A stretch of DNA of 64,000 nt from Candidatus Manganitrophaceae bacterium (GTDB lineage Bacteria > Nitrospirota > Nitrospiria > SBBL01 > Manganitrophaceae), in contig JACQEZ010000001.1 in NCBI GenBank assembly GCA_016200325.1, positions 372,001-436,000 of the forward strand, in the 5' to 3' direction. The notes below the pieces were generated by a model. That model saw nothing but the letters and a program-made list of their open reading frames with translations, searched no databases and was not told the origin of the DNA. A program made the position numbers and the translations under genes. Below, in pieces: positions 1-64,000 of this stretch (position 1 is the first letter of the stretch; the number at the start of each line of letters is the position of its first letter).

Positions 1-2
1 CC

Positions 3-2924
3 GATGAATACAGCGGGGCTCCCGTCCCCGATCTCGCCGTGACGGTCGATGATGCGCCCGATCCGGCGAGCGTCGGCGCGCCGGTCGTTTATACCATCAA
101 GGTGAAGAATCAGGGCGCCGGCGCGGCGAGCGGGGTGGCGCTTACCTTTATCTTCCCAGCCGAGATCAATGTCAGCAGTGTTTCCGGAACCCAGGGAACG
201 TGCGACAAAAACACCGGCTGTCAGCTCGGCGCGCTTGCAAGCCTGGCGCAAGCCACCGTCACGGTCCAATGGACGGCGCAGAAGGTCGGGTCGATTCAAA
301 GCACCGTTCAGGTCTCAGCGCAGGAAACCGATCCGATCGCTGCCAACAATCAGGCGGCCGTGACGACCCTGATTTCTCCCCGGAGGGCCGATCTTCAGGT
401 CGCCGTTACGAAGGGGGCCGATCCGATCTTGGTCGGGACCGATGTCGTTTACACGGCATCGGTCACCAATCACGGCCCGGAGACCGCCGGCGGCGTCGTC
501 TTTACAGATCAACCTCCGGCAGGCGCGACCTTCGTCAAGGTGACAGCGGCTCCGGGGAGCTGTCAATCGGCGTCGGGAATTTCTTGTGACCTGGGAGATC
601 TGGCCAGCGGGGCGACGGCGACGGTTTCGATCACCCTTCAATATCCAAAGGCCGGCACCTTTGCGAACACCGTCTCGGTGACCGGAGCGGTGGACGACTC
701 CGATTTAACCAACAACAGCGCCACCGATCAAACGACCGTGACGGTGCCGGGAGATCCCGGCCCCGGCGTGAACCCCGGCCCGGCCGGGGGTCCCGGACCG
801 GATGGCGGAACACCCTCCTCGGGCTCGTCCCATTCCGGGTTCGGTTGCGGACAAGTGGAGAACACCTCCGAAAAACGGAAATTCAATCAATCGCATCTCG
901 GCGATCTTCTCCTGCTCTTCTGGCCCCTTTTCTATTTCCTCTTCAGGAGAGGTCGGCGGATTTCTTTTACGGCGGCGACCGCCCTCCTGGTCCTTGCCTT
1001 TATCGCAACGGAGTCGGGCGCGGCCACGATCACCTCTGGCAGCTCCGGTCCTTGGTCCTCTCCTTCAACCTGGATCGGTGGGAAAGTGCCGGGGGATGGC
1101 GATGAGGTGACGATTGATGAGGGGCACAATGTCTTGATCGATCAAGACATCGGCACCCCCGGCCGGGGATTGCTGATGCTCCATGTCGGCAAGCAGGACG
1201 GATCGACCGCGATTTTAAGATATGATGGAAGCGTCGCCCCGCGGGGTTATCAGATCCTTTTTGCCAGCACCGGTAAGACGGAAGGGGTCGATGCCTTCGG
1301 AATCCGGTTCTGGGGGAAGGTCGATCTTCAGGGGGCCGATTCAAAGCCGCTGACGCTGCTGCCGCAGGTGCAAAATGGCCAGGCATTTACCTTTATCCGA
1401 AGAGAAGGGTCGAACAACCATGTCGATCTCACCCTCCGTCGGCTGACCCTCCGCTTTTTGGGAGATGGCGACAATGCCGGAATTGATGTGTCCGATACGA
1501 ACAGCAGCGGGGAACGGATCGTCATCAGCGACAATCGATTTGAAAACTCGGGGTATATCCAACTGGCAAGAACGGATGGAACCGCGGCGACGATCTCCCT
1601 TTCCCGAAATGTGGCGGTCGCTCACAAAGGGCCGTTTGTCATGTTCGGTGCGGCCCGACAGATTGTGATCAGTCAGAATCAGGTGACGCTTGCCTCCTTT
1701 GGAACCACCGGCGAAGCGGTCATCGACGGCGTCGGATACAAAGACACGCCGGTCGGATCGGGAATTCGGGTTGAGGGAAATATTCTGGTGACCCCGATCA
1801 GTGGAGATCCGACCCCTCCTAAGCGCATCTTTGGCATTTGGCTCGACCGGTTTACGAATTCAGCGGTTCGGGGAAATAAAATTTCGGCCCAGACGGTCCC
1901 TTATGGCTTTGAGGAGGGGATCGCGGTCAATGGCGGCCCGGGTGAGGCGACCGGTGTTCAGATAGAGGGGAACGTTATCTCCAATACCATCCATGGGATT
2001 GCGATCCATGCACTCGGCAATCCCGGCATTGTGGTCACCCGAAACCGAGTTTTCGATAGTCGGAATGAACATATCTTTGTTTCACACGGCACCCAAATTA
2101 AAATAACGAATAACATTCTCTATGGAACCCTTCACTCCGGCCAGGCGGGGATCTTGCTCTATAAGTCGGATCAAGTTCAAATCGTCAACAATACACTTGA
2201 CGGCGATCTCAGTGTGTCGCTCGCCGGGATTGCAATCGGCAATCCGCCGGCGGGAGACAGGACCTCCACCCATGTCACCATCGTGAATAATCTCTTGACC
2301 AACTGGAACAAGGGAATTTCGAACCGGGACAGCCAAAACACCTTCGATGAGGTCGGTCACAATCTCTTTTTCCAAAATACAAAAGATATTGAAGAGCTGG
2401 CGACCGATCCGAGTTTTCAGATTCCGAGCAACCGCGTCGGCGATGTCTCGGCCGATCCGAAGTATGTCAACATCGCGGTGCGCGACTATCATATTCACAC
2501 CGATTCCGCCGCCGTCGACAAAGCGACTGCCGTGAACGCACCGGCGGTTGATTTCGACGGCCAGGCCCGACCCTTTGGCGGCGGGTTCGACATCGGCGCC
2601 GATGAAGCCTCCAGCGCCTCGATTCCCGCCCCGTGCGACAGTACCGGCTGCAGCAGTGTAGGAGGAGATGGCGGAAGTGGAGGCGGGACCGGCACGACCC
2701 CGCCGGCTTCTTCTGCCGCCGACAGCAAGTCGGGGGGCTTCGGTTGCGGCGCGGTTCAATCACGCAGCGAGCAGCGGGTTGTCTATCACTTTCGTTTTGC
2801 AGACTTAGGAGATCTTCTTTTTCTTGGGGTGCCGTTCTTTTACCATTTTTTACGAAGAAGGGGGAAGGATCACAATAGCAGCAGACACGGGGAGTTCATT
2901 CGGGGAGGCCATGTGGCCAATTGA
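3..2924 (+). CDS. Surface protein, DUF11 repeats plus parallel beta-helix, 5' end outside window
   Basis: The reading frame is open from the left edge, so the true N-terminus lies outside; a GTG at 39 is only an internal codon. The N-terminal third has at least two DUF11-type (CARDB-like) adhesin repeats. They end in a Gly/Pro-rich linker, a GFGCG motif (about 837-851), a hydrophobic helix and an Arg cluster (about 945-959), like a C-terminal sorting signal. The frame then runs straight into a signal-peptide-like stretch (960-1023) and a long region rich in short Asn-containing strands typical of right-handed parallel beta-helix (NosD/pectate-lyase-like) proteins. It ends in a second copy of the GFGCG, hydrophobic helix and Arg-cluster tail. 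The domain order suggests two secreted proteins joined in frame. Function is unknown; a cell-surface role is inferred. Confidence 0.8.
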   Translation, partial: DEYSGAPVPDLAVTVDDAPDPASVGAPVVYTIKVKNQGAGAASGVALTFIFPAEINVSSVSGTQGTCDKNTGCQLGALASLAQATVTVQWTAQKVGSIQSTVQVSAQETDPIAANNQAAVTTLISPRRADLQVAVTKGADPILVGTDVVYTASVTNHGPETAGGVVFTDQPPAGATFVKVTAAPGSCQSASGISCDLGDLASGATATVSITLQYPKAGTFANTVSVTGAVDDSDLTNNSATDQTTVTVPGDPGPGVNPGPAGGPGPDGGTPSSGSSHSGFGCGQVENTSEKRKFNQSHLGDLLLLFWPLFYFLFRRGRRISFTAATALLVLAFIATESGAATITSGSSGPWSSPSTWIGGKVPGDGDEVTIDEGHNVLIDQDIGTPGRGLLMLHVGKQDGSTAILRYDGSVAPRGYQILFASTGKTEGVDAFGIRFWGKVDLQGADSKPLTLLPQVQNGQAFTFIRREGSNNHVDLTLRRLTLRFLGDGDNAGIDVSDTNSSGERIVISDNRFENSGYIQLARTDGTAATISLSRNVAVAHKGPFVMFGAARQIVISQNQVTLASFGTTGEAVIDGVGYKDTPVGSGIRVEGNILVTPISGDPTPPKRIFGIWLDRFTNSAVRGNKISAQTVPYGFEEGIAVNGGPGEATGVQIEGNVISNTIHGIAIHALGNPGIVVTRNRVFDSRNEHIFVSHGTQIKITNNILYGTLHSGQAGILLYKSDQVQIVNNTLDGDLSVSLAGIAIGNPPAGDRTSTHVTIVNNLLTNWNKGISNRDSQNTFDEVGHNLFFQNTKDIEELATDPSFQIPSNRVGDVSADPKYVNIAVRDYHIHTDSAAVDKATAVNAPAVDFDGQARPFGGGFDIGADEASSASIPAPCDSTGCSSVGGDGGSGGGTGTTPPASSAADSKSGGFGCGAVQSRSEQRVVYHFRFADLGDLLFLGVPFFYHFLRRRGKDHNSSRHGEFIRGGHVAN

Positions 2925-2957
2925 ATCTGAACCGTGGGGGAGAAAAGGAAACAAAGA

Positions 2958-3569
2958 ATGAAAAAAACGAACCTCTTCTTTTGGATAGCGATCGTTTTAT
3001 TCATGCCGCAACTCGGTTGGGCGGAGGACGAAGGAACGATTAAAAACACGTTCGGAATCGGTCCCCGGGCCGGTTATTATAAAAGCAGAGATGCCGACAA
3101 CGGTGCCTGGTATGGCGGTGTTCAGGCGCGGCTTCGTCTCGGATCGATCTTCGGAATCGAGGCGGCGGCCGATTACAGATCGAAGGAAACCTTTAAAGTC
3201 TCCGAGCCGGGGCTTGAGGGAAACATTCGCCAGCATTCTTATCCGCTGACGGCATCAGCCCTCATTTTCCTGCCGATCCTGCCGCACTTTTCACCCTACT
3301 TGGTCGGGGGGGGAGGTTGGTACTTTACGAAAATCGATTACTCGCCGAGCCTTGAGTCGCTCGGATTCCGCGACAAAACCACCCACATCTTCGGCTGGCA
3401 TGTCGGCGGTGGCTTGGAGCTTCCGATCACTGCGAACGTGGCGTTAAACGCCGACATCCGATATATTTTTCTCGATAACAAGTTCGGCGAGACCGGAAGC
3501 ACCAGTCTGAGCAGAAACAGCAAAGACGACGGATGGGTCGGCACCGGGGCGGTGATGTTCTACTTCTAA
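2958..3569 (+). CDS. Outer-membrane beta-barrel protein
   Basis: About 203 residues, with a clear Sec signal peptide (MKKTNLFFWIAIVLF, then a QLGWA cleavage region). The rest alternates hydrophobic and polar residues with many Gly/Tyr/aromatic positions, as in small OmpA/OmpW-like barrels. It ends in FYF, the C-terminal aromatic recognised by the Bam machinery. The ATG at 2958 is preferred over an upstream codon at 2934: it has AAGGA 8 bases upstream and begins directly with the signal peptide. It follows the large surface protein by 33 bases and precedes a strong terminator, so the two may form an operon. Ligand or role unknown. Confidence 0.8.
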   Translation: MKKTNLFFWIAIVLFMPQLGWAEDEGTIKNTFGIGPRAGYYKSRDADNGAWYGGVQARLRLGSIFGIEAAADYRSKETFKVSEPGLEGNIRQHSYPLTASALIFLPILPHFSPYLVGGGGWYFTKIDYSPSLESLGFRDKTTHIFGWHVGGGLELPITANVALNADIRYIFLDNKFGETGSTSLSRNSKDDGWVGTGAVMFYF

Positions 3570-3615
3570 AACCGCTGCCGATCTATCGTATAAAAATATA
3601 AAGGCATAAAGTAAG

Positions 3616-3668
3616 GGCCGGCGCTTTCATCCAGCAGATCTCCTTCGGATGAAAGGCCGGCCTTTTTT
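3616..3668 (+). terminator. Rho-independent terminator
   Basis: An approximately 16-bp stem (GGCCGGCGCTTTCATCC at 3616-3632 against GGATGAAAGGCCGGCC at 3647-3662, with one bulged base) is followed by a T-run. It lies about 45 bases after the barrel gene and should end the plus-strand transcript. Confidence 0.9.
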
Positions 3669-3689
3669 ATTTGGATCGGATCGCCTGGG

Positions 3690-3770
3690 TTAACTTCGCT
3701 TGATGACGGCGAAGACACCCCAGACAATCAAGACAAGGAGAATAATATTGAGGAGCATGCCAAAAATCAC
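3690..3770 (-). CDS. 26-residue single-pass membrane peptide
   Basis: On the minus strand a GTG-started frame reads MIFGMLLNIILLVLIV, then WGVFAVIKRS and a TAA stop. It is almost one continuous hydrophobic helix with a short positive tail (KRS), so it should sit in the inner membrane with its C-terminus inside. AAAGGAG lies 6 bases upstream of the GTG, which makes translation likely despite the length. An internal ATG at the fifth codon is an alternative start. It lies between the barrel gene's terminator and purU. No family recognised. Confidence 0.55.
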   Translation of the reverse strand: MIFGMLLNIILLVLIVWGVFAVIKRS

Positions 3771-3948
3771 TGTAAGCTCCTTTCGTTGGAGGGGTCCAAT
3801 CAGCCGATTTTAGACCGCCGCCGCGTCACTTTGCAAGCCGATTTTTAATGGACGGAAAAGTGAAGAGATTGCGAAGGAGAAACGAAGAATCAGAACGGAG
3901 GCTGTGCAGAGTGGAGGGTTCCCCCTCGCGTCCTCTCCCCCCGCGCGG

Positions 3949-4782
3949 TTAAGAAAAAACAATGGTCTTGTTCCCATGCACCAACACCCGATCATCGACA
4001 TGCCACCCGACCGCCCGCGCCAAAACGGTCCGCTCTACGTAACGGCCGATACGCCGGAGATCGTCCACCTCCTGCCGATGATCGACCCGATGAACATCCT
4101 GTTCGATGATCGGCCCCGCATCGAGCTCCGCGGTGACATAATGGGCGGTGGCGCCGATGAGCTTCACCCCCCGCTCATAGGCGCGCGCATAGGGATCGGC
4201 CCCGACGAAGGCGGGGAGGAAGCTGTGATGAATGTTGATGATCCGGTTTGGATAATGCTTTACGAAATCGGCGCTGATGATCTGCATGTATCGGGCAAGG
4301 ACCACCAGATCGATCTTTCCCTCCATCAGCGCGATCTGTTTTGCCTCCGCCTCCTCTTTTCTGTTTTTCTCGACCGGAATGTGATGAAACGGAATTCCCC
4401 AGGTTGCGACGGTCCGCTCCAACTCGGAATGGTTCGAGATCACCATCGCAATCTCCGCCCTTAAATCGCCCGCGCGGCGATGCCAAAGCAGCTCAAAAAG
4501 TGTGTGCTCCGCCTTTGAAACAAAAATGGCAAGCCGCTTGATCCGACCCGCATAGGCCAGACGCCATTCCATGTTGAACGAAGCGGCCACCGGCGCGAAC
4601 GCCCGTTCCAAGGCGGCCCCCCGCTGCTCCAAATCGGGAAATCGGAATTCGACCCGCATGAAGAAGGTTCCGCCGGTCGGATCGGTCGAGTGCTGGTCCG
4701 AATCGATGATATTGGCCCCCTGCTCAAAGAGAAAACGGGAGACCGCCGCCACGATTCCGGGGCGATCGGGACAGGAGATCAA
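3949..4782 (-). CDS. purU: Formyltetrahydrofolate deformylase
   Basis: Hydrolyses 10-formyl-THF to formate and THF, balancing one-carbon pools and feeding formate to PurT. An N-terminal ACT domain begins with the [14 protein letters not shown] motif, followed by the formyltransferase fold with [21 protein letters not shown] and the [16 protein letters not shown] block, all as in PurU. The codon at 4782 is TTG and starts inside the first ACT beta-strand, so the true start is probably upstream. An ATT at 4873-4875 is in frame, adds 31 residues and has AGGAGG five bases before it. Apparently monocistronic. Confidence 0.9.
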
Positions 4783-4875
4783 CAGCCTGCCGATCTCTTG
4801 ATAGCCACGACTGATCGGCGGCCAGAAAAAATTTTGGGACGGAGCGGGGCCGATCGGATCAGGTTGAGTAGGAAT

Positions 4876-5216
4876 GAGCGCCTCCTAAAATATAGATCTC
4901 CTCGGAGGAGAACCCTCCGTTTGGACTAAACAGAAAAAAGATATCAGAAAAATAGGTTCAGCGCTATCGGGAAGGGATGAAAAATAGGTCGATCTGAAAA
5001 TCACAACCGACGGTCGGTCCCCAGGCCGATGTCTGAACCTGAGAAAACCGACCGATCTTTTAAAAACGTGATGATCGATACAGACCTTCATTTTTTGAAG
5101 AAGGTAGAATAAACCATTTCCGCCGGGCACGCCTCGGTTTTCCTGACACAACACGCGAGACCCTTTGTCGCCAAACGCAGACTACTTTGAGTGCCACCGA
5201 TACAGAGGAGGGTAAA
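4876..5216. other. Divergent intergenic region
   Basis: Lies between the purU 5' end and the MBL-fold gene. A 7-bp perfect inverted repeat (TCTCCTC-G-GAGGAGA, 4897-4911) sits about 20 bases upstream of the probable purU start and could be an operator or a leader hairpin. No other coding or RNA feature seen. Confidence 0.4.
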
Positions 5217-6644
5217 ATGGATTTGAAATTTGAGACGTTGGGAAACGCCACCTTACAGCTGTTTGAAAATAACGCGCCGGTGCTCGCCACAGATCCGTGG
5301 TTAAAGGGGACCGCCTATTTCGGGAGCTGGGGACTCGATCATCCCCTGGCGGAGTCACAGATTCGGAATGTGATCGACTCTCCCTATATCTGGATCTCCC
5401 ATGGTCATCCCGATCATCTCCACCCTGAATCGGTTGAGATGCTCTCCCGGCAGTCACTCATCCTCCTGCCGGACCATTACGACCCGGAGATCAAAGAGTC
5501 CTTCCGGTCGAAAGGGTTCCGCGTTTGGGTGTTGAGATTCAAGCAGTGGACCCGGCTCACCCGGAACGTCCGGGTGATGTGTTTGGAAAATATGAATCAG
5601 GATGCGATCTTGATCATAGAAGCGGGTGATGCATTGATCATCAATCTGAACGATTCCCCGCTGCATGGAGAGGAGCCGTTCCTCAAGAAGTTGATCCGCT
5701 CCTACAAAAAAACGTTTCTCTTGTCCCTCTGCAGCATCGATGCCGATATGTTCAACCGGGTTGACGACCGGGGAATGTCCTTGACCCCACCTTTATATGA
5801 ATCCAAGCGGAGTGCGATCTGGGCGCTCGGAGATCTCTGCACCTCTCTGCAGGTTCGGAATTTCTGCTGTTTCTCCTCGCAACATCTTTATGTCCGCGCC
5901 GATTCGGTTTGGGCCAACCCCTATCGAATCACCTGGGACGACATGAAGCATCATTGGCAGGCCCCGGTGACACGGCTGATTGAACCGTTTGTGACGGTCG
6001 ATCTGGCGAACGGATCGGTCACCCCGAACCACCCGACGCACCAGCCGGATCAGAGTGCCATCTCGAAAACGACCGGAGAAGATGATTGGAATGAGAAAAT
6101 GTCGAAAGAAGACTGGCAGGGACTGGAACATTTTATCCGCCGCTTTCACCTCTTGCGGCCGCACCTGGATTTTATCCGGTTTACCGTTGCGGGCGAGGCG
6201 AGAACGTTTTATCTTAACGATCCGCGCCGAACCGGCGCCGGGGGGCCACGGGGGATCCATTTTATTGCGCCGAGAAATTCGCTGATGAAGACGGTGGAGT
6301 ATGGCTACTTTGACGATCTTTTGATCGCGAATTTCATGAAAACGGAGCTGATCGGGGTTGACCTCTATCCCCACTTTACGCCGATTGTGGCGAAGCTCGG
6401 CGGGAATGCCAAGGTCTTTACATCTCGCCAGCTTTGGAGATTCCAAGCCCACTATTTCCGGCTCTCCCCCCGCGCCTATGTCGCCCACCAGCTCAACCTC
6501 CGGTGGTTCTACGAGTGGAAGCCGATGCTCCGCAGCGCGCTGCAAGAGGTCGGCCTCCTCGATGCCGCGAAACGGACGATGCGGCGGGCGCTCGGGCTTC
6601 CATCGCTGCCGGGCAAGGCCATCGTCAACCGGGATGAGGGATAG
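5217..6644 (+). CDS. MBL-fold metallohydrolase-like protein
   Basis: About 475 residues. The N-terminal half has a metallo-beta-lactamase fold: TDPWLKG, then ISHGHPDHLH (HxHxDH metal-binding motif, about residues 62-67), and a later FSSQH. It resembles the UlaG-like or CMP-Neu5Ac-hydroxylase-like branch rather than a classic beta-lactamase. The C-terminal half (about 280-475) is unassigned. The ATG at 5217 has GAGGAGGG 5 bases upstream and is preferred to the GTG at 5187. The substrate cannot be told from sequence. It stands alone on its strand. Confidence 0.75.
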   Translation: MDLKFETLGNATLQLFENNAPVLATDPWLKGTAYFGSWGLDHPLAESQIRNVIDSPYIWISHGHPDHLHPESVEMLSRQSLILLPDHYDPEIKESFRSKGFRVWVLRFKQWTRLTRNVRVMCLENMNQDAILIIEAGDALIINLNDSPLHGEEPFLKKLIRSYKKTFLLSLCSIDADMFNRVDDRGMSLTPPLYESKRSAIWALGDLCTSLQVRNFCCFSSQHLYVRADSVWANPYRITWDDMKHHWQAPVTRLIEPFVTVDLANGSVTPNHPTHQPDQSAISKTTGEDDWNEKMSKEDWQGLEHFIRRFHLLRPHLDFIRFTVAGEARTFYLNDPRRTGAGGPRGIHFIAPRNSLMKTVEYGYFDDLLIANFMKTELIGVDLYPHFTPIVAKLGGNAKVFTSRQLWRFQAHYFRLSPRAYVAHQLNLRWFYEWKPMLRSALQEVGLLDAAKRTMRRALGLPSLPGKAIVNRDEG

Positions 6645-6721
6645 ACCGCGCCGGTAATATGGTTTCGCCGGCAGGCGCGCTTCTTGAGTGTTTGAGGTCG
6701 AAGGAGGAGAGGCGGGAGGCG

Positions 6722-7078
6722 TCAACCGCGAGTATTGCGATAACGCATCCGGGAGCCGTGGGTGAGAGAGAGGGTAATTTCCTCGGGGGACAATTCCATT
6801 GGAAAGTAAGTGCCGGAGACCTTGGCTCCGTATAAGCTCGCCCCTTCTAAATGGGTGTGGGAAAAATCGATTCCGCGCAGATCGGATTGGCGGAAAAAGC
6901 AGCCGCTCAGATCGAGACCGGCGAGATCGACGCCGCGCAAATCGAGTCCGCGAAAGTCACAGTCGGTTAGATCTATTTTCTCGCCCTTCCGTTTTATTGT
7001 ATTGAATTCATCGATCTGCCCCTCGCGCAGCAGATGATAATGAAGGTCCGGGTTGTTGCCGATCGGTTTGAGTGCCAT
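6722..7078 (-). CDS. Pentapeptide-repeat protein
   Basis: 118 residues. The centre consists of A(D/N)LXX-type pentapeptides (DLTDCDFRGLDLRGVDLAGL and onward, about residues 36-85), which form a right-handed quadrilateral beta-helix. The ATG has GGAGGAGG about 7 bases upstream. Such proteins are often protein-protein scaffolds or DNA mimics, but nothing here points to a specific partner. It converges on the MBL-fold gene. Confidence 0.85.
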   Translation of the reverse strand: MALKPIGNNPDLHYHLLREGQIDEFNTIKRKGEKIDLTDCDFRGLDLRGVDLAGLDLSGCFFRQSDLRGIDFSHTHLEGASLYGAKVSGTYFPMELSPEEITLSLTHGSRMRYRNTRG

Positions 7079-7200
7079 CGCGGCCTCCTCCGGTGAGCGG
7101 GTGTAAAGTGATTCTCATATCAAAAGTATACTCTGGAATTAAAAATCGGTGTATGCGCGTGATTTAGCCGCCGGTGAAACGACCGGCAGATTCCATCCCG

Positions 7201-8397
7201 TCATACAACCGACCCTGCGCAGCGTCCGGAGGACCAGGCCCATTGGAAGTTATACCCTCCCAACCATCCGGTCACATCGACCACCTCTCCGATAAAATAA
7301 AGCCCGTTCACCTTTTTGGCCTCGAAGGTTTTGGAAGAGAGCTCATCGGTGTCGATTCCCCCTTTCGTGACCTCCGCCAGGCGATAACCGCCGGTTTCGG
7401 AAGGGGTGATTTGCCATTGATGAAAGCGGGCGCTGATCGCCATGATCTCTTTCGAACTGTATTGGCCGACCGATTTGCTCTCACCCGATAATGCGAGCCA
7501 TTGCTGGGCCAGCCGTTTGGTCAGCCGCTCGCCGATCAAGCTTTTCAACTCCGCCTTCGGCCGCTCTTTCTGCCACCGTCTGATCGCTTCCGTCAGATCG
7601 AAATCGGGAAGAAGATTGATCGTCACCGAATCGCCCGGCTCCCAATAGTTTGATATCTGCAGAATGGCGGGACCGCTTAATCCATGGTGTGTAAAAAGAA
7701 TCGCCTCCCGAAAGGTCCGGTCATGGCAGGAGACCCGCGCCTCCGCGGAGGTCCCGGCCAAGCCGTCTATCTTTTTCAGATCTCCGGGATTCAGGGTGAA
7801 GGAGACCAGCGCGGGCCGGCAGGGGAGGACGTTGAGGCCGAACTGCTTTGCCACCTTGTATCCAAAGTCGGTCGCCCCGATCTTGGGGATCGACAGCCCC
7901 CCCGTGGCGATCACCAGCGATTCGGTGTCATAATCCCCTAGGTTGGTTTGAACGGTAAATCGGGTTTCCCTAATTGTATCCCGCTCTATCTTCTCGACCG
8001 AACATTTCGTCAGAATTTGGACCCCCCCGAGGCGACACTCTTCCAGCAACAAGTTGACGATCTCCGCCGATTTCCCATCGCAGAAAAGTTGTCCCAGCTT
8101 TTTCTCGTGATAGGGGATGCCATGTTTTTCGACCAGCGCGATGAAGTCATCCGGCCCAAAACGGCTTAAAGCCGATTTGCAAAAATGCGGATTGGCGGAG
8201 AGAAAATGGTCTGCTTCAACATGGAGATTGGTAAAGTTGCAGCGTCCTCCGCCGGAGATCAAGATTTTCTTCCCGACGCGCTCCGCATGGTCCAAAAGGA
8301 GAACCCGGCGTCCCCGCTGGCCCGCCGTCAAAGCGCACATCAGCCCGGCGGCGCCGCCGCCGATCACGATAACATCAAACGGTTTCGAAGTATTCAT
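7201..8397 (-). CDS. BaiN/HI0933-family FAD-dependent oxidoreductase
   Basis: 398 residues. The N-terminal dinucleotide-binding motif (VIVIGGGAAGLMCAL, residues 10-24) is followed by the family signature GKKILISGGGRCNFTN, a second nucleotide-binding segment (IATGGLS) and the C-terminal GGYNFQWAWSSG block. This is the HI0933/YhiN/BaiN family of flavoproteins. Members reduce unknown substrates; BaiN acts in bile-acid dehydroxylation in gut clostridia, which is not implied here. Length is normal and the gene is intact. Confidence 0.9.
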   Translation of the reverse strand: MNTSKPFDVIVIGGGAAGLMCALTAGQRGRRVLLLDHAERVGKKILISGGGRCNFTNLHVEADHFLSANPHFCKSALSRFGPDDFIALVEKHGIPYHEKKLGQLFCDGKSAEIVNLLLEECRLGGVQILTKCSVEKIERDTIRETRFTVQTNLGDYDTESLVIATGGLSIPKIGATDFGYKVAKQFGLNVLPCRPALVSFTLNPGDLKKIDGLAGTSAEARVSCHDRTFREAILFTHHGLSGPAILQISNYWEPGDSVTINLLPDFDLTEAIRRWQKERPKAELKSLIGERLTKRLAQQWLALSGESKSVGQYSSKEIMAISARFHQWQITPSETGGYRLAEVTKGGIDTDELSSKTFEAKKVNGLYFIGEVVDVTGWLGGYNFQWAWSSGRCAGSVV

Positions 8398-8570
8398 AGA
8401 GGACCGGGCTCATGGGGAAATGGGGAGACCGAATGGGGGAAGTGTAACAAGTTCAAGGATAAAGATAAAGAAGCGTTGGACGGAGGACATTCGGTAAGGG
8501 CGGTCCCTGTGGCCACCCGCATGAATGATTTTGAGGATAGGACCTTCCTCCGCCGGGAGATCTCTACGCG

Positions 8571-8596
8571 AGGGGCAGGCTCCCGCGCCTGCCCCT
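8571..8596. repeat. REP-like palindrome after arsC
   Basis: A perfect 10-bp stem (AGGGGCAGGC / GCCTGCCCCT) with a 6-base loop overlaps the arsC stop codon. There is no T-run, so it looks more like a repetitive extragenic palindrome than an intrinsic terminator. It may still stabilise or end the arsC mRNA. Confidence 0.6.
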
Positions 8597-8951
8597 ACGA
8601 ACCGACCAACGCCAACACATTTTCAGGAGGGCGGCCGAGCGCTGCTTTCGTCGGGGTGATGACGATCGGCCGTTCAATCAAGATCGGGTTCTCCACCATC
8701 AGCTTGATCCACTCGGCCTCCGGCCGTTGGTCGGAGGGCTTGATGCCTAATTCGGCCGCGACCGGCTCCTTAAAGCGAATCAGTCCCTTCGGCTCCATTC
8801 CCAGCTTCTTCAAAATCTCCGAGAGCTCTTTTTGCGTCGGCGGGGTGGCGAGATAAAGAATGACCTTCGGCTCGATCCCTCGGTCGGTGAGAAGCTTGAG
8901 CGTTTCACGGCTCTTGGAGCATTTCGGGTTGTGAAAGATTGAGAGGTTCAT
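8595..8951 (-). CDS. arsC: ArsC-family (arsenate reductase-like) protein
   Basis: 118 residues with a thioredoxin-like fold. It starts MNLSIFHNPKCSKSRETL, with the catalytic Cys in NPKCSKS near residue 11, and has the later TPPTQKELSEIL and RPIVITPTKAALGRPPE blocks of the glutaredoxin-dependent ArsC/YffB/Spx family. The RPIV.....GRPP block supports arsenate reductase over Spx. The ATG at 8951 has AAGGAG 6 bases upstream and is preferred over a codon at 8996. No arsB, arsR or acr3 is nearby, so a role in arsenate detoxification is probable but not supported by context. Confidence 0.85.
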   Translation of the reverse strand: MNLSIFHNPKCSKSRETLKLLTDRGIEPKVILYLATPPTQKELSEILKKLGMEPKGLIRFKEPVAAELGIKPSDQRPEAEWIKLMVENPILIERPIVITPTKAALGRPPENVLALVGS

Positions 8952-9151
8952 GCGGGCTCCTTCTTCTATTATCCGTGGCGCTGTTTCTGTCCACATTCGG
9001 TCGGCTTGGTTTTAGAGAGAATCTCTCCTTTGACTTGTTCTGCAGGAAGAGTTCCCTCCACAAGACGGCCTTTTTATAAGACAATCTACTGATGAAGTCA
9101 ACCCGGTGACGGTGTTGTGCAAAGAAATTAAAGGAGCGAGAGCTTCGAGGG

Positions 9152-9964
9152 TCAAGCGGGTCGGCTGAGGGTTTCCGGGAGGATAAAGCGGCCGCTGGTT
9201 CCAGGTGGGAAATCGACCACCTGCGTGACCGCCTCGGGGCGAAGCGCTCCGTAGAGGTGGGGAAATAATTCCGAGCCCCCTTCGGTATTTTCATATCGGA
9301 TTTCGGCGTCGACGCGAGTGGGATCGACGCCGAGCAGGATCAATCCGGGTTGACCGTAAAAAATCCGGTTGGCGGTCGAGATAACCTGTTGCGGCGTGGA
9401 GCAATGGATGAACCCTTCGGCGGCAAGCGAGGGGGGCCGGTACTCTCCTTCCCCTTGGGCTTTCTCCCAGGCGTCTCTTCGGGTGATATGGAAAATCAAC
9501 TTCGTTGATTCAGCGGAGAGGTCGGTCCATCGGTGAAAGGTGGCCGCTTGGCCGCAGTAGCGGTTCTCCCGATCTAAGAGATTCCAGACCGTCGCCTGCT
9601 CGATTTGAAAGCGCCGTCCCGTCCTTGAAATCCGAACCCCTTTGTAATCGTCGATGAATCCCTTTCGGGTCACCGCCGCCAGCAGCCGGGCCCGCTCCTC
9701 TCGGTTGACCGGCTCCGCCGTCAACCGAGAAGGGGTCTGCGTGAACTGCTCCCACGACATCTCCCAAAGATCCAAGGCGGCCCGGTTCCCATATTTGAGG
9801 ATCGGGTCCGGCTCTGTTCCATGGGAGATGACGACGAACGGGGCGGAGAAAAGCGCCGCCGCCTGCGCCTCCGCCGTGCCGGAGGGGGGAAGCAGATCCC
9901 GTCCAGTCCATCGTCGGAAGCTTTGAAGGAGGAGCTCGGAATGTTCGGTGGAAAAAGAATTCAT
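9152..9964 (-). CDS. MEKHLA domain-DUF952 fusion protein
   Basis: From the ATG at 9964, about 270 residues. The first part is a MEKHLA (PAS-like) domain: SAPFVVISHGTEPDPI, YGNRAALDLWEM, PSRLTAEPVNREER, GFIDDYKGVRIS and GRRFQIEQATVW. The second part, from about residue 155, is a DUF952 domain (IFHITRRDAWEKA, AEGFIHCSTPQQV, LFPHLYGALRPEAV). Both families normally occur as separate small proteins. A TTG at 10030 would add 22 residues but overlaps the C-terminal coding remnant of the methyltransferase upstream, so 9964 is preferred. Function unknown; the MEKHLA part suggests ligand sensing. Confidence 0.85.
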   Translation of the reverse strand: MNSFSTEHSELLLQSFRRWTGRDLLPPSGTAEAQAAALFSAPFVVISHGTEPDPILKYGNRAALDLWEMSWEQFTQTPSRLTAEPVNREERARLLAAVTRKGFIDDYKGVRISRTGRRFQIEQATVWNLLDRENRYCGQAATFHRWTDLSAESTKLIFHITRRDAWEKAQGEGEYRPPSLAAEGFIHCSTPQQVISTANRIFYGQPGLILLGVDPTRVDAEIRYENTEGGSELFPHLYGALRPEAVTQVVDFPPGTSGRFILPETLSRPA

Positions 9965-10007
9965 CGCGTCTGCGTTAGGCTCTGACCGGTGTGTTAGGAG
10001 AATTATC

Positions 10008-10775
10008 TCAGAATCGTTCCGATCGGGCAAGCGGCTTTATTGCGAGGAAGAATGCCCGGCCCACCCCGATTTCTCCGATGACCCCCAGCGTCTCGGCGTC
10101 ATGCTGGAAGATCTCTCCGAACCCGGCCGCTGTCAGCGCCGATCAGACCTCTTCGGGCGAATGGCATTTTTGCAAGAGGGTGATCTCGGCCCGCTGCCAG
10201 AGATCGGCGCGGTGAAAAAGGGTGATCTCGGTTCGACCGATCCGGCGGGTTGAATCATAACCTCCCTGTACGATGCAGAGATGGTCTTCCTCCACGATGG
10301 CCGACGCTTTTCCCCACTCGCTCCGATACGCCTCCTCCATGTTCAGGTCGAAAAGAAAGAGGCCGCCCGGCCTCAACGCGGCGTGAACATTTCGAAACGC
10401 GAGGGTCAGCGCGTCGCTGCTTAAGAGATGATTGAGGCTATCAAAGGTGGACAGGGCTCCCTGAAAGTGCGACGCGAGGGAAAAAGCGCGGGCATCGGCG
10501 GCGATGAAGTCGCTCTTCGGAAGCGCGGCGCGGGCGAAGCGAAGCATCGGCTCGGAGGCATCGATGCCGGTGACCCGATAACCCCGGTCGACCAGCCGTT
10601 GCGTGAGATGTCCCGTTCCGCAGCAGAGGTCGAGCAGTGCCGCGTCGGCCGACATCCGGGTGAGAAAAAGGCGCTCGATGACCGGAAAGGCGGCGGCATG
10701 ATAACGCGCCCCCCAATACCGATGATAAAACCAGGCGAGCCGGTCGTAGCCGGTTTTATTTTCGATCTCCGACAT
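10008..10775 (-). pseudogene. Class I SAM-dependent methyltransferase with in-frame TGA
   Basis: The first 210 codons give a Rossmann methyltransferase: LLDLCCGTGHLTQRL (motif I, SAM binding), TGIDASEPML (motif II), DFIAADARAF and a FDSLNHLL motif. Translation stops at a TGA (10143-10145) after CHSPEEV. The same frame continues for 44 more codons, SALTAAGFGEIFQHD to AFFLAIKP and beyond, to a TGA at 10008-10010. That segment is what the C-terminus of this family normally looks like. One base change, a sequencing error or readthrough would restore the full protein. The enzyme may still fold without the last strand. The substrate is not predictable. Confidence 0.75.
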
Positions 10776-10932
10776 GAACCCCTCATGAGGAACCCTTTAC
10801 AAAAGAGTAGCGAATCGGCCGAACTGTTTTCAATCGGGTCGAACGAAAGGAGACTGGTTTTATTTTTTAGGGAGAAGCGCGGTTGGAAAATCGGAATGGC
10901 TTGGAGGCCGGTGAGAGAGAAAATGGGCGGCG

Positions 10933-11298
10933 CTATCTCGGCTCGGCATAATGGGCGACCACCTTTACCACTTTTCCTTCCGAATTAAAAAACATCACCT
11001 CGGCCGCCAGGAGGTTCTTCACGCTTCGATAATATAAGACGACGCTGTTGATCGAGGAGAGGGTGGTCTGAAGCTCGAATGTCAGGTCAGGATAGGCGGC
11101 GAGCCCCTTTTCAAAATAGGAGCGCAGCTGCTCTTTGCCGTGGAGCGTTCCGGTCGGCTCGCCGAAGAGGCGAATCACGAAAGGGGAAGAGAATTCGATT
11201 TCGTCGGCATAGTGAGAGAGGATCTCATTTAAATCGTGCTTGTTCCAGGCGGCGATCCAGTCGTTTGCGAATTTTCCTGCGCGCTCTTCGGAAATCAT
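10933..11298 (-). CDS. SnoaL-like / NTF2-fold protein
   Basis: 121 residues. FANDWIAAWNKHDLNEILSH and YADEIEFSSPF are the first helices and strand of a SnoaL-like (NTF2 superfamily) alpha+beta cone. KEQLRSYFEKGLAAYPDLTFEL and the C-terminal HYAEPR complete the fold. Such proteins are small-ligand binders or isomerase-like enzymes; no catalytic role can be assigned. The gene stands alone between the methyltransferase and the SelO-like gene. Confidence 0.8.
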   Translation of the reverse strand: MISEERAGKFANDWIAAWNKHDLNEILSHYADEIEFSSPFVIRLFGEPTGTLHGKEQLRSYFEKGLAAYPDLTFELQTTLSSINSVVLYYRSVKNLLAAEVMFFNSEGKVVKVVAHYAEPR

Positions 11299-11531
11299 CT
11301 TCCCCCCGGATCTGTTTTTGGATTATTTCGGATGATTCTACCTGTTTAGCGGTCGCCGTCGCAAGCCTTTCTCCTTCCCCCGAAAGAAAGGGGCCGGCGG
11401 GGTCCTGCCGCTCGGTTCAATCTGCGCTTTGGGGTATACCGAAGCCGAATGGGACGAAGAGAAAGAGAAACCGGATTGATGACATGGAAGGGCGGGGCGA
11501 ATTTAAGCGGTGTGAGGCTCCCTGAGAGGGG

Positions 11532-13472
11532 CTAGAGGCCCTCTCGGTATTTCTTCACCGTTTCCAGCAAGGAATGCAAGACCCGGCCGGCCTTTCCCCG
11601 TTTTTTAGGCGGCCGTGACGCGGCCGGCGCCGACGGTGAGTCGGGTCGTAATATCTGCGCGTCTATAAATTCCTTAACCATTTGATGCAGCGCATCAGTC
11701 GATCTCACCTGCCATTCTCTAATCAGCCGCTCGCCGACCAACAGAATGGCGTCCCCTGTGACCCTGCTGTAACGATTAATCTGAGCGGACCGATCCCGTA
11801 TCTCTCGGAGGAGCTCCTCCGCTGTTCGGCCCGTCAGGTCGGCGGCGCGATGGACCAAGCGCCGGTAGATCGATTGAAAACGGGCGATCTTCTCCCGGCG
11901 GCTTCGGCTGAGCCGGACGTCGGAGGAGGAGGCATATTCCGATCGTAAGATCTCGATGAACTCTCTCGGAGGGAGTCGATCGATTCCGGACAGATAACGA
12001 ATTGGCAGCTCGCGCAGAATATCGCGCGCGCAGAAGATCGCGTCCCAGTTAAACCCATCGGCGACGGCGTGACGCCCCCGTCTCGCCTTTGCTTTTTCAA
12101 AATACCGCAATGTCTCCCTGAATTCCCGGACCTTCTTTCGATCGCCCGGCTGCTTCAGCAACAGCGCCTGAGTTCTTTTGTCAAATCCGATCCGGTAGAG
12201 GACCGCCGCATCTTTTGTCTGCGCGAATATTTGCTCAAAGTGCCTCATCGAAGGGTGATTCCTGAATGCCCTCAGGTTTTTCTTCCGACCGCTGATCAAA
12301 AAATCGGCGAGCTGTGCGAAGGTCTGGACCAGATATTTGGCCTTGTTTTTCTGCTCGGTAATCGTCGTGGAGAGGCGATCGACATCGTCATACCGATATT
12401 CATGGTGAAACAATCCGAACTGCCGAACCGAGCCGTAGTCGATAATCCCCGCATCGGCCAGAATGTTATCGCCGTCCCATTCCATCCAGCAAAAGATATA
12501 CTCGCCCTCGAATTGCGCCGCGGTTTTTGCAAAGGCGACGGTCGTTCGCTTCAGCATCTCCCGGTATTTCTTCTTGGGATCTCGGATCGAAGGCCACTCT
12601 TTGTTCTCGACCTGTCTTGCAATATAGTAATCGATTGCCCCTTTCAAGCCCCGGTAGTCTCCCTGCTTCAGCGGCATAAAGAAATGGGCGGGACGCAAGA
12701 GGTTCTTCGCGGCGCGGACGGTGATGCATGTTTTGTCGTCATAAGCGATCACCGCCAGCGTTCTTTCGGTTCGGATGCCGTTGCGATGAAAAATATCGCT
12801 CATTAACGCCGCGCAGACCCCATCCTGTAAATCCAAACGGCCGCTGCCGTAGGATGCATGCTTGTCACCGGTTTTAAAATATCTTTTCTCATTCGCCGTC
12901 GCGGGACTTAAGCAGGTCACGCCGGCGCCGCAGCTGGTCAGGTCCCAGCGGCCCCGAGGGCCCTTAAAGCTGCCGTTCCAGATACTCCGTCCGTCGCCGG
13001 AGGTATGGCCCTTCTTGCCGGGATGCTGCATTTGTAAATAGCGGGTCGCCATGTAGCGATGCGGGCGGAGATCTTTCTTCGGGATCTTCACGCCGTGTGT
13101 AAGATCGTACTCGTTGATAATTTGGAGACTGAAGGTGTCTAGAATCGCCCGACGCAGGATCGGGGTCATCCGATGGCGATGCCCCTTTGGAATCAGGCCG
13201 ATCTCTTCGGCAAGGTCGAAATTAAAATAGAAGAGCTTTCCTCCCCGCCGGATCCTTACCGCATAATCGACAAAGCCATCGGGGACGGCTGTTCGGAAAG
13301 GGTGCTTTCCATTAATTTGGGCGAAGCGGGCGTGAACCCCTTTTGCCCGCTGTCCTTTCGTTTTCTGGGTGGTACGACCGGTTTTCCTCATTCTCCTGTC
13401 ATATCGGCTGAGCGCGCTTATTTCTTGAGGCGGCCTGAGAGAACCATTCATCGTATTGCAACAGTATATCAA
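11532..13472 (-). CDS. Divergent SelO (YdiU)-like pseudokinase/AMPylase
   Basis: Up to 646 residues. Several blocks match the SelO protein-adenylyltransferase fold: GDGRSIWNG (159-167), DLTSCGAGVTCLSPA (a diverged QLKGAGxTPxSR loop), a SGRLDLQDGVCAALMSDIFHR stretch matching the GRAVLRSSIREYLxSEAM region, TVRAAKNLLRPAHF (a RVAxSxIRxGxF-like block), and WDGDNILADAGIIDYG. In the last, D335/N336 and D345 keep the spacing of the SelO catalytic Asp-Asn and the metal-binding DYG Asp. The sequence is far from canonical SelO and has an extra C-terminal region with helical, basic repeats. Protein AMPylation is therefore plausible but unproven. The start is uncertain: ATGs at 13451 and 13391 are alternatives. 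Confidence 0.7.
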   Translation of the reverse strand: MIYCCNTMNGSLRPPQEISALSRYDRRMRKTGRTTQKTKGQRAKGVHARFAQINGKHPFRTAVPDGFVDYAVRIRRGGKLFYFNFDLAEEIGLIPKGHRHRMTPILRRAILDTFSLQIINEYDLTHGVKIPKKDLRPHRYMATRYLQMQHPGKKGHTSGDGRSIWNGSFKGPRGRWDLTSCGAGVTCLSPATANEKRYFKTGDKHASYGSGRLDLQDGVCAALMSDIFHRNGIRTERTLAVIAYDDKTCITVRAAKNLLRPAHFFMPLKQGDYRGLKGAIDYYIARQVENKEWPSIRDPKKKYREMLKRTTVAFAKTAAQFEGEYIFCWMEWDGDNILADAGIIDYGSVRQFGLFHHEYRYDDVDRLSTTITEQKNKAKYLVQTFAQLADFLISGRKKNLRAFRNHPSMRHFEQIFAQTKDAAVLYRIGFDKRTQALLLKQPGDRKKVREFRETLRYFEKAKARRGRHAVADGFNWDAIFCARDILRELPIRYLSGIDRLPPREFIEILRSEYASSSDVRLSRSRREKIARFQSIYRRLVHRAADLTGRTAEELLREIRDRSAQINRYSRVTGDAILLVGERLIREWQVRSTDALHQMVKEFIDAQILRPDSPSAPAASRPPKKRGKAGRVLHSLLETVKKYREGL

Positions 13473-13851
13473 CGGCTTGCCTTGTTGGGGTAACCATGGC
13501 GGGATCTTTTTTCATTGCGGACAAGGACGAGTCTAAGCCGATGTGCGCCGGCACAACGGATCGGGAACGCGGGCGGTTTCTTGAAAATGATTTACATACC
13601 ATGATTGACTTTGCCGCGTCGCTTATCTATCATAAGTGCATTTCGCATAAGTGCATTTCTCTAAAAATGTGATGAAAAGAAATCGCGGTCCCCACGCCCA
13701 GTCTGCGACCCGCTCATGGACCCCTTCTCGATCTTCTTTTCTCCTGGTGAACCGAAAGAGACCCGCTTCAATCGGCGGTGCTCACGCGAAAATGAGAACA
13801 GAAAGTTTGAAAGATTCTCCGACGAAGCAACCGGAGGGGGGATAAAGAAAA
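13473..13851. other. Intergenic region with no gene
   Basis: Divergent spacer between the SelO-like gene and the PAS kinase. It contains the tandem duplication listed separately at 13631-13660 and a ribosome-binding site for the kinase. I see no other gene or RNA. Confidence 0.5.
13631..13660. repeat. Tandem 15-bp duplication
   Basis: CATAAGTGCATTTC(G/T) occurs twice back to back, with only the last base differing. It lies in the divergent promoter region and could be a duplicated regulator-binding site or simple slippage. Confidence 0.75.
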
Positions 13852-15858
13852 ATGAATGGAGACCTGGAGCAACGCGTCACCGAACGGACCCAAGCCTTGG
13901 CGGCCGCCAACGAAGCGCTTAAAAAAGAGGTCGCTGAACGCCGACGGGCCGAAGATGCACTGCGCTTAAGCGAGGAGCGGTTCCGGAAGGCCTTCGACCG
14001 CGCGCCGATCGGGATGACCTTAACCGGCCTCGATGGCCGCTGGATGGAGGTCAATCAGGCTTTTTGCCAGATGGTCGGATATTCCGAGCAGGAGCTGGTG
14101 GGAATGAATTTTCGCTCGATCATGAATCTCGACGACCTCGATGCAAATCTGAAAGGCTTCCAGCAATTGCTCAACCGTGAAAAAGATCCGTTCAAGATGG
14201 AGAAACGCTTCTTTCACAAGGACGGGCAGACGGTGTGGGTCAGCGTCAGCGCCACGGTGGTTCGCAACCCCGATGGGGAGCCGCTCTATTTCGTCGCGCA
14301 GTTGGAGGACCTCACCGAACGGAAGCGAGCGAAAGAAGCGCTGCATCGGTTTCAATTCTCCATGGAGCATGCGCCGGAAGGGGTCTTCTTTATGACCCGC
14401 GACGCCGGATTTTCTTATGTCAACGAACAAGCCTGCCGCTCGCTCGGCTACAGCCGGGACGAACTGTTGCGTCTGAAGCTTTGGGATATCGACCCTGTTT
14501 TCCCGAGGGCGCAATGGGAGGAGATCATCGAGAGCCGGGTCGATACGGTGCAAGCTGAAACGTTGCATCGCCGGAAGGACGGCGTCGTCTTTCCTGTGGA
14601 GGTGTCGGCACGGCATCTCTGGCACGGCGACGATGCGTTTCATGTTGCCTTCGTACGGGACATTTCAGAACGGAAGCAGATCGAAGAGCAGCTCCGTCAT
14701 GCGCAGAAACTGGAGGCGGTCGGTCAGCTTACGGGCGGGGTGGCGCACGAATTCAACAACCTCCTGACCGCGATTACGGTGAGTCTTGAGCTCATTCTCA
14801 ACCATCTCCCGGCTGGGAGCGAGTTGTTCGGGCTGGTCGATATCGCCCAGAAGGCGGCGTGCCGGGGAGCGGGGCTGACCAAGCAGCTCCTCTCGTTCAG
14901 CCGGCGGAGCCCGGTCGACCAACGGCCGCTAGATCTGGGGAAGGAGGCGAAAGAGGCGGTTCGTCTTCTACGGCAAGCGATCGACCGCCAAATTCGGTTG
15001 GAGATTGAAGTCGACCCTGACCTCTGGGTGATTCTTGCCGATGTGGGCCAGATGAACCAGTTGATCATGAATCTGTGTGTCAATGCCCGGGATGCCTTGG
15101 TGGAGCAGATGGAACGGCAGACGGCCGCGCCAGGTCAGGCCGGTTGGAATCCGTCCATTTTGATCCGCGTTGAAAATGTGGAAGTCGATGAGGCGCATTG
15201 CCGTATCCACCCCAATGCCAAAAGCGGCTGCTATGTCCGTCTCAGCGTGTCCGATAATGGCAGCGGAATCGATGAGGCGGTTCGCCATCGGATCTTCGAA
15301 CCCTTTTTCACCACAAAAGAAATCGGGAGAGGGACCGGGCTGGGACTTGCCGCCGTCTACGGAATTGTCGCGGAACATCAAGGATGGATCGAACTGCAGA
15401 GCGTGAAAGACGCGGGAACCACCTTTTGGATCTATTTCCCGCAGAGCCAAGAGAAGCTTGTTCCAAACCCGGATCCGTCCTCCCAAAAGCAAGGGGCGGA
15501 GGGGGGAAAAACCATTCTCCTGGTCGACGATGAAGAGGCGATTCGCCTTCTGGGAAAAACCATTCTGGAGCAAAAGGGGTATCGTGTTCTGACCGCGGGG
15601 GACGGCTGGGAAACGGTCGAGATCCTCTCGAGGAAAAAGGAAGGGATCGATCTGGTCATTCTCGATTTAACCATGCCCCATTTATCGGGAGAGGATGTCC
15701 TTCGCCGCCTTCGCCAAATCGGCCCTCAATTGAGGGTGATCGTGTCGACCGGTCATCGGACCGACACCTCTTCTTTGGCAAATGTCTCGTTTCTGCCTAA
15801 ACCTTATCGTCCTGAAGATCTTCTCCGGATGGTGGCAGACGCCCTGCAGTCGGTCTAG
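13852..15858 (+). CDS. PAS-PAS hybrid histidine kinase with C-terminal receiver
   Basis: 668 residues. A short coiled coil (about 4-45) leads into two PAS domains (about 45-160 and 165-280), each followed by an ERK-type PAS exit. A HisKA domain follows with its phospho-acceptor in [11 protein letters not shown], then an HATPase with N box ([10 protein letters not shown]), G1 (DNGSGID) and G2 ([14 protein letters not shown]). The C-terminal receiver (about 545-665) has the acidic pair in LLVDDEEA, the phospho-Asp in VILDLTMP and the Lys in LPKPY. There is no membrane segment, so it is a soluble sensor. GGAGGGGG precedes the ATG by 10 bases. The REC-PilZ response regulator lies just downstream on the other strand, which could make them partners. 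Confidence 0.9.
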
Positions 15859-15896
15859 GCCGAACGTCAGGTGAGCGCCTTGCACCGCGCAGCGGG

Positions 15897-16652
15897 TTAG
15901 TCCTTCTCTTCAAAGCCCTTGATGTATTCCAAGAGTTTTCGGTTTTCTTCTCCGATATGATTAAAGCGGATCCGGGTCGAATGGCCCGAGCTTTTCTGCA
16001 GCGGGTTTGTCCAGACGACCTCGCCCACGATCGATTCGGTGATTGTCTTTTTTCGATTCGATGCGAAGGTCAGTTGTATGCGAAGGAGTTCCCCCGTCTG
16101 GAACTCCCGCTGAGAGTGGATCCCGATCCCATGTGAGCAGATATCCTGCACCAAGAGGTCGCTCAATGGATCCATCCCGGGACAGGTGAGGCTGGCAATC
16201 GAAATCAGCGGAACCCTGAGGCCGCTTCCGCTGACCATGGCGCCTCCCGCGGATCGTCGCTTGGCGTGCTCTAAGTTCCTCTTATTTTCGATGGCGCGGG
16301 CGACTTCTACCATCAGTTGCGGTGCATTGAACGGTTTGGTGTGATAACTGCTGGCGCCGAGGTGCACGAGATCAGCCGCACTTCCATGCGTTTCACCCCC
16401 ATGCCCGGTGATGATCATGACCTCGATATGCGGGTTATATTTTTTAATCGATTTCAAAACGGCGATCCCATCCATCCGCGGCATTCTGAGATCGAGTGTG
16501 ACCAGATCGACCTTCAACTTTTTAATGATTTGCATGGCACGGAGGCCGCCGTCGGCTTCCTCCACCTGATAAAGCGGTTTGAGAAGCAGCTTCAGCGACT
16601 CTCTCGGACCCCTCTCATCATCGACAATTAAAACGGTACCGTGGGTATTCAT
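15897..16652 (-). CDS. Response regulator, REC-PilZ
   Basis: 251 residues. The N-terminal receiver has the acidic residues in LIVDDERGP, the phospho-Asp in LVTLDLRMPRMDG and the Lys in HTKPF. The C-terminal half is a PilZ-type domain: a basic linker (KRRSAGG), QDICSHGIGIHS (a variant of the D/NxSxxG motif with Cys at the Ser position) and VGEVVWTNPL. PilZ domains bind c-di-GMP, so this protein could join two-component and c-di-GMP signals, though the altered motif leaves binding uncertain. The ATG at 16652 has GGAGGAGAG upstream and is preferred to an earlier frame start at 16751. Its 3' end converges with the hybrid kinase. Confidence 0.85.
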   Translation of the reverse strand: MNTHGTVLIVDDERGPRESLKLLLKPLYQVEEADGGLRAMQIIKKLKVDLVTLDLRMPRMDGIAVLKSIKKYNPHIEVMIITGHGGETHGSAADLVHLGASSYHTKPFNAPQLMVEVARAIENKRNLEHAKRRSAGGAMVSGSGLRVPLISIASLTCPGMDPLSDLLVQDICSHGIGIHSQREFQTGELLRIQLTFASNRKKTITESIVGEVVWTNPLQKSSGHSTRIRFNHIGEENRKLLEYIKGFEEKD

Positions 16653-16930
16653 TCCGACTCTCCTCCATGTTTTTACGGGGATTATTGGGGTTGACTGAGC
16701 AAAACGACCCCGCTTTGGTAGAATCCAAGTGTCAGATCTAGGGCGGTCCATTTGAATAAATGAAACCGAGCCTGCTTTTCGACATATAAGGGGTCCTCTA
16801 GCTCAACAAAGTAACAGAGATTCTCCAGCCGTCAATAAAGAATGACAACTAGGGAAGGTGGAAGATACTTAAGAAGGATATATAAGTGGAGGAGGTGGAA
16901 TTAAATCAAGAAAAAGGAGGGGTTCATTTC

Positions 16931-17371
16931 TTAAAACCAGGCCTGGACGACATTGCGTGTCCGGAGCACCGACTGTTGATCGAATTGGCCCTTGTAGCGC
17001 GCGATGATCTCCTGAATGGCCGACTCCGCCGGAAGGGTATCCCGGTGTAGAATCTGTACCACCTTCGACCGTTCCAGGATGATCTCCCCGCCGCTTCCCC
17101 GCCACTGGCCGTTTGCGTCCCAGGTGGTGAAACCCTCCGGAAAGCGTGCGGTAATGATTTCCCGGACGAAATGATTCCAGTCGATTTCGCTGACCGGCCC
17201 GTGCGGCGTGTTAAGGCCGAAGAAGAGGGTGTCTGAGACAAGGAGCCCTCCCTGGCGATCGACAAAGGGAGGCGCCGGGCGTCCGCTTCCCTCCAACCCG
17301 GCGCAGCCGGAGAAAACGGCGAGGGAGAGGAGGGCCAGCATCAGAAATTGAAATCTTTTTTTGAAAGGCAT
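16931..17371 (-). CDS. DUF3574 lipoprotein
   Basis: 146 residues. A signal peptide ends in a lipobox (LAVFSGC), so the mature protein is lipidated at that Cys. The body matches DUF3574: VSDTLFFGLNTPHG, W..FVREIITARFPEGFT, GQWRGSGGEIILERSKVV. The function of the family is unknown. The ATG at 17371 has TGAGG upstream. The open frame continues to 17923, but that part only overlaps lspA in another frame. It lies 20 bases downstream of lspA, so the two are probably cotranscribed. Confidence 0.85.
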   Translation of the reverse strand: MPFKKRFQFLMLALLSLAVFSGCAGLEGSGRPAPPFVDRQGGLLVSDTLFFGLNTPHGPVSEIDWNHFVREIITARFPEGFTTWDANGQWRGSGGEIILERSKVVQILHRDTLPAESAIQEIIARYKGQFDQQSVLRTRNVVQAWF

Positions 17372-17391
17372 CGATTCCTCAGGGAGCTGCA

Positions 17392-17907
17392 TCAGTCGAA
17401 TGACCTTCTTTGGGAGGCCTGCCGGCGGGAGGAGCGGAGGCCTGCCCAGAAGAGTAAACCAACCCCGGCGGTAATTGCAACGTCGGCGACGTTGAAGACC
17501 CCGGTGTGGATCTCCCCCACCCCGACGATCATGAAATCGATCACCTTGTGGCCGCGCAATACCCGGTCGACGAGGTTGCTGATTCCCCCTCCGAAGACCA
17601 AAGCAAGGGAGAAGACCTCGGTTGGGATCAACCTCGGATTCAGCAACGTGTAAAAAAGGAGGCCGATCAAAAAGGTCCCGACGATGACGGTGAAGAGCCA
17701 GAAGCGGGTCGTCTCCGAGAGGCCCGATCCGAGGCTTAAGAAGGCGCCCGGATTCTCCGCGTAGATGAGTCGGAAGACTCCGCCGAAGAGCGAGATCGGG
17801 GGAGATGATTCGAGGTGCCGCTGGGCGAGAATTTTGGTTGTCTGATCGGATCCAATCAATGCGAAGACGATAAAAACGAGTAGACCGATTTTCTGAGCAG
17901 GTCTCAT
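17392..17907 (-). CDS. lspA: Lipoprotein signal peptidase II
   Basis: 171 residues with four membrane helices. It cleaves the signal peptide of diacylglyceryl-modified prolipoproteins in the inner membrane. Family signatures are visible: SDQTTKIL near the N-terminus, ENPGAFLSLG, and the two catalytic aspartates in GGISNLVDRV and VFNVADVAI. Length is normal. It directly precedes a lipoprotein gene that would be one of its substrates. Confidence 0.95.
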   Translation of the reverse strand: MRPAQKIGLLVFIVFALIGSDQTTKILAQRHLESSPPISLFGGVFRLIYAENPGAFLSLGSGLSETTRFWLFTVIVGTFLIGLLFYTLLNPRLIPTEVFSLALVFGGGISNLVDRVLRGHKVIDFMIVGVGEIHTGVFNVADVAITAGVGLLFWAGLRSSRRQASQRRSFD

Positions 17908-17964
17908 GTCGGCGTTGTCTCAATAGGATAAGAAGCGGAGGCCCGGAGCGATCGTTCCCGCGCG

Positions 17965-18600
17965 TCAGTCAAATTGTTTTTTGAAGTCAAAAAGGGTCTG
18001 TTTAAGTCGTTCCAGCTCTTCCCGAAGCGCCTTTACATCCGCTTCGAGTCGGATGACCGCTTCATTCTCCATCGGGACGGGGGGGGCCGCTTCTTTCCCT
18101 TCCGGTTCCGTCGGCATTCCGGAGAGCAGGTGCGCATAACGTGACTCCTTGCGGCCCGGCTGGCGCGGAAGGAGTTTGACATAGCCCCACTCTTCCAACG
18201 TCTGAAGGGTCTGTTGGACCGCTTCCAGCTCTTCGAACGGATGGAGCCGCTCTGTCCGGCCGCGGATCTCTCCAACCGTTTGCGGCCCGCGAAGCATCAA
18301 CACGCAGAGAACGGCCGCTTCCCGCTGGACCAAGTTGGCCGATTTTAGAAAGGTCTCTTCAAACTTCGGGACACGGCCGCGGTTCTCCTGCAAGATCAGC
18401 CGTTTCTCTTTGAGCCGTTCAATCGCTTCGGACACCGTTTTCTCATCATACGAGACGACCGGGTCGCGGTTGGAGGTCTGGTTACAGGCGTTCTGAAGGG
18501 CGTTGAGCGAGAGAGGATAATATTCGGGAGTCGCAAATTCTTTCTCGACCAAGCATCCCAAGACGCGGACTTCGGTATCGGTGAGAACAAACGGGATCAT
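17965..18600 (-). CDS. YceH/DUF480 family winged-helix protein
   Basis: 211 residues. Two winged-helix domains match the DUF480 (YceH) family: LGCLVEKEFATPEYYPLSLN, ACNQTSNRDPV, L.LRGPQTVGEIRGRTERLH and the C-terminal coiled coil (about 185-211). The ATG at 18600 has GAGGTGACC upstream and is chosen over an earlier codon at 18684. Molecular role unknown in the family; DNA binding has been assumed from the fold only. Confidence 0.88.
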   Translation of the reverse strand: MIPFVLTDTEVRVLGCLVEKEFATPEYYPLSLNALQNACNQTSNRDPVVSYDEKTVSEAIERLKEKRLILQENRGRVPKFEETFLKSANLVQREAAVLCVLMLRGPQTVGEIRGRTERLHPFEELEAVQQTLQTLEEWGYVKLLPRQPGRKESRYAHLLSGMPTEPEGKEAAPPVPMENEAVIRLEADVKALREELERLKQTLFDFKKQFD

Positions 18601-18728
18601 GGTCACCTCATCCAAAAAATATTCTCGACAGTATAACATGAGTTGCGTGTGAACTGGGATGGATTGATGGGTAGGGTCGATCAAATAAAAGAAGGGCGAG
18701 TGATAGGAGCGTCAATGAAGAAAGAGGC

Positions 18729-18789
18729 GAGCCCCGGCTCATGCGCACCGATAAGGCAGGCGTGATGGTGCGTCACGATTCCGGGGCTC
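18729..18789 (-). terminator. Nested hairpin downstream of CBS gene
   Basis: Outer arms GAGCCCCGG / CCGGGGCTC (9 bp, perfect) enclose inner arms CGCACC / GGTGCG. The structure lies 35 bases after the first CBS gene on the minus strand and is followed on that strand by CTCTTTCTTC. It is probably a terminator or another mRNA 3' structure. Confidence 0.5.
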
Positions 18790-18823
18790 CTCCTGATTAA
18801 AACAAATGAAGTGAATCGCCGAT

Positions 18824-19273
18824 TTACATCCACCAAACTTTGTCGGGGACCTGGGATTTCAGATAGCCGTAGAGCAGGTCTCGGCGCGCCACCATGCCGA
18901 CGAGCTTCCCCTCGCCGTCGACGACCGGAACGCGGATCAGATGTTTGTCTTCCAAGATCTTCATAACATCGTTCGCCTTCGCATCCGGGGAGACCGTCAC
19001 CGGCGGCTTGCTCATGATCTCCTCCGCGCTGATCTCATGAAGCGATTTTCCCTGTCGCATCGCCTTGAGCAGATCATATTCGCTGACAACCCCGATCGGG
19101 ATCATCTCGCCGCTGACGATCGGGACGCTTCCGAAATTGCCGGTGGTGAGCGCCGCGGCAATCGATTGTGCTTTGACGGACTTAGAGAAATGGATCACAT
19201 CTTGCTGCATGAACTGGGCGGCGGTCAGTGTGTTGAAATCGGTCTGCCCGACGAGGTAGTCGACACGTCTCAT
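18824..19273 (-). CDS. CBS-domain pair protein (copy 1)
   Basis: 149 residues made of two CBS motifs: FGSVPIV...IGVVSEYDLL and IRVPVVD..GKLVGMVARRDLL. CBS pairs bind adenosyl nucleotides and act as energy-state sensors. AAAGGAGG lies just before the ATG. A close paralogue of exactly the same length lies at 24382-24831; I count about 30 differences in 149 positions. No catalytic domain is attached and no partner gene is obvious. Confidence 0.9.
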   Translation of the reverse strand: MRRVDYLVGQTDFNTLTAAQFMQQDVIHFSKSVKAQSIAAALTTGNFGSVPIVSGEMIPIGVVSEYDLLKAMRQGKSLHEISAEEIMSKPPVTVSPDAKANDVMKILEDKHLIRVPVVDGEGKLVGMVARRDLLYGYLKSQVPDKVWWM

Positions 19274-19518
19274 ACTGTTTCCTCCTTTATAGACTGCGAT
19301 CGCAGCGTTCAGTTGTATCGTTCAAGAACCGGTTTGTTGACAGAAGATAAAGCTTGTTTGAGAATTTTCTGTTCTGCATTTATCTTCCCAGGGAAGATTC
19401 CCTAAACCGCAATTATGCCATAGAAGTGAAAAGATGGGTAGGTGACCGATTTTGGATTTTATAGCGTGCGGCCTTTAAGGAAGGAGGATAGAGGCACAGA
19501 GAAAATAGAGAGTGATCC

Positions 19519-20133
19519 TCATGCACGAGGTTTTGATCGGCGCTTCCAAAGCCAAATGAAGACGATGACCAAGAGGGCTCCCCCGCCGAGGAGGCCGGTG
19601 GCCCGGCCGACCCATTTTTCGGCGACATGCCAGCTCGCTCCCAAGAAGTAGCCGATAAGAAGAAAACCGGTTGACCAGCAAAGGGCGCCCAAGGCGTTGA
19701 AGAAGAGAAAGGAGGGATAGGGCATCCGGGAGGTCCCGGCAATGAAGGGGACCAGCGCCCGTAAGAATCCGATGAAACGGCCGAGAAAAATCGCTTTCCC
19801 TCCCTGATTCTGAAAGAACTGATCGACCCGAGCGAGTTTTTCGGCGTCGAGTCCGGCCCAGCCTCCGTAACGCAAAAGCCAATCGCGTCCCAGGGAGCGG
19901 CCGAGTTCATAGCCGATGCTGTCGCCGAGGATGGCACCGAGGGTAATAAGGGGGATGAGGTCGCCCAGATCGAGCGCCCCCTGGTTTGCCAAGAAGCCGC
20001 CGACCAGAACCAGGCTCTCTCCCGGGACCACGAGACCGAAAAAGGCGGAGCATTCGAGCATCGCTCCAAGAAAAATAATCAGGTAGCCCCAGTGTCCAAC
20101 GCGTCCGACAAAGCCGATCAGCCGCTCGACCAT
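19519..20133 (-). CDS. DedA-family membrane protein
   Basis: 204 residues. DedA signatures are present: FFGLVVPGESLVLVGGFLA near the N-terminus, GAILGDSIGYELGR, and FLGRFIGFLRALVPFIAGTSRMPY with the re-entrant loop and conserved Arg. Several transmembrane helices and a basic tail (KRRSKPRA) follow. DedA proteins act in membrane homeostasis; some members are undecaprenyl-phosphate or phospholipid flippases. The ATG at 20133 has AAGGGA upstream and is preferred to an earlier codon at 20184. Confidence 0.92.
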   Translation of the reverse strand: MVERLIGFVGRVGHWGYLIIFLGAMLECSAFFGLVVPGESLVLVGGFLANQGALDLGDLIPLITLGAILGDSIGYELGRSLGRDWLLRYGGWAGLDAEKLARVDQFFQNQGGKAIFLGRFIGFLRALVPFIAGTSRMPYPSFLFFNALGALCWSTGFLLIGYFLGASWHVAEKWVGRATGLLGGGALLVIVFIWLWKRRSKPRA

Positions 20134-20219
20134 GATTATTTCCCTTCGCAGGTGAATGAAAGAAACAACCCGCTTCGCTTCCATCGCAGCGGGTCATCGT
20201 CCGATAAGATCCGCTGCCG

Positions 20220-21665
20220 CTAGGGCGGGATCTCAAAGATTCGGACGTTGCCCGGCGTGAGCTGTATATTCCGGAGGGTCCAGCCGTCGAAGGCAGGATA
20301 AGACGAAGGGGTCCCATCCAAGGCATACTCTCTGGCGGCGGAGCCCTGCCTGGCCACGCGCAGGTTTACGGTCGGGCTGCCCCGTTTGTCCCAGACGAAA
20401 AGGAGCTGGCCTCCGTTCGGTCTGACAAATAGATGATGGTAGAACGCCTCCGTTTTTCCGGCGGTGATTTCGACCGTCACCTCCGGATCGGCCACCGTGA
20501 CAGGGTCGCGGCTCAGCCAGCCGATCAGCCGTTTTAATGTATAAAAAGCGAGCTTCTTGGTTCGATCGACGCGGGTGATGCCGAGAAAATGGTTCTCGCC
20601 CCCTCCGATCACCGGGCTCTCCGGGCGGAGGTCTTTGATCCGAAAGATGCCGAGCTGCTCCACACGGGGCGCGGCGATGAAGGTCGCCACGGCGCGGGCC
20701 CACCAGTTTGCTTGGTCTTGCTCGCTCTTGCCCGGCGTCGTGGCATACCCCGCCTCGTTGATCCAGATCGGCTTGCGCCGGCAATCACGGTCGATCGCCC
20801 GAACAAAAAGTTCATATTGCGCATCGAGATAATTTTCTACAACAACTTCGGGCGGCGTCCAGGTTTCCGGATAGGCATGGAGCGGCGCCACGGCGAAGCT
20901 GCCGGCGTTGGCGTGGGTGATGCAGAGCGCCTCAATCCATTCGACATCGGGATAGACGAGCCCGCCGAGCAGGACTTGGGCGGCCGGATTGGCCAATCGG
21001 ATCGCGGCGGCGCCCCGGAGGAGCAGTTGGTTGTACTCCGCCACCGTGCCGTCCCACCACTGCCGGACATTCTCCTCGTTGTAAATTTCATAGGAGAGGA
21101 GATTCGTGTGCCGTTTCATCGCAGAGGCGAGGGTATAGACGAAGCGGGACCAATCGTCGAGATTTTTCGGAGGGTCATTCCAGGCGGCATCGTCGCTTCC
21201 GCCTTGGGCGGCCCATTCGGGGGTGTAACCGAGGTAGGGACGGAGCCGAATCCGATATTTTGCTGCGAGGTCGGCAAACCGATGGAGCCAATCGAAATCG
21301 TATTGGCCGCGGGCCGGCTCGTAGTCATCCCACCCGAAACTTCCCCGCCAGGTATCGATGCCGAGCTCGTTCATTAATTCAAAATCTCGGGCGATGTCGT
21401 CGAGCGGCTCTCCCTTGTCGTAATCTTCAAGAAGGCTAAAAGAGATCCGCTTGGTGATCTCGCCCGGCGCCGGTTGGGTGGAGGAGGCCTCGGGGGGATG
21501 GCGGGGGAGGTTGCCCGGCTTGGACGCGGTTGAACAGGCGAGGCTGATGCAGACGAGGAGTCCGATGGCGACCTGCCGGATCGCTCGCCGGATTGTTCGC
21601 CGGATCGTTCGATAGAAGCGGTGCTGGGCGTCGCGACGAGTGGAAGAGGACGTGGGCGGCTCCAT
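20220..21665 (-). CDS. Clan-A glycoside hydrolase-like lipoprotein
   Basis: 481 residues. An Arg-rich N-terminus (residues 18-31, with short IRR repeats) precedes a hydrophobic segment ending in a lipobox-like LACS, so it is probably a lipoprotein. The body is a TIM-barrel hydrolase of the GH39/GH5 type: the acid/base Glu is probably in YEIYNEENVRQWW and the nucleophile Glu in WINEAGYAT, with LRPYLGYTPEWA and HAYPETW in between. The C-terminal part (about 390-481) is a beta-rich module. The substrate is unknown; a beta-linked cell-wall or exopolysaccharide is a fair guess. It is not next to the EPS locus. Confidence 0.8.
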   Translation of the reverse strand: MEPPTSSSTRRDAQHRFYRTIRRTIRRAIRQVAIGLLVCISLACSTASKPGNLPRHPPEASSTQPAPGEITKRISFSLLEDYDKGEPLDDIARDFELMNELGIDTWRGSFGWDDYEPARGQYDFDWLHRFADLAAKYRIRLRPYLGYTPEWAAQGGSDDAAWNDPPKNLDDWSRFVYTLASAMKRHTNLLSYEIYNEENVRQWWDGTVAEYNQLLLRGAAAIRLANPAAQVLLGGLVYPDVEWIEALCITHANAGSFAVAPLHAYPETWTPPEVVVENYLDAQYELFVRAIDRDCRRKPIWINEAGYATTPGKSEQDQANWWARAVATFIAAPRVEQLGIFRIKDLRPESPVIGGGENHFLGITRVDRTKKLAFYTLKRLIGWLSRDPVTVADPEVTVEITAGKTEAFYHHLFVRPNGGQLLFVWDKRGSPTVNLRVARQGSAAREYALDGTPSSYPAFDGWTLRNIQLTPGNVRIFEIPP

Positions 21666-21935
21666 GATTCACCGAGCGTGCGGTTCTGCGACACCGGTTA
21701 CAGTTGACGACGGCAGGAGAGACGATCGAAAAGATGAGACAGATCTCTGTTGAGACCATCATAGATCATTCGGAGCGCTTCGATCAAGGCAGGAGGCGGG
21801 CTGGGGAGATGTGCCATCGACGCGGTGAAGCGGTCGAGGTGTCCGATCCCGGATCGAGACGAAGGAAAATCGCAAGCAGGCCGACACCCGCAGGCTCTTT
21901 GCCTTGACGCCAGCCTAGGATCGTCCCTTCGGGAA

Positions 21936-22373
21936 TCAGCTTTCCAGCAAGAAGGTGACCGGTCCATCGTTCTGGAGCGAGACGACCATGTGGGCGCCGA
22001 AGCGGCCGGTCTCGACGGGGAGGCCGGAGGGGAGGAGGCGGTCGATAAAGGTTCGATAGAGCGATTCGGCGAGGGGAGGCTCCGCGGCGGGGGTAAAGCT
22101 GGGGCGGGTTCCTTTGGCGACGTCGGCGACGAGGGTGAATTGAGAGATGACGAGAAGAGCCCCTCGGACCTCCTCGATCGAGCGGTTCATCCGTCCTCTT
22201 TCGTCCTCGAAGATCCGGTAGCCGAGGAGCCGCTCCGCGAGCCGAACCGCCTGCGCGGTGGTATCCCCCTTTGCGATTCCGAGAAGGACGACGATGCCGG
22301 GGCCGATTCGACCAAGAACCTCCCGATCGACCGTGACCTCCGCCTGGATGACCCGTTGAAGGAGTGCCCGCAT
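21936..22373 (-). CDS. dtd: D-aminoacyl-tRNA deacylase
   Basis: 145 residues. Removes D-amino acids (and glycine mischarged on tRNA-Ala) from tRNA. Hallmarks are the MRALLQRV start, the SQFTL motif (here LLVISQFTLVADV), KGTRPSF and the C-terminal TGRFGAHMVVSLQNDGPVT, which carries the Gly-cisPro-like active-site region. The ATG at 22373 has GGAGAG upstream; a TTG two codons earlier is possible. Complete and of normal length. Confidence 0.95.
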   Translation of the reverse strand: MRALLQRVIQAEVTVDREVLGRIGPGIVVLLGIAKGDTTAQAVRLAERLLGYRIFEDERGRMNRSIEEVRGALLVISQFTLVADVAKGTRPSFTPAAEPPLAESLYRTFIDRLLPSGLPVETGRFGAHMVVSLQNDGPVTFLLES

Positions 22374-22429
22374 GGTCAAGATCTCTCCAGGGTGTCGGTC
22401 GGAAAACGAAGGTTTCCGGCGATCGGCGG

Positions 22430-23584
22430 TTAATCTCTGGCCTTCAACGGCTTTCCGCTGTTGGGCGGGGGCGCGGTCTGAAACCGATTCTCACCCGCCG
22501 CCTCCGCGTCGAGGGTGAGGAGAAAATCGGCCAGCCGGTTCAGGGCGGCATAGGTCAGCCGTTCTTTGAAATGTTTCGGCATGGCATCTTCAAAGCCGGG
22601 GACGATGAACCCGCCCGGATTGAGGATCGATTCGATCACATACTCTTTCGGCGTCGTTGCACGAACCCGCCCTTCCTTTAACGCCTGCTGATACGCCGGC
22701 GACTGGAGCCGCTGCGGCGCCGTCGTCTTCAGCATCAGCACCGGGCCGATCCTTCCGACCTGTGCAACCCGAACCCCGGGAATCTTGTGGCAGACGTAGC
22801 AGGCGAGCTTCTCGATGATCTCCTCCGGGCTCTCCTCGGCGAGGCCGACCTTAGATAGATCGGGGGGGGGCGGCGCAGAGGGGGCGGTGGTCTCCCGCAC
22901 ATCGCTCGACGTCAGCTTCTTCCCAAAATAACTTTCCCAATCTTCTCTGGCGGTGACCTTGGAGAGATCTCCGTTCGATCCGGTCTCCTGCAGATAGGCG
23001 ACGATCCCCACCATCTCATAATCGCTCAGCCCGACTTCGGGACGATTGATCACCGGCATGACGCTCACCGTATCGTCGGTCTCCGGCAGGCCGAACCCTT
23101 CCACCACATAGCAGCTGGGGCAGTAGATCGACTCAATTAAATATTCTCCGGCCGTCCGCGCGTGGGGCCGAATTCCGCTCTTCGGCTCGCCCGACTCGGC
23201 GTACTTCTTGGCGAACATTTGATACCGCGCTTCTTTGATCCGGTCGGCCGCCCGCGACATCACCCCAATCAGCTTCGGAAAGCGGGTCGGCCGCTGTCCT
23301 TCCAGGATGACATGACAGGCGGGGCACTGACCGCGGCCGACGAACTCCTGACTCGCGTCGACTTTGGATGGATGGCCGCCGAAGATGACCCGCTCTCCCG
23401 TTGCGACCAGCTTCTCCGGCGAAAAGGGATCGCGGCTCGCCGCTCTCGAGATCTCTGCGGCGGGTGGGCCGGACGAGACCGGCTTTTTCGCCCGCGATTT
23501 CGTTCCGAACTCCCGGAACAAGACCAACACCAGAAGGAGCAGTGCCCCCAAAATAAAATGTAAAATCGGTCCTCTTATCTTCAA
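22430..23584 (-). CDS. Membrane-anchored two-domain c-type cytochrome
   Basis: 384 residues. An N-terminal membrane helix (about 8-25) anchors two cytochrome c domains. The first has CPACH and the second CYVCH, the two canonical heme-binding motifs. Candidate axial Met residues are in VSVMPVINRP and EDAMPKHF. The first domain also has a CPSCY at the position where the second has a NPGGF turn; it lacks the heme His and is probably structural. The anchor and exported domains suggest periplasmic electron transfer between a quinol-oxidising complex and an oxidase. It lies 57 bases upstream of dtd on the same strand. No oxidase gene is nearby. Confidence 0.88.
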   Translation of the reverse strand: MKIRGPILHFILGALLLLVLVLFREFGTKSRAKKPVSSGPPAAEISRAASRDPFSPEKLVATGERVIFGGHPSKVDASQEFVGRGQCPACHVILEGQRPTRFPKLIGVMSRAADRIKEARYQMFAKKYAESGEPKSGIRPHARTAGEYLIESIYCPSCYVVEGFGLPETDDTVSVMPVINRPEVGLSDYEMVGIVAYLQETGSNGDLSKVTAREDWESYFGKKLTSSDVRETTAPSAPPPPDLSKVGLAEESPEEIIEKLACYVCHKIPGVRVAQVGRIGPVLMLKTTAPQRLQSPAYQQALKEGRVRATTPKEYVIESILNPGGFIVPGFEDAMPKHFKERLTYAALNRLADFLLTLDAEAAGENRFQTAPPPNSGKPLKARD

Positions 23585-23748
23585 TTTCTCTTCCTTCGGT
23601 TCAAACCATTATTTTAAGGAGGGTAAAAGGGTCGTCGGGAGGGTACCAGAAAGAGGGGGGGCGTTTCAAGCCCGCCCCTTTGTTGACAAGTCGGATCGAG
23701 GTTTGTACTATCAAACGGCAGTCCCCAGGAGGAAAGTGGGAGGAACGG

Positions 23749-24234
23749 ATGAAGGGTTCAATCGCCTTTTTTATTGTCCTGTTCGCCGGGTCGGCCTTTG
23801 CCGCCGCACTGCTCACGACGACCGATATAGAGCAGATCACCGGATTAAAAGAGGTTCATACCATCCCGCGCGGCGCGCCGCCGACGGCCCAGGCCGATCT
23901 GAACTTCGTCGATCAGAGGGGTGAGATGCTTTTAACGGTGAGCGTCGGCGCGTCGGCGCTCTATGACAAGGCGAAGCAGCCGAGAAAGGTCGACGTTGGC
24001 GGGCAGACGATGGAAATACCGAGTTACCATGCCGAAGTCAGGGGATTGGGGGATGAAGCGTTCGATGCGCCGCCGGGAAACATGCAGCGGGCATTGTATG
24101 TGCGCAAGGGGACGCGCTCCCTTGCCTTGACCCGTTTCATCGACCCCAAGACGAAGCAGCCGGCGCTCACGATGGATCAACTAAAAGCACTGGCGAGCAT
24201 TGTATTAGAGAGATTGTCGGATCATTCCGATTGA
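23749..24234 (+). CDS. Exported protein of unknown function
   Basis: 161 residues. It has a clear signal peptide (MKGSIAFFIVLFAGSAFAA). The mature part shows no motif I recognise; ITGLKEVHTIP near the start and AEVRGLGDEAFDAPP in the middle resemble small periplasmic proteins of unknown function. The ATG at 23749 has GGGAGGA upstream and is preferred to an earlier codon at 23680. It is divergent from the cytochrome gene. Confidence 0.75.
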   Translation: MKGSIAFFIVLFAGSAFAAALLTTTDIEQITGLKEVHTIPRGAPPTAQADLNFVDQRGEMLLTVSVGASALYDKAKQPRKVDVGGQTMEIPSYHAEVRGLGDEAFDAPPGNMQRALYVRKGTRSLALTRFIDPKTKQPALTMDQLKALASIVLERLSDHSD

Positions 24235-24328
24235 AATTTTCGCTCGGATAGCATTGCGCCGCCTGGCCGAGCACCGAAGGGATCCGGAAGAGAAAACTTT
24301 CAAACCGGTCCTTCGATGCAAGGCCCGC

Positions 24329-24362
24329 TTTGCTTGCTCCGAGCTTGTCCGGAGCAAGCAAA
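24329..24362. terminator. 13-bp perfect hairpin between convergent genes
   Basis: TTTGCTTGCTCCG and CGGAGCAAGCAAA flank an 8-base loop between the exported protein and the second CBS gene, which converge. A T-run is absent on both sides, so it is at best a weak bidirectional terminator. Confidence 0.55.
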
Positions 24363-24381
24363 CGGTTAGATGATGATGGAC

Positions 24382-24831
24382 TTACATCCACCAGACCTTG
24401 TCAGGCACCTGTGCCTGCAGATAGCCCTGGAGCAGGTCCCGGCGCGCCACCATGCCGACGAGTTTTCCCTCTTCATCGACCACCGGTACCCGAATGAGAT
24501 GTTTGTCTTCCAACATCTTTATGACATCATTGGCATCGGCGTTGGGTGAGATGGTGACCGGCGGTTTGTTCATGATCTCCTCCGCGGTGATATCGCTGAG
24601 GGGTGTTCCACCCCGTATCGCCTTGAGTAGATCATACTCGCTGACGATTCCGACCGGGATCATGTCGCTGTTCACGATCGGCACACTTCCGAAGTTGCCG
24701 GTGGTGAGCGCCGCGGCAATCGATTGCGCTTTGACTGATTTTGAAAAATAGACGACATCCTGTTGCATAAATTGTTCGGCGGTCAATGCGGTGAATTCGG
24801 TCTGACCGGTCAAAAAATCAACGCGTCTCAT
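24382..24831 (-). CDS. CBS-domain pair protein (copy 2)
   Basis: 149 residues, about 80% identical by eye to the CBS protein at 18824-19273, including the same MRRVD start and the same VPDKVWWM end. Substitutions cluster in the loops before each CBS motif (SDMIP, TPLSDI). The ATG at 24831 has GGAGGGCG upstream and aligns with the start of copy 1; a longer frame to 24861 has no support from the paralogue. Confidence 0.9.
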   Translation of the reverse strand: MRRVDFLTGQTEFTALTAEQFMQQDVVYFSKSVKAQSIAAALTTGNFGSVPIVNSDMIPVGIVSEYDLLKAIRGGTPLSDITAEEIMNKPPVTISPNADANDVIKMLEDKHLIRVPVVDEEGKLVGMVARRDLLQGYLQAQVPDKVWWM

Positions 24832-25145
24832 TTTTCGCCCTCCTATGTTTGGGGAGTGCAAGCTCCTGCCTTCCCCGATGATGCTTGAACCGATAGACAG
24901 TCAAGGACGATCTACTCGGTATATTTCTCTCTCTATAAACTAGAATGATTATGTCACGAAAGAAATGAATCGACCAGCTTTTAATGGGGGATCACCCATC
25001 AGAGTTACTTTTATTGAAAAGTAATCCTTTGGGATTATTAGGGTCCGGTACGGGGTAAATTCCGGAATTGGATGTCAGTGTTAGGCTTAAAGGAGAGACG
25101 ATCCGAGTTTATTTAAAGACAACAACCGAGAAGCCAGCTTGGTAT
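24832..25145. other. Intergenic region with no gene
   Basis: Nothing coding is supported here. It includes the probable promoter region of the second CBS gene and an AT-rich centre (about 24900-25030). No repeat or RNA structure was recognised. Confidence 0.4.
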
Positions 25146-25361
25146 CTATGGCTTTGAATCGATTTGGTTTGAGGGTGCCCGCCGACAACTGACGCAAAGA
25201 GGCGCTTCGGCTTTAAGGGCGCGCCACCCCTGAAACCAGCCGTGCAGATGTCGACTGCAGAGGAGCCGCCGGCAATGGCTGCAGACCCCGCCGCCGGTCG
25301 GCTCAAATTTCCGGTGGCATTGATTGCACTCCATGAGAATGAAGTTCGTCGTTATCGACAT
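25146..25361 (-). CDS. Small zinc-ribbon-like protein
   Basis: 71 residues. Cysteines occur in CNQC, CSHC, CVSC and a CSRHLH segment, the spacing expected for one or two zinc ribbons or treble clefs. No other domain is visible. The second ATG (MECNQC, at 25334) is an alternative start. No strong ribosome-binding site is seen for either, so expression is uncertain. Function unknown. Confidence 0.5.
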   Translation of the reverse strand: MSITTNFILMECNQCHRKFEPTGGGVCSHCRRLLCSRHLHGWFQGWRALKAEAPLCVSCRRAPSNQIDSKP

Positions 25362-25726
25362 TTCAAACTTGAATTCATCTTCAACCTCCAGATCGGCCTC
25401 ACTTTATGCGCAGCGAGTGAATTTCAGAAATCCGGAACGAACAAATCCTTCTATCTTATTTCGGGCTTATTTCGGGATCTCCGGACGGCACGCTCGGCGA
25501 AGCTGCCCTCGCTTAAGGCGTTCATCTCAGGGGGGTGATGTTACCCGTCTTTGGTAAATTTCGCAATTGTTTCTTGGATGTTGTAATGCAGGGGAGTTGA
25601 AAAGGATGGGTCATACTTCACCTCTGGAGAGGAAAAAATGAGAACGATTTTACGTCTGGACAGACGGGTGGCAGCTACATGAGGCATCCTTCTGCCGTAG
25701 AAGAGAATCATCGTCTATCTTGATCC
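25362..25726. other. Intergenic region with no supported gene
   Basis: Only short open frames with no recognisable content, coding bias or ribosome-binding site. I see no tRNA, repeat or clear terminator. Confidence 0.4.
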
Positions 25727-25963
25727 TTAACGCCCTTTGCCGAAGACTTCCAGCGCCAGCGGAATAGTGGTGATTGCGCCCACCAGCGTCAGCGTCCATC
25801 CAATCGCCTTTCGCTGGCTTTGATTGAATCTATCGGCGAGCAAAAGCCCGATTCCTGCACCGAGGAGCGCCCGTGTTCCGGCGATCAGTGCCATCTCCGG
25901 CAGGGTGACCGACGCTGTTCTGGTCATGCCGCCCCCTTTTATAATCGAAAGCATGCTTTTCAT
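25727..25963 (-). CDS. Small two-helix membrane protein
   Basis: 78 residues from the ATG at 25963, which has AGGAGG 5 bases upstream. It has two hydrophobic segments (about 25-42 and 52-70) around a basic loop (DRFNQSQRKA). It resembles small uncharacterised membrane proteins; no family assigned. It is divergent from the kinase gene. Confidence 0.65.
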   Translation of the reverse strand: MKSMLSIIKGGGMTRTASVTLPEMALIAGTRALLGAGIGLLLADRFNQSQRKAIGWTLTLVGAITTIPLALEVFGKGR

Positions 25964-26339
25964 AGGACCTCCTAATTTAAAGTTTTCTTCGGGGGTCAAC
26001 CCCCCGAAGATGAAAGTGTGATTTCTATTTTTATCTATTGTATATTGTTCCTCCTGTTCACAACAAGGGCCTAACTTACAGTGGGAAAATCTGTTTTGTG
26101 CCGGATGGCGGATTTCCGGTGAATACAGTCGAGAATGATACCGGGCGTCCTGGTAAGCGCTCCGAGATAGAATCTCAATCGTCGTCTTCTAAAGCAAAAT
26201 AATAGACAGAATCCCAAATGGGGGTTAAAATTTAGCGCGAGATCTTTTGTGATCGAGGGAACCGTTTCTCTCCGTCTCCATTTCTCATGTTCGCGCCAAA
26301 GTGCACTGCTTTTACATTTGGATATCGGGCGGGTGATCG
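25964..26339. other. Divergent promoter region
   Basis: Spacer between the small membrane protein and the kinase. It should hold both promoters, but I see no near-consensus -35/-10 pair. No gene is supported. Confidence 0.35.
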
Positions 26340-28049
26340 ATGAAGTCTGTTGGGCAATATAAAATTCTAGAAAAGGTCGGGGAAGGGGGGATGGCGACTG
26401 TCTTTCGTGGCATTCAGCCTTCTTTGAACCGATCTGTCGCGATTAAGTTTCTCTCTCATAAATTGGTTGAGGAGAACACGATCGTCGAGCGTTTCAACCG
26501 GGAGTCTCTGATCATCGCCCGCCTCTCCCACCCGAACATCATCCATGTCATCGACCGCGGCATCTCTGAGGAGGGGATGCCCTATTTCGTGATGGATTAT
26601 GTAGAAGGGACCAATCTTGCCTTGCTGATGAAAGATCCCGGGTTCGATCTCAACCGAAAGCTCGATATCATCATTCAGATCTGCAAGGCATTGTCCTATG
26701 CCCACAAAAACGGGGTTGTCCATCGGGACATCAAGCCGGCCAATATCCTGATCGACAAAGAGGGGAATGCGCTGGTGACCGACTTCGGCATCGCCCAATT
26801 TTATGAAAACGGGAAAGAGGAGGACGCGCTGACGAAAGAAGGAATGGTGATGGGAACCCTTGCCTACATGTCGCCGGAGCAGAGAAGCGGATCAAAAAAT
26901 GTGACCGCCGCGAGCGATCTTTATTCCCTCGGCGTGATGATGTATGAGCTCTTTGCAGGGAAGCGGCCGAAGGGGAACTTTAAAGGCCCATCGAACTATA
27001 ATGCAAGCCTTCCGGAGGAGCTCGACGGGGTCGTTGCCACCTGTTTGGAAGAGGAGCCGGGCGATCGTTACAAGTCGGCCGATGAGGTCAAGAACCAGCT
27101 GCTGAATCTGCTGCAGGGAGCGCATATCCGAGAGACCCAAAAGGAGCGGGCGCTCGAGAGTGTCGCGAAAACGGAGGACCGATTTGTTTTGCTCGATGTG
27201 ATTAAGGAGACCGAATACGGCGGGGTCTATCTTTTTCAAGACAAAACGGATGATCAGCGGATGGTGGTGAAGAAGTGCCGGAGCAGCCGGGAGCTCCTGA
27301 TTTATAAAAAGCTGATGACGACGTTGAAACATCCGAACATCGTCAACATCTATGGAATATCCGAGGAGCGAGGGATCCTCAACATCGTCATGGAATATGT
27401 GAGCGGAGGAAATCTCAAGGAGCGGTTTGTCCAAAAACATCCCTGGCAGGAAACGATTCAGCTGATCCGGGTGGTCTGTGAAGCGCTTAACTTTGCCCAC
27501 AAGCATCACGTCATCCATGGCAACCTCCGGCCAAGCAATATTTTGATCGATGACTCGGGCGGGGTCAAGCTCTCCGATTTCGGATTGGAGGAGCATTATC
27601 CCGGAGCGGGAAAAGAGATGAATTGGTACAGCCCGCCCGGCGAAAAGAGAACGGTGCAGGCCGACATCTATGCGGTCGGAGCGATCGTGTATGAGATGAT
27701 TGCCGGCGCCCCTCCCGTTTGGAAAGAGGGAAGCCCGGTCCCGCACGAGGAGTTTCGCCTCCTTCCGTGGGACCTCTGGCCGATGATCTCCAAGATGATG
27801 TCGCGAAAACGGGAGAGCCGCTTCAGAAATTTTGACGAGGTGATCCGTGCAATCGACGCGCTCCTCCTGGAGGCGGAGGAGGCGAATAAAACCGTTACGC
27901 GGAGCAAGGTGAAGAGCGGGACTGCTGGAAAGGTGATTCTCGTTTTAGTGATCCTTCTATCGACCCTCCTTGCCGGCGCTTATCTTGCCTGGAGATTCAA
28001 TCCTGCCATGAAAGAGCGAATCGAAACGCTTCTTTACTCCTTCCGATAA
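26340..28049 (+). CDS. Tandem Ser/Thr kinase-pseudokinase with C-terminal membrane helix
   Basis: 569 residues. Domain 1 (about 7-260) is a complete PknB-type kinase: GEGGMATV (14-21), K36, HRDIKPANIL (Asp130, Asn135), DFG (148-150) and APE-like SPE. Domain 2 (about 281-515) has the same fold and a possible VAIK-like Lys at 311/312, but the HRD loop reads HGNLRPSN (393-400), so the catalytic Asp is Asn. Its DFG (413-415) is kept and the APE region is altered (SPPGEK). It is therefore probably a pseudokinase, perhaps regulating domain 1. A basic linker and one membrane helix (about 526-548) put both kinase domains in the cytoplasm, with almost nothing outside. A partner phosphatase gene is not adjacent. 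Confidence 0.9.
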   Translation: MKSVGQYKILEKVGEGGMATVFRGIQPSLNRSVAIKFLSHKLVEENTIVERFNRESLIIARLSHPNIIHVIDRGISEEGMPYFVMDYVEGTNLALLMKDPGFDLNRKLDIIIQICKALSYAHKNGVVHRDIKPANILIDKEGNALVTDFGIAQFYENGKEEDALTKEGMVMGTLAYMSPEQRSGSKNVTAASDLYSLGVMMYELFAGKRPKGNFKGPSNYNASLPEELDGVVATCLEEEPGDRYKSADEVKNQLLNLLQGAHIRETQKERALESVAKTEDRFVLLDVIKETEYGGVYLFQDKTDDQRMVVKKCRSSRELLIYKKLMTTLKHPNIVNIYGISEERGILNIVMEYVSGGNLKERFVQKHPWQETIQLIRVVCEALNFAHKHHVIHGNLRPSNILIDDSGGVKLSDFGLEEHYPGAGKEMNWYSPPGEKRTVQADIYAVGAIVYEMIAGAPPVWKEGSPVPHEEFRLLPWDLWPMISKMMSRKRESRFRNFDEVIRAIDALLLEAEEANKTVTRSKVKSGTAGKVILVLVILLSTLLAGAYLAWRFNPAMKERIETLLYSFR

Positions 28050-28200
28050 GATCGGAGGGATCAAGGCCCTTCTGCAACAAATAAATTGCCTGTTCCTCCC
28101 GTTTTGCTGTTGTTCCTATAGGGGATTTCAAGCAAACGACTAGGATAAAAGTAAGGTCCCTTCATTCGCTTTTTCCTCTCACCCCCCTCGTTCGAGGTGA

Positions 28201-28228
28201 TTGCCGGAAAGGTATATCTCATTATAGT
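28201..28228 (+). promoter_or_regulatory. Putative sigma-70 promoter of the PEP-CTERM gene
   Basis: TTGCCG (28201-28206) and TATAGT (28223-28228) are separated by 16 bases, about 100 bases before the PEP-CTERM start codon. This is a reasonable -35/-10 pair by eye only. Confidence 0.4.
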
Positions 28229-28334
28229 ATGAATCTGCCGAATCCTCAGGAGGAGATATCAGCAGGAGCGCCATCGCAGCGGAAAGGCTTCTCGAAATCG
28301 TCGCCGACCTGGTGGGATTCAACGAAGGACCCAT

Positions 28335-29210
28335 ATGATGAAAGTGAAAAAACATCCGTGGTGGCTTCTGGTCATTTTAATCGGTCTGCTTCTTCCTGCG
28401 GCCTTACTCCAAACTTCCTCTCTTGCCCCTGAAGGCGAACCCCTCGGTCTCTTTTCCGAATCGCTTCTTTCTCCGAAAGAGAGGTCCTCAAACGCCAAGC
28501 AAAAAAGACCGGTCCACCCCCGTTCAGAAAAGTTCCCAGCAGACACGATCCTTTCACCCTTTAAGGAGAGCCTCCCGCAGGTGACGGAAACGCCCGCTCT
28601 AACAGAGTCGCGGCCATTCACGACTACCGAGACTTCTCGCTCCTCCGAAGAGCCGGTCCAAGAAATTTTTCCTTTTCCTGACAAAGGGGTCCAAACGGAA
28701 TCGGTTTCGCTCCATGGGGATGACCTTCCGAGCACCCACCCGAGGTTGTCTTGGGAGAATCCGCCGTTCACCCCCGTCTCCTTTATAGGCGCGGTAGGTG
28801 GGGGAGGGGCCGGAAGCGCAGCCCGGCCGGTTAATAGCGGGCCGCATCCGACCGATGGCCCCAAACCGCCGGAGACCGGTTCAAAAAATCCCGGCCCCGC
28901 ACCGATCACCTCGGAAGAAAATCCGAAGAGCCCCGATCCTGCGCCGGCCGCTCCCAAGGAAAATCCACCCTCAGAAAATCGGCCGTTGCCGGGAGACCCG
29001 TTGCCGGTCGCGCTGAACGACCCTGACGAAGGCACTTCCCCTTCACCGGAAGCGTTGCCGCCGATCGTTGTTGCGGAGACGGATCATCCTTCCCTTCTCA
29101 CTGAGCCGACCGACTCAAAGGATACTGCGACCGTCCCGGAACCGAGCACCCTCCTTCTCGTCGGATCAGGGTTGAGCGGGCTCGCGCTCCTCAAAAGAAA
29201 AAAGAAATAA
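28335..29210 (+). CDS. PEP-CTERM sorting-signal protein
   Basis: 291 residues. An N-terminal signal helix (residues 8-27) is followed by a low-complexity Pro/Ser/Glu-rich body. The C-terminus, VPEPSTLLLVGSGLSGLALL then KRKKK, is a textbook PEP-CTERM signal: Pro-Glu-Pro motif, hydrophobic helix and basic tail. Exosortase recognises this signal and cleaves it during export. The disordered, Pro-rich body fits a secreted or EPS-associated protein. GAAGGA precedes the ATG by about 6 bases. The exosortase itself is not in the window, but the EPS locus at 54-64 kb is of the type usually linked to it. Its 3' end overlaps an antitoxin remnant on the other strand. Confidence 0.88.
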   Translation: MMKVKKHPWWLLVILIGLLLPAALLQTSSLAPEGEPLGLFSESLLSPKERSSNAKQKRPVHPRSEKFPADTILSPFKESLPQVTETPALTESRPFTTTETSRSSEEPVQEIFPFPDKGVQTESVSLHGDDLPSTHPRLSWENPPFTPVSFIGAVGGGGAGSAARPVNSGPHPTDGPKPPETGSKNPGPAPITSEENPKSPDPAPAAPKENPPSENRPLPGDPLPVALNDPDEGTSPSPEALPPIVVAETDHPSLLTEPTDSKDTATVPEPSTLLLVGSGLSGLALLKRKKK

Positions 29211-29401
29211 CGCATCCCACGGCGAGCCTGGCTCAGGATTTTATGGTAATCCTCTAGCCGTTCGTCAATAACCTTTTTGTCTTCCTCAGTCAATTCGACC
29301 GCGGCCGCTTCGGCGGCGATCGTATCCCAAAGATCCTCCACCAGCTGAATCCGCTCCGGAATGGAAAGGTTCAGTAAATCCGTTGCAGTCGGCTTTTTCA
29401 A
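29084..29401 (-). pseudogene. Truncated addiction-module antitoxin (TIGR02574-like)
   Basis: From a TTG at 29401 (with AAAGGTGATC upstream) the frame reads LLNLSIPERIQLVEDLWDTI, then AAEAAAVELTEEDKKVIDERLEDYH. This matches the addiction-module component family of about 70-80 residues. The normal end (NPxxGxxWEEV) is missing: after YH the frame reads into unrelated sequence antisense to the PEP-CTERM gene. No RelE/ParE toxin gene lies beside it. Probably a decayed half of a toxin-antitoxin pair. Confidence 0.65.
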
Positions 29402-29516
29402 AAGATCACCTTTTACCGATTTATTACGGATGTTTCTTTTCACATGCTTGAAAATCGTTATACAGAGCTTACTAAAATGAAGAGCGGATGCCAGAAGGAA
29501 GAACCCGCCCGGTGGA

Positions 29517-29750
29517 TCATTCACGGTTATTGAGAATGAAGAAAATGAAGAAGGCAGTTGCCAAAGCGATCAGGACGAGGAGGCGAGCCCAACGAACGGT
29601 CCGCTTTTCATCTTCCCCGGAGATCACTCCGAATCCTTTTGCGCCGGTGTATCGCAGAACGAGGATGAGCAGGCCGAAAAGAAAAAGGAAAGCAACATCG
29701 AACGCGAAGGGCTCCCAGGCTTGTATCTTACTATAATTAGCTAATAGCAT
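29517..29750 (-). CDS. Small two-helix membrane protein
   Basis: 77 residues with two hydrophobic segments (about 18-34 and 55-73) and a charged loop between them (GEDEKRTVRWAR). No family recognised and only a weak ribosome-binding site. It lies 20 bases after the nuclease-like gene on the same strand. Confidence 0.5.
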   Translation of the reverse strand: MLLANYSKIQAWEPFAFDVAFLFLFGLLILVLRYTGAKGFGVISGEDEKRTVRWARLLVLIALATAFFIFFILNNRE

Positions 29751-29770
29751 TTGAAACCGATGGCGTTATC

Positions 29771-30469
29771 TTAAGAATGCCATTTTGAAAGAATTCCTAT
29801 GGTCGTATGAAGTCGCTCCCAAAGAACGGCCGAGACGGATTGGTCAATTTCATACTGGCTTTCATATTGGACCAGTGTTTCGATTGGCGCTATGCAAAGG
29901 TTACGTTTTTCGATAAACTCACGATCATTTTCGTTAAAGCAACATTCCTCTCGAGAATTAAAGTTTATTCCCACCGGCCCGTTAAATATTAAAATTCCCT
30001 TGTGAGGAGTCGGGTGTCCACGCTTACTACTTGTTAAACCACCAGTTACAAGTGCGACAGGATCTATGTCTCCCCCCAAACCTTCCTTTCGGGCTTTTTC
30101 CTCGCCTGACAAGTCAAAAACCCAATCGTCCAATTGCCTGAGGTCCTCACGGCCTATATTCGGTTTTCTTGAAGATTTTACTTCCACCACAAGGGGTTCA
30201 TTAAATTTGTTTTCCTTGAGGGCGATTACTACAAAGTCTTCCATGCCAGGCCGACCTTTTTCCACATTAAACCCCAATTTCTTTAATAACAGCCTGGCAC
30301 GTATCTCAAGAGAGCTATTACCTAAGTCTTTGTCTTCTCCTAACGCCAGAGTACCGGCTTCAGTAAGCGATTCGAGGATGGACTTAATATTCTTAAGGAA
30401 TTCATCATGTCGTAGTTGGAAGCTTAAGCTATCTAGGTATTCCCGTATTTTTTCTTGTAATTCGGACAT
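29771..30469 (-). CDS. PD-(D/E)XK nuclease-like protein
   Basis: 232 residues. A helical N-terminal part (1-50) is followed by a restriction-endonuclease-like core: ARLLLKKLGFNVEKG, MEDFVVIAL and PLVVEVKSSRK, where Asp and the ExK of EVKSS fit the PD-(D/E)XK metal site. DLRQLDDWV is a typical following helix. The DNA is visibly richer in A/T than its neighbours, which suggests recent acquisition. Without a partner methylase or helicase, the role (defence, repair or relic of a mobile element) is open. Confidence 0.65.
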   Translation of the reverse strand: MSELQEKIREYLDSLSFQLRHDEFLKNIKSILESLTEAGTLALGEDKDLGNSSLEIRARLLLKKLGFNVEKGRPGMEDFVVIALKENKFNEPLVVEVKSSRKPNIGREDLRQLDDWVFDLSGEEKARKEGLGGDIDPVALVTGGLTSSKRGHPTPHKGILIFNGPVGINFNSREECCFNENDREFIEKRNLCIAPIETLVQYESQYEIDQSVSAVLWERLHTTIGILSKWHS

Positions 30470-30636
30470 TGCTTTGGATTCAAAAAAGAATGTTGGTATT
30501 CAAACGTTTCCAAAAAGATTACTCCTCTTTAAGGAATAATTCAATCTTGAGGAAGAGTGATTGTGGCGATAATTAAGATGTACGACAAGAGAAACGGAAT
30601 GGTTGATATACAAATAATAATGAAGGACTGAGGATG

Positions 30637-32097
30637 CTACCGCGCCGCCAACCCTGTGAACACACTGGTCGCAGCGACAGAGAAATCAATAAACGGTTGA
30701 GGATAGACGCCTAGGAGGATCACGCCGGCAATGCCGGCGTAGATCACGACTTTCAGCGGCATCGAGAGATGAATGGGGGTGGTCTCTTTTGGTTCGAGGA
30801 TGTAGATCTTCTTCACCACGATCAGATAGTAGTAGAAGGAGATGATCACGTTGATCAGGCCGACCGTCACCAAAAAGAACATCTTCTGATGAACGGCGGC
30901 GGCGAAGATATAAACTTTGCCAATGAAGCCGGCCAACGGCGGGACGCCGGCGAGCGAGAGAAGAAAGACCAGCATTGCAAAGGCGAGCAGCGGCGAGCGG
31001 CGGCTGAGTCCCGCGAGGTCGTCGATGTCGTCTTTGTTTGTCAGGTTTGAGAAGATGATCACCACGGTAAAGGCGCCGAGGTTGGCGAAGAGGTAGGTCA
31101 GCATATAGAAGAGGAGCGAGTCGCCCCCCATCTTCGTCCCGGCGGCCATCCCGATTAAAATGTTTCCGATCTGCGCGATCCCGGAGTAGGCGAGCAGCCG
31201 CTTCATGTTCTTCTGGGCGATTGCGGTGATGTTGCCGTAGGTCATCGAGAGGATCGAGAGCGCGGCGATGAACCAGGTCCACTCCGACCGCATGTCGCCG
31301 AACGTCGCGAACATCACCCGGAGGAAGAGGGCGAAAGCGGCCGCCTTCGGCGTGATCGAAAGGTAGGTCGTGATCGGCGTCGGGGCGCCTTCGTACACGT
31401 CGGGAATCCAGGTGTGAAAGGGGACCGCGCCGACCTTGAAGCCGAGTCCGACGAAAATGAAGAGAACGCCGAGAATAAGCGCGATCGAATGCTTATCTTG
31501 GAGCGCCGCGATCTCGCGGAAGTAGATCGTCCCGGTCGCGCCGTAGATCAGGCTGATGCCGTAGGCGATCAGCGAGGCGGCCAAGACGCCGAGGATGAAG
31601 AACTTGATCGCCGCCTCGTTCGATTTGAAATCGTCCCGCAGATAGGCGACGAGGATGTAGAAGCCGAACGTCGAGAACTCCAGCGTGATGAAGAGGGAGA
31701 GGAAGTCGTTGGCCGACGCCATGAACATCATCCCGAGCGCGGCAAAGAGAATGAGGTAGTAGTACTCCCCTTTAAAATAGGGGATTTTTTTCAGATAGTC
31801 GATCGACACCAAGGTCACGAGGATCGTCGAGAGGAGAATAAAGATCTTGAAGAAGATGGCGAGCGGATCGAGGACGAACATCGAGTTGAAGAGGCTTCCT
31901 TGGACCCCGCTGACTGCAAAGCCGACGAGCTGCAGGGCGATCAACGCCATCCCGCCGATCGAGAGGTAAGCGAGCGTTGTCTTCGAAAACTTCGGGAAGA
32001 TGAAGTCGATCGAGAGGATGACGCATGACAAGAGGGTCATCCAGAGCTCCGGCGCCATCAAGGTGAGATTCAGATCGGCCCAATTCAACGGCGGCAT
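30637..32097 (-). CDS. nuoN: NADH-quinone oxidoreductase subunit N
   Basis: 486 residues, about 14 membrane helices. Antiporter-like proton-pumping subunit of complex I nearest the hydrophilic arm. The TM5 Glu is in LFITLEFSTFG, the TM7 Lys in GLGFKVGAVPFHTW, the TM8 Lys in ITPKAA and the TM12 Lys in GFIGKVYIF, all present as in working NuoN. Its start abuts the end of the second NuoM-like gene, in the usual M-N order. It is the last gene of the operon. Confidence 0.96.
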   Translation of the reverse strand: MPPLNWADLNLTLMAPELWMTLLSCVILSIDFIFPKFSKTTLAYLSIGGMALIALQLVGFAVSGVQGSLFNSMFVLDPLAIFFKIFILLSTILVTLVSIDYLKKIPYFKGEYYYLILFAALGMMFMASANDFLSLFITLEFSTFGFYILVAYLRDDFKSNEAAIKFFILGVLAASLIAYGISLIYGATGTIYFREIAALQDKHSIALILGVLFIFVGLGFKVGAVPFHTWIPDVYEGAPTPITTYLSITPKAAAFALFLRVMFATFGDMRSEWTWFIAALSILSMTYGNITAIAQKNMKRLLAYSGIAQIGNILIGMAAGTKMGGDSLLFYMLTYLFANLGAFTVVIIFSNLTNKDDIDDLAGLSRRSPLLAFAMLVFLLSLAGVPPLAGFIGKVYIFAAAVHQKMFFLVTVGLINVIISFYYYLIVVKKIYILEPKETTPIHLSMPLKVVIYAGIAGVILLGVYPQPFIDFSVAATSVFTGLAAR

Positions 32098-33777
32098 TTA
32101 GTGTCCTCCTGAAGCGTTCGCGTCGGTCGGTGGGGGAAGGGTCTCCGGCGTCGCCGGTGTTCCTGCCGGGGCCGGTGCGGGCGCCGGCTCCGCGGCGATC
32201 GCCGGGGCCGGTGTCTCCGCCGGTGTTGTCATCCGTGCAATGATCGGCGTCACCCCCGATTGGATCACATTAATAAACGGCGCGGGATAAATTCCGAAGA
32301 AAAGGGTCATCGAAGCAAGCAGAACGAGCGGGAGGCGGTCGACCACCCCATGCGCATCGACGATATGGGACATCTTCGGGTCGGCCTCGCCGAAGAACAT
32401 CGCCCGGATCATCCGGAAATAGTAGGCCCAGGTGATGGTGATCGCCATCGCCGCCAAGACCGTCTGGACCGGGTAGACCTTCCAGCTTCCCAAAAAGACC
32501 ATCAGCTCGCCGATGAAATTCATCGCCCCCGGCATTCCGAACGACGCCGCCGAGCCGATGACAAAACAGGTGGCGATGAACGGCATCTTCGACGCCAGCC
32601 CGCCCCCCATCGACGGAATGTCGAGGGTGTGGGTCTGGTAGTAGATGTAGCCGGCGAGCGCGAAGAGCAGCCCCATCGCCATCGCGTCGGCGAAGAGGAA
32701 GAAGACGGCGCCGGTCAGCGAGATCAGGTTCAGCGACGCCATTCCGAGGAAGATATACCCCATGTGCGCCACCGACGAGTAGCCGACGACGAACTTCGTG
32801 TCTTTCTGGAGAAAGGCGACCAACCCGCCGTAGAAAATGTTGATCACGCAGAGGACGGCAATGATCGGCATCCACTGCTGCGTCGCCGCCGGAAAGAGGA
32901 AGAAGCAGATCCGGATGATCGTAAAATGGCCGAGCTTCTTCAACACCCCGGCGTGCATCATGCTCGCGGCGGCGGGGGCGGCGGCATAGCCGACCGGCGA
33001 CCAGGAGTGGAAGGGGAAGATCGCGGCGATCGGCGCGAAGCCTAAGAAGATGAGCCAGAAGTAGAGATCCTCTTTTGCTTTTAACGCCCCCCCCTTCTCG
33101 GCGAGCTCAAGGATGTTGAAGGTCCGGAGGCCGGAGTCGACATAGACGAGCAACAGCCCGAGCAGCGCGACCACCGCGCCGAGCGAGAGATAGAGGGTCA
33201 GCTTCATCGCGGCGTACTCTTTGCTCGACCGGTTGAAGTTGAAGAAGTGGGAGACCGAATCGGCGAGCGGGTTCCCCTCTTTTTTCATATCGAGGTAGCC
33301 CTTGGTGTGCCGGCCCCAAATCGTCAAGAAGAGGTACATCGGGATCACCGAGAGCTCGTAAAAGAAAAAGAGGAAGAAGAGGTCGAGCGACATGTAGACC
33401 CCGATCGTCGCCGAGCCCAAGATCAAGAGGTTGATGTAGAACTCTTTCAAGCGGTCTTTGACATGCCAGGAGACGAAGATTCCGGCAAACATCAACATCG
33501 AAGAGGCGAGGACCATCGGCGCGCCAATCCCGTCGACCCCGAGGAAGAAGGCGATCCCGAGCTCTTTCGACCAGCGGTAATGTTCCTGAAACTGAAAACC
33601 TCCGGCGGTATGGTCGTACGACATCATCAGATAGGCCGAGGCGAGGAGCGAGAGGCCGGCGAAGGTGACGGCGATCCCCTGGACGATCTCCCGCTGTTTG
33701 TTCGAGACGAAGAAGAGAAGGAACGCCCCGGCAAACGGCGTGAAGAGGATGAAGGAGAGGAGGTGGCTATTTGACAT
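32098..33777 (-). CDS. nuoM: Second NuoM-like proton-pumping subunit
   Basis: 559 residues. NuoM family by the FFYELSVIPMYL segment (TM5 Glu141), VLKKLG (TM8 Lys280), YSSVAHMGYI and NFIGELMVF (TM12 Glu424). The TM7 segment reads GFAPIAAIFPFHSW, so the usual Lys is Ile250. An unusual insertion (about 155-190, NPLADSVSHFFNFNR) follows TM5. The last 45 residues form a Pro/Ala-rich tail ending in a Gly/His tail. It overlaps the first NuoM gene by 11 bases. A second NuoM is the mark of '2M' complex I. Confidence 0.92.
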   Translation of the reverse strand: MSNSHLLSFILFTPFAGAFLLFFVSNKQREIVQGIAVTFAGLSLLASAYLMMSYDHTAGGFQFQEHYRWSKELGIAFFLGVDGIGAPMVLASSMLMFAGIFVSWHVKDRLKEFYINLLILGSATIGVYMSLDLFFLFFFYELSVIPMYLFLTIWGRHTKGYLDMKKEGNPLADSVSHFFNFNRSSKEYAAMKLTLYLSLGAVVALLGLLLVYVDSGLRTFNILELAEKGGALKAKEDLYFWLIFLGFAPIAAIFPFHSWSPVGYAAAPAAASMMHAGVLKKLGHFTIIRICFFLFPAATQQWMPIIAVLCVINIFYGGLVAFLQKDTKFVVGYSSVAHMGYIFLGMASLNLISLTGAVFFLFADAMAMGLLFALAGYIYYQTHTLDIPSMGGGLASKMPFIATCFVIGSAASFGMPGAMNFIGELMVFLGSWKVYPVQTVLAAMAITITWAYYFRMIRAMFFGEADPKMSHIVDAHGVVDRLPLVLLASMTLFFGIYPAPFINVIQSGVTPIIARMTTPAETPAPAIAAEPAPAPAPAGTPATPETLPPPTDANASGGH

Positions 33778-35488
33778 GGGGTCCCTCCCTTTTTTTCATC
33801 TCCGGCGTCGAAGGGGTCGTCTCCTTCGGGGCCGGAATGGGGGAGGCGAGCGGATTCTCCTCATCCAACGCGTCAAACTGGAAGAGCCCGGCCGGGGTGG
33901 CAATCGCAGCCGGTGCCGCCGCCGGTTCAGCCGGTGATGCTATCGGATCTGCAATCGTCCCGCCGACCCGCTGGGTGACGAAGTCGATCGAGCCGTCCAT
34001 CACCTTCAGAAACGGCATCGGGTAGATCCCGACCCAGAAGATCATCACGGCAAGCGCGACGCAGATCCCGATCTCCCGGGCATCAAGATCGGGGATCGTC
34101 TTGTTCTTCGGATTGGTGATCTCTCCCATCATCACCCGCTGATAGAGCCAGAGGAGATAAGCGGCGCCGAGGAGCACGCCGAGGATCGCGGTGAGGGTCA
34201 GCCGCCAGTCGAGTCTCGCGGCGCCGACCAGAATCAACAGCTCGCCGACAAATCCATTCGTTCCCGGAAAGGCCATCGAGGAGAGGGAGATCATCAAATA
34301 GAAAGCAGCGAAGATCGGGAGGCGCTTGCCGAGCCCGCCATATTCGGAGATCGCTCGGGTGTGGCGCCGCTCATAAAGAAATCCGACGATCAGAAAGAGC
34401 CCCGCCGTCGAGATCCCATGATTCAACATCTGAATCATCCCCCCCTGAATCCCGGCCCGATTCAGCGCGAAGATTCCCAGGACGACAAACCCCAAATGGC
34501 TGATCGAAGAATAAGCGATCAGCTTTTTGATATCGTCCTGCGCCAGCGCCAGCAGCGCGCCGTAGACGATCCCGATCACCGAGAGGATCGTCATCATCGG
34601 AACGAAGTTGGCCGAGGCGATCGGCAGGAGCGGGAGGGAGAAGCGGACGAAGCCATAGGTCCCCATCTTCAGGAGGACGCCGGCCAGCAGGACGCTCCCG
34701 GCGGTCGGCGCTTCGACGTGGGCGTCGGGGAGCCAGGTGTGAAAGGGGAACATCGGGACTTTAAAGGCAAATCCGAAAAAGAGGAGGAGGAAGACGATGT
34801 TCTGCTTCGACTCCGAAAGCGGCGCCTTCAACAGATCCAAGAGGCTGAACGAGTAAGCCTGTGGAAGATTCTGCGCCAAGGCGTAGTCATGATAGTTCAA
34901 ATAAAGGATCACGAAGCCGACGAGCATCAAGACCGAGCCGGCCAGCGTGTAGAGGACGAACTTCAGCGAGGCGTAATCGCGGTTGGCGCCCCCCCAGACC
35001 TTGATCAGGAAGTACATCGGGATCAGCATGATCTCCCAGAAGAGAAAGAAGAGGAGGAGGTCGAGCGACACGAAGACCCCAACGACCGTCGTCTCGATCA
35101 CCAGGAGACAGATCAGATACTGTTTCAAATACGACTCGATCCCTTTCCAAGAAAAGAGGACGAGCAACACCATCAAAAAGGTCGTCAGGGTGACGAGGAA
35201 GATGCTGATCCCGTCGACCCCAATATGATAGGCGGCGCCGAGCGGACGGATCCAGTTCGCTTCCTCGACGAACTGCATGTTCGCCGTCCCCCGCTCGAAG
35301 AGCGCCGGGAGGAGCAGCGAGAGAAGAAAGACGACCGACGACGTGATCAGCGCCGTCATCCGCATCTGCCGCTCGTCCTTCAAGAGGGAGATCGCCAACG
35401 CCCCGACCGCCGGAAGAAGAAGGAGCAGTGTCAGCAGCGGAAAGCCGATTTGGGTGTTCGCGAAGATTTGATCGATTGTGCTCACCAT
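33767..35488 (-). CDS. nuoM: NuoM proton-pumping subunit (canonical copy)
   Basis: 573 residues. All expected pump residues are seen: TM5 Glu in LFFLFWEIMLIPMYFL, TM7 Lys in FAFKVPMFPFHTWLP, TM8 Lys in GVLLKMGTYG and TM12 Glu in GFVGELLIL. The TM7-8 loop has the classic DAHVEAPTAGSVLL. After the last helix a Pro/Ala-rich tail of about 70 residues follows. It is translationally coupled to the second NuoM by an 11-base overlap. Confidence 0.95.
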   Translation of the reverse strand: MVSTIDQIFANTQIGFPLLTLLLLLPAVGALAISLLKDERQMRMTALITSSVVFLLSLLLPALFERGTANMQFVEEANWIRPLGAAYHIGVDGISIFLVTLTTFLMVLLVLFSWKGIESYLKQYLICLLVIETTVVGVFVSLDLLLFFLFWEIMLIPMYFLIKVWGGANRDYASLKFVLYTLAGSVLMLVGFVILYLNYHDYALAQNLPQAYSFSLLDLLKAPLSESKQNIVFLLLFFGFAFKVPMFPFHTWLPDAHVEAPTAGSVLLAGVLLKMGTYGFVRFSLPLLPIASANFVPMMTILSVIGIVYGALLALAQDDIKKLIAYSSISHLGFVVLGIFALNRAGIQGGMIQMLNHGISTAGLFLIVGFLYERRHTRAISEYGGLGKRLPIFAAFYLMISLSSMAFPGTNGFVGELLILVGAARLDWRLTLTAILGVLLGAAYLLWLYQRVMMGEITNPKNKTIPDLDAREIGICVALAVMIFWVGIYPMPFLKVMDGSIDFVTQRVGGTIADPIASPAEPAAAPAAIATPAGLFQFDALDEENPLASPIPAPKETTPSTPEMKKREGPHVK

Positions 35489-35511
35489 TATTTGTCCTTA
35501 CAACCGTTTCC

Positions 35512-35555
35512 CTTCGACAGGCTCAGATTCTCCGTTCGTGCTGAGCTGGTCGAAG
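35512..35555. repeat. Inverted-repeat (REP-like) element inside the nuo operon
   Basis: CTTCGACAGGCTCAG (35512-35526) and CTGAGCTGGTCGAAG (35541-35555) form an imperfect palindrome, a sequence type seen between genes in many bacterial genomes. It sits in the only long gap (152 bases) between the NuoL-like and first NuoM genes. It could alter relative expression or mark a past insertion. Confidence 0.65.
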
Positions 35556-35640
35556 CACCGCTTTCACTCCGTCCTTGCCGCTTGTGCGCCGCGGTTCCCC
35601 GCAGGGTACGAAAGCGGGAAGGACAACTTGCGAACGCTTT

Positions 35641-37524
35641 CTATCTCAACACCGTCACCACCGCCGCAATCTGTTCCCGGAACATCAGGTAAAGGTTGAC
35701 GAGGAAAAAGATTCCGACGATCAGGATCATCGCATAGTTGTGGACCGAGCCGGTCTGCAGACGGCGGAAGATCCGCGCCGCCGCATGGTTGGCATATCCG
35801 ATCATGTTAATAAAGCCATAGACAACATGATTCTCAACAAAATTTGAGAAGCCGCTTCCGCTGAAGATGCCGCGGCCGATCGCGTTGACCGCGCCGTCGA
35901 TCACCCCGACGTCAAACCGGCGGCAGAGGGCGACGAAGCGCTTCATCGGCTGGATGACGACATTCTGGTACGCTTCGGTGATGAACGCTTCCCAGGCGGC
36001 GATCGGATTGTTCGCGGTCCAGAGGAGCGCCCGTCCCCCCATCCGATAGAACCAGTCGGTGTCGAGCGAGATCGTCGGCTCCGGATCGAGCTTCTTCAAG
36101 AGCAAGAAAAAGCCGAGCGCGGTGAAGAGGAGCATCTGGAGCGCCCCCCACACGTGATCGGCGGTGTAGGGGTGATAGTCGACCGGATGAGGAAGGAGAT
36201 TGTAGAGGGTCCCGGGGACGACCCCGATGGCGACGCAGAGAAAGGCGCCGATCCCCATCGCGACCAGCATGTTCTTCGGCGGCTCATGCGCCTTGATCCC
36301 GGCATCTTTCGCAAAGAAGATATACCAGGGGAGCTTCAGCCCGGTATGGAGGAACGTTCCGGCGGAGGCGAGGGTCAAAAGGAGATAGGCCCAGGCGATA
36401 TGCGCTTCGCCCGCCGCGGAGACAACCATCGACTTGCTGACGAACCCGGAGAAGAGGGGAAAGGCGGAAATCGAGAGACCGCCGATCATGTAAAGGGTCA
36501 TCGTGACCGGCATCGTTTTATAGAGCCCGCCGAGCTCGGTCAGCTTCTGCCGGCCGGTTACATAGATCACCGCCCCGCTCCCCATGAACAAAAGCGATTT
36601 ATAAAGGATGTGGGAGAAGGCGTGCGAGATCGCCCCATTTTGCGCCAGCTCGGTCCCCATCCCGACCCCGGCGACCATGTAGCCGACCTGGCTGATGATA
36701 TGGTAGGCGAGCAGCCGGCGGATGTCGTTCTCCAAGACGGCATAGACGACCCCGTAGAGCGCCATCGCCACCCCCATGTAGATCAGCAGCTCGGTTCCGG
36801 AGAAAGCGCGGACGAGCACATAAACCGCCGTCTTCGTCGTGAAGGCGCAGAGGAAGACCGAACCGGTGACGGTCGCCTCGGGGTAGGCGTCGGCGAGCCA
36901 AGCGTGCAGCGGCGGGACGGCGGCGTTGACGAGGAAGCCGATCAAAATCAGCCAGAAGGCGAGTCCGTGCGCCTGGTTCGGTCCGAAGGCGATCGTCTTC
37001 TGCGTCACCGCATAGACGACGATGCCGCCGAGCAGCGCGACCCCGCTGAAGGCGTGGACCAAGATATACCGGAAGCCGGGCCACCAGGCCGCTTTGCCGC
37101 GGTACCAGATCAAAAAGACCGACGAGAAGGCCATCCCCTCCCAGAAGACGAAGAGGGTGAAATAGTCTCCGGCGAAGGTGACGCCGAGCGAGCTCCCGGC
37201 ATAGACCAACGCCGCGATATGCTCGCCGTCCTGCTTCACATGGAGGGCGTAAATCATCCCGATCACCCCCATGATCGCGAAGACATAGCCGAAGACGAGA
37301 CTCATCTTGTCGACCTTCCCGAAGACAAGCTCCTGTCCAAGGAAAGGGAAGACGCCATACTGCCCGGGGGTCATCAAAAGAAGATCGAAGAAGGCGATCG
37401 CCGGGAGCGCGACGAGATACGCCTGCTTCGCCCTCCCTTTCAGGAAGGGGACCAGCACCGCGCCGAGAATCAGAATCAATCCGGGATGGATCCAGGTCAT
37501 GGTTTCCGTTTTACCTCCAACCAT
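35641..37524 (-). CDS. nuoL: NuoL/MrpD-like antiporter subunit with C-terminal lateral helix
   Basis: 627 residues. The core is an MrpD/NuoL-type antiporter domain (TM5 Glu129 in FVFWEGMAF, TM8 Lys231 in FTTKTAVYVL, TM12 Lys in GFVSKSMVV). The usual TM7 Lys is Asn200 in FLVNAAVPPLHAWL. The C-terminal 170 residues (DTDWFYR, then VIDGAVNAIGRG, then RLQTGSVHNYAMILI) match the end of NuoL, so a lateral helix that clamps the membrane arm is likely. It occupies the NuoL position in the operon. MrpD naming is possible because the core is closer to monovalent-cation antiporter subunits. An ATG at 37500 is an alternative start. Confidence 0.88.
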   Translation of the reverse strand: MVGGKTETMTWIHPGLILILGAVLVPFLKGRAKQAYLVALPAIAFFDLLLMTPGQYGVFPFLGQELVFGKVDKMSLVFGYVFAIMGVIGMIYALHVKQDGEHIAALVYAGSSLGVTFAGDYFTLFVFWEGMAFSSVFLIWYRGKAAWWPGFRYILVHAFSGVALLGGIVVYAVTQKTIAFGPNQAHGLAFWLILIGFLVNAAVPPLHAWLADAYPEATVTGSVFLCAFTTKTAVYVLVRAFSGTELLIYMGVAMALYGVVYAVLENDIRRLLAYHIISQVGYMVAGVGMGTELAQNGAISHAFSHILYKSLLFMGSGAVIYVTGRQKLTELGGLYKTMPVTMTLYMIGGLSISAFPLFSGFVSKSMVVSAAGEAHIAWAYLLLTLASAGTFLHTGLKLPWYIFFAKDAGIKAHEPPKNMLVAMGIGAFLCVAIGVVPGTLYNLLPHPVDYHPYTADHVWGALQMLLFTALGFFLLLKKLDPEPTISLDTDWFYRMGGRALLWTANNPIAAWEAFITEAYQNVVIQPMKRFVALCRRFDVGVIDGAVNAIGRGIFSGSGFSNFVENHVVYGFINMIGYANHAAARIFRRLQTGSVHNYAMILIVGIFFLVNLYLMFREQIAAVVTVLR

Positions 37525-37534
37525 TCCCAGTAGG

Positions 37535-37873
37535 TCATGGGTGGGAATGCCCTCCTTCGGTGTCGGGATCTTTCGGCGTGGCCGGGGTCTCGACGAAGTC
37601 TTCGCCCGGCGGGGCGTCGTAATAGTTCTCCCGGACCATCAGGCCGCCGGAATGTCCGATGAACTTGGAGACGATGATGATCAGGACGCAGGAGATGAAG
37701 CCGTAGAAAGAGCTAAAGGTCGGGATCGCATCCCAGGCGAAGTGCGGGTGCGCCCGGGGGATGAAGAAGTCGCCGATCACCAGGAAGGCGAGGATCGCAT
37801 AAAAGAGCCGCTTGATCGCCTTGATCCGCGCCGGATTTTCCAATACCGATTGTAGCTTTGCGCCGTAGCTCAT
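37535..37873 (-). CDS. Small membrane protein within the complex I operon
   Basis: 112 residues. A basic N-terminus (NPARIKAIKRLFYA) is followed by two membrane helices (about 22-38 and 57-75) joined by a short loop (IPRAHPHFAWDAIP) and a soluble acidic/Pro tail ending in HSHP. No complex I subunit family matches. It lies between an MrpD-like and a NuoL-like gene, 19 and 10 bases from them, so it is cotranscribed and is probably an accessory subunit or assembly factor of the extra antiporter module. Confidence 0.75.
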   Translation of the reverse strand: MSYGAKLQSVLENPARIKAIKRLFYAILAFLVIGDFFIPRAHPHFAWDAIPTFSSFYGFISCVLIIIVSKFIGHSGGLMVRENYYDAPPGEDFVETPATPKDPDTEGGHSHP

Positions 37874-37892
37874 CGTTTCGGCCCCCCATGGG

Positions 37893-39440
37893 TCATTTGA
37901 TCACCATCTTTGCGAGTGCTAAGAAATAGTCGGGGTATAATCCGACCAAAATCGAGAGGGTCGCCGTCACGACCAGCGGAACGTAGACGAACGGCGAGGC
38001 TTCGCCGAAATCTTCGTCATGACCGTCGTGGTGACCGGCCGCCATCGCCCCGACGCTCTGCGGCACCGGATGCAACGGCGCATGGCCCTGGCCATGATGC
38101 GCTTCTTCCCCTTCCGGCGACTCGAAGAAAGCGGTATAGATCACCGGAATAAAGTAGGCGGCGTTCAACAGCGTGCTCGCGAGCAGCACGAAGAGGATCG
38201 GGATCTGCCCCGCCTCGATCGATCCGACCGCAAGGTACCACTTCGTCACAAACCCCGCCACCGGCGGCACCCCGATCATGCTGAGCGCGGCGATCGAGAA
38301 AGCGGTCATCGTCCAGGGCATCTTTCGGCCGATCCCTTTCATCTGGCTGATATTCGTCTTGTGCGAGGCGACGTAAATCGACCCGGCGCAGAAGAAGAGG
38401 GTGATCTTCGAGATCGCATGGTTGGCGATATGGATGATCCCGCCGGTCATCCCGCTCGGCGACAGGAGCGCCGCGCCAAGGATGACATAGGAGAGCTGGC
38501 TGACGGTCGAGTAGGCGAGCCGCGCTTTGAGATTATCCCGCGTCAGTGCGTAAACCGACGCCATGATGATCGTGAACGAGACGAGATAGGCGGTGGCGAT
38601 TCCGAGATGCAGCTGACCCATCAACTCAACGCCGTAAACATAGAAGATCACTCGCAAGACCGAGAAGACGCCGACCTTCACCACCGCCACCGCATGGAGC
38701 AGGGCGGAGACCGGGGTCGGCGCGACCATCGCCGCCGGGAGCCACGCATGCATCGGCATGATCGCCGCTTTGGCGAAGCCATAAATGAAGAAGAAGTAAA
38801 TCAATACCAACAGCCACGGCGCTCCCTTGCCGGCGAAGAGGCCCTGCTTCGAGAACTCGAGCGTTCCGGCGATATTATAGGTCAACACAATCGCCGCGAG
38901 GAGAAAGGTCTTCGAGGCGCCGACGAGGTAGATTAAATATTTCCGCGCGCCGATGAACGACTCCGCCGTCCCCTTATGATTGACCAGCGGGAAGGTGGCG
39001 AGGCTGAGGAACTCGTAGAAGATGAAGAGGGTCAGGAGGTTGGCCGAGAAGGCGACGCCGAGGGCGGCCGAGACGCTGATCGCGAAGCAGGCGAAGTAGC
39101 GGGTCTGCTTCTTCTCGTTCGTCCCCCGCATGTAGCCGATCGAATAAAAGGTGGTGATGATCCAGAGCCCCGACGCGATCGTCGCGAAGACCATCCCGAG
39201 CGGATCGACCCGGAATTTGATGTCGAGCCCCGGCAGGAAGGTGAAGAGGGTGTATTCGAAGATCTGCCCCGAGAGGATCGCCGGCGCCATCGACATGACA
39301 ATCAAGAACTTCACGATGCCGGCGCCGATCGACCATCCTTCCCGGAGGTTCGGGTTTTTATCGGAGGCGATAATGAGACCGACCGCCACCATCGAGACGA
39401 GGACGGCGAGCAGCGGCCTGATGTCGGTGATTGCTTCCAA
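37893..39440 (-). CDS. MrpD-like antiporter subunit of complex I
   Basis: 515 residues, about 14 membrane helices. TM5 Glu in FIFYEFLSLATF, TM7 Lys in GFAKAAIMPMHAWLP, TM8 Lys in AVVKVGVF and TM12 Lys in GFVTKWYLA are all kept. Block order and loop sequences are closer to MrpD (Na+/H+ antiporter) than to NuoL/M/N. It has a His-rich loop (about 450-475). As an additional pump in the nuo operon it would bring the antiporter-like count to five. The proton or Na+ specificity is unknown. Confidence 0.9.
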   Translation of the reverse strand: MEAITDIRPLLAVLVSMVAVGLIIASDKNPNLREGWSIGAGIVKFLIVMSMAPAILSGQIFEYTLFTFLPGLDIKFRVDPLGMVFATIASGLWIITTFYSIGYMRGTNEKKQTRYFACFAISVSAALGVAFSANLLTLFIFYEFLSLATFPLVNHKGTAESFIGARKYLIYLVGASKTFLLAAIVLTYNIAGTLEFSKQGLFAGKGAPWLLVLIYFFFIYGFAKAAIMPMHAWLPAAMVAPTPVSALLHAVAVVKVGVFSVLRVIFYVYGVELMGQLHLGIATAYLVSFTIIMASVYALTRDNLKARLAYSTVSQLSYVILGAALLSPSGMTGGIIHIANHAISKITLFFCAGSIYVASHKTNISQMKGIGRKMPWTMTAFSIAALSMIGVPPVAGFVTKWYLAVGSIEAGQIPILFVLLASTLLNAAYFIPVIYTAFFESPEGEEAHHGQGHAPLHPVPQSVGAMAAGHHDGHDEDFGEASPFVYVPLVVTATLSILVGLYPDYFLALAKMVIK

Positions 39441-39507
39441 GAGAACCCCACTTTCTCTTCTGGTTTCCCCACCCTCTCACAAAGGACAAAGGAGGAGCGG
39501 ATCGTTG

Positions 39508-39810
39508 TTACCCTTTCAACAAATTAATCTCATCGACATTCGTGGTCGCCTTCTTCCGGAAGAGGACGATGATGATCGCCAAGCCGACCGCCGCTTCCGC
39601 CGCCGCGATGGTGATGATGAAGAGCGAGATGATCTGTCCGTTGACCGATTGGTAGTTGCGCGAGAAGGCGACCAGGTTGATGTTGGCGGCGTTCAGCATC
39701 AATTCGATGGCGTAGAGAATGATCAAAAAGTTCTTCCGGATCAAGACCCCGACGAGCCCGATGACGAACATCACCGTCGAGACGATCACGTAATAGGACA
39801 CCGGCACCAT
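39508..39810 (-). CDS. nuoK: NADH-quinone oxidoreductase subunit K
   Basis: 100 residues with three helices. The second helix carries ILYAIELMLNAANINLVAF with its buried Glu, and the third has AAAEAAVGLAIIIVLF with the second conserved Glu. These match MrpC/NuoK-family proton-relay residues. It starts one base from the nuoJ stop. Confidence 0.97.
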   Translation of the reverse strand: MVPVSYYVIVSTVMFVIGLVGVLIRKNFLIILYAIELMLNAANINLVAFSRNYQSVNGQIISLFIITIAAAEAAVGLAIIIVLFRKKATTNVDEINLLKG

Positions 39811-40449
39811 CTAAGCCGACCCCACTTTATGCAGCGCGCTCCGTTTCTCCTCCGAGAGGGTCTCCGGCGCGATCTTCGTCTGGCCGTTTCCGGAGGGAGA
39901 GAGCGGCACTTCCAATGGATGAGCGCCGTTTCCGCTTGCCGCCGTTCCCGTCTGGATCTGTTTGGCCAAAACGAGCGCCCCGATGATCCCGCCCAACAAG
40001 ATAATTCCGACCATTTCAAAGGGGAGGAGATACTCGTTAAATAGAGAAAGCCCGATCGCCTCGGTATTCCCGAGCGCCGGGGCGGCCGTGGCGGCCGGCA
40101 GGGTTCTTTCCAACGAGGGGGATCGGAGGAGGGCGATCAAAATCTCCGCGAGGATCACGACGCCGAAGAAGAGGGCGACCCAGAGCTGCCGGTGGATCAC
40201 CGGCTCGGTGCTTTTCAAATTCAAGAGCATCAGGACGAAGAGATAGAGGATCAACACCGCCCCGGCATAGATGATGATTTGGATGGCGGCAAGAAATTCA
40301 GCGTTTAAAAGGACAAAAAGACCGGCCACATGAAGAAAGGTGGAGAGAAGGGCGATGGTGCAGTAGACCGGATTTCGAAGGCCGATCGTCAGGACCGACG
40401 AGAAGAGGGCCATGCCGGCGAAATAGAGAAAAAATAAAAGCGGTGCCAT
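39811..40449 (-). CDS. nuoJ: NADH-quinone oxidoreductase subunit J
   Basis: 212 residues, five helices. The conserved TM3 pi-bulge region is visible: FLAAIQIIIYAGAVLILYLFV with the Tyr/Gly pair. A soluble C-terminal tail of about 50 residues (rich in Gly/Pro/Ser) exceeds the usual NuoJ length. It lies between nuoI and nuoK as in standard operons. Confidence 0.95.
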   Translation of the reverse strand: MAPLLFFLYFAGMALFSSVLTIGLRNPVYCTIALLSTFLHVAGLFVLLNAEFLAAIQIIIYAGAVLILYLFVLMLLNLKSTEPVIHRQLWVALFFGVVILAEILIALLRSPSLERTLPAATAAPALGNTEAIGLSLFNEYLLPFEMVGIILLGGIIGALVLAKQIQTGTAASGNGAHPLEVPLSPSGNGQTKIAPETLSEEKRSALHKVGSA

Positions 40450-40476
40450 TCAATCCTTGCGGTTAAAAAAGCGGTT

Positions 40477-41094
40477 TTATTCTGCCTTCGGGGCGCTGGC
40501 CGCCGGCTCCGGCTTTGTCTCCGTTTTCACCGGCTGCGGCACCGTCTCCCCATTCACATACGCCGGAAATTTGTACCGGTATTCGCGGGCGGTGTCGTCG
40601 GCTTTCTCTTGGTTGTGCGCCACGAGATAGGCTTTTGCATCGGAGTGGTACTTCTCGCCGATCTCATAGAGTTTCGGCTTGTCGAAGATCAAGCTCCGCT
40701 TGTTGTCGGTCGAGTATTCATACAGCTTCGTCATCCCGAGCGCGTTGACTGGGCAGGCCTCGACGCAGAAGCCGCAGAAGACGCACTTGGTGATGTCGAT
40801 GTCGAACGCCGTGGCGATCCGCCGGAGCACCTGTCCATCCTGGATCTCCGCGCTGACGACCTTGATGCAGTGGGACGGGCAGGCCGCTTCGCAGAGATCG
40901 CAGCCGACGCACCGCTCGGTCCCATCTTCATAACGCAGCAGACAGAGGGCGCCGCGGTGGGTGTCGGGGAGGACGAGCTTCTGATGCGGGTATTGCAGCG
41001 TGACCTCGCGGACAAACATATGTTTAAAGGTCAGCTTCATCGCCTTGGCGATTTCTTTAAAGAGGACCTTGTCGACCAGTTCGAGAAATTTCAC
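40477..41094 (-). CDS. nuoI: NADH-quinone oxidoreductase subunit I
   Basis: 205 residues. Two ferredoxin-type clusters are encoded by CVGCDLCEAACP and CVFCGFCVEACP, which carry electrons from NuoG to NuoB (N6a/N6b). An N-terminal amphipathic helix (LFKEIAKAMKLTFKHMF) attaches it to the membrane. The tail (from about residue 180) is Pro/Glu/Ala-rich. In standard operons nuoH lies directly before nuoI; here nuoG is only 10 bases upstream, leaving no room for it. Confidence 0.97.
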   Translation of the reverse strand: MKFLELVDKVLFKEIAKAMKLTFKHMFVREVTLQYPHQKLVLPDTHRGALCLLRYEDGTERCVGCDLCEAACPSHCIKVVSAEIQDGQVLRRIATAFDIDITKCVFCGFCVEACPVNALGMTKLYEYSTDNKRSLIFDKPKLYEIGEKYHSDAKAYLVAHNQEKADDTAREYRYKFPAYVNGETVPQPVKTETKPEPAASAPKAE

Positions 41095-41104
41095 AGACGC
41101 TCCG

Positions 41105-43879
41105 CTATTTCGCTTCTTCCGTCGGCGCCGGCTCCGCCGGCATCACCATCAATTGCACCTTCCAAACTTTCTCCAGGGCGACCGGCTCTTCTTTAAAATA
41201 GGGGACGCGCGTCACCGGGTCGATTGCGCCGGCGAAGAGGTCTTTTACGTTCGGCCGGTTGAAGTGGGTCGGGAAGTGGAGGACCCCCTTCGGGAGCGAC
41301 TCCGAGACTTCAGTCGTCACCTCGACCTGGCCAAGCGACGATTTGATCTTAACCGTATCACCGCTCTTCAGCCCCATCGCCTCGGCGTCGGCGGTGCCGA
41401 TATGAAGGAGCGCTTTGTCGTCGATCTTCATCAAGCCGGAATCCCGGGTGGAGAGCTTCCCGGAGTGGTAGAGCACCTGGACGAGATCGAGGGTGAAGGG
41501 GAAAGGTCCTTCCGACGGCTTCTCGGTCGGCCGGTATCGATCGGCGATCTGGGCGATGAAAGAACCCTCCGTGTAACGGGCCGGACGGGGAGCGGGTCGC
41601 TCATTTCGGAAGTAGCCGGGGACGAGCTGAGCGATCTCCTGGGCGATATCTTCCGGCCCTTTATATTGGAGCGGATGTCCCATCACTTTTGAAAGATCAC
41701 AGAAGATCTTCCAGTCGGGCCGGGCTTCGCCGCGCGGATCAAACGCCGGCGCGACACGACGGATCTTCCCTTCTACATCGGTGAAGGTCCCTTCTTTTTC
41801 GGCGGCGACGGCGGCGGGGAGGACGACATCGGCCATTTCGCCGCTCTCGGTCATGAAGGGGTCTTGGCAGACGATGAACTCGACATTCTCCAGCGCCTGC
41901 CGGACCCGCATCGAGACCGGCAGGGTCCCCAGCGGATTCTCTCCGACCAGATAGAGCGCCTTGATCTCGCCCCGCTCGGCCCGCTCCAGAATCTCAGGGA
42001 GGGTGGCCCCCCCTTCCGGCAGATCGGAATGCCAAGCGGCTCTGAACCGGGACCGTTCTTCCTCCGAGGCGTAGGCGCGTTGGCCGGGGAGGAATTCGGG
42101 GACCGCCCCCATGTCGACCGCCCCTTGCTCATTGTTTTCCTCGCAGATCGGCAGAATGCCGGCCCCTTCTTTTTCGAACAGACCGGTCAGCAATGCAAGA
42201 TCGATCAGACGGAGGACATTTTCATAGCCCCCCTGCCGCGAGACGATCCCTTCTCCCCAGATCAGCGTTCCCCGCTGCGATTGGGCGAGGAGCTCCGCCG
42301 CCTCGGCGATCTTCTCCCAGGCCAATCCGCTCTCGCGGGCGAGCGTTTCCTCGGAGAGGCCGGCCATGCTGTTTCGAAGCGCTTCGTAGGCTGCCGGATA
42401 TTTCTCGACAAAGGCCGGGAAGGCAAGCCCCTTGTCGATCACCGCTTTGACCAGCCCCTGAATGAACGCCGTCTCGCCGTGAACGGCGACCTGAAGCGGG
42501 TGGCTCGCCAGCTTCATCATGTTGCTCTGGAAGAGGTCGGCGACGATCAGCTTCGCTTCGAACCGTGATTTTGCCTCTTTGAGACGGAGCGCGGTGACCG
42601 GATTGGTCTCGGTCATGTCGTTTCGGACCATCAAGATCACATCGGAGAGGGTCATCGCTTTGTCGGTGGTGGTTGCATACCCGATCCCCAGCGTCTGTTG
42701 CAGCGCGGTGACCGAGTTCATGTGTCCATAGCGCGCGGCGGTGTCGATGTTGTTCGTCCCCAACACCGACCGCATCAGCCGCTGGAAGAGGTAGACCTCT
42801 TCGTTGGTGCAGCGCCCGGTAATCAGCCCGGCGATCGCCTGGCCGCCATGTTTCGCTTTGATCTCCATCAACCGCTTGCCGATCAGCGCGTTCGCCTTGA
42901 TCCAGGGAACCTCGGTCCAGCGGCCCTCGATCTTCATCAGAGGCCGGGAGAGGCGCGATTCGCTCTGGTTGTACTGGAACCCGAACCGGCCCCGGACGCA
43001 GGTGCCGCCATGGTCATCCCCCAGCTCGACATCGTTTCCGAACTTGCTCAGATACGAGAGCTTCGAGGTGACCCGGACGACCTTTTGCGTTTCACTTTCC
43101 AGGTGGAGCGTGCAGCCGTCGGAGCAGTAGCCGCAGGTCGTCACCGTTTTCTTCAGCTGCCAGGGCTTGAAGGCATATTTGGAGAAGCGGCTGACGATCG
43201 CGCCGACCGGGCAGACCGCCAAGCAGTCGCCGCAGAATTCGCACTGGAGGGGCACGCCACCATGGGCGCCGACGTGGGTCTTGCCGTCTTTCTTATAAAA
43301 GGTCAGGGCGTCGACCAGCTGAACCTCCTTGCAGACGTTGATGCACTGTCCGCAGAGGATGCAGCGGTTCATGTTGAAGTCGAGGACCGGGCTGCGGGTG
43401 TCTTCCGGAATCTCTTTCCGGGTTCCCTTCTTGATGTCGTAAACGCCGAGGTCGTAGGTCATGTCCTGCAGCTCGCACTTCCCGTCGGCATCGCAGACGG
43501 GGCAGTCGAGCGGGTGGACGACGAGGTGCTTTTCGATCGCTTTCTTCCGGGCGTCTTCGATCTTCTCGGTCTGGGTCTTCACGACCATTCCATGGGTGAT
43601 CTTGGCGGTGCAGGAGCGGACGTTGTTATTCTTCCCCTCGACTTCGACCAGGCAGACGCCGCAGGAGCCGAACGACGAGAAGGTATAGTGATAACACATC
43701 GCCGGGATTTGGATCCCCATCGTCCGCATCGTATCGAGCAGGAGGGAGCCTTCGGGGACGGAGATCTTTTTTCCGTCGATCGTTACATCCAACATCTTTT
43801 TCGCAGGCGCCGCCGCCGGCGCCGGTTCCGGCGCGGTCGGGATTTCAATTTTACCGGGTGCTTTGGTCTCTTCGCTCAT
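41105..43879 (-). CDS. nuoG: NADH-quinone oxidoreductase subunit G
   Basis: 924 residues. After a Pro/Ala-rich N-terminus, the 2Fe-2S ligands are C62, C73, C76 and C90; the His-ligated 4Fe-4S site is H122, C126, C129, C135. Two ferredoxin clusters follow (C173-C183, C213-C223), then an N7-like CGYCSDGC motif (C249, C252, C256, plus a later Cys). The rest is a molybdopterin-oxidoreductase fold with a C-terminal dinucleotide-binding-like domain (KSGDTVKI), related to formate dehydrogenase. nuoE and nuoF, which carry FMN and NADH binding, are not in the operon, so NuoG would receive electrons from another donor, such as ferredoxin. Catalytic Mo binding is not expected. Confidence 0.95.
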   Translation of the reverse strand: MSEETKAPGKIEIPTAPEPAPAAAPAKKMLDVTIDGKKISVPEGSLLLDTMRTMGIQIPAMCYHYTFSSFGSCGVCLVEVEGKNNNVRSCTAKITHGMVVKTQTEKIEDARKKAIEKHLVVHPLDCPVCDADGKCELQDMTYDLGVYDIKKGTRKEIPEDTRSPVLDFNMNRCILCGQCINVCKEVQLVDALTFYKKDGKTHVGAHGGVPLQCEFCGDCLAVCPVGAIVSRFSKYAFKPWQLKKTVTTCGYCSDGCTLHLESETQKVVRVTSKLSYLSKFGNDVELGDDHGGTCVRGRFGFQYNQSESRLSRPLMKIEGRWTEVPWIKANALIGKRLMEIKAKHGGQAIAGLITGRCTNEEVYLFQRLMRSVLGTNNIDTAARYGHMNSVTALQQTLGIGYATTTDKAMTLSDVILMVRNDMTETNPVTALRLKEAKSRFEAKLIVADLFQSNMMKLASHPLQVAVHGETAFIQGLVKAVIDKGLAFPAFVEKYPAAYEALRNSMAGLSEETLARESGLAWEKIAEAAELLAQSQRGTLIWGEGIVSRQGGYENVLRLIDLALLTGLFEKEGAGILPICEENNEQGAVDMGAVPEFLPGQRAYASEEERSRFRAAWHSDLPEGGATLPEILERAERGEIKALYLVGENPLGTLPVSMRVRQALENVEFIVCQDPFMTESGEMADVVLPAAVAAEKEGTFTDVEGKIRRVAPAFDPRGEARPDWKIFCDLSKVMGHPLQYKGPEDIAQEIAQLVPGYFRNERPAPRPARYTEGSFIAQIADRYRPTEKPSEGPFPFTLDLVQVLYHSGKLSTRDSGLMKIDDKALLHIGTADAEAMGLKSGDTVKIKSSLGQVEVTTEVSESLPKGVLHFPTHFNRPNVKDLFAGAIDPVTRVPYFKEEPVALEKVWKVQLMVMPAEPAPTEEAK

Positions 43880-43906
43880 TTCAATCCTGTAAGATGGAAT
43901 TTAGAC

Positions 43907-43964
43907 GTCAGGAGTCAGAATTCAGAAGGCGTGCGTTTTATTCTGACTTCTGGATTCTGTATTC
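43907..43964. repeat. Imperfect repeat between nuoD and nuoG
   Basis: An 85-base spacer contains TCAGAATTCAGAA and its near-inverse TTCTGACTTCTGGATTCTG, an iterated CAGAA/TTCTG motif. Such low-complexity palindromes often spread as small repeats. It may modulate expression of nuoG relative to nuoD. Confidence 0.5.
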
Positions 43965-45191
43965 CTATCGATCGCACTCTCCCATGACAATGTCGTAGGT
44001 TCCGAAGATCGTAATCACGTCGGCGATCATATACCCTTTGGCCATGTGGTCGAAGGCGCCCATGTGGATAAAAGACGGGGCGCGGATTTTCAATCGATAC
44101 GGTTTTCCCCCTCCGTTGCTGACGATGTAAAAGCCGAGCTCCCCTTTGTGGGCCTCGGTGCCGCAGTAAATGTCGCCCGGGGGGGCGTTGAACCCTTGGC
44201 TATAGAGCTTGAACTGATAGATCATGCTCTCCATGTCGGTGAAGACCCGCTCCTTCGGCGGGGCGACCACCTGCGGGACATAGGCTTTATAATCTCCCTG
44301 CGGAAGCTGATCGAGGCATTGCTTGATGATCTTGGTGCTCTCGTGCAGCTCCATCATCCGAACCCAATAGCGATCGTAGGTGTCGCCGTTTTTTCCGACC
44401 GGGACCGACCACTTCACCTTGTCATAGGCGCCATAGGGGGCGACCTTCCGAAGGTCGTAGTCGACCCCGGAGCCGCGGAGCGTCGAACCGGAGAGGGCAT
44501 AACGGACGGCATCTTCCCCCGAGATGACGGCGATATTTTTCGTCCGGGCGATCCAGATCCGGTTATTGACCAACAATGTGTCGTACTCTGCGATCTTCGA
44601 TGGAAAGTCGGCGACGAACTTATAGAGGTCCTCGATGATCTTCGGGGTGAAATCGCGCTCCACCCCGCCGACCCGGTACCAGCTGGTCGTCAATCGCGCG
44701 CCGCAGAGCTCATCGAAAATATCGAGGAGGATCTCCCGCTCGCGGAACGTATAAAAAAAGACGGTCATCGAGCCGATGTCGAGCGCCTGCGTGCCGAGCC
44801 AAAAAAGGTGGCCGATGATCCGCTGTACTTCCGCGACGATCGTCCGAAGATACTCGGAGCGCTCCGGGACCGTGATCCCCAAGAGTTTCTCGATTGCCCG
44901 GACATAGGCGAAGTTGTTGTACATCGCGCAGACGTAGTCGAGCCGGTCGGTATGAGGAATGAACTGGTTGTAGGTAATCGTCTCGGCGAGCTTCTCGACG
45001 CCGCGATGGAGATAGCCCAACACCGGATCGGCCTTGATGATCTTCTCCCCTTCGAGGGTGAGGACCACCTTCAAGACGCCGTGGGTCGACGGATGCTGCG
45101 GCCCCAGATTGAGGAGGAGTTCCTCCGTTCTCAAGAGGGGGAGCGTTCCTTTGTTCTCCGTGACCGGTGTCGCTGCTTCTTTTAAATCCAT
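43965..45191 (-). CDS. nuoD: NADH-quinone oxidoreductase subunit D
   Basis: 408 residues. A 49-kDa-type subunit, homologous to the hydrogenase large subunit. LLNLGPQHPSTHGVLKVVL near the N-terminus carries the quinone-site His, PHTDRLDYV and the C-terminal FGTYDIVMGECDR match the family end. It has no Cys ligands, as usual. It forms the quinone pocket with NuoB and NuoH; NuoH is not encoded here. Confidence 0.97.
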   Translation of the reverse strand: MDLKEAATPVTENKGTLPLLRTEELLLNLGPQHPSTHGVLKVVLTLEGEKIIKADPVLGYLHRGVEKLAETITYNQFIPHTDRLDYVCAMYNNFAYVRAIEKLLGITVPERSEYLRTIVAEVQRIIGHLFWLGTQALDIGSMTVFFYTFREREILLDIFDELCGARLTTSWYRVGGVERDFTPKIIEDLYKFVADFPSKIAEYDTLLVNNRIWIARTKNIAVISGEDAVRYALSGSTLRGSGVDYDLRKVAPYGAYDKVKWSVPVGKNGDTYDRYWVRMMELHESTKIIKQCLDQLPQGDYKAYVPQVVAPPKERVFTDMESMIYQFKLYSQGFNAPPGDIYCGTEAHKGELGFYIVSNGGGKPYRLKIRAPSFIHMGAFDHMAKGYMIADVITIFGTYDIVMGECDR

Positions 45192-45205
45192 CGGGGGTGA
45201 CGATC

Positions 45206-45727
45206 CTATGTTTCTAAAAATTCAAACGTGTCGCGCCATCCGCGGCCTTCGATCGGAAAGTTTTTCCGGAGCGGATAGCCTTCATCGTATTCATCCGGCA
45301 GGAGGATGCGGCGCAGATCGGGATGGTTATTGAACTTAATCCCCATCATGTCGTAGACCTCCCGCTCCATGTAATTGAGCCCCTCCCAGAGCGGCGTCAG
45401 CGAGTCGATGGTGCAGTCGTCTTCTGCAATCCGCACCTTCAGCCGGACCTGGTGCTTCTTTCGAATCGAGAAAAATTCATAGACGACTTCGAACCGCTCC
45501 GGCTCCCCCATATAATCGACCGAGGTGACATGAACGGGGTAGTCGAAGTCGAGCGCCGGATCGTCCCGGAGCTGCCGGGCGACCTCGGTCAATCCCTGTT
45601 TCTTCAGATGAACGGAGAGATCCCCTCGAAATAAGGTGGCGCCGAGATAGGCCGACGGAAAATGCTCCCGGATCTTCTGCGCCAACGGGTGTTCCCCCCC
45701 CTCTTCCATCCCCGCTGGAATTTTCAC
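45206..45727 (-). CDS. nuoC: NADH-quinone oxidoreductase subunit C
   Basis: 173 residues, the 30-kDa subunit family: [33 protein letters not shown] and the signature ERETYDMMGI-like segment here reading [13 protein letters not shown], then [21 protein letters not shown]. It overlaps nuoB by 4 bases (ATGA). It is separate, not fused to nuoD. Confidence 0.97.
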
Positions 45728-46200
45728 TTTGTGAAGACCTTCTTCTTCATGATCTGATCCTGGAGCCGTAAAATGCCTTCCAGCAGCGCCTCCGGGGTCG
45801 GCGGGCAGCCGGGAACGTAGATATCGACCGGTACGAACCGATCGACCCCCTGCACCACGCTGTAGCTATTGTAGATATTTCCCGAGGTGGCGCAGGAGCC
45901 CATCGAAATCACATATTTCGGCTCCGGCATCTGATCATAGACCTTTCGGATCACCGGGGCCATCCGGCGGCAGACCGTTCCGGCGACGATCATCAGGTCC
46001 GACTGCCGGGGGGAGCCGCGAAAGACACCGGCGCCGAAGCGATCGATGTCATACCGCGAGGCGACCGCCGCCATCATCTCGATGGCGCAGCAGGCAAGCC
46101 CGAAGGTCATCGGCCAGAGCGAGCCTTTTCGGGCCCAATTGACCGCTTGGTCCAGGGTCGTCGTGATGAAATTCGCCTCGAACTTCCCGGTCAATCCCAT
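45724..46200 (-). CDS. nuoB: NADH-quinone oxidoreductase subunit B
   Basis: 158 residues. Holds cluster N2: ligands in [10 protein letters not shown] (tandem Cys), GTVCRRM and [30 protein letters not shown] is the usual quinone-site loop. It overlaps nuoA by 10 bases and nuoC by 4, so the first genes are translationally coupled. Confidence 0.98.
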
Positions 46201-46559
46201 TCGAGCCCTCCTTTTCGCCAGGCATAGGCGTAGCCGACGACAAAAAGGGCGATGAAGAGGACCATTTCAATCAGCCCAAAGAGCCCGATTTTGTGGAAGA
46301 CCACGGCCCACGGGTAGAGGAAGGCGACTTCGATATCGAAGATCACGAAGAGCATGGCAATAATGTAGTAGCGGACGGGGAAGGGTATCCGGGCATCCGA
46401 GATCGGCTCGCTGCCGCATTCGTAGGTGGTCAGCTTCTCCCGATTGTAGATCCGGGGCTGGACAAAGTAGCTGACGACCAACGTTCCGACCCCAAAGGCG
46501 ACGGAAGCCAACAGGAAGATAAAGATAGGAATATAATTGATGGAGGGGGCTTCAATCAT
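46191..46559 (-). CDS. nuoA: NADH-quinone oxidoreductase subunit A
   Basis: 122 residues, three helices. [20 protein letters not shown] and [16 protein letters not shown] (with the conserved acidic residues of helix 2) identify NuoA. The ATG at 46559 gives the usual length and start; a TTG at 46598 would add 13 residues but lies almost on the predicted transcription start. First gene of the operon. Confidence 0.95.
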
Positions 46560-46611
46560 TCCAAATAACCAGCCTAAATCAAGAGCGTCGCCGGTCAATT
46601 AGCGAGGCGCT

Positions 46612-46640
46612 ATTGTTTCATGTTTTTTGTTTTTTGTCAA
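46612..46640 (-). promoter_or_regulatory. Candidate nuo operon promoter
   Basis: On the minus strand a perfect TTGACA (46640-46635) is followed after 17 bases by AACAAT (46617-46612), a weak -10. It would start transcription about 45 bases before the nuoA ATG. Confidence 0.45.
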
Positions 46641-46827
46641 AGGATTAGTCGTCATCTTAACGTGGCGGGAAAGGGATGTTCAATAGATAAAAGGACCTAT
46701 TGTTTGGCTTAAATTGGATGGGTCTTTCGGACTACCCGTCTATCTTGGGTGCGGGATTATTGGGACGGTTTTAGGGTTCTGCCCCTTTGCCTCTCTATTA
46801 AAAGAACAGCGTCTCCTTCACAAGAAA

Positions 46828-46874
46828 GAAAATCGGGTCGCTGTGCCGGACCTCGGGTCGAAGTCCGGCACAGC
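46828..46874 (-). terminator. Terminator of the repeat lipoprotein gene
   Basis: A perfect 12-bp stem (GCTGTGCCGGAC at 46840-46851 with GTCCGGCACAGC at 46863-46874) lies just past the stop at 46888. On the minus strand it is followed by the T-rich ATTTTCTTTC. Confidence 0.75.
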
Positions 46875-46887
46875 ATGGAAATGATTA

Positions 46888-48645
46888 TTATCCGATCTTT
46901 GCCACGATCAACTGCAAGATACCTTGCGCGTTTTCCTCTACCCAGGCGATATTGAGGTCGCCATTCGAGAAGAGGATCGGCGAGTGGGCATTGTTCACGA
47001 AGAGGCCGGCCGGCGGGTTGATTTCAACCCAGTTGCTTCCGTCCAACCGCTTGATATGAACTGCAAACTTATTCGTGACGAAATCCCGCTCCGACCAGGC
47101 GACATAGACCTGGTTGTTGTGGACGGCGAGGGAAGGGGTTTCCGCGAAGCGGCTGTTGGAATTGAGGCTGCCGCAGGTTGTGTCGGTGTCGCAGGCCCCG
47201 GTGTCTTTGTCCTGGATCCATTGGCTGCCGTCAAAGTGTTTCACGAAGATATGTTCCCGACCGCAACCGGCATCGAAACATTCATGAAAGGCGACATAGG
47301 GAACGTTTCCCAGAACATCGATGCTTGGGAAGCGGGCCTCCTTTGCCGGGTCGCGATTCAGCGCTCCACCCGGGCCGACATCTTCCCAATTCGAGCTGGT
47401 CGAATTCCAGCGTTTTACGAAGATGTTCGGGATTGAGCCGGCCACCGTCTGCTCTTTCCAGGTAACGTAGAGCTGATCCCCTTGCTTTGAGAAGAGAGGG
47501 GCTTCGGCCGTTAGGGTGGTGTTCTTATTCAGAGGGCCGATGTTCGACTGCCAGCTGCTATCGAATTTCCGGAAGAGGAGCTGTTTGTTCCCGGGTGCTG
47601 CTGCCGCAGAGCGCTCGTATGCTATTCCTAAAGCGCTCCCTAGAATCGGATGACGCGTGAGCGCCGGCCGATCATCGCTGTCGGTGTCGGGAAAGCCGGT
47701 GTTGCTCCAGGAAGCCCCGTCGAATTTGAATACAAAGAGATCGCTCGATGCGGTGCTTGATGTCGGTGTCCTCCGCTCTTTCCAAGCGGTATAAAGGTTC
47801 GTTCCATCAAACGTGAGGGTCGGATTGTGCCCATGGCGGGTGGGATCCCGGCTGATATCGGTTCTTCCCCCCAAGGTGGCATCGCTCACCAGATCCCAGT
47901 TTGCCCCTTTGCGGACATAGATCTGCGCGGGGGTGTCCTGGCTGCAGGGATGATAATTTTCCCAGCCCGGTGTGCTCGTCGTGGTCGTACCTGTAGTCGT
48001 GGAGCTTGCAGCGGGGGTGCACTCTTCCCAGATGACGAAGCGCTGAGCCCCTGCTATTGCAAGGGAAGGATGGACCGCATGCATCGCCGGATTGACATTC
48101 AGGCTCGATGAAGGGATGATTCCCCCCCCTCCGCCGCCATTTCCGCCGCCGGGCTGGGGTGTGATCGTGGTTGGCGTGACTTTTAAGGATGCTTCGGTCG
48201 GGTGGGCATCCTGATCGAGGTTCCCGGCGGCATCTTTCGCGTTGCTCGCGAAATAATAGGTTATCTTGCCGTCTTTATTCAAATCGGTCAGCGTAAAGGT
48301 GCACGGACCGGTCGCACAGGCGCTCGCCCCGGTGAACGTATGGGAAGGTGTTGCGTTCTTGTCGATGGTATCGGGTGACGTTCCAACATAGATGAGATAG
48401 GTAAGGGCTGCCGCAGTGGCCTTATCGTCCGTTGCTGCAGGCGAAGTTAACACGACATTCCCGCTGCTATCGGTTGTTGCCCCATTTAAGCCGGTAAATC
48501 TCGGCGCAGTGGTATCGGGTGTCGGTGTCGTGCTGCCGCCGCCGTTGCCTCCTCCCCCCCCACCGCTTCCACATCCGGTTGCTGCTAAGAAAGCCAACAA
48601 GAGGGTGAAGCGGCCAAACCGCGTAAAGCCGATTTTAGAAGACAT
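46888..48645 (-). CDS. Secreted lipoprotein with propeller-like repeats
   Basis: 585 residues. The signal ends in a lipobox-like ATGC followed by long Gly runs, as in many lipoproteins with a flexible linker. A fibronectin-like domain (about 50-150, DTTAPRFTGL, TYLIYVGTSPD) and a second Gly linker precede a region of at least six repeats. Each repeat has an xHPSLA or xxPTLxF element and a YxAWxE or YVTWKE motif, as in sialidase-like beta-propellers. It carries no recognisable catalytic residue set, so a binding or adhesive role is more likely. The ATG at 48645 has AAGGAGG upstream. Possibly cotranscribed with the GGDEF gene, whose end it overlaps by 11 bases. Confidence 0.8.
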   Translation of the reverse strand: MSSKIGFTRFGRFTLLLAFLAATGCGSGGGGGGNGGGSTTPTPDTTAPRFTGLNGATTDSSGNVVLTSPAATDDKATAAALTYLIYVGTSPDTIDKNATPSHTFTGASACATGPCTFTLTDLNKDGKITYYFASNAKDAAGNLDQDAHPTEASLKVTPTTITPQPGGGNGGGGGGIIPSSSLNVNPAMHAVHPSLAIAGAQRFVIWEECTPAASSTTTGTTTTSTPGWENYHPCSQDTPAQIYVRKGANWDLVSDATLGGRTDISRDPTRHGHNPTLTFDGTNLYTAWKERRTPTSSTASSDLFVFKFDGASWSNTGFPDTDSDDRPALTRHPILGSALGIAYERSAAAAPGNKQLLFRKFDSSWQSNIGPLNKNTTLTAEAPLFSKQGDQLYVTWKEQTVAGSIPNIFVKRWNSTSSNWEDVGPGGALNRDPAKEARFPSIDVLGNVPYVAFHECFDAGCGREHIFVKHFDGSQWIQDKDTGACDTDTTCGSLNSNSRFAETPSLAVHNNQVYVAWSERDFVTNKFAVHIKRLDGSNWVEINPPAGLFVNNAHSPILFSNGDLNIAWVEENAQGILQLIVAKIG

Positions 48646-49759
48646 TTTGTTCCTCCTTGAGTTGTTGATTGGGTAATTTATTTTTAAGTTGCGAAAACAG
48701 AATGACCTGGTCACGCCCCGCCTCTTTCGCATGATAGAGGGCCAGGTCGGCGCGATGGATCAATTCTTCCTTATCCTTCCCATCATAGGGAAAGACCGAG
48801 CAGCCGATGCTCATCGTCATCCTGACGTCGCGTTTCTTTTCCTTTCCTGAGAAAAGATGGTTCTTGACCGAGAAGCTGATATGTTTTGCAACCGCGAGCC
48901 CTCCGACCTCATCGGTTTCCGGAAGCAGGACCGAGAACTCTTCGCCGCCGAAGCGGGAGACCGTGTCGATTTGGCGGAGCCGGGCCTTGAGGATCATGGC
49001 GATCTCCCGAAGGGCCTGATCTCCTTTGAGGTGCTTGTACCGATCGTTGTATTTTTTGAAAAAGTCGACATCCATCATCATCAGAACAAACGGCTTGCCG
49101 GTCCGGTAGGAGCGCTGAATCTCCCGATCGACCTGCTCGTCGAAGTAGCGTCGGTTGAAGAGGCCGGTCAATCCGTCGGTCATCGCCATCCGCCGGAGGA
49201 ATTCCCGCTCGGTTTGGCTGTTGTGAAAGAGCGCCTCGGATTGCATCCCGAGCATCCAAATCAGCAGCGCATCCTCTTCCTTAAACCGCCGTTGTCGGTT
49301 TCCTCCCAGCTGAAAGATGGCGACGAGCCGGTTACTGACCAATACCGGGATGGAAATCACCGCATCGGTTTTGTGAACTGAAAAGTAGTGCTCCATCACC
49401 TTCGCGGCGTTCTCCGGGATAAAAATAGGCTTAGAGGCTTGAAAAGTCCAGCGCGCAATCAGGTTTCCCTTCTCTAAAAGGGGGGGGAAGGTCTTCCCCA
49501 ATCCTTTGGACGCTTTGAGCTGAAAGATGTTTTTATCATCATCCCAAATGTAAAAAAGCCCCCAGTCGTATGGAACAATCTCCCCCGCCAGGTCGAGCAG
49601 TGTGTTCAGGGAGAGCTCCATATCGGCATGGCTTCCGGTGACCCGCGTGACCCGAAGAAGAACATTCATCGCCTGATGGTGCTGCTGCGCCATCGCTTTG
49701 GTGAATTCGGGCGGCTTTTTAATAAAATATTCTTCGGCCAGCTGGGAAGGCTTTTTCAA
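48635..49759 (-). CDS. GAF-GGDEF diguanylate cyclase
   Basis: 374 residues. A GAF domain (about 30-190) is followed by a GGDEF domain (about 205-360). The active loop is GGEEF and the preceding RQID fits the RxxD inhibitory site at the usual spacing, so it should be an active cyclase with c-di-GMP feedback. MTDGLTGLFNRRYFDE and YHAKEAGRDQV are the family signatures. A TTG at 49759 has GGAG 5 bases upstream and is chosen; an ATG at 49690 and a longer frame to 49885 are alternatives. The product could supply c-di-GMP for PilZ or EPS control. Confidence 0.88.
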   Translation of the reverse strand: MKKPSQLAEEYFIKKPPEFTKAMAQQHHQAMNVLLRVTRVTGSHADMELSLNTLLDLAGEIVPYDWGLFYIWDDDKNIFQLKASKGLGKTFPPLLEKGNLIARWTFQASKPIFIPENAAKVMEHYFSVHKTDAVISIPVLVSNRLVAIFQLGGNRQRRFKEEDALLIWMLGMQSEALFHNSQTEREFLRRMAMTDGLTGLFNRRYFDEQVDREIQRSYRTGKPFVLMMMDVDFFKKYNDRYKHLKGDQALREIAMILKARLRQIDTVSRFGGEEFSVLLPETDEVGGLAVAKHISFSVKNHLFSGKEKKRDVRMTMSIGCSVFPYDGKDKEELIHRADLALYHAKEAGRDQVILFSQLKNKLPNQQLKEEQNVF

Positions 49760-49820
49760 TCGTGCTCCGATAAAGTGAGGCTTTAATACAAGGAACCTTC
49801 TTGAGTTGTGCGGGGGCGGT

Positions 49821-50132
49821 TTAGCTGATGCCCCGCTTCCTCGCAATTTCAGCGGCAAGCAGGAGGTACGTTCCAGCGAGGACAAGAAAGGGGGTTTCCG
49901 AAAGGCCCCAAATCAATCGGTAAAATAAGGCAATACCTAAAAGGAGCATGACGACGAATAAAATGGATTGTTTGAACAAGGTGTCCCCCACATCAATGAG
50001 GAGAAGGATATGACCCCCTTCCCAGATCGAGTTAACGGCATAGAGAGAGGCTCTTTCGAGGTATTCTCCCCACCCCCTATGCCTCGAAGCGTTCCGCTGA
50101 TGAGGAGGAAAGAGCGTTCCTCCTTCAGGCAA
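49821..50132 (-). CDS. Possible small membrane protein
   Basis: Up to 103 residues. The C-terminal 55 residues contain two hydrophobic helices (FVVMLLLGIALFYRL and PFLVLAGTYLLLAA) and a basic end (EIARKRGIS). The N-terminal 45 residues look non-coding, so the true start is probably internal (for example the GTG before GDTLFKQ). No family recognised. Confidence 0.4.
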   Translation of the reverse strand: MPEGGTLFPPHQRNASRHRGWGEYLERASLYAVNSIWEGGHILLLIDVGDTLFKQSILFVVMLLLGIALFYRLIWGLSETPFLVLAGTYLLLAAEIARKRGIS

Positions 50133-50817
50133 AATGCGCTCTATACGCGTTGGCGATCTAAAAGCAGCAAGAAAAATGCCAGACGGCAGAGATTGAACTG
50201 AACCGCCCCTTTATCATTCGCAGGTAAGCGGAAACCCTTTTGAGGGGTGAATGTTGAAAAAGCTTGCACGATTCATGCAAAATATCTTTCTCTTAAAAAG
50301 CTTGATTCGTAAATTTTCTTTGGAGTAGAATAAATTTAGATTTTTTTCTGGATTTTTCGTAAGGTCGAGATTGGGCCAGTCGGCTCAATCGATAAAATGG
50401 CAAGGTCAGGGTTAGCAAGGGTTAGAATGCGCGTAGGCCGGTCTTCTATATTGGAGAGGTAGAGTGACGTGCCGGAGTGACTTCAGTCCGCCCTCCGAAG
50501 CGGCGCCTCCACTGAGGTCTAAGAATCGAATACCATAAAGGGAATTCTCCGGCGCGGTCATTGGGTCTGGGCAAACAGAGCCTTCTCTTTTGTTATCGGG
50601 CGCTCTCAACGACATCTCGGTCTATCCGTCCTCACTCCCAGAAAAGAGAATAGGAGATCGGTCCCTGCGGGAAGCGGCACAAGCGAGAGCCCTTTTTGAG
50701 GTCGAGGGGGGAAGAAGCAAGCGTTAACGGAGGGTTCGATTTGGATCGACCCGTCAGGGTCTCCATCCGGTTGGACGATTGGCCTCTCAAAACACGGCGC
50801 TTCGCTGGAGGAACGCG
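50133..50817. other. 685-bp region with no supported gene
   Basis: Short frames only. Positions 50238-50370 are AT-rich. A -24/-12-like site (TTGCAC with ATGC twelve bases apart, about 50262-50276) is present but far from the next gene (over 500 bases). The rest has no repeat, tRNA or recognisable riboswitch motif. A small RNA or a long leader is possible. Confidence 0.4.
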
Positions 50818-52545
50818 GTGACATATCGTAAAGGGGGAACAGGAGGAGAAGATCCTTCTGATCATAAAGTGATTGGAGAATCGGAAGAGCAAAGAGTAAA
50901 TGGGATAGACGCCGCGGCAACATCGACTGAGAAGATCCTCCTCGTCGATGATGAGGAAGCGGTGCTGGAGACCCTCCGAAGCATCCTGGAGCTGGAAGGA
51001 TATGATGTCTGTACCGCGTTCAGCGGGGAGGCAGCGCTCAAAGAGATGGAGCGGACCTCGTTCGACCTCATTCTGACCGATTTAAAAATGAAGGGGATCA
51101 GCGGGCTCGATGTCCTCCTCCAAGCGGAGAAGCTCTGGCCGAGACCGGTGACCATCCTTCTAACCGGTTATGCTTCCCTTGAATCGGCCGTGGAGGCGCT
51201 CAATCTCGGCGCCTATGCCTACCTTGTTAAGCCGTTCGGCATCGAAGGACTTAAGACCTCGATTCGACAGGGATTGGAGAAGAGAAGACTTTCTGAAGTC
51301 GAGGTTCTCTATCAGATCGCCCGGACATTGATCTCAACCCTGCACCTCGATGCCATCCTCGACGAGGTATTGAACCAAGCCACGCGACTGACCGGGTTCT
51401 CAAGAAGTCTCTTCCTCCTTTATAAAGGGAAGGAGATCCATCCGGTCAGCAGAGAGAAAGAAGCCGACCAGAGTTGGATCAGCGCCGTCATTTCCCTTCT
51501 CCAAGAAGACAAAGAGATCGGCGAGCGGTTGGAAAAAGGGGAGGTCATTCTCATCCCGAACGCCGAGCGAGGAGAAGGGCGGCCTCACCCCATCCTAAGC
51601 CGTCTGAAGACCAAAACCCTTTTGGCCGTTCCGGTCGTTTATCAAGGCGAGCTCGGCGGGGTGCTCTATCTCGACAATCGCTCGGCGACGCAGTCGTTTA
51701 CCCCGCGGGACTTTCGATTGGTCGTGAGCCTTGCCGACCTGGCGGCGCTGGCGATCCAGAACGCCGGCCTCTTCGAAGAGCTCAGACGAATGAACCGGAG
51801 TCTCCGCCGGACGAAGCTGGCGTTGGAGGACGCGAACCGGGAATTGAAGACCCTTGATCAGATGAAGACCAATCTCCTGTCCAACGTTTCGCATGAGTTG
51901 AAGACGCCGATGGTTGCGGTCAAGGGATATACCAGCTTAGTCTTAAAAGGGAAGGCGGGTCCCATCGCTCCCCTTCAAAAGGAATACCTCGACATTGCGC
52001 TTCGGAACATCCATAAACAGCTCGAGTTGATCGACGACCTCCTCGATTTTTCAAAGTTGGAGATCCAGGAGCAGGTCTCTCCCCGCGAGCGGGTCGATCT
52101 AACCGAGGTCCTGAATGAAACCTTACAGCTGATCCGGCCGAAGGCGGAGGAGAAGCGGATTTCCCTTTCCGTTCAGGTGGAGGGGGGGCCGTGGTGGGTC
52201 GAGATCCATAAAAAGAAGATGGGGCAAGTCTTCGACAATCTTCTCTCCAATGCGATCAAGTTTACCCCGGAGGGGGGCCGGATTACGGTCGGCTTTAAAG
52301 GGCAGCGGAACGGGAAGATCCTCATTTCGATCTCCGACACGGGAATCGGTATTCCTCCGGAAAAGCAAGGGAAGATCTTTGATCGTTTTTATCAGGTCGA
52401 ATCGTCTGAATCGCGCCGCTACGGCGGTTTCGGGCTGGGGCTGGCGATTGCGCAGGACATCGTGAAGGCCCACGGGAGCAAGATCAAAGTGGTCAGCCGG
52501 ACGGGGGCGGGGGCGGAATTTAACTTCTCCCTTCGGCGGGCATAG
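50818..52545 (+). CDS. REC-GAF histidine kinase
   Basis: 575 residues. The N-terminal receiver has the acidic residues in LLVDDEEA, phospho-Asp in LILTDLKM and Lys in LVKPF. A GAF domain (about 165-320) follows, then a HisKA domain (SNVSHELKTPMVAV) and an HATPase (NLLSNAIKFTPEGG, DTGIGIPPE, GFGLGLAI). It is soluble and could be phosphorylated by an upstream sensor. GTG at 50818 has GGAGG 7 bases upstream; longer frames start at 50779. The NtrC-type regulator downstream is its likely partner. Confidence 0.85.
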   Translation: MTYRKGGTGGEDPSDHKVIGESEEQRVNGIDAAATSTEKILLVDDEEAVLETLRSILELEGYDVCTAFSGEAALKEMERTSFDLILTDLKMKGISGLDVLLQAEKLWPRPVTILLTGYASLESAVEALNLGAYAYLVKPFGIEGLKTSIRQGLEKRRLSEVEVLYQIARTLISTLHLDAILDEVLNQATRLTGFSRSLFLLYKGKEIHPVSREKEADQSWISAVISLLQEDKEIGERLEKGEVILIPNAERGEGRPHPILSRLKTKTLLAVPVVYQGELGGVLYLDNRSATQSFTPRDFRLVVSLADLAALAIQNAGLFEELRRMNRSLRRTKLALEDANRELKTLDQMKTNLLSNVSHELKTPMVAVKGYTSLVLKGKAGPIAPLQKEYLDIALRNIHKQLELIDDLLDFSKLEIQEQVSPRERVDLTEVLNETLQLIRPKAEEKRISLSVQVEGGPWWVEIHKKKMGQVFDNLLSNAIKFTPEGGRITVGFKGQRNGKILISISDTGIGIPPEKQGKIFDRFYQVESSESRRYGGFGLGLAIAQDIVKAHGSKIKVVSRTGAGAEFNFSLRRA

Positions 52546-52681
52546 CCGTGCGGGACGGCACACCCTGTGCTTCTATAAAAGGAAAGGGAGAAAAAAGCGG
52601 TCAATCAATATCGAGACCGGCCAGGTATTCCTCCGTGGGGGAGGCTCCAGCCTGTCTTTTCAGCAATATGAGGGAGAGGCC

Positions 52682-54070
52682 ATGAACACCGAATCGAATT
52701 CAAGGGAAAAACATATTTTGATCGTGGACGACGAGGAATCGGTCCGAAGTTATTTGGCGACCCTGCTGACCTCCGAAGGCTATGAGGTCTCCTCCGCGGA
52801 AGGGGGGATGGAGGCGATCAGCATGATCAAACAGCAGCTCTCTCCCTCCGCCGTGATCCTCGACGTGATGATGCCCCAAGTCGACGGCCTGGAGACGCTC
52901 CGACGAATCCGTGAAATGGACGAAGTGATCCCGATCATCATGTTATCGGCGGTCGGACAGACCGCCACCATCGTGAAAGCGATGAAGATGGGGGCCTCCG
53001 ATTATTTGACCAAACCGTTTGAGGATGAGGAGCTCGGAATCACCCTCGAGAAGGCCTTTGAGAAGCTGACCTTGGTCAAAGAGGTGGAGGACCTGCGCGA
53101 GCAGCTCAACCAGACGAGCGAGTTCATCTCGATCAACGACGAGATGATCCGGATCAAAGAGATGATCCGGAAAATCGCTGGAACCGATGCCACTGTTTTG
53201 GTGTTAGGAGAGAGCGGCGTTGGAAAAGAGTTGATCGCGCGCGCCATTCACGATCAGTCGCTGCGACGCGAAAAAATTCTGGTTCGGGTTAATTGCGCCG
53301 CCCTTCCCACGGAGCTGCTCGAAAGCGAGCTGTTTGGTTTTGAACGGGGGGCGTTTACCGGCGCCATCCGCGCCAAGATGGGAAAATTCGAGTTGGCCAA
53401 TGGGGGAACGATCTTCCTCGATGAGATCGCGGAGATGAGCCCCGGTCTTCAGGCAAAGCTCCTCCATGTCCTTCAAGACGGGGAGTTCTCCAAGCTCGGC
53501 GGCAAGCGGGATTTGAAGGTCGACGTCCGGGTGGTCGCCGCGACGAATCAGAACTTGGAGCGGTCGATTAAAGAGGGGCGCTTTCGTGAAGATCTCTACT
53601 ATCGGCTCAATGTCGTCAAGATCCAAGTCCCGCCGCTGCGGGAGCGGAAGGAAGATATCCCGCTTCTCTGTCAGCACTTTTTTAAGAAGTTCCGGGTGCA
53701 GTATGACAGCGACATGGATAAGATTCCGGAATCGATTCTCGAGGCGTTCATGCGCTATGGGTGGCCTGGAAACATCCGCGAGCTGGAAAATATGATGCGA
53801 CGGCTGGTCGTCTTAAAAGACGAGAAATATGTATTAAAAGAGTTGGCCATTCCCAGCGAGGTCAAAGCGGAGCCGGAAAAGTCCGATTCCCTCTCCGAGG
53901 CGCTCTCATTGAAAGAGATCAGCAAGCGTAAGACGGTCGAGGTTGAGCGGGATGCGATCTTCAAGGCATTGGTCGAGAGTAACTGGAATAAGAAGCGCGC
54001 GGCCGAGGCGTTGAACATCAGCTATCGGGCCTTACAATACAAAATTAAAGAGTATGGAATCGACCAATAG
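52682..54070 (+). CDS. NtrC-type sigma-54 response regulator
   Basis: 462 residues. REC domain (DD in IVDDEES, Asp61 in VILDVMMPQ, Lys in LTKPF), AAA+ domain (GESGVGKE Walker A, GAFTGA loop that contacts sigma-54, DEIAEMSPG Walker B, RFREDLYYRLNV), and a C-terminal Fis-type HTH (KKRAAEALNISYRALQYKI). It activates sigma-54 promoters on phosphorylation. GAGGGAGAGG precedes the ATG. It is next to a histidine kinase and to the EPS locus, whose two blocks start at sigma-54-type promoters, so it probably controls them. Confidence 0.93.
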   Translation: MNTESNSREKHILIVDDEESVRSYLATLLTSEGYEVSSAEGGMEAISMIKQQLSPSAVILDVMMPQVDGLETLRRIREMDEVIPIIMLSAVGQTATIVKAMKMGASDYLTKPFEDEELGITLEKAFEKLTLVKEVEDLREQLNQTSEFISINDEMIRIKEMIRKIAGTDATVLVLGESGVGKELIARAIHDQSLRREKILVRVNCAALPTELLESELFGFERGAFTGAIRAKMGKFELANGGTIFLDEIAEMSPGLQAKLLHVLQDGEFSKLGGKRDLKVDVRVVAATNQNLERSIKEGRFREDLYYRLNVVKIQVPPLRERKEDIPLLCQHFFKKFRVQYDSDMDKIPESILEAFMRYGWPGNIRELENMMRRLVVLKDEKYVLKELAIPSEVKAEPEKSDSLSEALSLKEISKRKTVEVERDAIFKALVESNWNKKRAAEALNISYRALQYKIKEYGIDQ

Positions 54071-54133
54071 GACAATAGAACAACTCAAATTACCTATCCT
54101 TCACTAGATCTTCTTGCGGAACAGTGAGGAAAT

Positions 54134-54169
54134 AGTTTGCAATATATTGCAACTATATTCTTTTTTTTT
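54134..54169 (+). terminator. Terminator after the NtrC-type regulator
   Basis: AGTTTGCAATAT and ATTGCAACT form a stem, followed after six bases by nine T residues. It separates the regulator from the EPS genes. Confidence 0.8.
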
Positions 54170-54241
54170 GCATAATGTGGCGCTTTTGATTCACCATCTC
54201 CATTCTACTCTTTCTCTCGTAGTAAAAAAGGCCGAACCGGT

Positions 54242-54257
54242 GGGCACAGCATTTGCT
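54242..54257 (+). promoter_or_regulatory. Sigma-54 (-24/-12) promoter, EPS block 1
   Basis: GGGCACAGCATTTGCT has GG at -24 and GC at -12 with the exact 12-base separation and near-consensus flanks (GGCAC, TTGCT). Start of transcription is expected near 54268, about 130 bases before the first exporter's ATG. Confidence 0.75.
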
Positions 54258-54395
54258 CATACTCAAGCGGATGTCACGTAAGGTGGGGAAGGACAATCTC
54301 TTTTTTTGAGAGGCGGCCGAAGCGGGCCGATCTCCTCTCGTTCAGATCAACATTTTTTAAAGTCAGTCCAAATTTACAAGGGGGTGGAGAAAGTT

Positions 54396-55028
54396 ATGTT
54401 TCGCCGAACGACCAGCGGGTCGCTATTTTCATTTTTCATCGTCACCATCTTTTTAATCATGGTACAAACCTCTCCGGCCCAATCTCTCCCCCCGGACGTC
54501 GATCCAAAAGCCGATATGGGGGCCAAAGTGGAGCCGGGGAAGCAGCGGTTCGAGGAGTATACGCTTGGCCCCGGTGATGTAATCCAGATCGTTGTCTGGA
54601 AAAATGAGCATCTCTCCAAGACCCTTCCGATCCGTCCGGATGGAAAAATCTCCATGCCGCTGGTCGACGACATCCAGGCGGCCGGAATGACGCCGTCGCA
54701 GCTGAAGGAGACCATTGCAAAGGGATTGCGGCATTATATCGACAATCCGATCGTCACGGTGATCGTCTCCGAGATCAATAACTACAAGGTTTCCGTCTTG
54801 GGAGAGGTGAAAAAGCCGGGGGTCTATCTCCTGAAAGGGAGGACGACCATTCTGGAAGCGATTTCGATGGCGGAGGGTTTTACCGAATTTGCAACGACCA
54901 ACAATATCCTCCTGATGAAAAAACAGAAAGGGCAGCGGTTCCGATTCGATTACCGCGCCTATGTCTCCGGGGAGAACCTGGACCAAAATGTCTACCTCGA
55001 TCCGGGAGACACGATCATCGTTAAATGA
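54396..55028 (+). CDS. Wza-like polysaccharide export protein (copy 1)
   Basis: 210 residues. Signal peptide (about 1-30), then a poly_export domain: YTLGPGDVIQIVVWKNEHLSK, RPDGKISMPLVDDIQAAG, TPSQLKETIAKGL, and one SLBB-type domain (YKVSVLGEVKKPGVYLL...AISMAEGF...YLDPGDTIIV). Short for Wza (no C-terminal amphipathic barrel helix and one SLBB), as usual for the exporters of PEP-CTERM/EPS loci. The ATG at 54396 has GGGGTGGAG upstream. ATGA overlap with the next gene. Confidence 0.88.
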   Translation: MFRRTTSGSLFSFFIVTIFLIMVQTSPAQSLPPDVDPKADMGAKVEPGKQRFEEYTLGPGDVIQIVVWKNEHLSKTLPIRPDGKISMPLVDDIQAAGMTPSQLKETIAKGLRHYIDNPIVTVIVSEINNYKVSVLGEVKKPGVYLLKGRTTILEAISMAEGFTEFATTNNILLMKKQKGQRFRFDYRAYVSGENLDQNVYLDPGDTIIVK

Positions 55029-56344
55029 GATCGCCCGGACTCTCTGGAAACGGCTCATCCTTCATTCCGGCAGGGGAACGCGTCGGATGCCGACGCCGAG
55101 CGCTCTTTCCCTTGAGCGGCGTCTCGATCTTTTTTTCTCTCTTTCTCTTTTTTAGTCTCCTCCTGCAAGCGGCTCCCGCGGGCGCGCAACTTGCCTTGGA
55201 GAGCGAGCCGCCTCGGCCGTCGGAGCCGGAGCCGCCCCGGTTTCATCTGACCCCCGCGCTGGATGTCGATTATGAATACGACGACAATATTTTCTTCCGG
55301 ACGTTCAATCGGGAATCGGATTTCATCACCCGTGTGAGGCCGAAATTCAGCTTTTTGGTTGAGCAAGAACGGGTCCGATGGGAGGCCGACGTCCGGGCCG
55401 ATTTTGCGTTCTATCAAGAGCATTCCGACTTATCGACCTGGAATCGGGCTCAAAGTTTGGATACCCGACTGACCCTCCGGCCGAGCGGGATTTGGACGTT
55501 TGAATTTTTCGATACGTTTCTTCATTCAATCGATCCGGTCGAGCAGCTGAATCTCCTCCTTCGAAGGACCGAGTATTTTACGAATACCGTTTCTCTGAAG
55601 GGGGCCTATCGGTTTTCACCCCGGCTGACCTTGGAAGCCGAGGTGTCAAACCGCGTCACCCAATTCAAAGATCCGAATTTCATCGATGTCGATGAAAATG
55701 AAGTGCGCGGCGCCATGACGTATCTCTTAACCCCGCTCGACAAGGTTACCCCCGAATATCGATACCGCAACTTCTATTTCGAAAATCGGGGCAACACGGA
55801 GGTGCACACCGGCGCGCTGAAGGTGGAGCACCGATTTACGCAGACCCTAACCGGGCGGGGGATGGCCGGTCTCCTCGCCATCATCGATCGCGGACAAGAG
55901 CAGAACGACATTCTCCTCGGCCTCGGCGCCGAGCAGCGATACAGTGCGGTCGTCGTCTTCACCGCCGATTTTCTCCGCGACGTCTCGGTCGTCGGCGGAT
56001 TGTCGGGAGTTTTCATCACCAACACCTTCTCCGGCTCGGCGATATTTCATCTGACCTCCTGGTTTGACTCCATCATGGGGGCGAGCTGGGCGTTTCAGCA
56101 GCCGCTTCTTTCGAATCGCGTCAATCTCGATACGATCGGCGTCCGCGTCGAAGAGCAGGTTCGGTTGGCCTCTTGGTTAAGGGCGGTCGCCAGCTACTCT
56201 TACCGACGACAAAATCTTCATGGGAGCCCGCGTGACATTTATGACAATCGCGTCTTCATCGGCCTCACCGCGTTGACGACCTATCCGGACGCGCCCGGTA
56301 TTGATGCTGCAAAAACACGTAGTCCACATTTAGAGCCACGGTAA
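55025..56344 (+). CDS. PEP-CTERM/EPS-type outer-membrane beta-barrel
   Basis: 439 residues. After a long N-terminus with a hydrophobic signal (about 30-50) and a Pro-rich linker, DVDYEYDDNIFFRT is the typical first strand of the beta-barrel family linked to EPS and exosortase loci. Many alternating strands follow (for example WEADVRADFAFYQ, ASYSYRRQNL). It lacks a terminal aromatic. Proposed role: outer-membrane channel or assembly factor for polysaccharide. It is coupled to the exporter by an ATGA overlap. The family role is not established. Confidence 0.8.
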   Translation: MRSPGLSGNGSSFIPAGERVGCRRRALFPLSGVSIFFSLFLFFSLLLQAAPAGAQLALESEPPRPSEPEPPRFHLTPALDVDYEYDDNIFFRTFNRESDFITRVRPKFSFLVEQERVRWEADVRADFAFYQEHSDLSTWNRAQSLDTRLTLRPSGIWTFEFFDTFLHSIDPVEQLNLLLRRTEYFTNTVSLKGAYRFSPRLTLEAEVSNRVTQFKDPNFIDVDENEVRGAMTYLLTPLDKVTPEYRYRNFYFENRGNTEVHTGALKVEHRFTQTLTGRGMAGLLAIIDRGQEQNDILLGLGAEQRYSAVVVFTADFLRDVSVVGGLSGVFITNTFSGSAIFHLTSWFDSIMGASWAFQQPLLSNRVNLDTIGVRVEEQVRLASWLRAVASYSYRRQNLHGSPRDIYDNRVFIGLTALTTYPDAPGIDAAKTRSPHLEPR

Positions 56345-56582
56345 TAGCGCAAATTTTTCTTCCGTTTTATTGCTTACACGATCTCCCTTTTAATTCGCAA
56401 TTGTTTGCAGAGAATATGCAAGCGCTCCAACATAAATTGACTGAAGGGTTTCGGAAATAGTAACCTAACGAAACCGATGCACTTTTTGAATAAGATTGAT
56501 GCGGCATGGGTTTTGCTCCCTTACAGTGTCAAACTGATGAGTGCTCTTTCTCATCCTTCACATGCGTTACCTGAGGGGGACA
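56345..56582. other. Spacer with EPS block 2 promoter
   Basis: About 240 bases, AT-rich in the first half. It contains the sigma-54 site at 56502-56517 and the ribosome-binding site of the next gene. No gene or terminator seen. Confidence 0.5.
56502..56517 (+). promoter_or_regulatory. Sigma-54 (-24/-12) promoter, EPS block 2
   Basis: CGGCATGGGTTTTGCT has GG (56503-56504) and GC (56515-56516) at the required 12-base separation, with TTGCT at -12. It lies 66 bases before the start codon of the sigma-54 activator gene, so that activator may control its own transcript. Confidence 0.75.
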
Positions 56583-57923
56583 TTGAAGAAAAAAGTATTG
56601 TTGCTGGGAACATCTTCTGATAAATTTACCCAGCTGAAATTGATGCTGCTGAGACTGAAGTACCTTGTCATCGATTCGAGTCGCCCCTACGTCGCGGGAC
56701 GGGCCGATCTGGTCATGCTCGATCTGCGAGGGGAGGAACCCCCCTGCTGGGAGCAGCTGAGAGAGGTCCGGCAGGAACAGGGGAACGTTCCGGTGGTGGT
56801 GGTCGGAGAAAAGAAAATCGATTACATCGTCACCGCCATGAAGCTCGGCGCGGCGAACTACATGTCGGAGCCGTTTGATGCGCAGGAGCTGAAAGGGGCG
56901 CTCATGAACATCATCGACGAGACGACGCTGGTTTCGGAGATCGCCGCATTGAGCGAGATCGCAAAAGAGCAGCCCTCCTGGCTCCTCTCCTCTTGTAGTC
57001 CGGCGATGATGGAGGTGAAGAAAATCGTCGAGCAGGTTGCAGGGACCGACGTGACTGTATTGATCCGGGGAGAATCGGGAACCGGAAAAGGGGTCATCGC
57101 GCGGGCGATCTATCTGAATTCAAAGCGCCGAGAGATGCCGTTCGTCAAAATCAACTGTGCGGCGCTCCCCAAGGAGCTGCTTGAGAGCGAACTGTTCGGT
57201 TACGAGAAGGGAGCTTTCACCGGCGCCTATCAACGAAAGGCCGGAAAGTTCGGTTTGGCGCACGAGGGGACCATCTTTCTCGATGAAATCAGCGAAATGC
57301 ACCCCTCGCTCCAGGCCAAGCTGCTCCATGTCCTCGAGACCGGGGAGTTCTCCCGAATCGGTGGAGAGGAGAGCGAGAAGGTCAATGTCCGGATCATCGC
57401 CGCGACGAGCAGCCACCTGGAGTCGGCGGTGCGCGCCGGTCTTTTTCGGGACGATCTTTTCTATCGCCTCAACGTCGTCTCGCTTCGCATCCCCGCGCTG
57501 CGTGAACGAAAAGAAGAGATCCCGCTCCTGGCCGGCTATTTTCTTCGACAATATTATCAGGAATACAACAAGACCTATCAACCGCTCACCCCGGAGACCT
57601 TGGCGGCGTTTATTCACTATGACTGGCCCGGAAACGTTCGGGAGCTGGAGAACTTCATCAAGCGGATTGTGATCCTGGGAGAAGAACACTGCAATCTCCC
57701 GCTTCTTTTTTCAAAAGGGGCGACGACGGGTCAGGCCGATCCGGCCGGATTTTCGCTCAAGCAGGTCAGCCGCGAGGTCTCTAAAAAGCTCGAAAGCGAA
57801 GTGATCCGGAAGGTGCTCAACCAGACCCGTTGGAACCGGCGGAAGGCCGCCGAGATTTTGAAAATCAGCTATCGGTCATTGCTCTATAAAATCAAAGAAG
57901 GTGGGCTCGAGACTTCTTCTTGA
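56583..57923 (+). CDS. Sigma-54 activator with degenerate receiver domain
   Basis: 446 residues. The first 125 residues look like a receiver, but the acidic pair is missing (VLLLGTSSDK in place of VDD) and the switch Lys is Glu (MSEPFDAQ). An Asp in LVMLDLRGE remains. A complete AAA+ domain follows: GESGTGKG, GAFTGA, DEISEMHPS, and RDDLFYRLNVV, then a Fis-type HTH (RRKAAEILKISYRSLLYKI). This resembles FleQ-like regulators that are not controlled by phosphorylation. A TTG at 56583 with GAGGGG just before is chosen; GTG at 56541 and ATG at 56562 are alternatives. It leads the second EPS block. Confidence 0.85.
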   Translation: MKKKVLLLGTSSDKFTQLKLMLLRLKYLVIDSSRPYVAGRADLVMLDLRGEEPPCWEQLREVRQEQGNVPVVVVGEKKIDYIVTAMKLGAANYMSEPFDAQELKGALMNIIDETTLVSEIAALSEIAKEQPSWLLSSCSPAMMEVKKIVEQVAGTDVTVLIRGESGTGKGVIARAIYLNSKRREMPFVKINCAALPKELLESELFGYEKGAFTGAYQRKAGKFGLAHEGTIFLDEISEMHPSLQAKLLHVLETGEFSRIGGEESEKVNVRIIAATSSHLESAVRAGLFRDDLFYRLNVVSLRIPALRERKEEIPLLAGYFLRQYYQEYNKTYQPLTPETLAAFIHYDWPGNVRELENFIKRIVILGEEHCNLPLLFSKGATTGQADPAGFSLKQVSREVSKKLESEVIRKVLNQTRWNRRKAAEILKISYRSLLYKIKEGGLETSS

Positions 57924-57951
57924 CCCATTCCCATGAGAAACGGATAATAAG

Positions 57952-58548
57952 ATGCGCGTGCAGAATGTGATCGCTGCTTTGTGGTTTTTTTTCTTCATTT
58001 TGAGTGGATGCGCCGATCCGGTGACCCAGGTGACAAACGTCAAGCGGACCGTCCCGACCGAGGAGCGCGCTTACGTCATCGGAGCGGACGACCTGCTTCA
58101 GGTCGTGGTCTGGAAAAACGAATCGCTCTCTAAAGAGGTGCGCGTCCGGCCCGACGGAAAGATCACCCTCCCGCTCATCAACGATGTTCAGGCGGGAGGA
58201 ATGACGCCGGCAGTTCTCCGAGATGCGATTTCGAAGCGGCTGGAGAAATTTGTCGAGGTCTCCGGCGTAACGGTGATCGTCAAGGAGATCAACAGCTCGA
58301 AGGTCTCGGTATTGGGACAGGTAAAGAAACCGGGGATCTACCCGCTTCGGGGCGATCTGACGGTCCTCGACGCCATCGCGATGGCGGAGGGGTTCAACGA
58401 ATTTGCGGCGACCGAACGGTTGGTCATCATCCGGAAGAACGGGAAAGAGACCCAGTGGATCCGCTTGCGGTATCAGGATGTCATTCAGGGAAAGATCACG
58501 GGAGATCGTCTCTTCCTGGCGGCCGGGGACACGCTCGTCGTCCCCTAA
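57952..58548 (+). CDS. Wza-like polysaccharide export lipoprotein (copy 2)
   Basis: 198 residues. Signal with lipobox (FILSGC), then a poly_export domain (YVIGADDLLQVVVWKNESLSK, RPDGKITLPLINDVQAGGM) and one SLBB domain (SKVSVLGQVKKPGIYPL). It is a clear paralogue of the exporter at 54396-55028, but lipidated. It could form a complex with it or serve another polymer. It is 28 bases downstream of the activator gene, in the same operon. Confidence 0.9.
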   Translation: MRVQNVIAALWFFFFILSGCADPVTQVTNVKRTVPTEERAYVIGADDLLQVVVWKNESLSKEVRVRPDGKITLPLINDVQAGGMTPAVLRDAISKRLEKFVEVSGVTVIVKEINSSKVSVLGQVKKPGIYPLRGDLTVLDAIAMAEGFNEFAATERLVIIRKNGKETQWIRLRYQDVIQGKITGDRLFLAAGDTLVVP

Positions 58549-58581
58549 AAGTGTCGCGAACCCACTTGTAGAAGGTGAATC

Positions 58582-59661
58582 ATGAGCCAACAGAATCAAA
58601 TTTCAATCGGATATCTTCTCGAATGTTTTCAACGAAGAAAGCACTGGATCTGGCTGACGACGCTGATCGTCTCGGTTGCATCGGTCATGATTGTCCTGAA
58701 GATGCCGAAGGTCTATCGGGCCACGTCGATCGTCTTGGTCCAGCCGCACCGTTTCTCGGAGCAGGTGGCGAAGACCTACGACCTCTATCGAATGGAAAAT
58801 CGGCTAAAAGCGCTGAGCGAAGTCATCTACAGCCGGGCCTTTTTACAGCCGATCATCGACACCGAGTCGCTCTACCGGGAGTCGGTCGGCCAGCAGACGG
58901 CGGATGAGGTCATCGAGCAGATGCGAAAAGATATCCACATCGACATCAAGGCAAACGACGTCTTTAGTATCTCCTACGATGGGAAAGAGCCGGAAAAGGT
59001 GATGAAGGCGACCAACCGGATCGCCCGTCAGTTTATTTCATTGCTTCAAGAGCAGGTGACGGTCGCTCCGACGAACCCGCAGGTTCAATTTCTCGAAGCG
59101 AAGCTTAAAGAGCTTTATACCCAGATGGCCGACCTTCAGACCACCTATACCAAGGAGTACCCCGAGCTGATCAATCTGCGGAAGAAAATCGCCGAGGTGC
59201 AGGCGGTTCTGAGCGCCGAGAAGAGCGCCGCCGCGGCGGCCCCTCCGCCGAAGGCCAGCTCCAATCCTTCGGTCATCGACACCGAGTTTCAGAATTCCGA
59301 GGCGCGGATTATCGACGAGGCGACCCTGCCGATGAAGCCGTTTAAGCCGAATCGGACCTTAATTGCCGTGATCGGCTCGATGGTCGGTCTCGGCCTGGGG
59401 ATCGGCTTGGCGGTGATGCTGGAGATGTCGGATCACACTTTCCGCTACGCCGGGGATCTCCATCAATATCTCGGCTTGCCGGTCCTCGTCTGTATCCCTC
59501 ATGTAGAGACCTTCAGCGATGTGAGGAGGGCGCGCATTCGCCGGCGCGTCATCTGGGGGGTGAGCCTCATCCTGCTCTGTCTGACCCTGTTCTACTTCTA
59601 TCAAAACTCGTCGACCTTCGGCCGCTTGGATGCCGCGACGATCAGCTTTACCGAGAAATAA
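58582..59661 (+). CDS. Wzz/GumC-like chain-length protein
   Basis: 359 residues. Helix 1 (about 23-42), then a periplasmic coiled-coil domain (about 60-250: LYRMENRLKALSEV, EAKLKELYTQMADLQ, INLRKKIAEVQAVL), a P-rich segment (LPMKPFKPNRT) and helix 2 (LIAVIGSMVGLGLGIGLAVM). A further hydrophobic segment (VIWGVSLILLCLTLFYF) and a short tail follow. No kinase domain is fused; the kinase is the next gene, as in PEP-CTERM-type EPS clusters. It sets polymer length and links export to phosphorylation. Confidence 0.88.
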   Translation: MSQQNQISIGYLLECFQRRKHWIWLTTLIVSVASVMIVLKMPKVYRATSIVLVQPHRFSEQVAKTYDLYRMENRLKALSEVIYSRAFLQPIIDTESLYRESVGQQTADEVIEQMRKDIHIDIKANDVFSISYDGKEPEKVMKATNRIARQFISLLQEQVTVAPTNPQVQFLEAKLKELYTQMADLQTTYTKEYPELINLRKKIAEVQAVLSAEKSAAAAAPPPKASSNPSVIDTEFQNSEARIIDEATLPMKPFKPNRTLIAVIGSMVGLGLGIGLAVMLEMSDHTFRYAGDLHQYLGLPVLVCIPHVETFSDVRRARIRRRVIWGVSLILLCLTLFYFYQNSSTFGRLDAATISFTEK

Positions 59662-59672
59662 GGAGAGAGGTG

Positions 59673-60434
59673 ATGCGCGGAAAAATGTTGGGGAGCGCCC
59701 GTTTTGATGAGCACCTCGTGACGGTCAGCGATTCGAAGTCGATCGCGGCGGAGCAGTATCGCGTCCTTCGGTCGCGGATTGAGCATTTCTCACGGGAGAA
59801 GGGCTTTCGGACCTTCATGATCACCAGTCCGGTGGTCGGGGAGGGGAAATCGATGACCACGGCCAATCTGGCGCTCTGTATGGCGCAGATGAAAGAGCGG
59901 CGGGTGGCGCTGGTCGACTGCGACCTCCGACGTCCCACCCTCCATCGACTGCTCGGGATTCGAATGAAGGAAGGGCTGGTCGATGTTTTGGAAGAGCGGG
60001 TTCCTCTCGAGGCGGCATTGATCCCGATCGAGCATCCGCTTCTTTCCTCCGGATCGCTCTCCTTTCTGGCGGCCGGAAGCACCCAAGTCGCCGCGTCGGA
60101 GTGGCTCGCGTCGGCAAAGATGAAAAAATTAATCGCCTCTCTGGCGGAGCGGTTCGATACGGTCTTGTTCGATGCCCCTCCGATTCTTCCTCTCGCCGAT
60201 TCCGCCGTGCTGGGAGCGCGGGTCGACGGGACGATCCTCGTCCTCCGTGCTGGAAAGACATCGACTGAAACACTCGACCTGGCGATGCAGAGCATCGATC
60301 TCCAGAATTGGGTGGGGGTCGTCCTGAACGGGGTCGATTTCGAGCGCTCTTCCCATTACAGCGCCGTTTATTCCAGTTACCAAAAAACCTATTCTGCACA
60401 GGCGACTGAAGATCGAGGCCACTCCGATGATTAA
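59673..60434 (+). CDS. Tyrosine autokinase (BY-kinase) for EPS
   Basis: 253 residues. Walker A (SPVVGEGKS), Walker A' (LVDCDLRRP) and Walker B (VLFDAPPIL) of the bacterial tyrosine kinase/CpsD family. A C-terminal Tyr cluster (HYSAVYSSYQKTYSAQ) is the phosphorylation site. The N-terminal AAEQYRVLRSRIEHF matches the activating region. It works with the Wzz-like protein just upstream. AAGGAGAG precedes the ATG at 59673. It overlaps the next gene by 8 bases. Confidence 0.92.
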   Translation: MRGKMLGSARFDEHLVTVSDSKSIAAEQYRVLRSRIEHFSREKGFRTFMITSPVVGEGKSMTTANLALCMAQMKERRVALVDCDLRRPTLHRLLGIRMKEGLVDVLEERVPLEAALIPIEHPLLSSGSLSFLAAGSTQVAASEWLASAKMKKLIASLAERFDTVLFDAPPILPLADSAVLGARVDGTILVLRAGKTSTETLDLAMQSIDLQNWVGVVLNGVDFERSSHYSAVYSSYQKTYSAQATEDRGHSDD

Positions 60435-61812
60435 GGTGTTTAACCGAAGTCTCCCGACACGCAGCATCCTCTTCTGCGGGATGGAAAGCTTTTTAATCTG
60501 GCTCTCCGTGACCCTGAGCCTTATCCTGGCGCCGTTGTCGGGCCGTCCGCCCGGTGCCGACGGCTGGTGGAGCGCCATTCATGGCCTGGTCATCACCGGA
60601 ATCTTCCATCTCGTCCTCTACTATGCCGATCTTTATGATTTCACCATCTTCCCCCCGGATCACCGCCATTTGATCCGCCTGGTCCGGGTTGGCGGAATCG
60701 GCCTGTTGGTCTTTGCGGGCATCTCCGTCCTCCTCCCCGCATCGGCCTTTCCGGCGGGGCTCCGACTGGCCGTCATCATGGGACTCCTCTCCATTTTCTT
60801 ATGGCGGGCAATCTACAGCCGGCTTCTGGACGGCGTCGAAGAGCGGATCTTGATCCTCGGCACGCAGGATGTGGCCCGCCGGGTGGCGCAGGAGATGCTC
60901 AAGAGAAAGGGGCTCGGCTTCAAGGTGGTCGGCTTCCTCGATGAAGATGCCCGGCGGCTGGGGGAGAGTTTGGTTAATCCGAGGATTATCGGAACCTATG
61001 ACAACCTCCCGACCATCGTTGCCAGGGAGCGGATTGATCGGGTGATCATCGCCGCCTCCGAGCGCCGGGGCCGGCTTCCGATCCCGGCCCTCTTGGGCGC
61101 CCGCGCCCAAGGGGTCGAATTCATGGAGGGGACCCGCTTTTATGAACAGGTCAGCGGAAAGGTCTTTCTTGAAGACATTAAGCCGAGCGGGTTTATCTAT
61201 GCCGACGGCTTTAATCGATCGGGTTTTGCGAAGTGGAGCAAGCGGGTCACCGGCATCCTCTCCTCCACGGTCATCCTGATCGTCACCTTTCCAGTGATGG
61301 TTCTTTTGGGCATTGCGATCAAGCTCGACTCTCCGGGGCCGATTTTTTTCCGGCAGGAACGGGTGGGGGAAGAGGGGCGGCCGTTCATGTTGTTCAAGTT
61401 CAGATCGATGCGTCACGATGCGGAGAAATTGACCGGACCGGTCTGGGCCGAGAAGGACGATCCCCGGGTGACCCGCATCGGAAAGGTTTTACGAACGCTT
61501 CGATTAGATGAGCTCCCGCAGATCATCAACGTTCTGAAAGGGGAGATGAGCTTCGTCGGACCCCGACCGGAACGCCCTTACTTCGTTGCGCAGCTCTCCG
61601 AGCAGATCCCGTTCTATGCGCTCCGGTTTGCAGTCAAGCCGGGGGTCACCGGATGGGCCCAGATCCGCTACCCGTACGGCGCTTCCGTGGAGGATGCCAG
61701 AGAGAAATTAAGATATGATCTTTTTTATATTAAGAACATGTCGTTTTTCTTTGATCTCTGGATCATCTTCCAGACGATTAAAATCGTTTTATTTGGAAGA
61801 GGGGCGCGATGA
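60427..61812 (+). CDS. Polyprenyl glycosylphosphotransferase (EPS initiation)
   Basis: 461 residues. N-terminal half: several membrane helices and a CoA-binding-like fold ([19 protein letters not shown]). C-terminal half: bacterial sugar transferase ([19 protein letters not shown] helix, [61 protein letters not shown]). It transfers a sugar-1-phosphate to undecaprenyl phosphate, the first step of EPS synthesis. Architecture matches the exosortase-associated sugar transferase group. Confidence 0.92.
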
Positions 61813-61980
61813 AGCGGCAGAGAGGGGCGGAGAGCAAACGGGCTTTGATCCAGGAGGTTCTACGGCCGACCCTGAGATGGACATCCCCAGTTGGAGGGGG
61901 CGTTCAGGCGGAGTAAGGGACCTCACAGCGCTTATTTACTGCTCCACTTTACAATCAGGCAAAGGTACAACACTATCGTG

Positions 61981-63024
61981 GTGAAGGCTGTTTTCTGGTT
62001 CTCATTTTTGGTGATCGTCTATACCTACTTCGGTTACCCATTGATCTTGTCCACATGGAGATCGATGAAGCGAAAGCAGGTTCGGAAGGAAAGCATGCTT
62101 CCGTCCGTTTCGGTCATCCTGGCGGTGTATAACGAGGAGAAGCTGATCGAGCAGAAGCTGAGAAATCTTTTTGAACTCGAATATCCCTCCTCTTTGTTGC
62201 AAATCATCGTCTCCTCCGACGGCTCCGAAGATCAGACGGAAGCGAAGGTTGCCTGCTGGCAGGAAGCGCATCAAGACGGTCCGGTGCTGATGCTGCTGAC
62301 CGCGCCGGCCCACGTCGGAAAGGCGGCGGCCCTCAACCGGGCGGTGGCCCATGCGTGGGGCGAGGTCGTCGTTTTCATCGACGCCCGGCAAATACTCGAT
62401 CGGAATGCCATTCTCCACCTTGTTTCCAACTTTGCCGATGAGCGGGTCGGGGCGGTCAGCGGCGAGTTGATCTTAATGGACCGGCCGGGGGGGAAAGGGG
62501 TCGTGAGCGTCGGCCTTTACTGGCGCTATGAGAAGTGGCTCAGGAAGATGGAGAGCGACGTCGACTCGATGCTGGGAGCGACCGGAGCGATTTATGCGCT
62601 GCGCCGATCGCTCTATGATCCGATCCCGACCGAGACGATCTTGGATGATGTGCTGATCCCGATGCAGGCGGTCTTCAGAGGATACCGTGTGGTCTTCGAG
62701 CCAAAGGCGCTTGCTTATGACTTCGTCCCGAGGCGGGCGGAGAGCGAGTTCCTCCGGAAGGTTCGAACGCTTGCGGGAAATTACCAGCTTTTGTGGGAGG
62801 TCGGCGCCCTCTGGTCATTGAAAAAGAACCGTCTCTTCTTCCAGTTTTTCTCGCACAAGGTGGCGCGGCTCTTGGTCCCCTTTATGTTGATTTTGCTCCT
62901 TCTTTCCAACCTATTTTTGACGCAGGGGATCTATTTTATCTTCCTGCTACTTCAACTGGTCTGGTACAGCCTGGCCTTATTGGGAGGGATGTCATATGCG
63001 AAGGTCGACCCAAAAACATCTTGA
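61981..63024 (+). CDS. Glycosyltransferase family 2, membrane
   Basis: 347 residues from the GTG at 61981. An N-terminal helix (VFWFSFLVIVYTYF) is followed by a GT2 domain: PSVSVILAVYNEEKLI, IIVSSDGSEDQTE, VVVFIDARQIL (a DxD-like loop with DAR), and ETILDDVLIPMQ with the acidic acceptor motif. A C-terminal pair of helices (LLVPFMLILLLLSNLF and beyond) ends abruptly after VDPKTS. GT2s of this kind usually have a third helix and RxLxRRK-like tail; that part is encoded in the next, overlapping ORF. The start is uncertain; no strong ribosome-binding site is visible. Confidence 0.85.
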   Translation: MKAVFWFSFLVIVYTYFGYPLILSTWRSMKRKQVRKESMLPSVSVILAVYNEEKLIEQKLRNLFELEYPSSLLQIIVSSDGSEDQTEAKVACWQEAHQDGPVLMLLTAPAHVGKAAALNRAVAHAWGEVVVFIDARQILDRNAILHLVSNFADERVGAVSGELILMDRPGGKGVVSVGLYWRYEKWLRKMESDVDSMLGATGAIYALRRSLYDPIPTETILDDVLIPMQAVFRGYRVVFEPKALAYDFVPRRAESEFLRKVRTLAGNYQLLWEVGALWSLKKNRLFFQFFSHKVARLLVPFMLILLLLSNLFLTQGIYFIFLLLQLVWYSLALLGGMSYAKVDPKTS

Positions 63025-63331
63025 GCAGACGTCCGATGCCGAAGAGACCGAGGCGGCAACGGGAGGGGAGCCGACTCCGCTTCCCTCTTCTCCGGAGGCG
63101 CCGGCGCGGGGTGTCCGTTTCTCACTTGGAATCCTTCGTGGAATCCTTCAGTTTCCTTATGCCTTTGTCATCATGAATACGGCCGCGATCGTCGGCCTCT
63201 ATGCATTTCTTCGACGACGAAAAAATATTTGGGTTCGCTCCACCGAAACGGATGCCTGGGAGATCGCAGACGGATCGGCCCTTCCCGTGCCGGTGACGCC
63301 GCCGACCAATTCGGGGAGAAAGGCCGCCTAA
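62996..63331 (+). CDS. Small membrane protein, possible detached tail of the GT2
   Basis: 111 residues. Low-complexity start (AEETEAATGGEPTPLP) followed by one helix (about 48-70, FPYAFVIMNTAAIVGLYAFL) and RRRKNIWV. The helix and tail resemble the C-terminus of many EPS GT2 enzymes (NxAAxxGLxxFLxxR). It overlaps the GT2 frame by 29 bases in another frame, but has its own good ribosome-binding site (GGGAGG 7 bases before the ATG). It may be a natural split of the enzyme or a frameshift in it. Confidence 0.65.
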   Translation: MRRSTQKHLEQTSDAEETEAATGGEPTPLPSSPEAPARGVRFSLGILRGILQFPYAFVIMNTAAIVGLYAFLRRRKNIWVRSTETDAWEIADGSALPVPVTPPTNSGRKAA

Positions 63332-63347
63332 GGGCGAGAGGAGATGC

Positions 63348-64000
63348 GTGGACTATCAGGTTGAAGAAATCTCCGATTTCGACCGCTTCACAACGCTGGA
63401 GAAAGAGTGGAACGCCTTACTGGCGGCCGCTCCGATCAATGCCCCATTCCTGCGCCATGAATGGTTCCGGATCTGGTGGAAAGCATTCGGTGAAGGGAAG
63501 CGCCGGATGGCGATCTTGACGGTTCGGGCGCAGGGAGGCGCCCTGGTCGCAATCGCCCCTTTAATGGAAGAGCGCGGGTTCCGGGTCGGAATCCCTTGTC
63601 GCATCTGGACCTCGCTCTGCAATGACCATTCGTGTCGGTTCGATTTCATTCTGGCCGATCTCTCCGAGGAAGCGCGCGCAGGGATATTCAAAGCGCTCAC
63701 CGACTACCTTTCGGCGCGCCGGCCGCGCATCCATTTCCTCGAGCTGCAGGATCTGCCGGCCGATTCCCCGACGTTGACCCACCTCACGGCGGCGTCGGGC
63801 CGGGGAGGGCGGCGGTTGGGAATGCGTCCTTCTCTTGAAACGCCGATCCTTCCCATGCAGGGGAAATGGTCCTCCTATTTTGAGTCGGTCTCGGGAAATT
63901 TGCGTCGCAACCTCCGCCGCCGTCGCAGGCAGCTGGAAGAGCAGGGGAAGGTCGCCCTGGTCTGTGTCACCGGGGATTCGCGGGACGGGGGGACGGCCGG
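63348..64000 (+). CDS. FemAB/BcsL-like GNAT acetyltransferase, 3' end outside window
   Basis: Translates from a GTG at 63348 (GGAG 6 bases upstream) to the end with no stop. The N-terminus (DYQVEEISDFDRFTTLEKEW, NAPFLRHEWFRIWWKAFGE, RMAILTVR.GG..VAIAPL) matches the acetyltransferase family found in EPS and exosortase clusters. After residue 165 a basic stretch (LRRNLRRRRRQLEEQGKV) starts the second half. It probably modifies the polysaccharide or a linked substrate. Last gene in the window. Confidence 0.8.
   Translation, partial: MDYQVEEISDFDRFTTLEKEWNALLAAAPINAPFLRHEWFRIWWKAFGEGKRRMAILTVRAQGGALVAIAPLMEERGFRVGIPCRIWTSLCNDHSCRFDFILADLSEEARAGIFKALTDYLSARRPRIHFLELQDLPADSPTLTHLTAASGRGGRRLGMRPSLETPILPMQGKWSSYFESVSGNLRRNLRRRRRQLEEQGKVALVCVTGDSRDGGTA

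Follow-up and report, generated by a model that had tools for sequence, protein, structure and literature searches.

The 64-kb window, meaning the whole stretch of Ca. Manganitrophaceae DNA that was analyzed, carries on its minus strand a complex I gene cluster with five antiporter-like subunits: two MrpD-like proteins, two NuoM proteins, and one NuoN. The nuoM genes lie in tandem ahead of nuoN. The features discussed below are as follows.

30637..32097, minus strand: nuoN, with all four residues (E140, K221, K251, K394)
32098..33777, minus strand: nuoM2, the Lys-less NuoM (559 aa), with E141 (TM5), I250 (TM7), H275 and K281 (TM8), and E424 (TM12)
33028..33030, minus strand: Ile250 codon, the TM7-Lys position of NuoM2, placed by arithmetic from the residue number
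32953..32955, minus strand: His275 codon of NuoM2 in TM8, aligned with His254 of E. coli NuoL and with Leu259 of E. coli NuoM, placed by arithmetic
33767..35488, minus strand: nuoM1, the Lys-type NuoM, with E152, K243, K274, and E416
35641..37524, minus strand: mrpD2, NuoL-like (627 aa), with E129 (TM5), H157 (TM6), N200 (TM7), K231 (TM8), and K364 (TM12)
36925..36927, minus strand: Asn200 codon, the TM7-Lys position of MrpD2, placed by arithmetic from the residue number
37535..37873, minus strand: 112-aa membrane protein in the interval between mrpD1 and mrpD2, with a homologue at the same place in the rhizobial 'green' complex I
37893..39440, minus strand: mrpD1, MrpD-like, with all four residues (E143, K224, K255, K400) and the TM8 His H249
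39508..46598, minus strand: the other complex I genes in the operon, nuoK, nuoJ, nuoI, nuoG, nuoD, nuoC, nuoB, and nuoA

The cluster lacks nuoE, nuoF, and nuoH, and the 112-aa membrane protein has no Pfam match. Among the NCBIfam models, NuoM2 passed the curated cut-off of TIGR01972 (NDH_I_M; 408.6 bits against 263.8), MrpD2 that of NF009310, 'Na(+)/H(+) antiporter subunit D' (759.7 bits against 564), and MrpD1 scored above the cut-off of NF006236. At its C terminus MrpD2 has a lateral helix, and it carries an insert of 26 residues.

Because the gene order and the MrpD2 insert match the published description (PMC9040806), this cluster is the known five-antiporter Complex_I_3 of Ca. Manganitrophaceae. 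That paper (Yu et al. 2022) counts five ion-pumping subunits; the complex likewise has two MrpD-like subunits, two NuoM, one NuoN, and the insert of 26 residues in the lateral helix of MrpD2, and its MrpD pair is related to green complex I and its NuoM and NuoN to the Nitrospira 2M complex. As searched here, it mentions neither the TM7 Lys nor NuoH; Chadwick 2018 or Degli Esposti 2016 may already note the residue. Within the order, families f2 and f5, which lie beyond the genus, also have clusters of the Complex_I_3 type. This unusually large bacterial complex I is already described.

Two other described systems resemble parts of the cluster. The Nitrospira 2M complexes of clade 3 (Chadwick et al. 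2018, cited in PMC6606698) also have two NuoM and lack nuoE, nuoF, and nuoH, so the absence of nuoH, already published for them, was dropped as a novelty. Every 2M copy examined has a Lys-less second NuoM, as does this cluster, but these complexes have a NuoL with the TM7 Lys where this cluster has the MrpD1-MrpD2 pair. The lengthened NuoL of clade 3 is absent here; NuoL is replaced by the pair, and the insert lies in MrpD2. The rhizobial 'green' complex I (Degli Esposti and Martinez-Romero 2016, cited in PMC9040806) shares the order MrpD1, small protein, MrpD2, but differs in having one Lys-type NuoM and nuoE/F/G/H and in lacking the 26-residue insert.

The TM7 column was read in all five subunits. 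In a joint alignment with E. coli NuoL, NuoM, and NuoN, the TM5/TM7/TM12 residues are E/I/E in NuoM2 and E/N/K in MrpD2, compared to E/K/E in NuoM1 and E/K/K in both MrpD1 and NuoN. The TM8 Lys is K281 in NuoM2, K231 in MrpD2, K274 in NuoM1, K255 in MrpD1, and K251 in NuoN. These results agree with the first-pass annotation, which had reported the TM7 Lys missing from two of the five subunits (Ile250 in NuoM2, Asn200 in MrpD2), the TM5 Glu, TM8 Lys, and TM12 Glu/Lys retained in both, and all four residues present in the other three. NuoM2 thus departs from the canonical NuoM set (Glu5, Lys7, Lys8, Glu12, numbered by helix) at the TM7 Lys. When aligned to solved structures, I250 matches K234 of E. 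coli NuoM and the Lys of Paracoccus NuoM, and N200 matches the TM7 Lys of MrpA (6z16), of MrpA and MrpD (7d3u), and of the MBS subunit 6u8y_X. In AlphaFold2 models, the first half-helix of TM7 ends at I250 in NuoM2 and at N200 in MrpD2, the usual site of the Lys break. The NuoM2 model has the NuoM fold with TM7 and TM12 broken, and its closest solved structure is the NuoM 8qby_M (TMt 0.92).

No other TM7 residue stands in for the lysine, a point the first-pass annotation had left to an alignment check: across Ec224-243, neither Lys nor Arg occurs in TM7 of NuoM2 or its 82 Lys-less relatives (0/83). An alignment shift, a sequencing artefact, or a displaced TM7 Lys can therefore be ruled out as vanishingly improbable; the flanking PFHSW aligns gap-free to solved NuoM, independent genomes are concordant, and no point in support of such a reading was found. 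Compensation by the extra Lys280 of NuoM2 (HAGVLKKLG) was rejected because Nitrospira NuoM2 has Met at that site. Recent decay in this genome was ruled out as well, since the change is family-wide.

That breadth was established by the survey of homologues that had been proposed at the outset. The TM7 column is Leu, Ile, or Thr in 83/83 members of the NuoM2-type clade and Lys in all 40 other NuoMs, while in MrpD2 it is Asn in 46/46 homologues; because the column is this uniform in both families, the change is not due to chance. The Lys-less NuoMs form one clade (SH-aLRT 100), corresponding to one change on the tree. A second column separates the same two groups: in TM8, the 83 Lys-less NuoMs all have His, as in NuoL and MrpA, vs Leu in 40/40 others. 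As the Lys/His exchange falls on one branch, it counts as a single event, which is no proof that one residue compensates for the other; Lys and His are present together, or can be, in NuoL, MrpA, and MrpD1. The Lys-less clade shows almost no variation, or none, at Glu5, Lys8, Glu12, and a His at Ec322. The NuoM2 of this cluster was found in 6/6 genomes of the genus examined (Nitrospirota). At least 44 complex I (L-M-N) gene clusters from more than 15 phyla have the Lys-less type as their sole NuoM, with nuoH within the stretch examined in 32 of the 44, and NuoL and NuoN in these clusters retain the Lys. NuoM2 is therefore a member of an ancient, widespread, and conserved Lys-less NuoM subtype, in many cases the single NuoM of its complex, and the TM7 Lys is not universal.

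MrpD2 presents a different set of changes. Its Asn occurs in all four rhizobial plasmid copies read, and the TM7 Lys is present in 134/134 MrpD1 and NuoL sequences. The Arg and Asp partners of the TM7 Lys in NuoL are missing from MrpD2, the Asp position being Gly in 46/46, and the TM8 His is lost. A TM6 His (H157) is found in every homologue (46/46). In MrpD1, the TM8 Lys is replaced by Asn in 10/46 relatives elsewhere and is Lys in this cluster.

These patterns bear on the earlier proposal that the two subunits are either spacers or move charge by another route. If NuoM2 and MrpD2 were non-pumping, passing on an electrostatic or lateral proton signal or holding the arm, the complex would move ∼4 ions per cycle rather than 6. 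Activity is abolished in TM7-Lys mutants of E. coli and Paracoccus, all made in lysine-type subunits (PMC3046159, PMC9802314), a result that also speaks against a working alternative gate. The natural Lys-less relative that has been studied most, the E. coli formate hydrogenlyase subunit HycC, has Leu208 at the TM7 Lys and keeps the TM5 Glu, TM8 Lys, and TM12 Glu (PMC5061711, PMC9474812), although it is a hydrogenase subunit and not a NuoM. All 18 substitutions made in HycC were tolerated with the enzyme unaffected, which fits a subunit that does not need to pump (PMC5061711). Each 2M locus in which both copies were read has one NuoM with the Lys and one without, and the evolutionary rate of MrpD2 is roughly double that of its neighbors (dN/dS 0.35, compared to 0.18 for NuoM2, 0.15 for NuoM1, and 0.12 for NuoN), all of which would suit a spacer. 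Against it, the Lys-less NuoM stands alone in at least 44 clusters, and so is no extra spacer there, its Glu5, Lys8, Glu12, and Ec322 His are (nearly) invariant, its TM8 His is fixed, and purifying selection on NuoM2 is comparable with that on NuoM1 and NuoN. Glu5, Lys8, and Glu12 would be required by a lateral relay as well, and their conservation therefore does not settle the matter, particularly for MrpD2. We consider the spacer reading unlikely overall. A dead spacer role is unlikely for NuoM2 and less clearly so for MrpD2, and a spacer or relay role inside the five-unit arm may still apply, most so for MrpD2. The other half of the earlier proposal, a different route for charge, fits better.

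A further explanation is that the Lys-less NuoM moves one proton fewer and was favored by selection under a small energy drop (e.g., with menaquinone), the 2M arrangement arising when a Lys-type NuoM was added to a Lys-less complex. Many lineages with a Lys-less NuoM are taken to be menaquinone users, but Thermus combines menaquinone with a Lys-type NuoM. The Lys-type nuoM comes first and the Lys-less copy adjoins NuoN in all 2M loci, both those of Nitrospirota and those of Chloroflexota, which lie apart on the tree; this order is consistent with such an addition. However, Paracoccus NuoM variants that were still active kept 4 H+ (PMC9802314), and we regard this explanation as improbable. Transport of another ion, Na+ or K+, through the Lys-less subunits appears less probable still, to the point of being hardly credible; the family name of MrpD2 is that of a Na+/H+ antiporter subunit and Mrp complexes exchange cations, but in the published Mrp structure the cations are bound by MrpC histidines and their neighbors, not by MrpD TM7 (PMC7419157).

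The reading we prefer, with modest confidence, is that this known Complex_I_3 runs in reverse and that its Lys-less NuoM2 and MrpD2 still move protons by alternative gating. The complex combines the membrane arm of Nitrospira 2M complex I with the MrpD1-MrpD2 pair of 'green' complex I; the two TM7 changes, each fixed within its family, are also seen in these two sources. Protons would follow the central Glu5-Lys8-Glu/Lys12 axis in both subunits, and the Glu5-Lys7 ion pair may be replaced by the TM8 His in NuoM2 and by a Glu5-His6-Asn7 set in MrpD2. From their sequence conservation, the two histidines look like alternative gating sets under selection. A histidine switch has been described for E. 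coli NuoL His254 and MrpA H273, though not for NuoM (PMC13358369, PMC7419157); a His occupies the same column in the Lys-less NuoM. The archaeal sulfane-sulfur reductase subunit MbsH (6u8y_H) also lacks the TM7 Lys, but it has Glu in that column and no TM8 His in the aligned one. As published for relatives, the complex probably spends proton-motive force to reduce ferredoxin from quinol.

Both kinds of NuoM also occur on one enzyme platform. In this genome, the canonical complex I (contig C16) has a Lys-less arm (nuoJ-nuoN) on an NADH/quinone module that is ∼90% identical to the module of congeners with a Lys-type arm. The Lys-less arm is found in G000, G001, and G003 and the Lys-type arm in G002, G004, and G005, with a conserved NuoF-I module; order outgroups in which NuoM was recovered have the Lys-type arm. 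We tentatively propose, at somewhat lower confidence than the reading above, that the Lys-less subtype is a second widespread design of proton-transferring NuoM, without the Glu5-Lys7 pair and with an MrpA/NuoL-type TM8 His switch, the two designs sharing an NADH/quinone module in sister species and occurring one of each in all 2M complexes examined.

The first-pass annotation had cautioned that the proton count cannot be read from the number of subunits, and this holds: two of the five lack the TM7 Lys, and the five and six ions assigned in the literature to the 2M complexes and Complex_I_3 presuppose one ion per antiporter-like subunit and so depend on subunits in which the canonical set is incomplete. 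The congeners with a Lys-type or Lys-less arm on nearly the same NADH/quinone module offer a ready-made comparison of H+/2e-. Current models of complex I coupling (electrostatic wave, domino) are built around the ion pair of TM7 Lys and TM5 Glu. A monophyletic Lys-less NuoM with a NuoL-type TM8 His, which in many phyla has no second NuoM beside it, offers a counter-example from nature or an alternative solution.

The complex I genes of the window lie on the minus strand as follows.

46598 down to 30637, minus strand: complex I operon, nuoA-B-C-D-G-I-J-K, mrpD1, a gene for a 112-aa membrane protein, mrpD2, nuoM1, nuoM2 and nuoN
35641-37524, minus strand: mrpD2 (NuoL/MrpD-like)
32098-33777, minus strand: nuoM2

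In gene content, gene order and a 26-residue MrpD2 insert, the cluster agrees with the known Complex_I_3 of Ca. Manganitrophaceae, which was described as having five ion-pumping subunits: two MrpD-like subunits, whose kin are in the green complex I, and a NuoN with two NuoMs, whose kin are in the 2M complex I of Nitrospira (Yu et al. 2022, PMC9040806). Both the 2M complex and the green complex are likewise already known. The window's cluster is missing nuoE, nuoF and nuoH, as are the clade-3 2M complexes (PMC6606698). The relatives of the host are Nitrospirota. The cluster's NuoM2 was present in 6/6 genomes examined from the host genus, and further families of the order have this cluster type too (G006, G009, G011, G012, and G013). 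The 112-aa protein (37535-37873) has no Pfam match and is a small subunit of the MrpD pair; in green-type clusters its gene keeps its place between mrpD1 and mrpD2.

The first-pass annotation had proposed that two of the five antiporter-like subunits lack the TM7 lysine, and every alignment bore this out. Against PDB sequences, NuoM2 Ile250 occupies the column of E. coli NuoM K234, with E. coli and Paracoccus NuoM matched along the length of NuoM2, and MrpD2 Asn200 occupies the TM7-Lys column of MrpA, MrpD, and MBS subunits. When the proteins were aligned together with E. coli NuoL/M/N, both residues fell in the same columns again. In AlphaFold2 models (mean pLDDT of 87 for NuoM2 and 78 for MrpD2), the first TM7 half-helix stops exactly at I250 and N200, and the break that follows is the usual site of the TM7 Lys. 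The top solved-structure match of the NuoM2 model is the NuoM 8qby_M (TMt 0.92). A scan of the whole of TM7 for Lys or Arg found none in NuoM2 or in 82 Lys-less relatives, so no other TM7 lysine takes its place. As also proposed, all five subunits keep the TM5 Glu, TM8 Lys, and TM12 Glu/Lys, and the remaining three hold the TM7 Lys as well (NuoM1 K243, MrpD1 K224, NuoN K221).

The change is family-wide. MrpD2 homologues carry Asn at the TM7 position in 46/46 sequences, as do the four rhizobial plasmid copies read (4/4), and MrpD1 and NuoL carry Lys in 134/134. For NuoM2, Ile was found in 33/33 sequences of a first collection, and a wider scan of bacterial genomes yielded 83 NuoMs in which the residue is Leu, Ile, or Thr versus 40 in which it is Lys; the 83 were gathered by likeness to the NuoM2 type and thus show where it occurs rather than its frequency. 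In a maximum-likelihood tree the 83 form a single clade (SH-aLRT 100), and a single change accounts for the loss of Lys across the tree.

Loss of the TM7 Lys in NuoM is accompanied by a change in TM8, where a column holds His in 83/83 Lys-less NuoMs and Leu in 40/40 Lys-type NuoMs. This column corresponds to E. coli NuoM Leu259 and to NuoL His254, the NuoL/MrpA "histidine switch" (PMC13358369); in NuoM and NuoN, Lys is described as the sole protonatable residue on TM8 (PMC7419157). Judged by its residues, TM8 of NuoM2 is MrpA-like (His275 and Lys281) even though the TM7 Lys is absent. We infer that the His-for-Lys exchange may be compensatory, and we put it no higher because it represents one event on one branch. 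MrpD2 differs: its TM8 His position holds Leu or Met, TM6 contains an invariant His157 (46/46), position 158 is not Arg, and Gly161 stands in place of NuoL's Asp, the partner of the TM7 Lys there (residue pairs in PMC11496545).

The Lys-less NuoM also occurs without a Lys-type partner. The order NuoL(Lys)-NuoM(no Lys)-NuoN(Lys), in which the Lys-less NuoM is the cluster's only one, was found in 44 loci from >15 phyla, including Chloroflexota, Myxococcota, Omnitrophota, Planctomycetota, Verrucomicrobiota, Acidobacteriota, Gemmatimonadota, Bacillota, and others; this count concerns the cluster, and further NuoM genes may exist elsewhere in those genomes. Within the fetched stretch, nuoH was seen in 32/44. 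Where two NuoMs occur (27 loci; 23 Nitrospirota and 4 Chloroflexota), the Lys-type copy is always first and the Lys-less copy second, adjoining nuoN wherever nuoN fell inside the stretch. In the tree, the Chloroflexota pairs and the Nitrospirota pairs fall on separate branches, on the Lys-type side as well as on the Lys-less side.

The first-pass annotation had left open whether the two subunits are spacers or move charge differently. Most likely, NuoM2 and MrpD2 keep the central wire Glu5-Lys8-Glu/Lys12 and have a gate that differs from the usual one. They may instead merely relay a signal, as these residues would be retained in a relay too and the TM7 Lys is essential in the subunits tested (PMC3046159, PMC9802314). 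The best-known precedent, HycC, has Leu at the TM7-Lys place and is insensitive to 18 substitutions (PMC5061711, PMC9474812), which leans toward a relay or non-pumping role in HycC's own enzyme. Of the two candidates for a different gate, MrpD2 is the weaker, because the sole-NuoM evidence concerns the NuoM2 type only. It evolves more quickly than the subunits encoded beside it (dN/dS 0.35 versus 0.10-0.18 in the other antiporter subunits), though the region of TM7 ranks with its best-conserved stretches. Between two congeners (35641-37524 versus L076), MrpD2 is 66% identical and the other antiporter subunits 87-90%.

Several related loci were observed. On contig C15 of the host genome (L073, 3313-7144), a further mrpD1-mrpD2 pair with two small-protein copies lies outside complex I and may belong to the TO_2 oxidase cluster known from the literature; Asn again fills the TM7 position in the MrpD2-like protein of this pair, and in the MrpD1-like protein Asn is found at TM8. 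Contig C3 of the host genome (L075, 6028-9129) contains a 1034-aa open frame, an unusual fused or duplicated antiporter-like protein that is NuoL-like, with two Proton_antipo_M stretches and, by alignment, TM5 Gln and TM12 Val. Within the host's order, L181 (G009) and L182 (G012) are green-type complex I clusters with nuoE/F/G/H and an MrpD1-MrpD2 pair, and the L181 MrpD2 has a lateral-helix insert despite a single NuoM in the cluster. The complex I cluster L212 (G007) encodes, in this order, MrpD1, the small protein, a NuoL-like protein, NuoM, and NuoN, possibly an intermediate between green and canonical arms.

The host genome also encodes a second, canonical complex I (contig C16, L072), whose sole NuoM is Lys-less (Leu), whereas the orthologous cluster of congener G005 (L179) has a NuoM with Lys. 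NuoF, G, H, and I are 89-94% identical between L072 and the congeners (L179, L207-L211), against 38-60% for the arm from within nuoJ to nuoN. Between L072 and L179, identity is 89-93% for NuoF, G, H, and I, 59% for NuoJ, 60% for NuoK, 43% for NuoL, 38.5% for NuoM, and 44.5% for NuoN. DNA similarity of ∼82% extends through nuoI to the start of nuoJ and drops thereafter; the breakpoint lies inside nuoJ, with the module from there to nuoN probably swapped wholesale. The Lys-less arm is common to the host, G001, and G003, and the Lys-type arm to G005, G002, and G004. The order outgroups that yielded a NuoM (G007, G009, G011, G012, and G016) share the Lys-type arm in J, K, M, and N (N where recovered). 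Because of this distribution and the drop within nuoJ, the arm was most likely replaced in the host lineage. The part of the literature searched describes neither the Lys-less NuoM clade with its TM8 histidine, nor the Lys-less copy in all 2M pairs examined, nor the arm swap; earlier mention of each is possible. In the tree, the closest NuoM relatives found for the host's Lys-less arm are from Myxococcota/Pseudomonadota MAGs. The Lys-less version has a dN/dS of about 0.1, which shows it to be under purifying selection.
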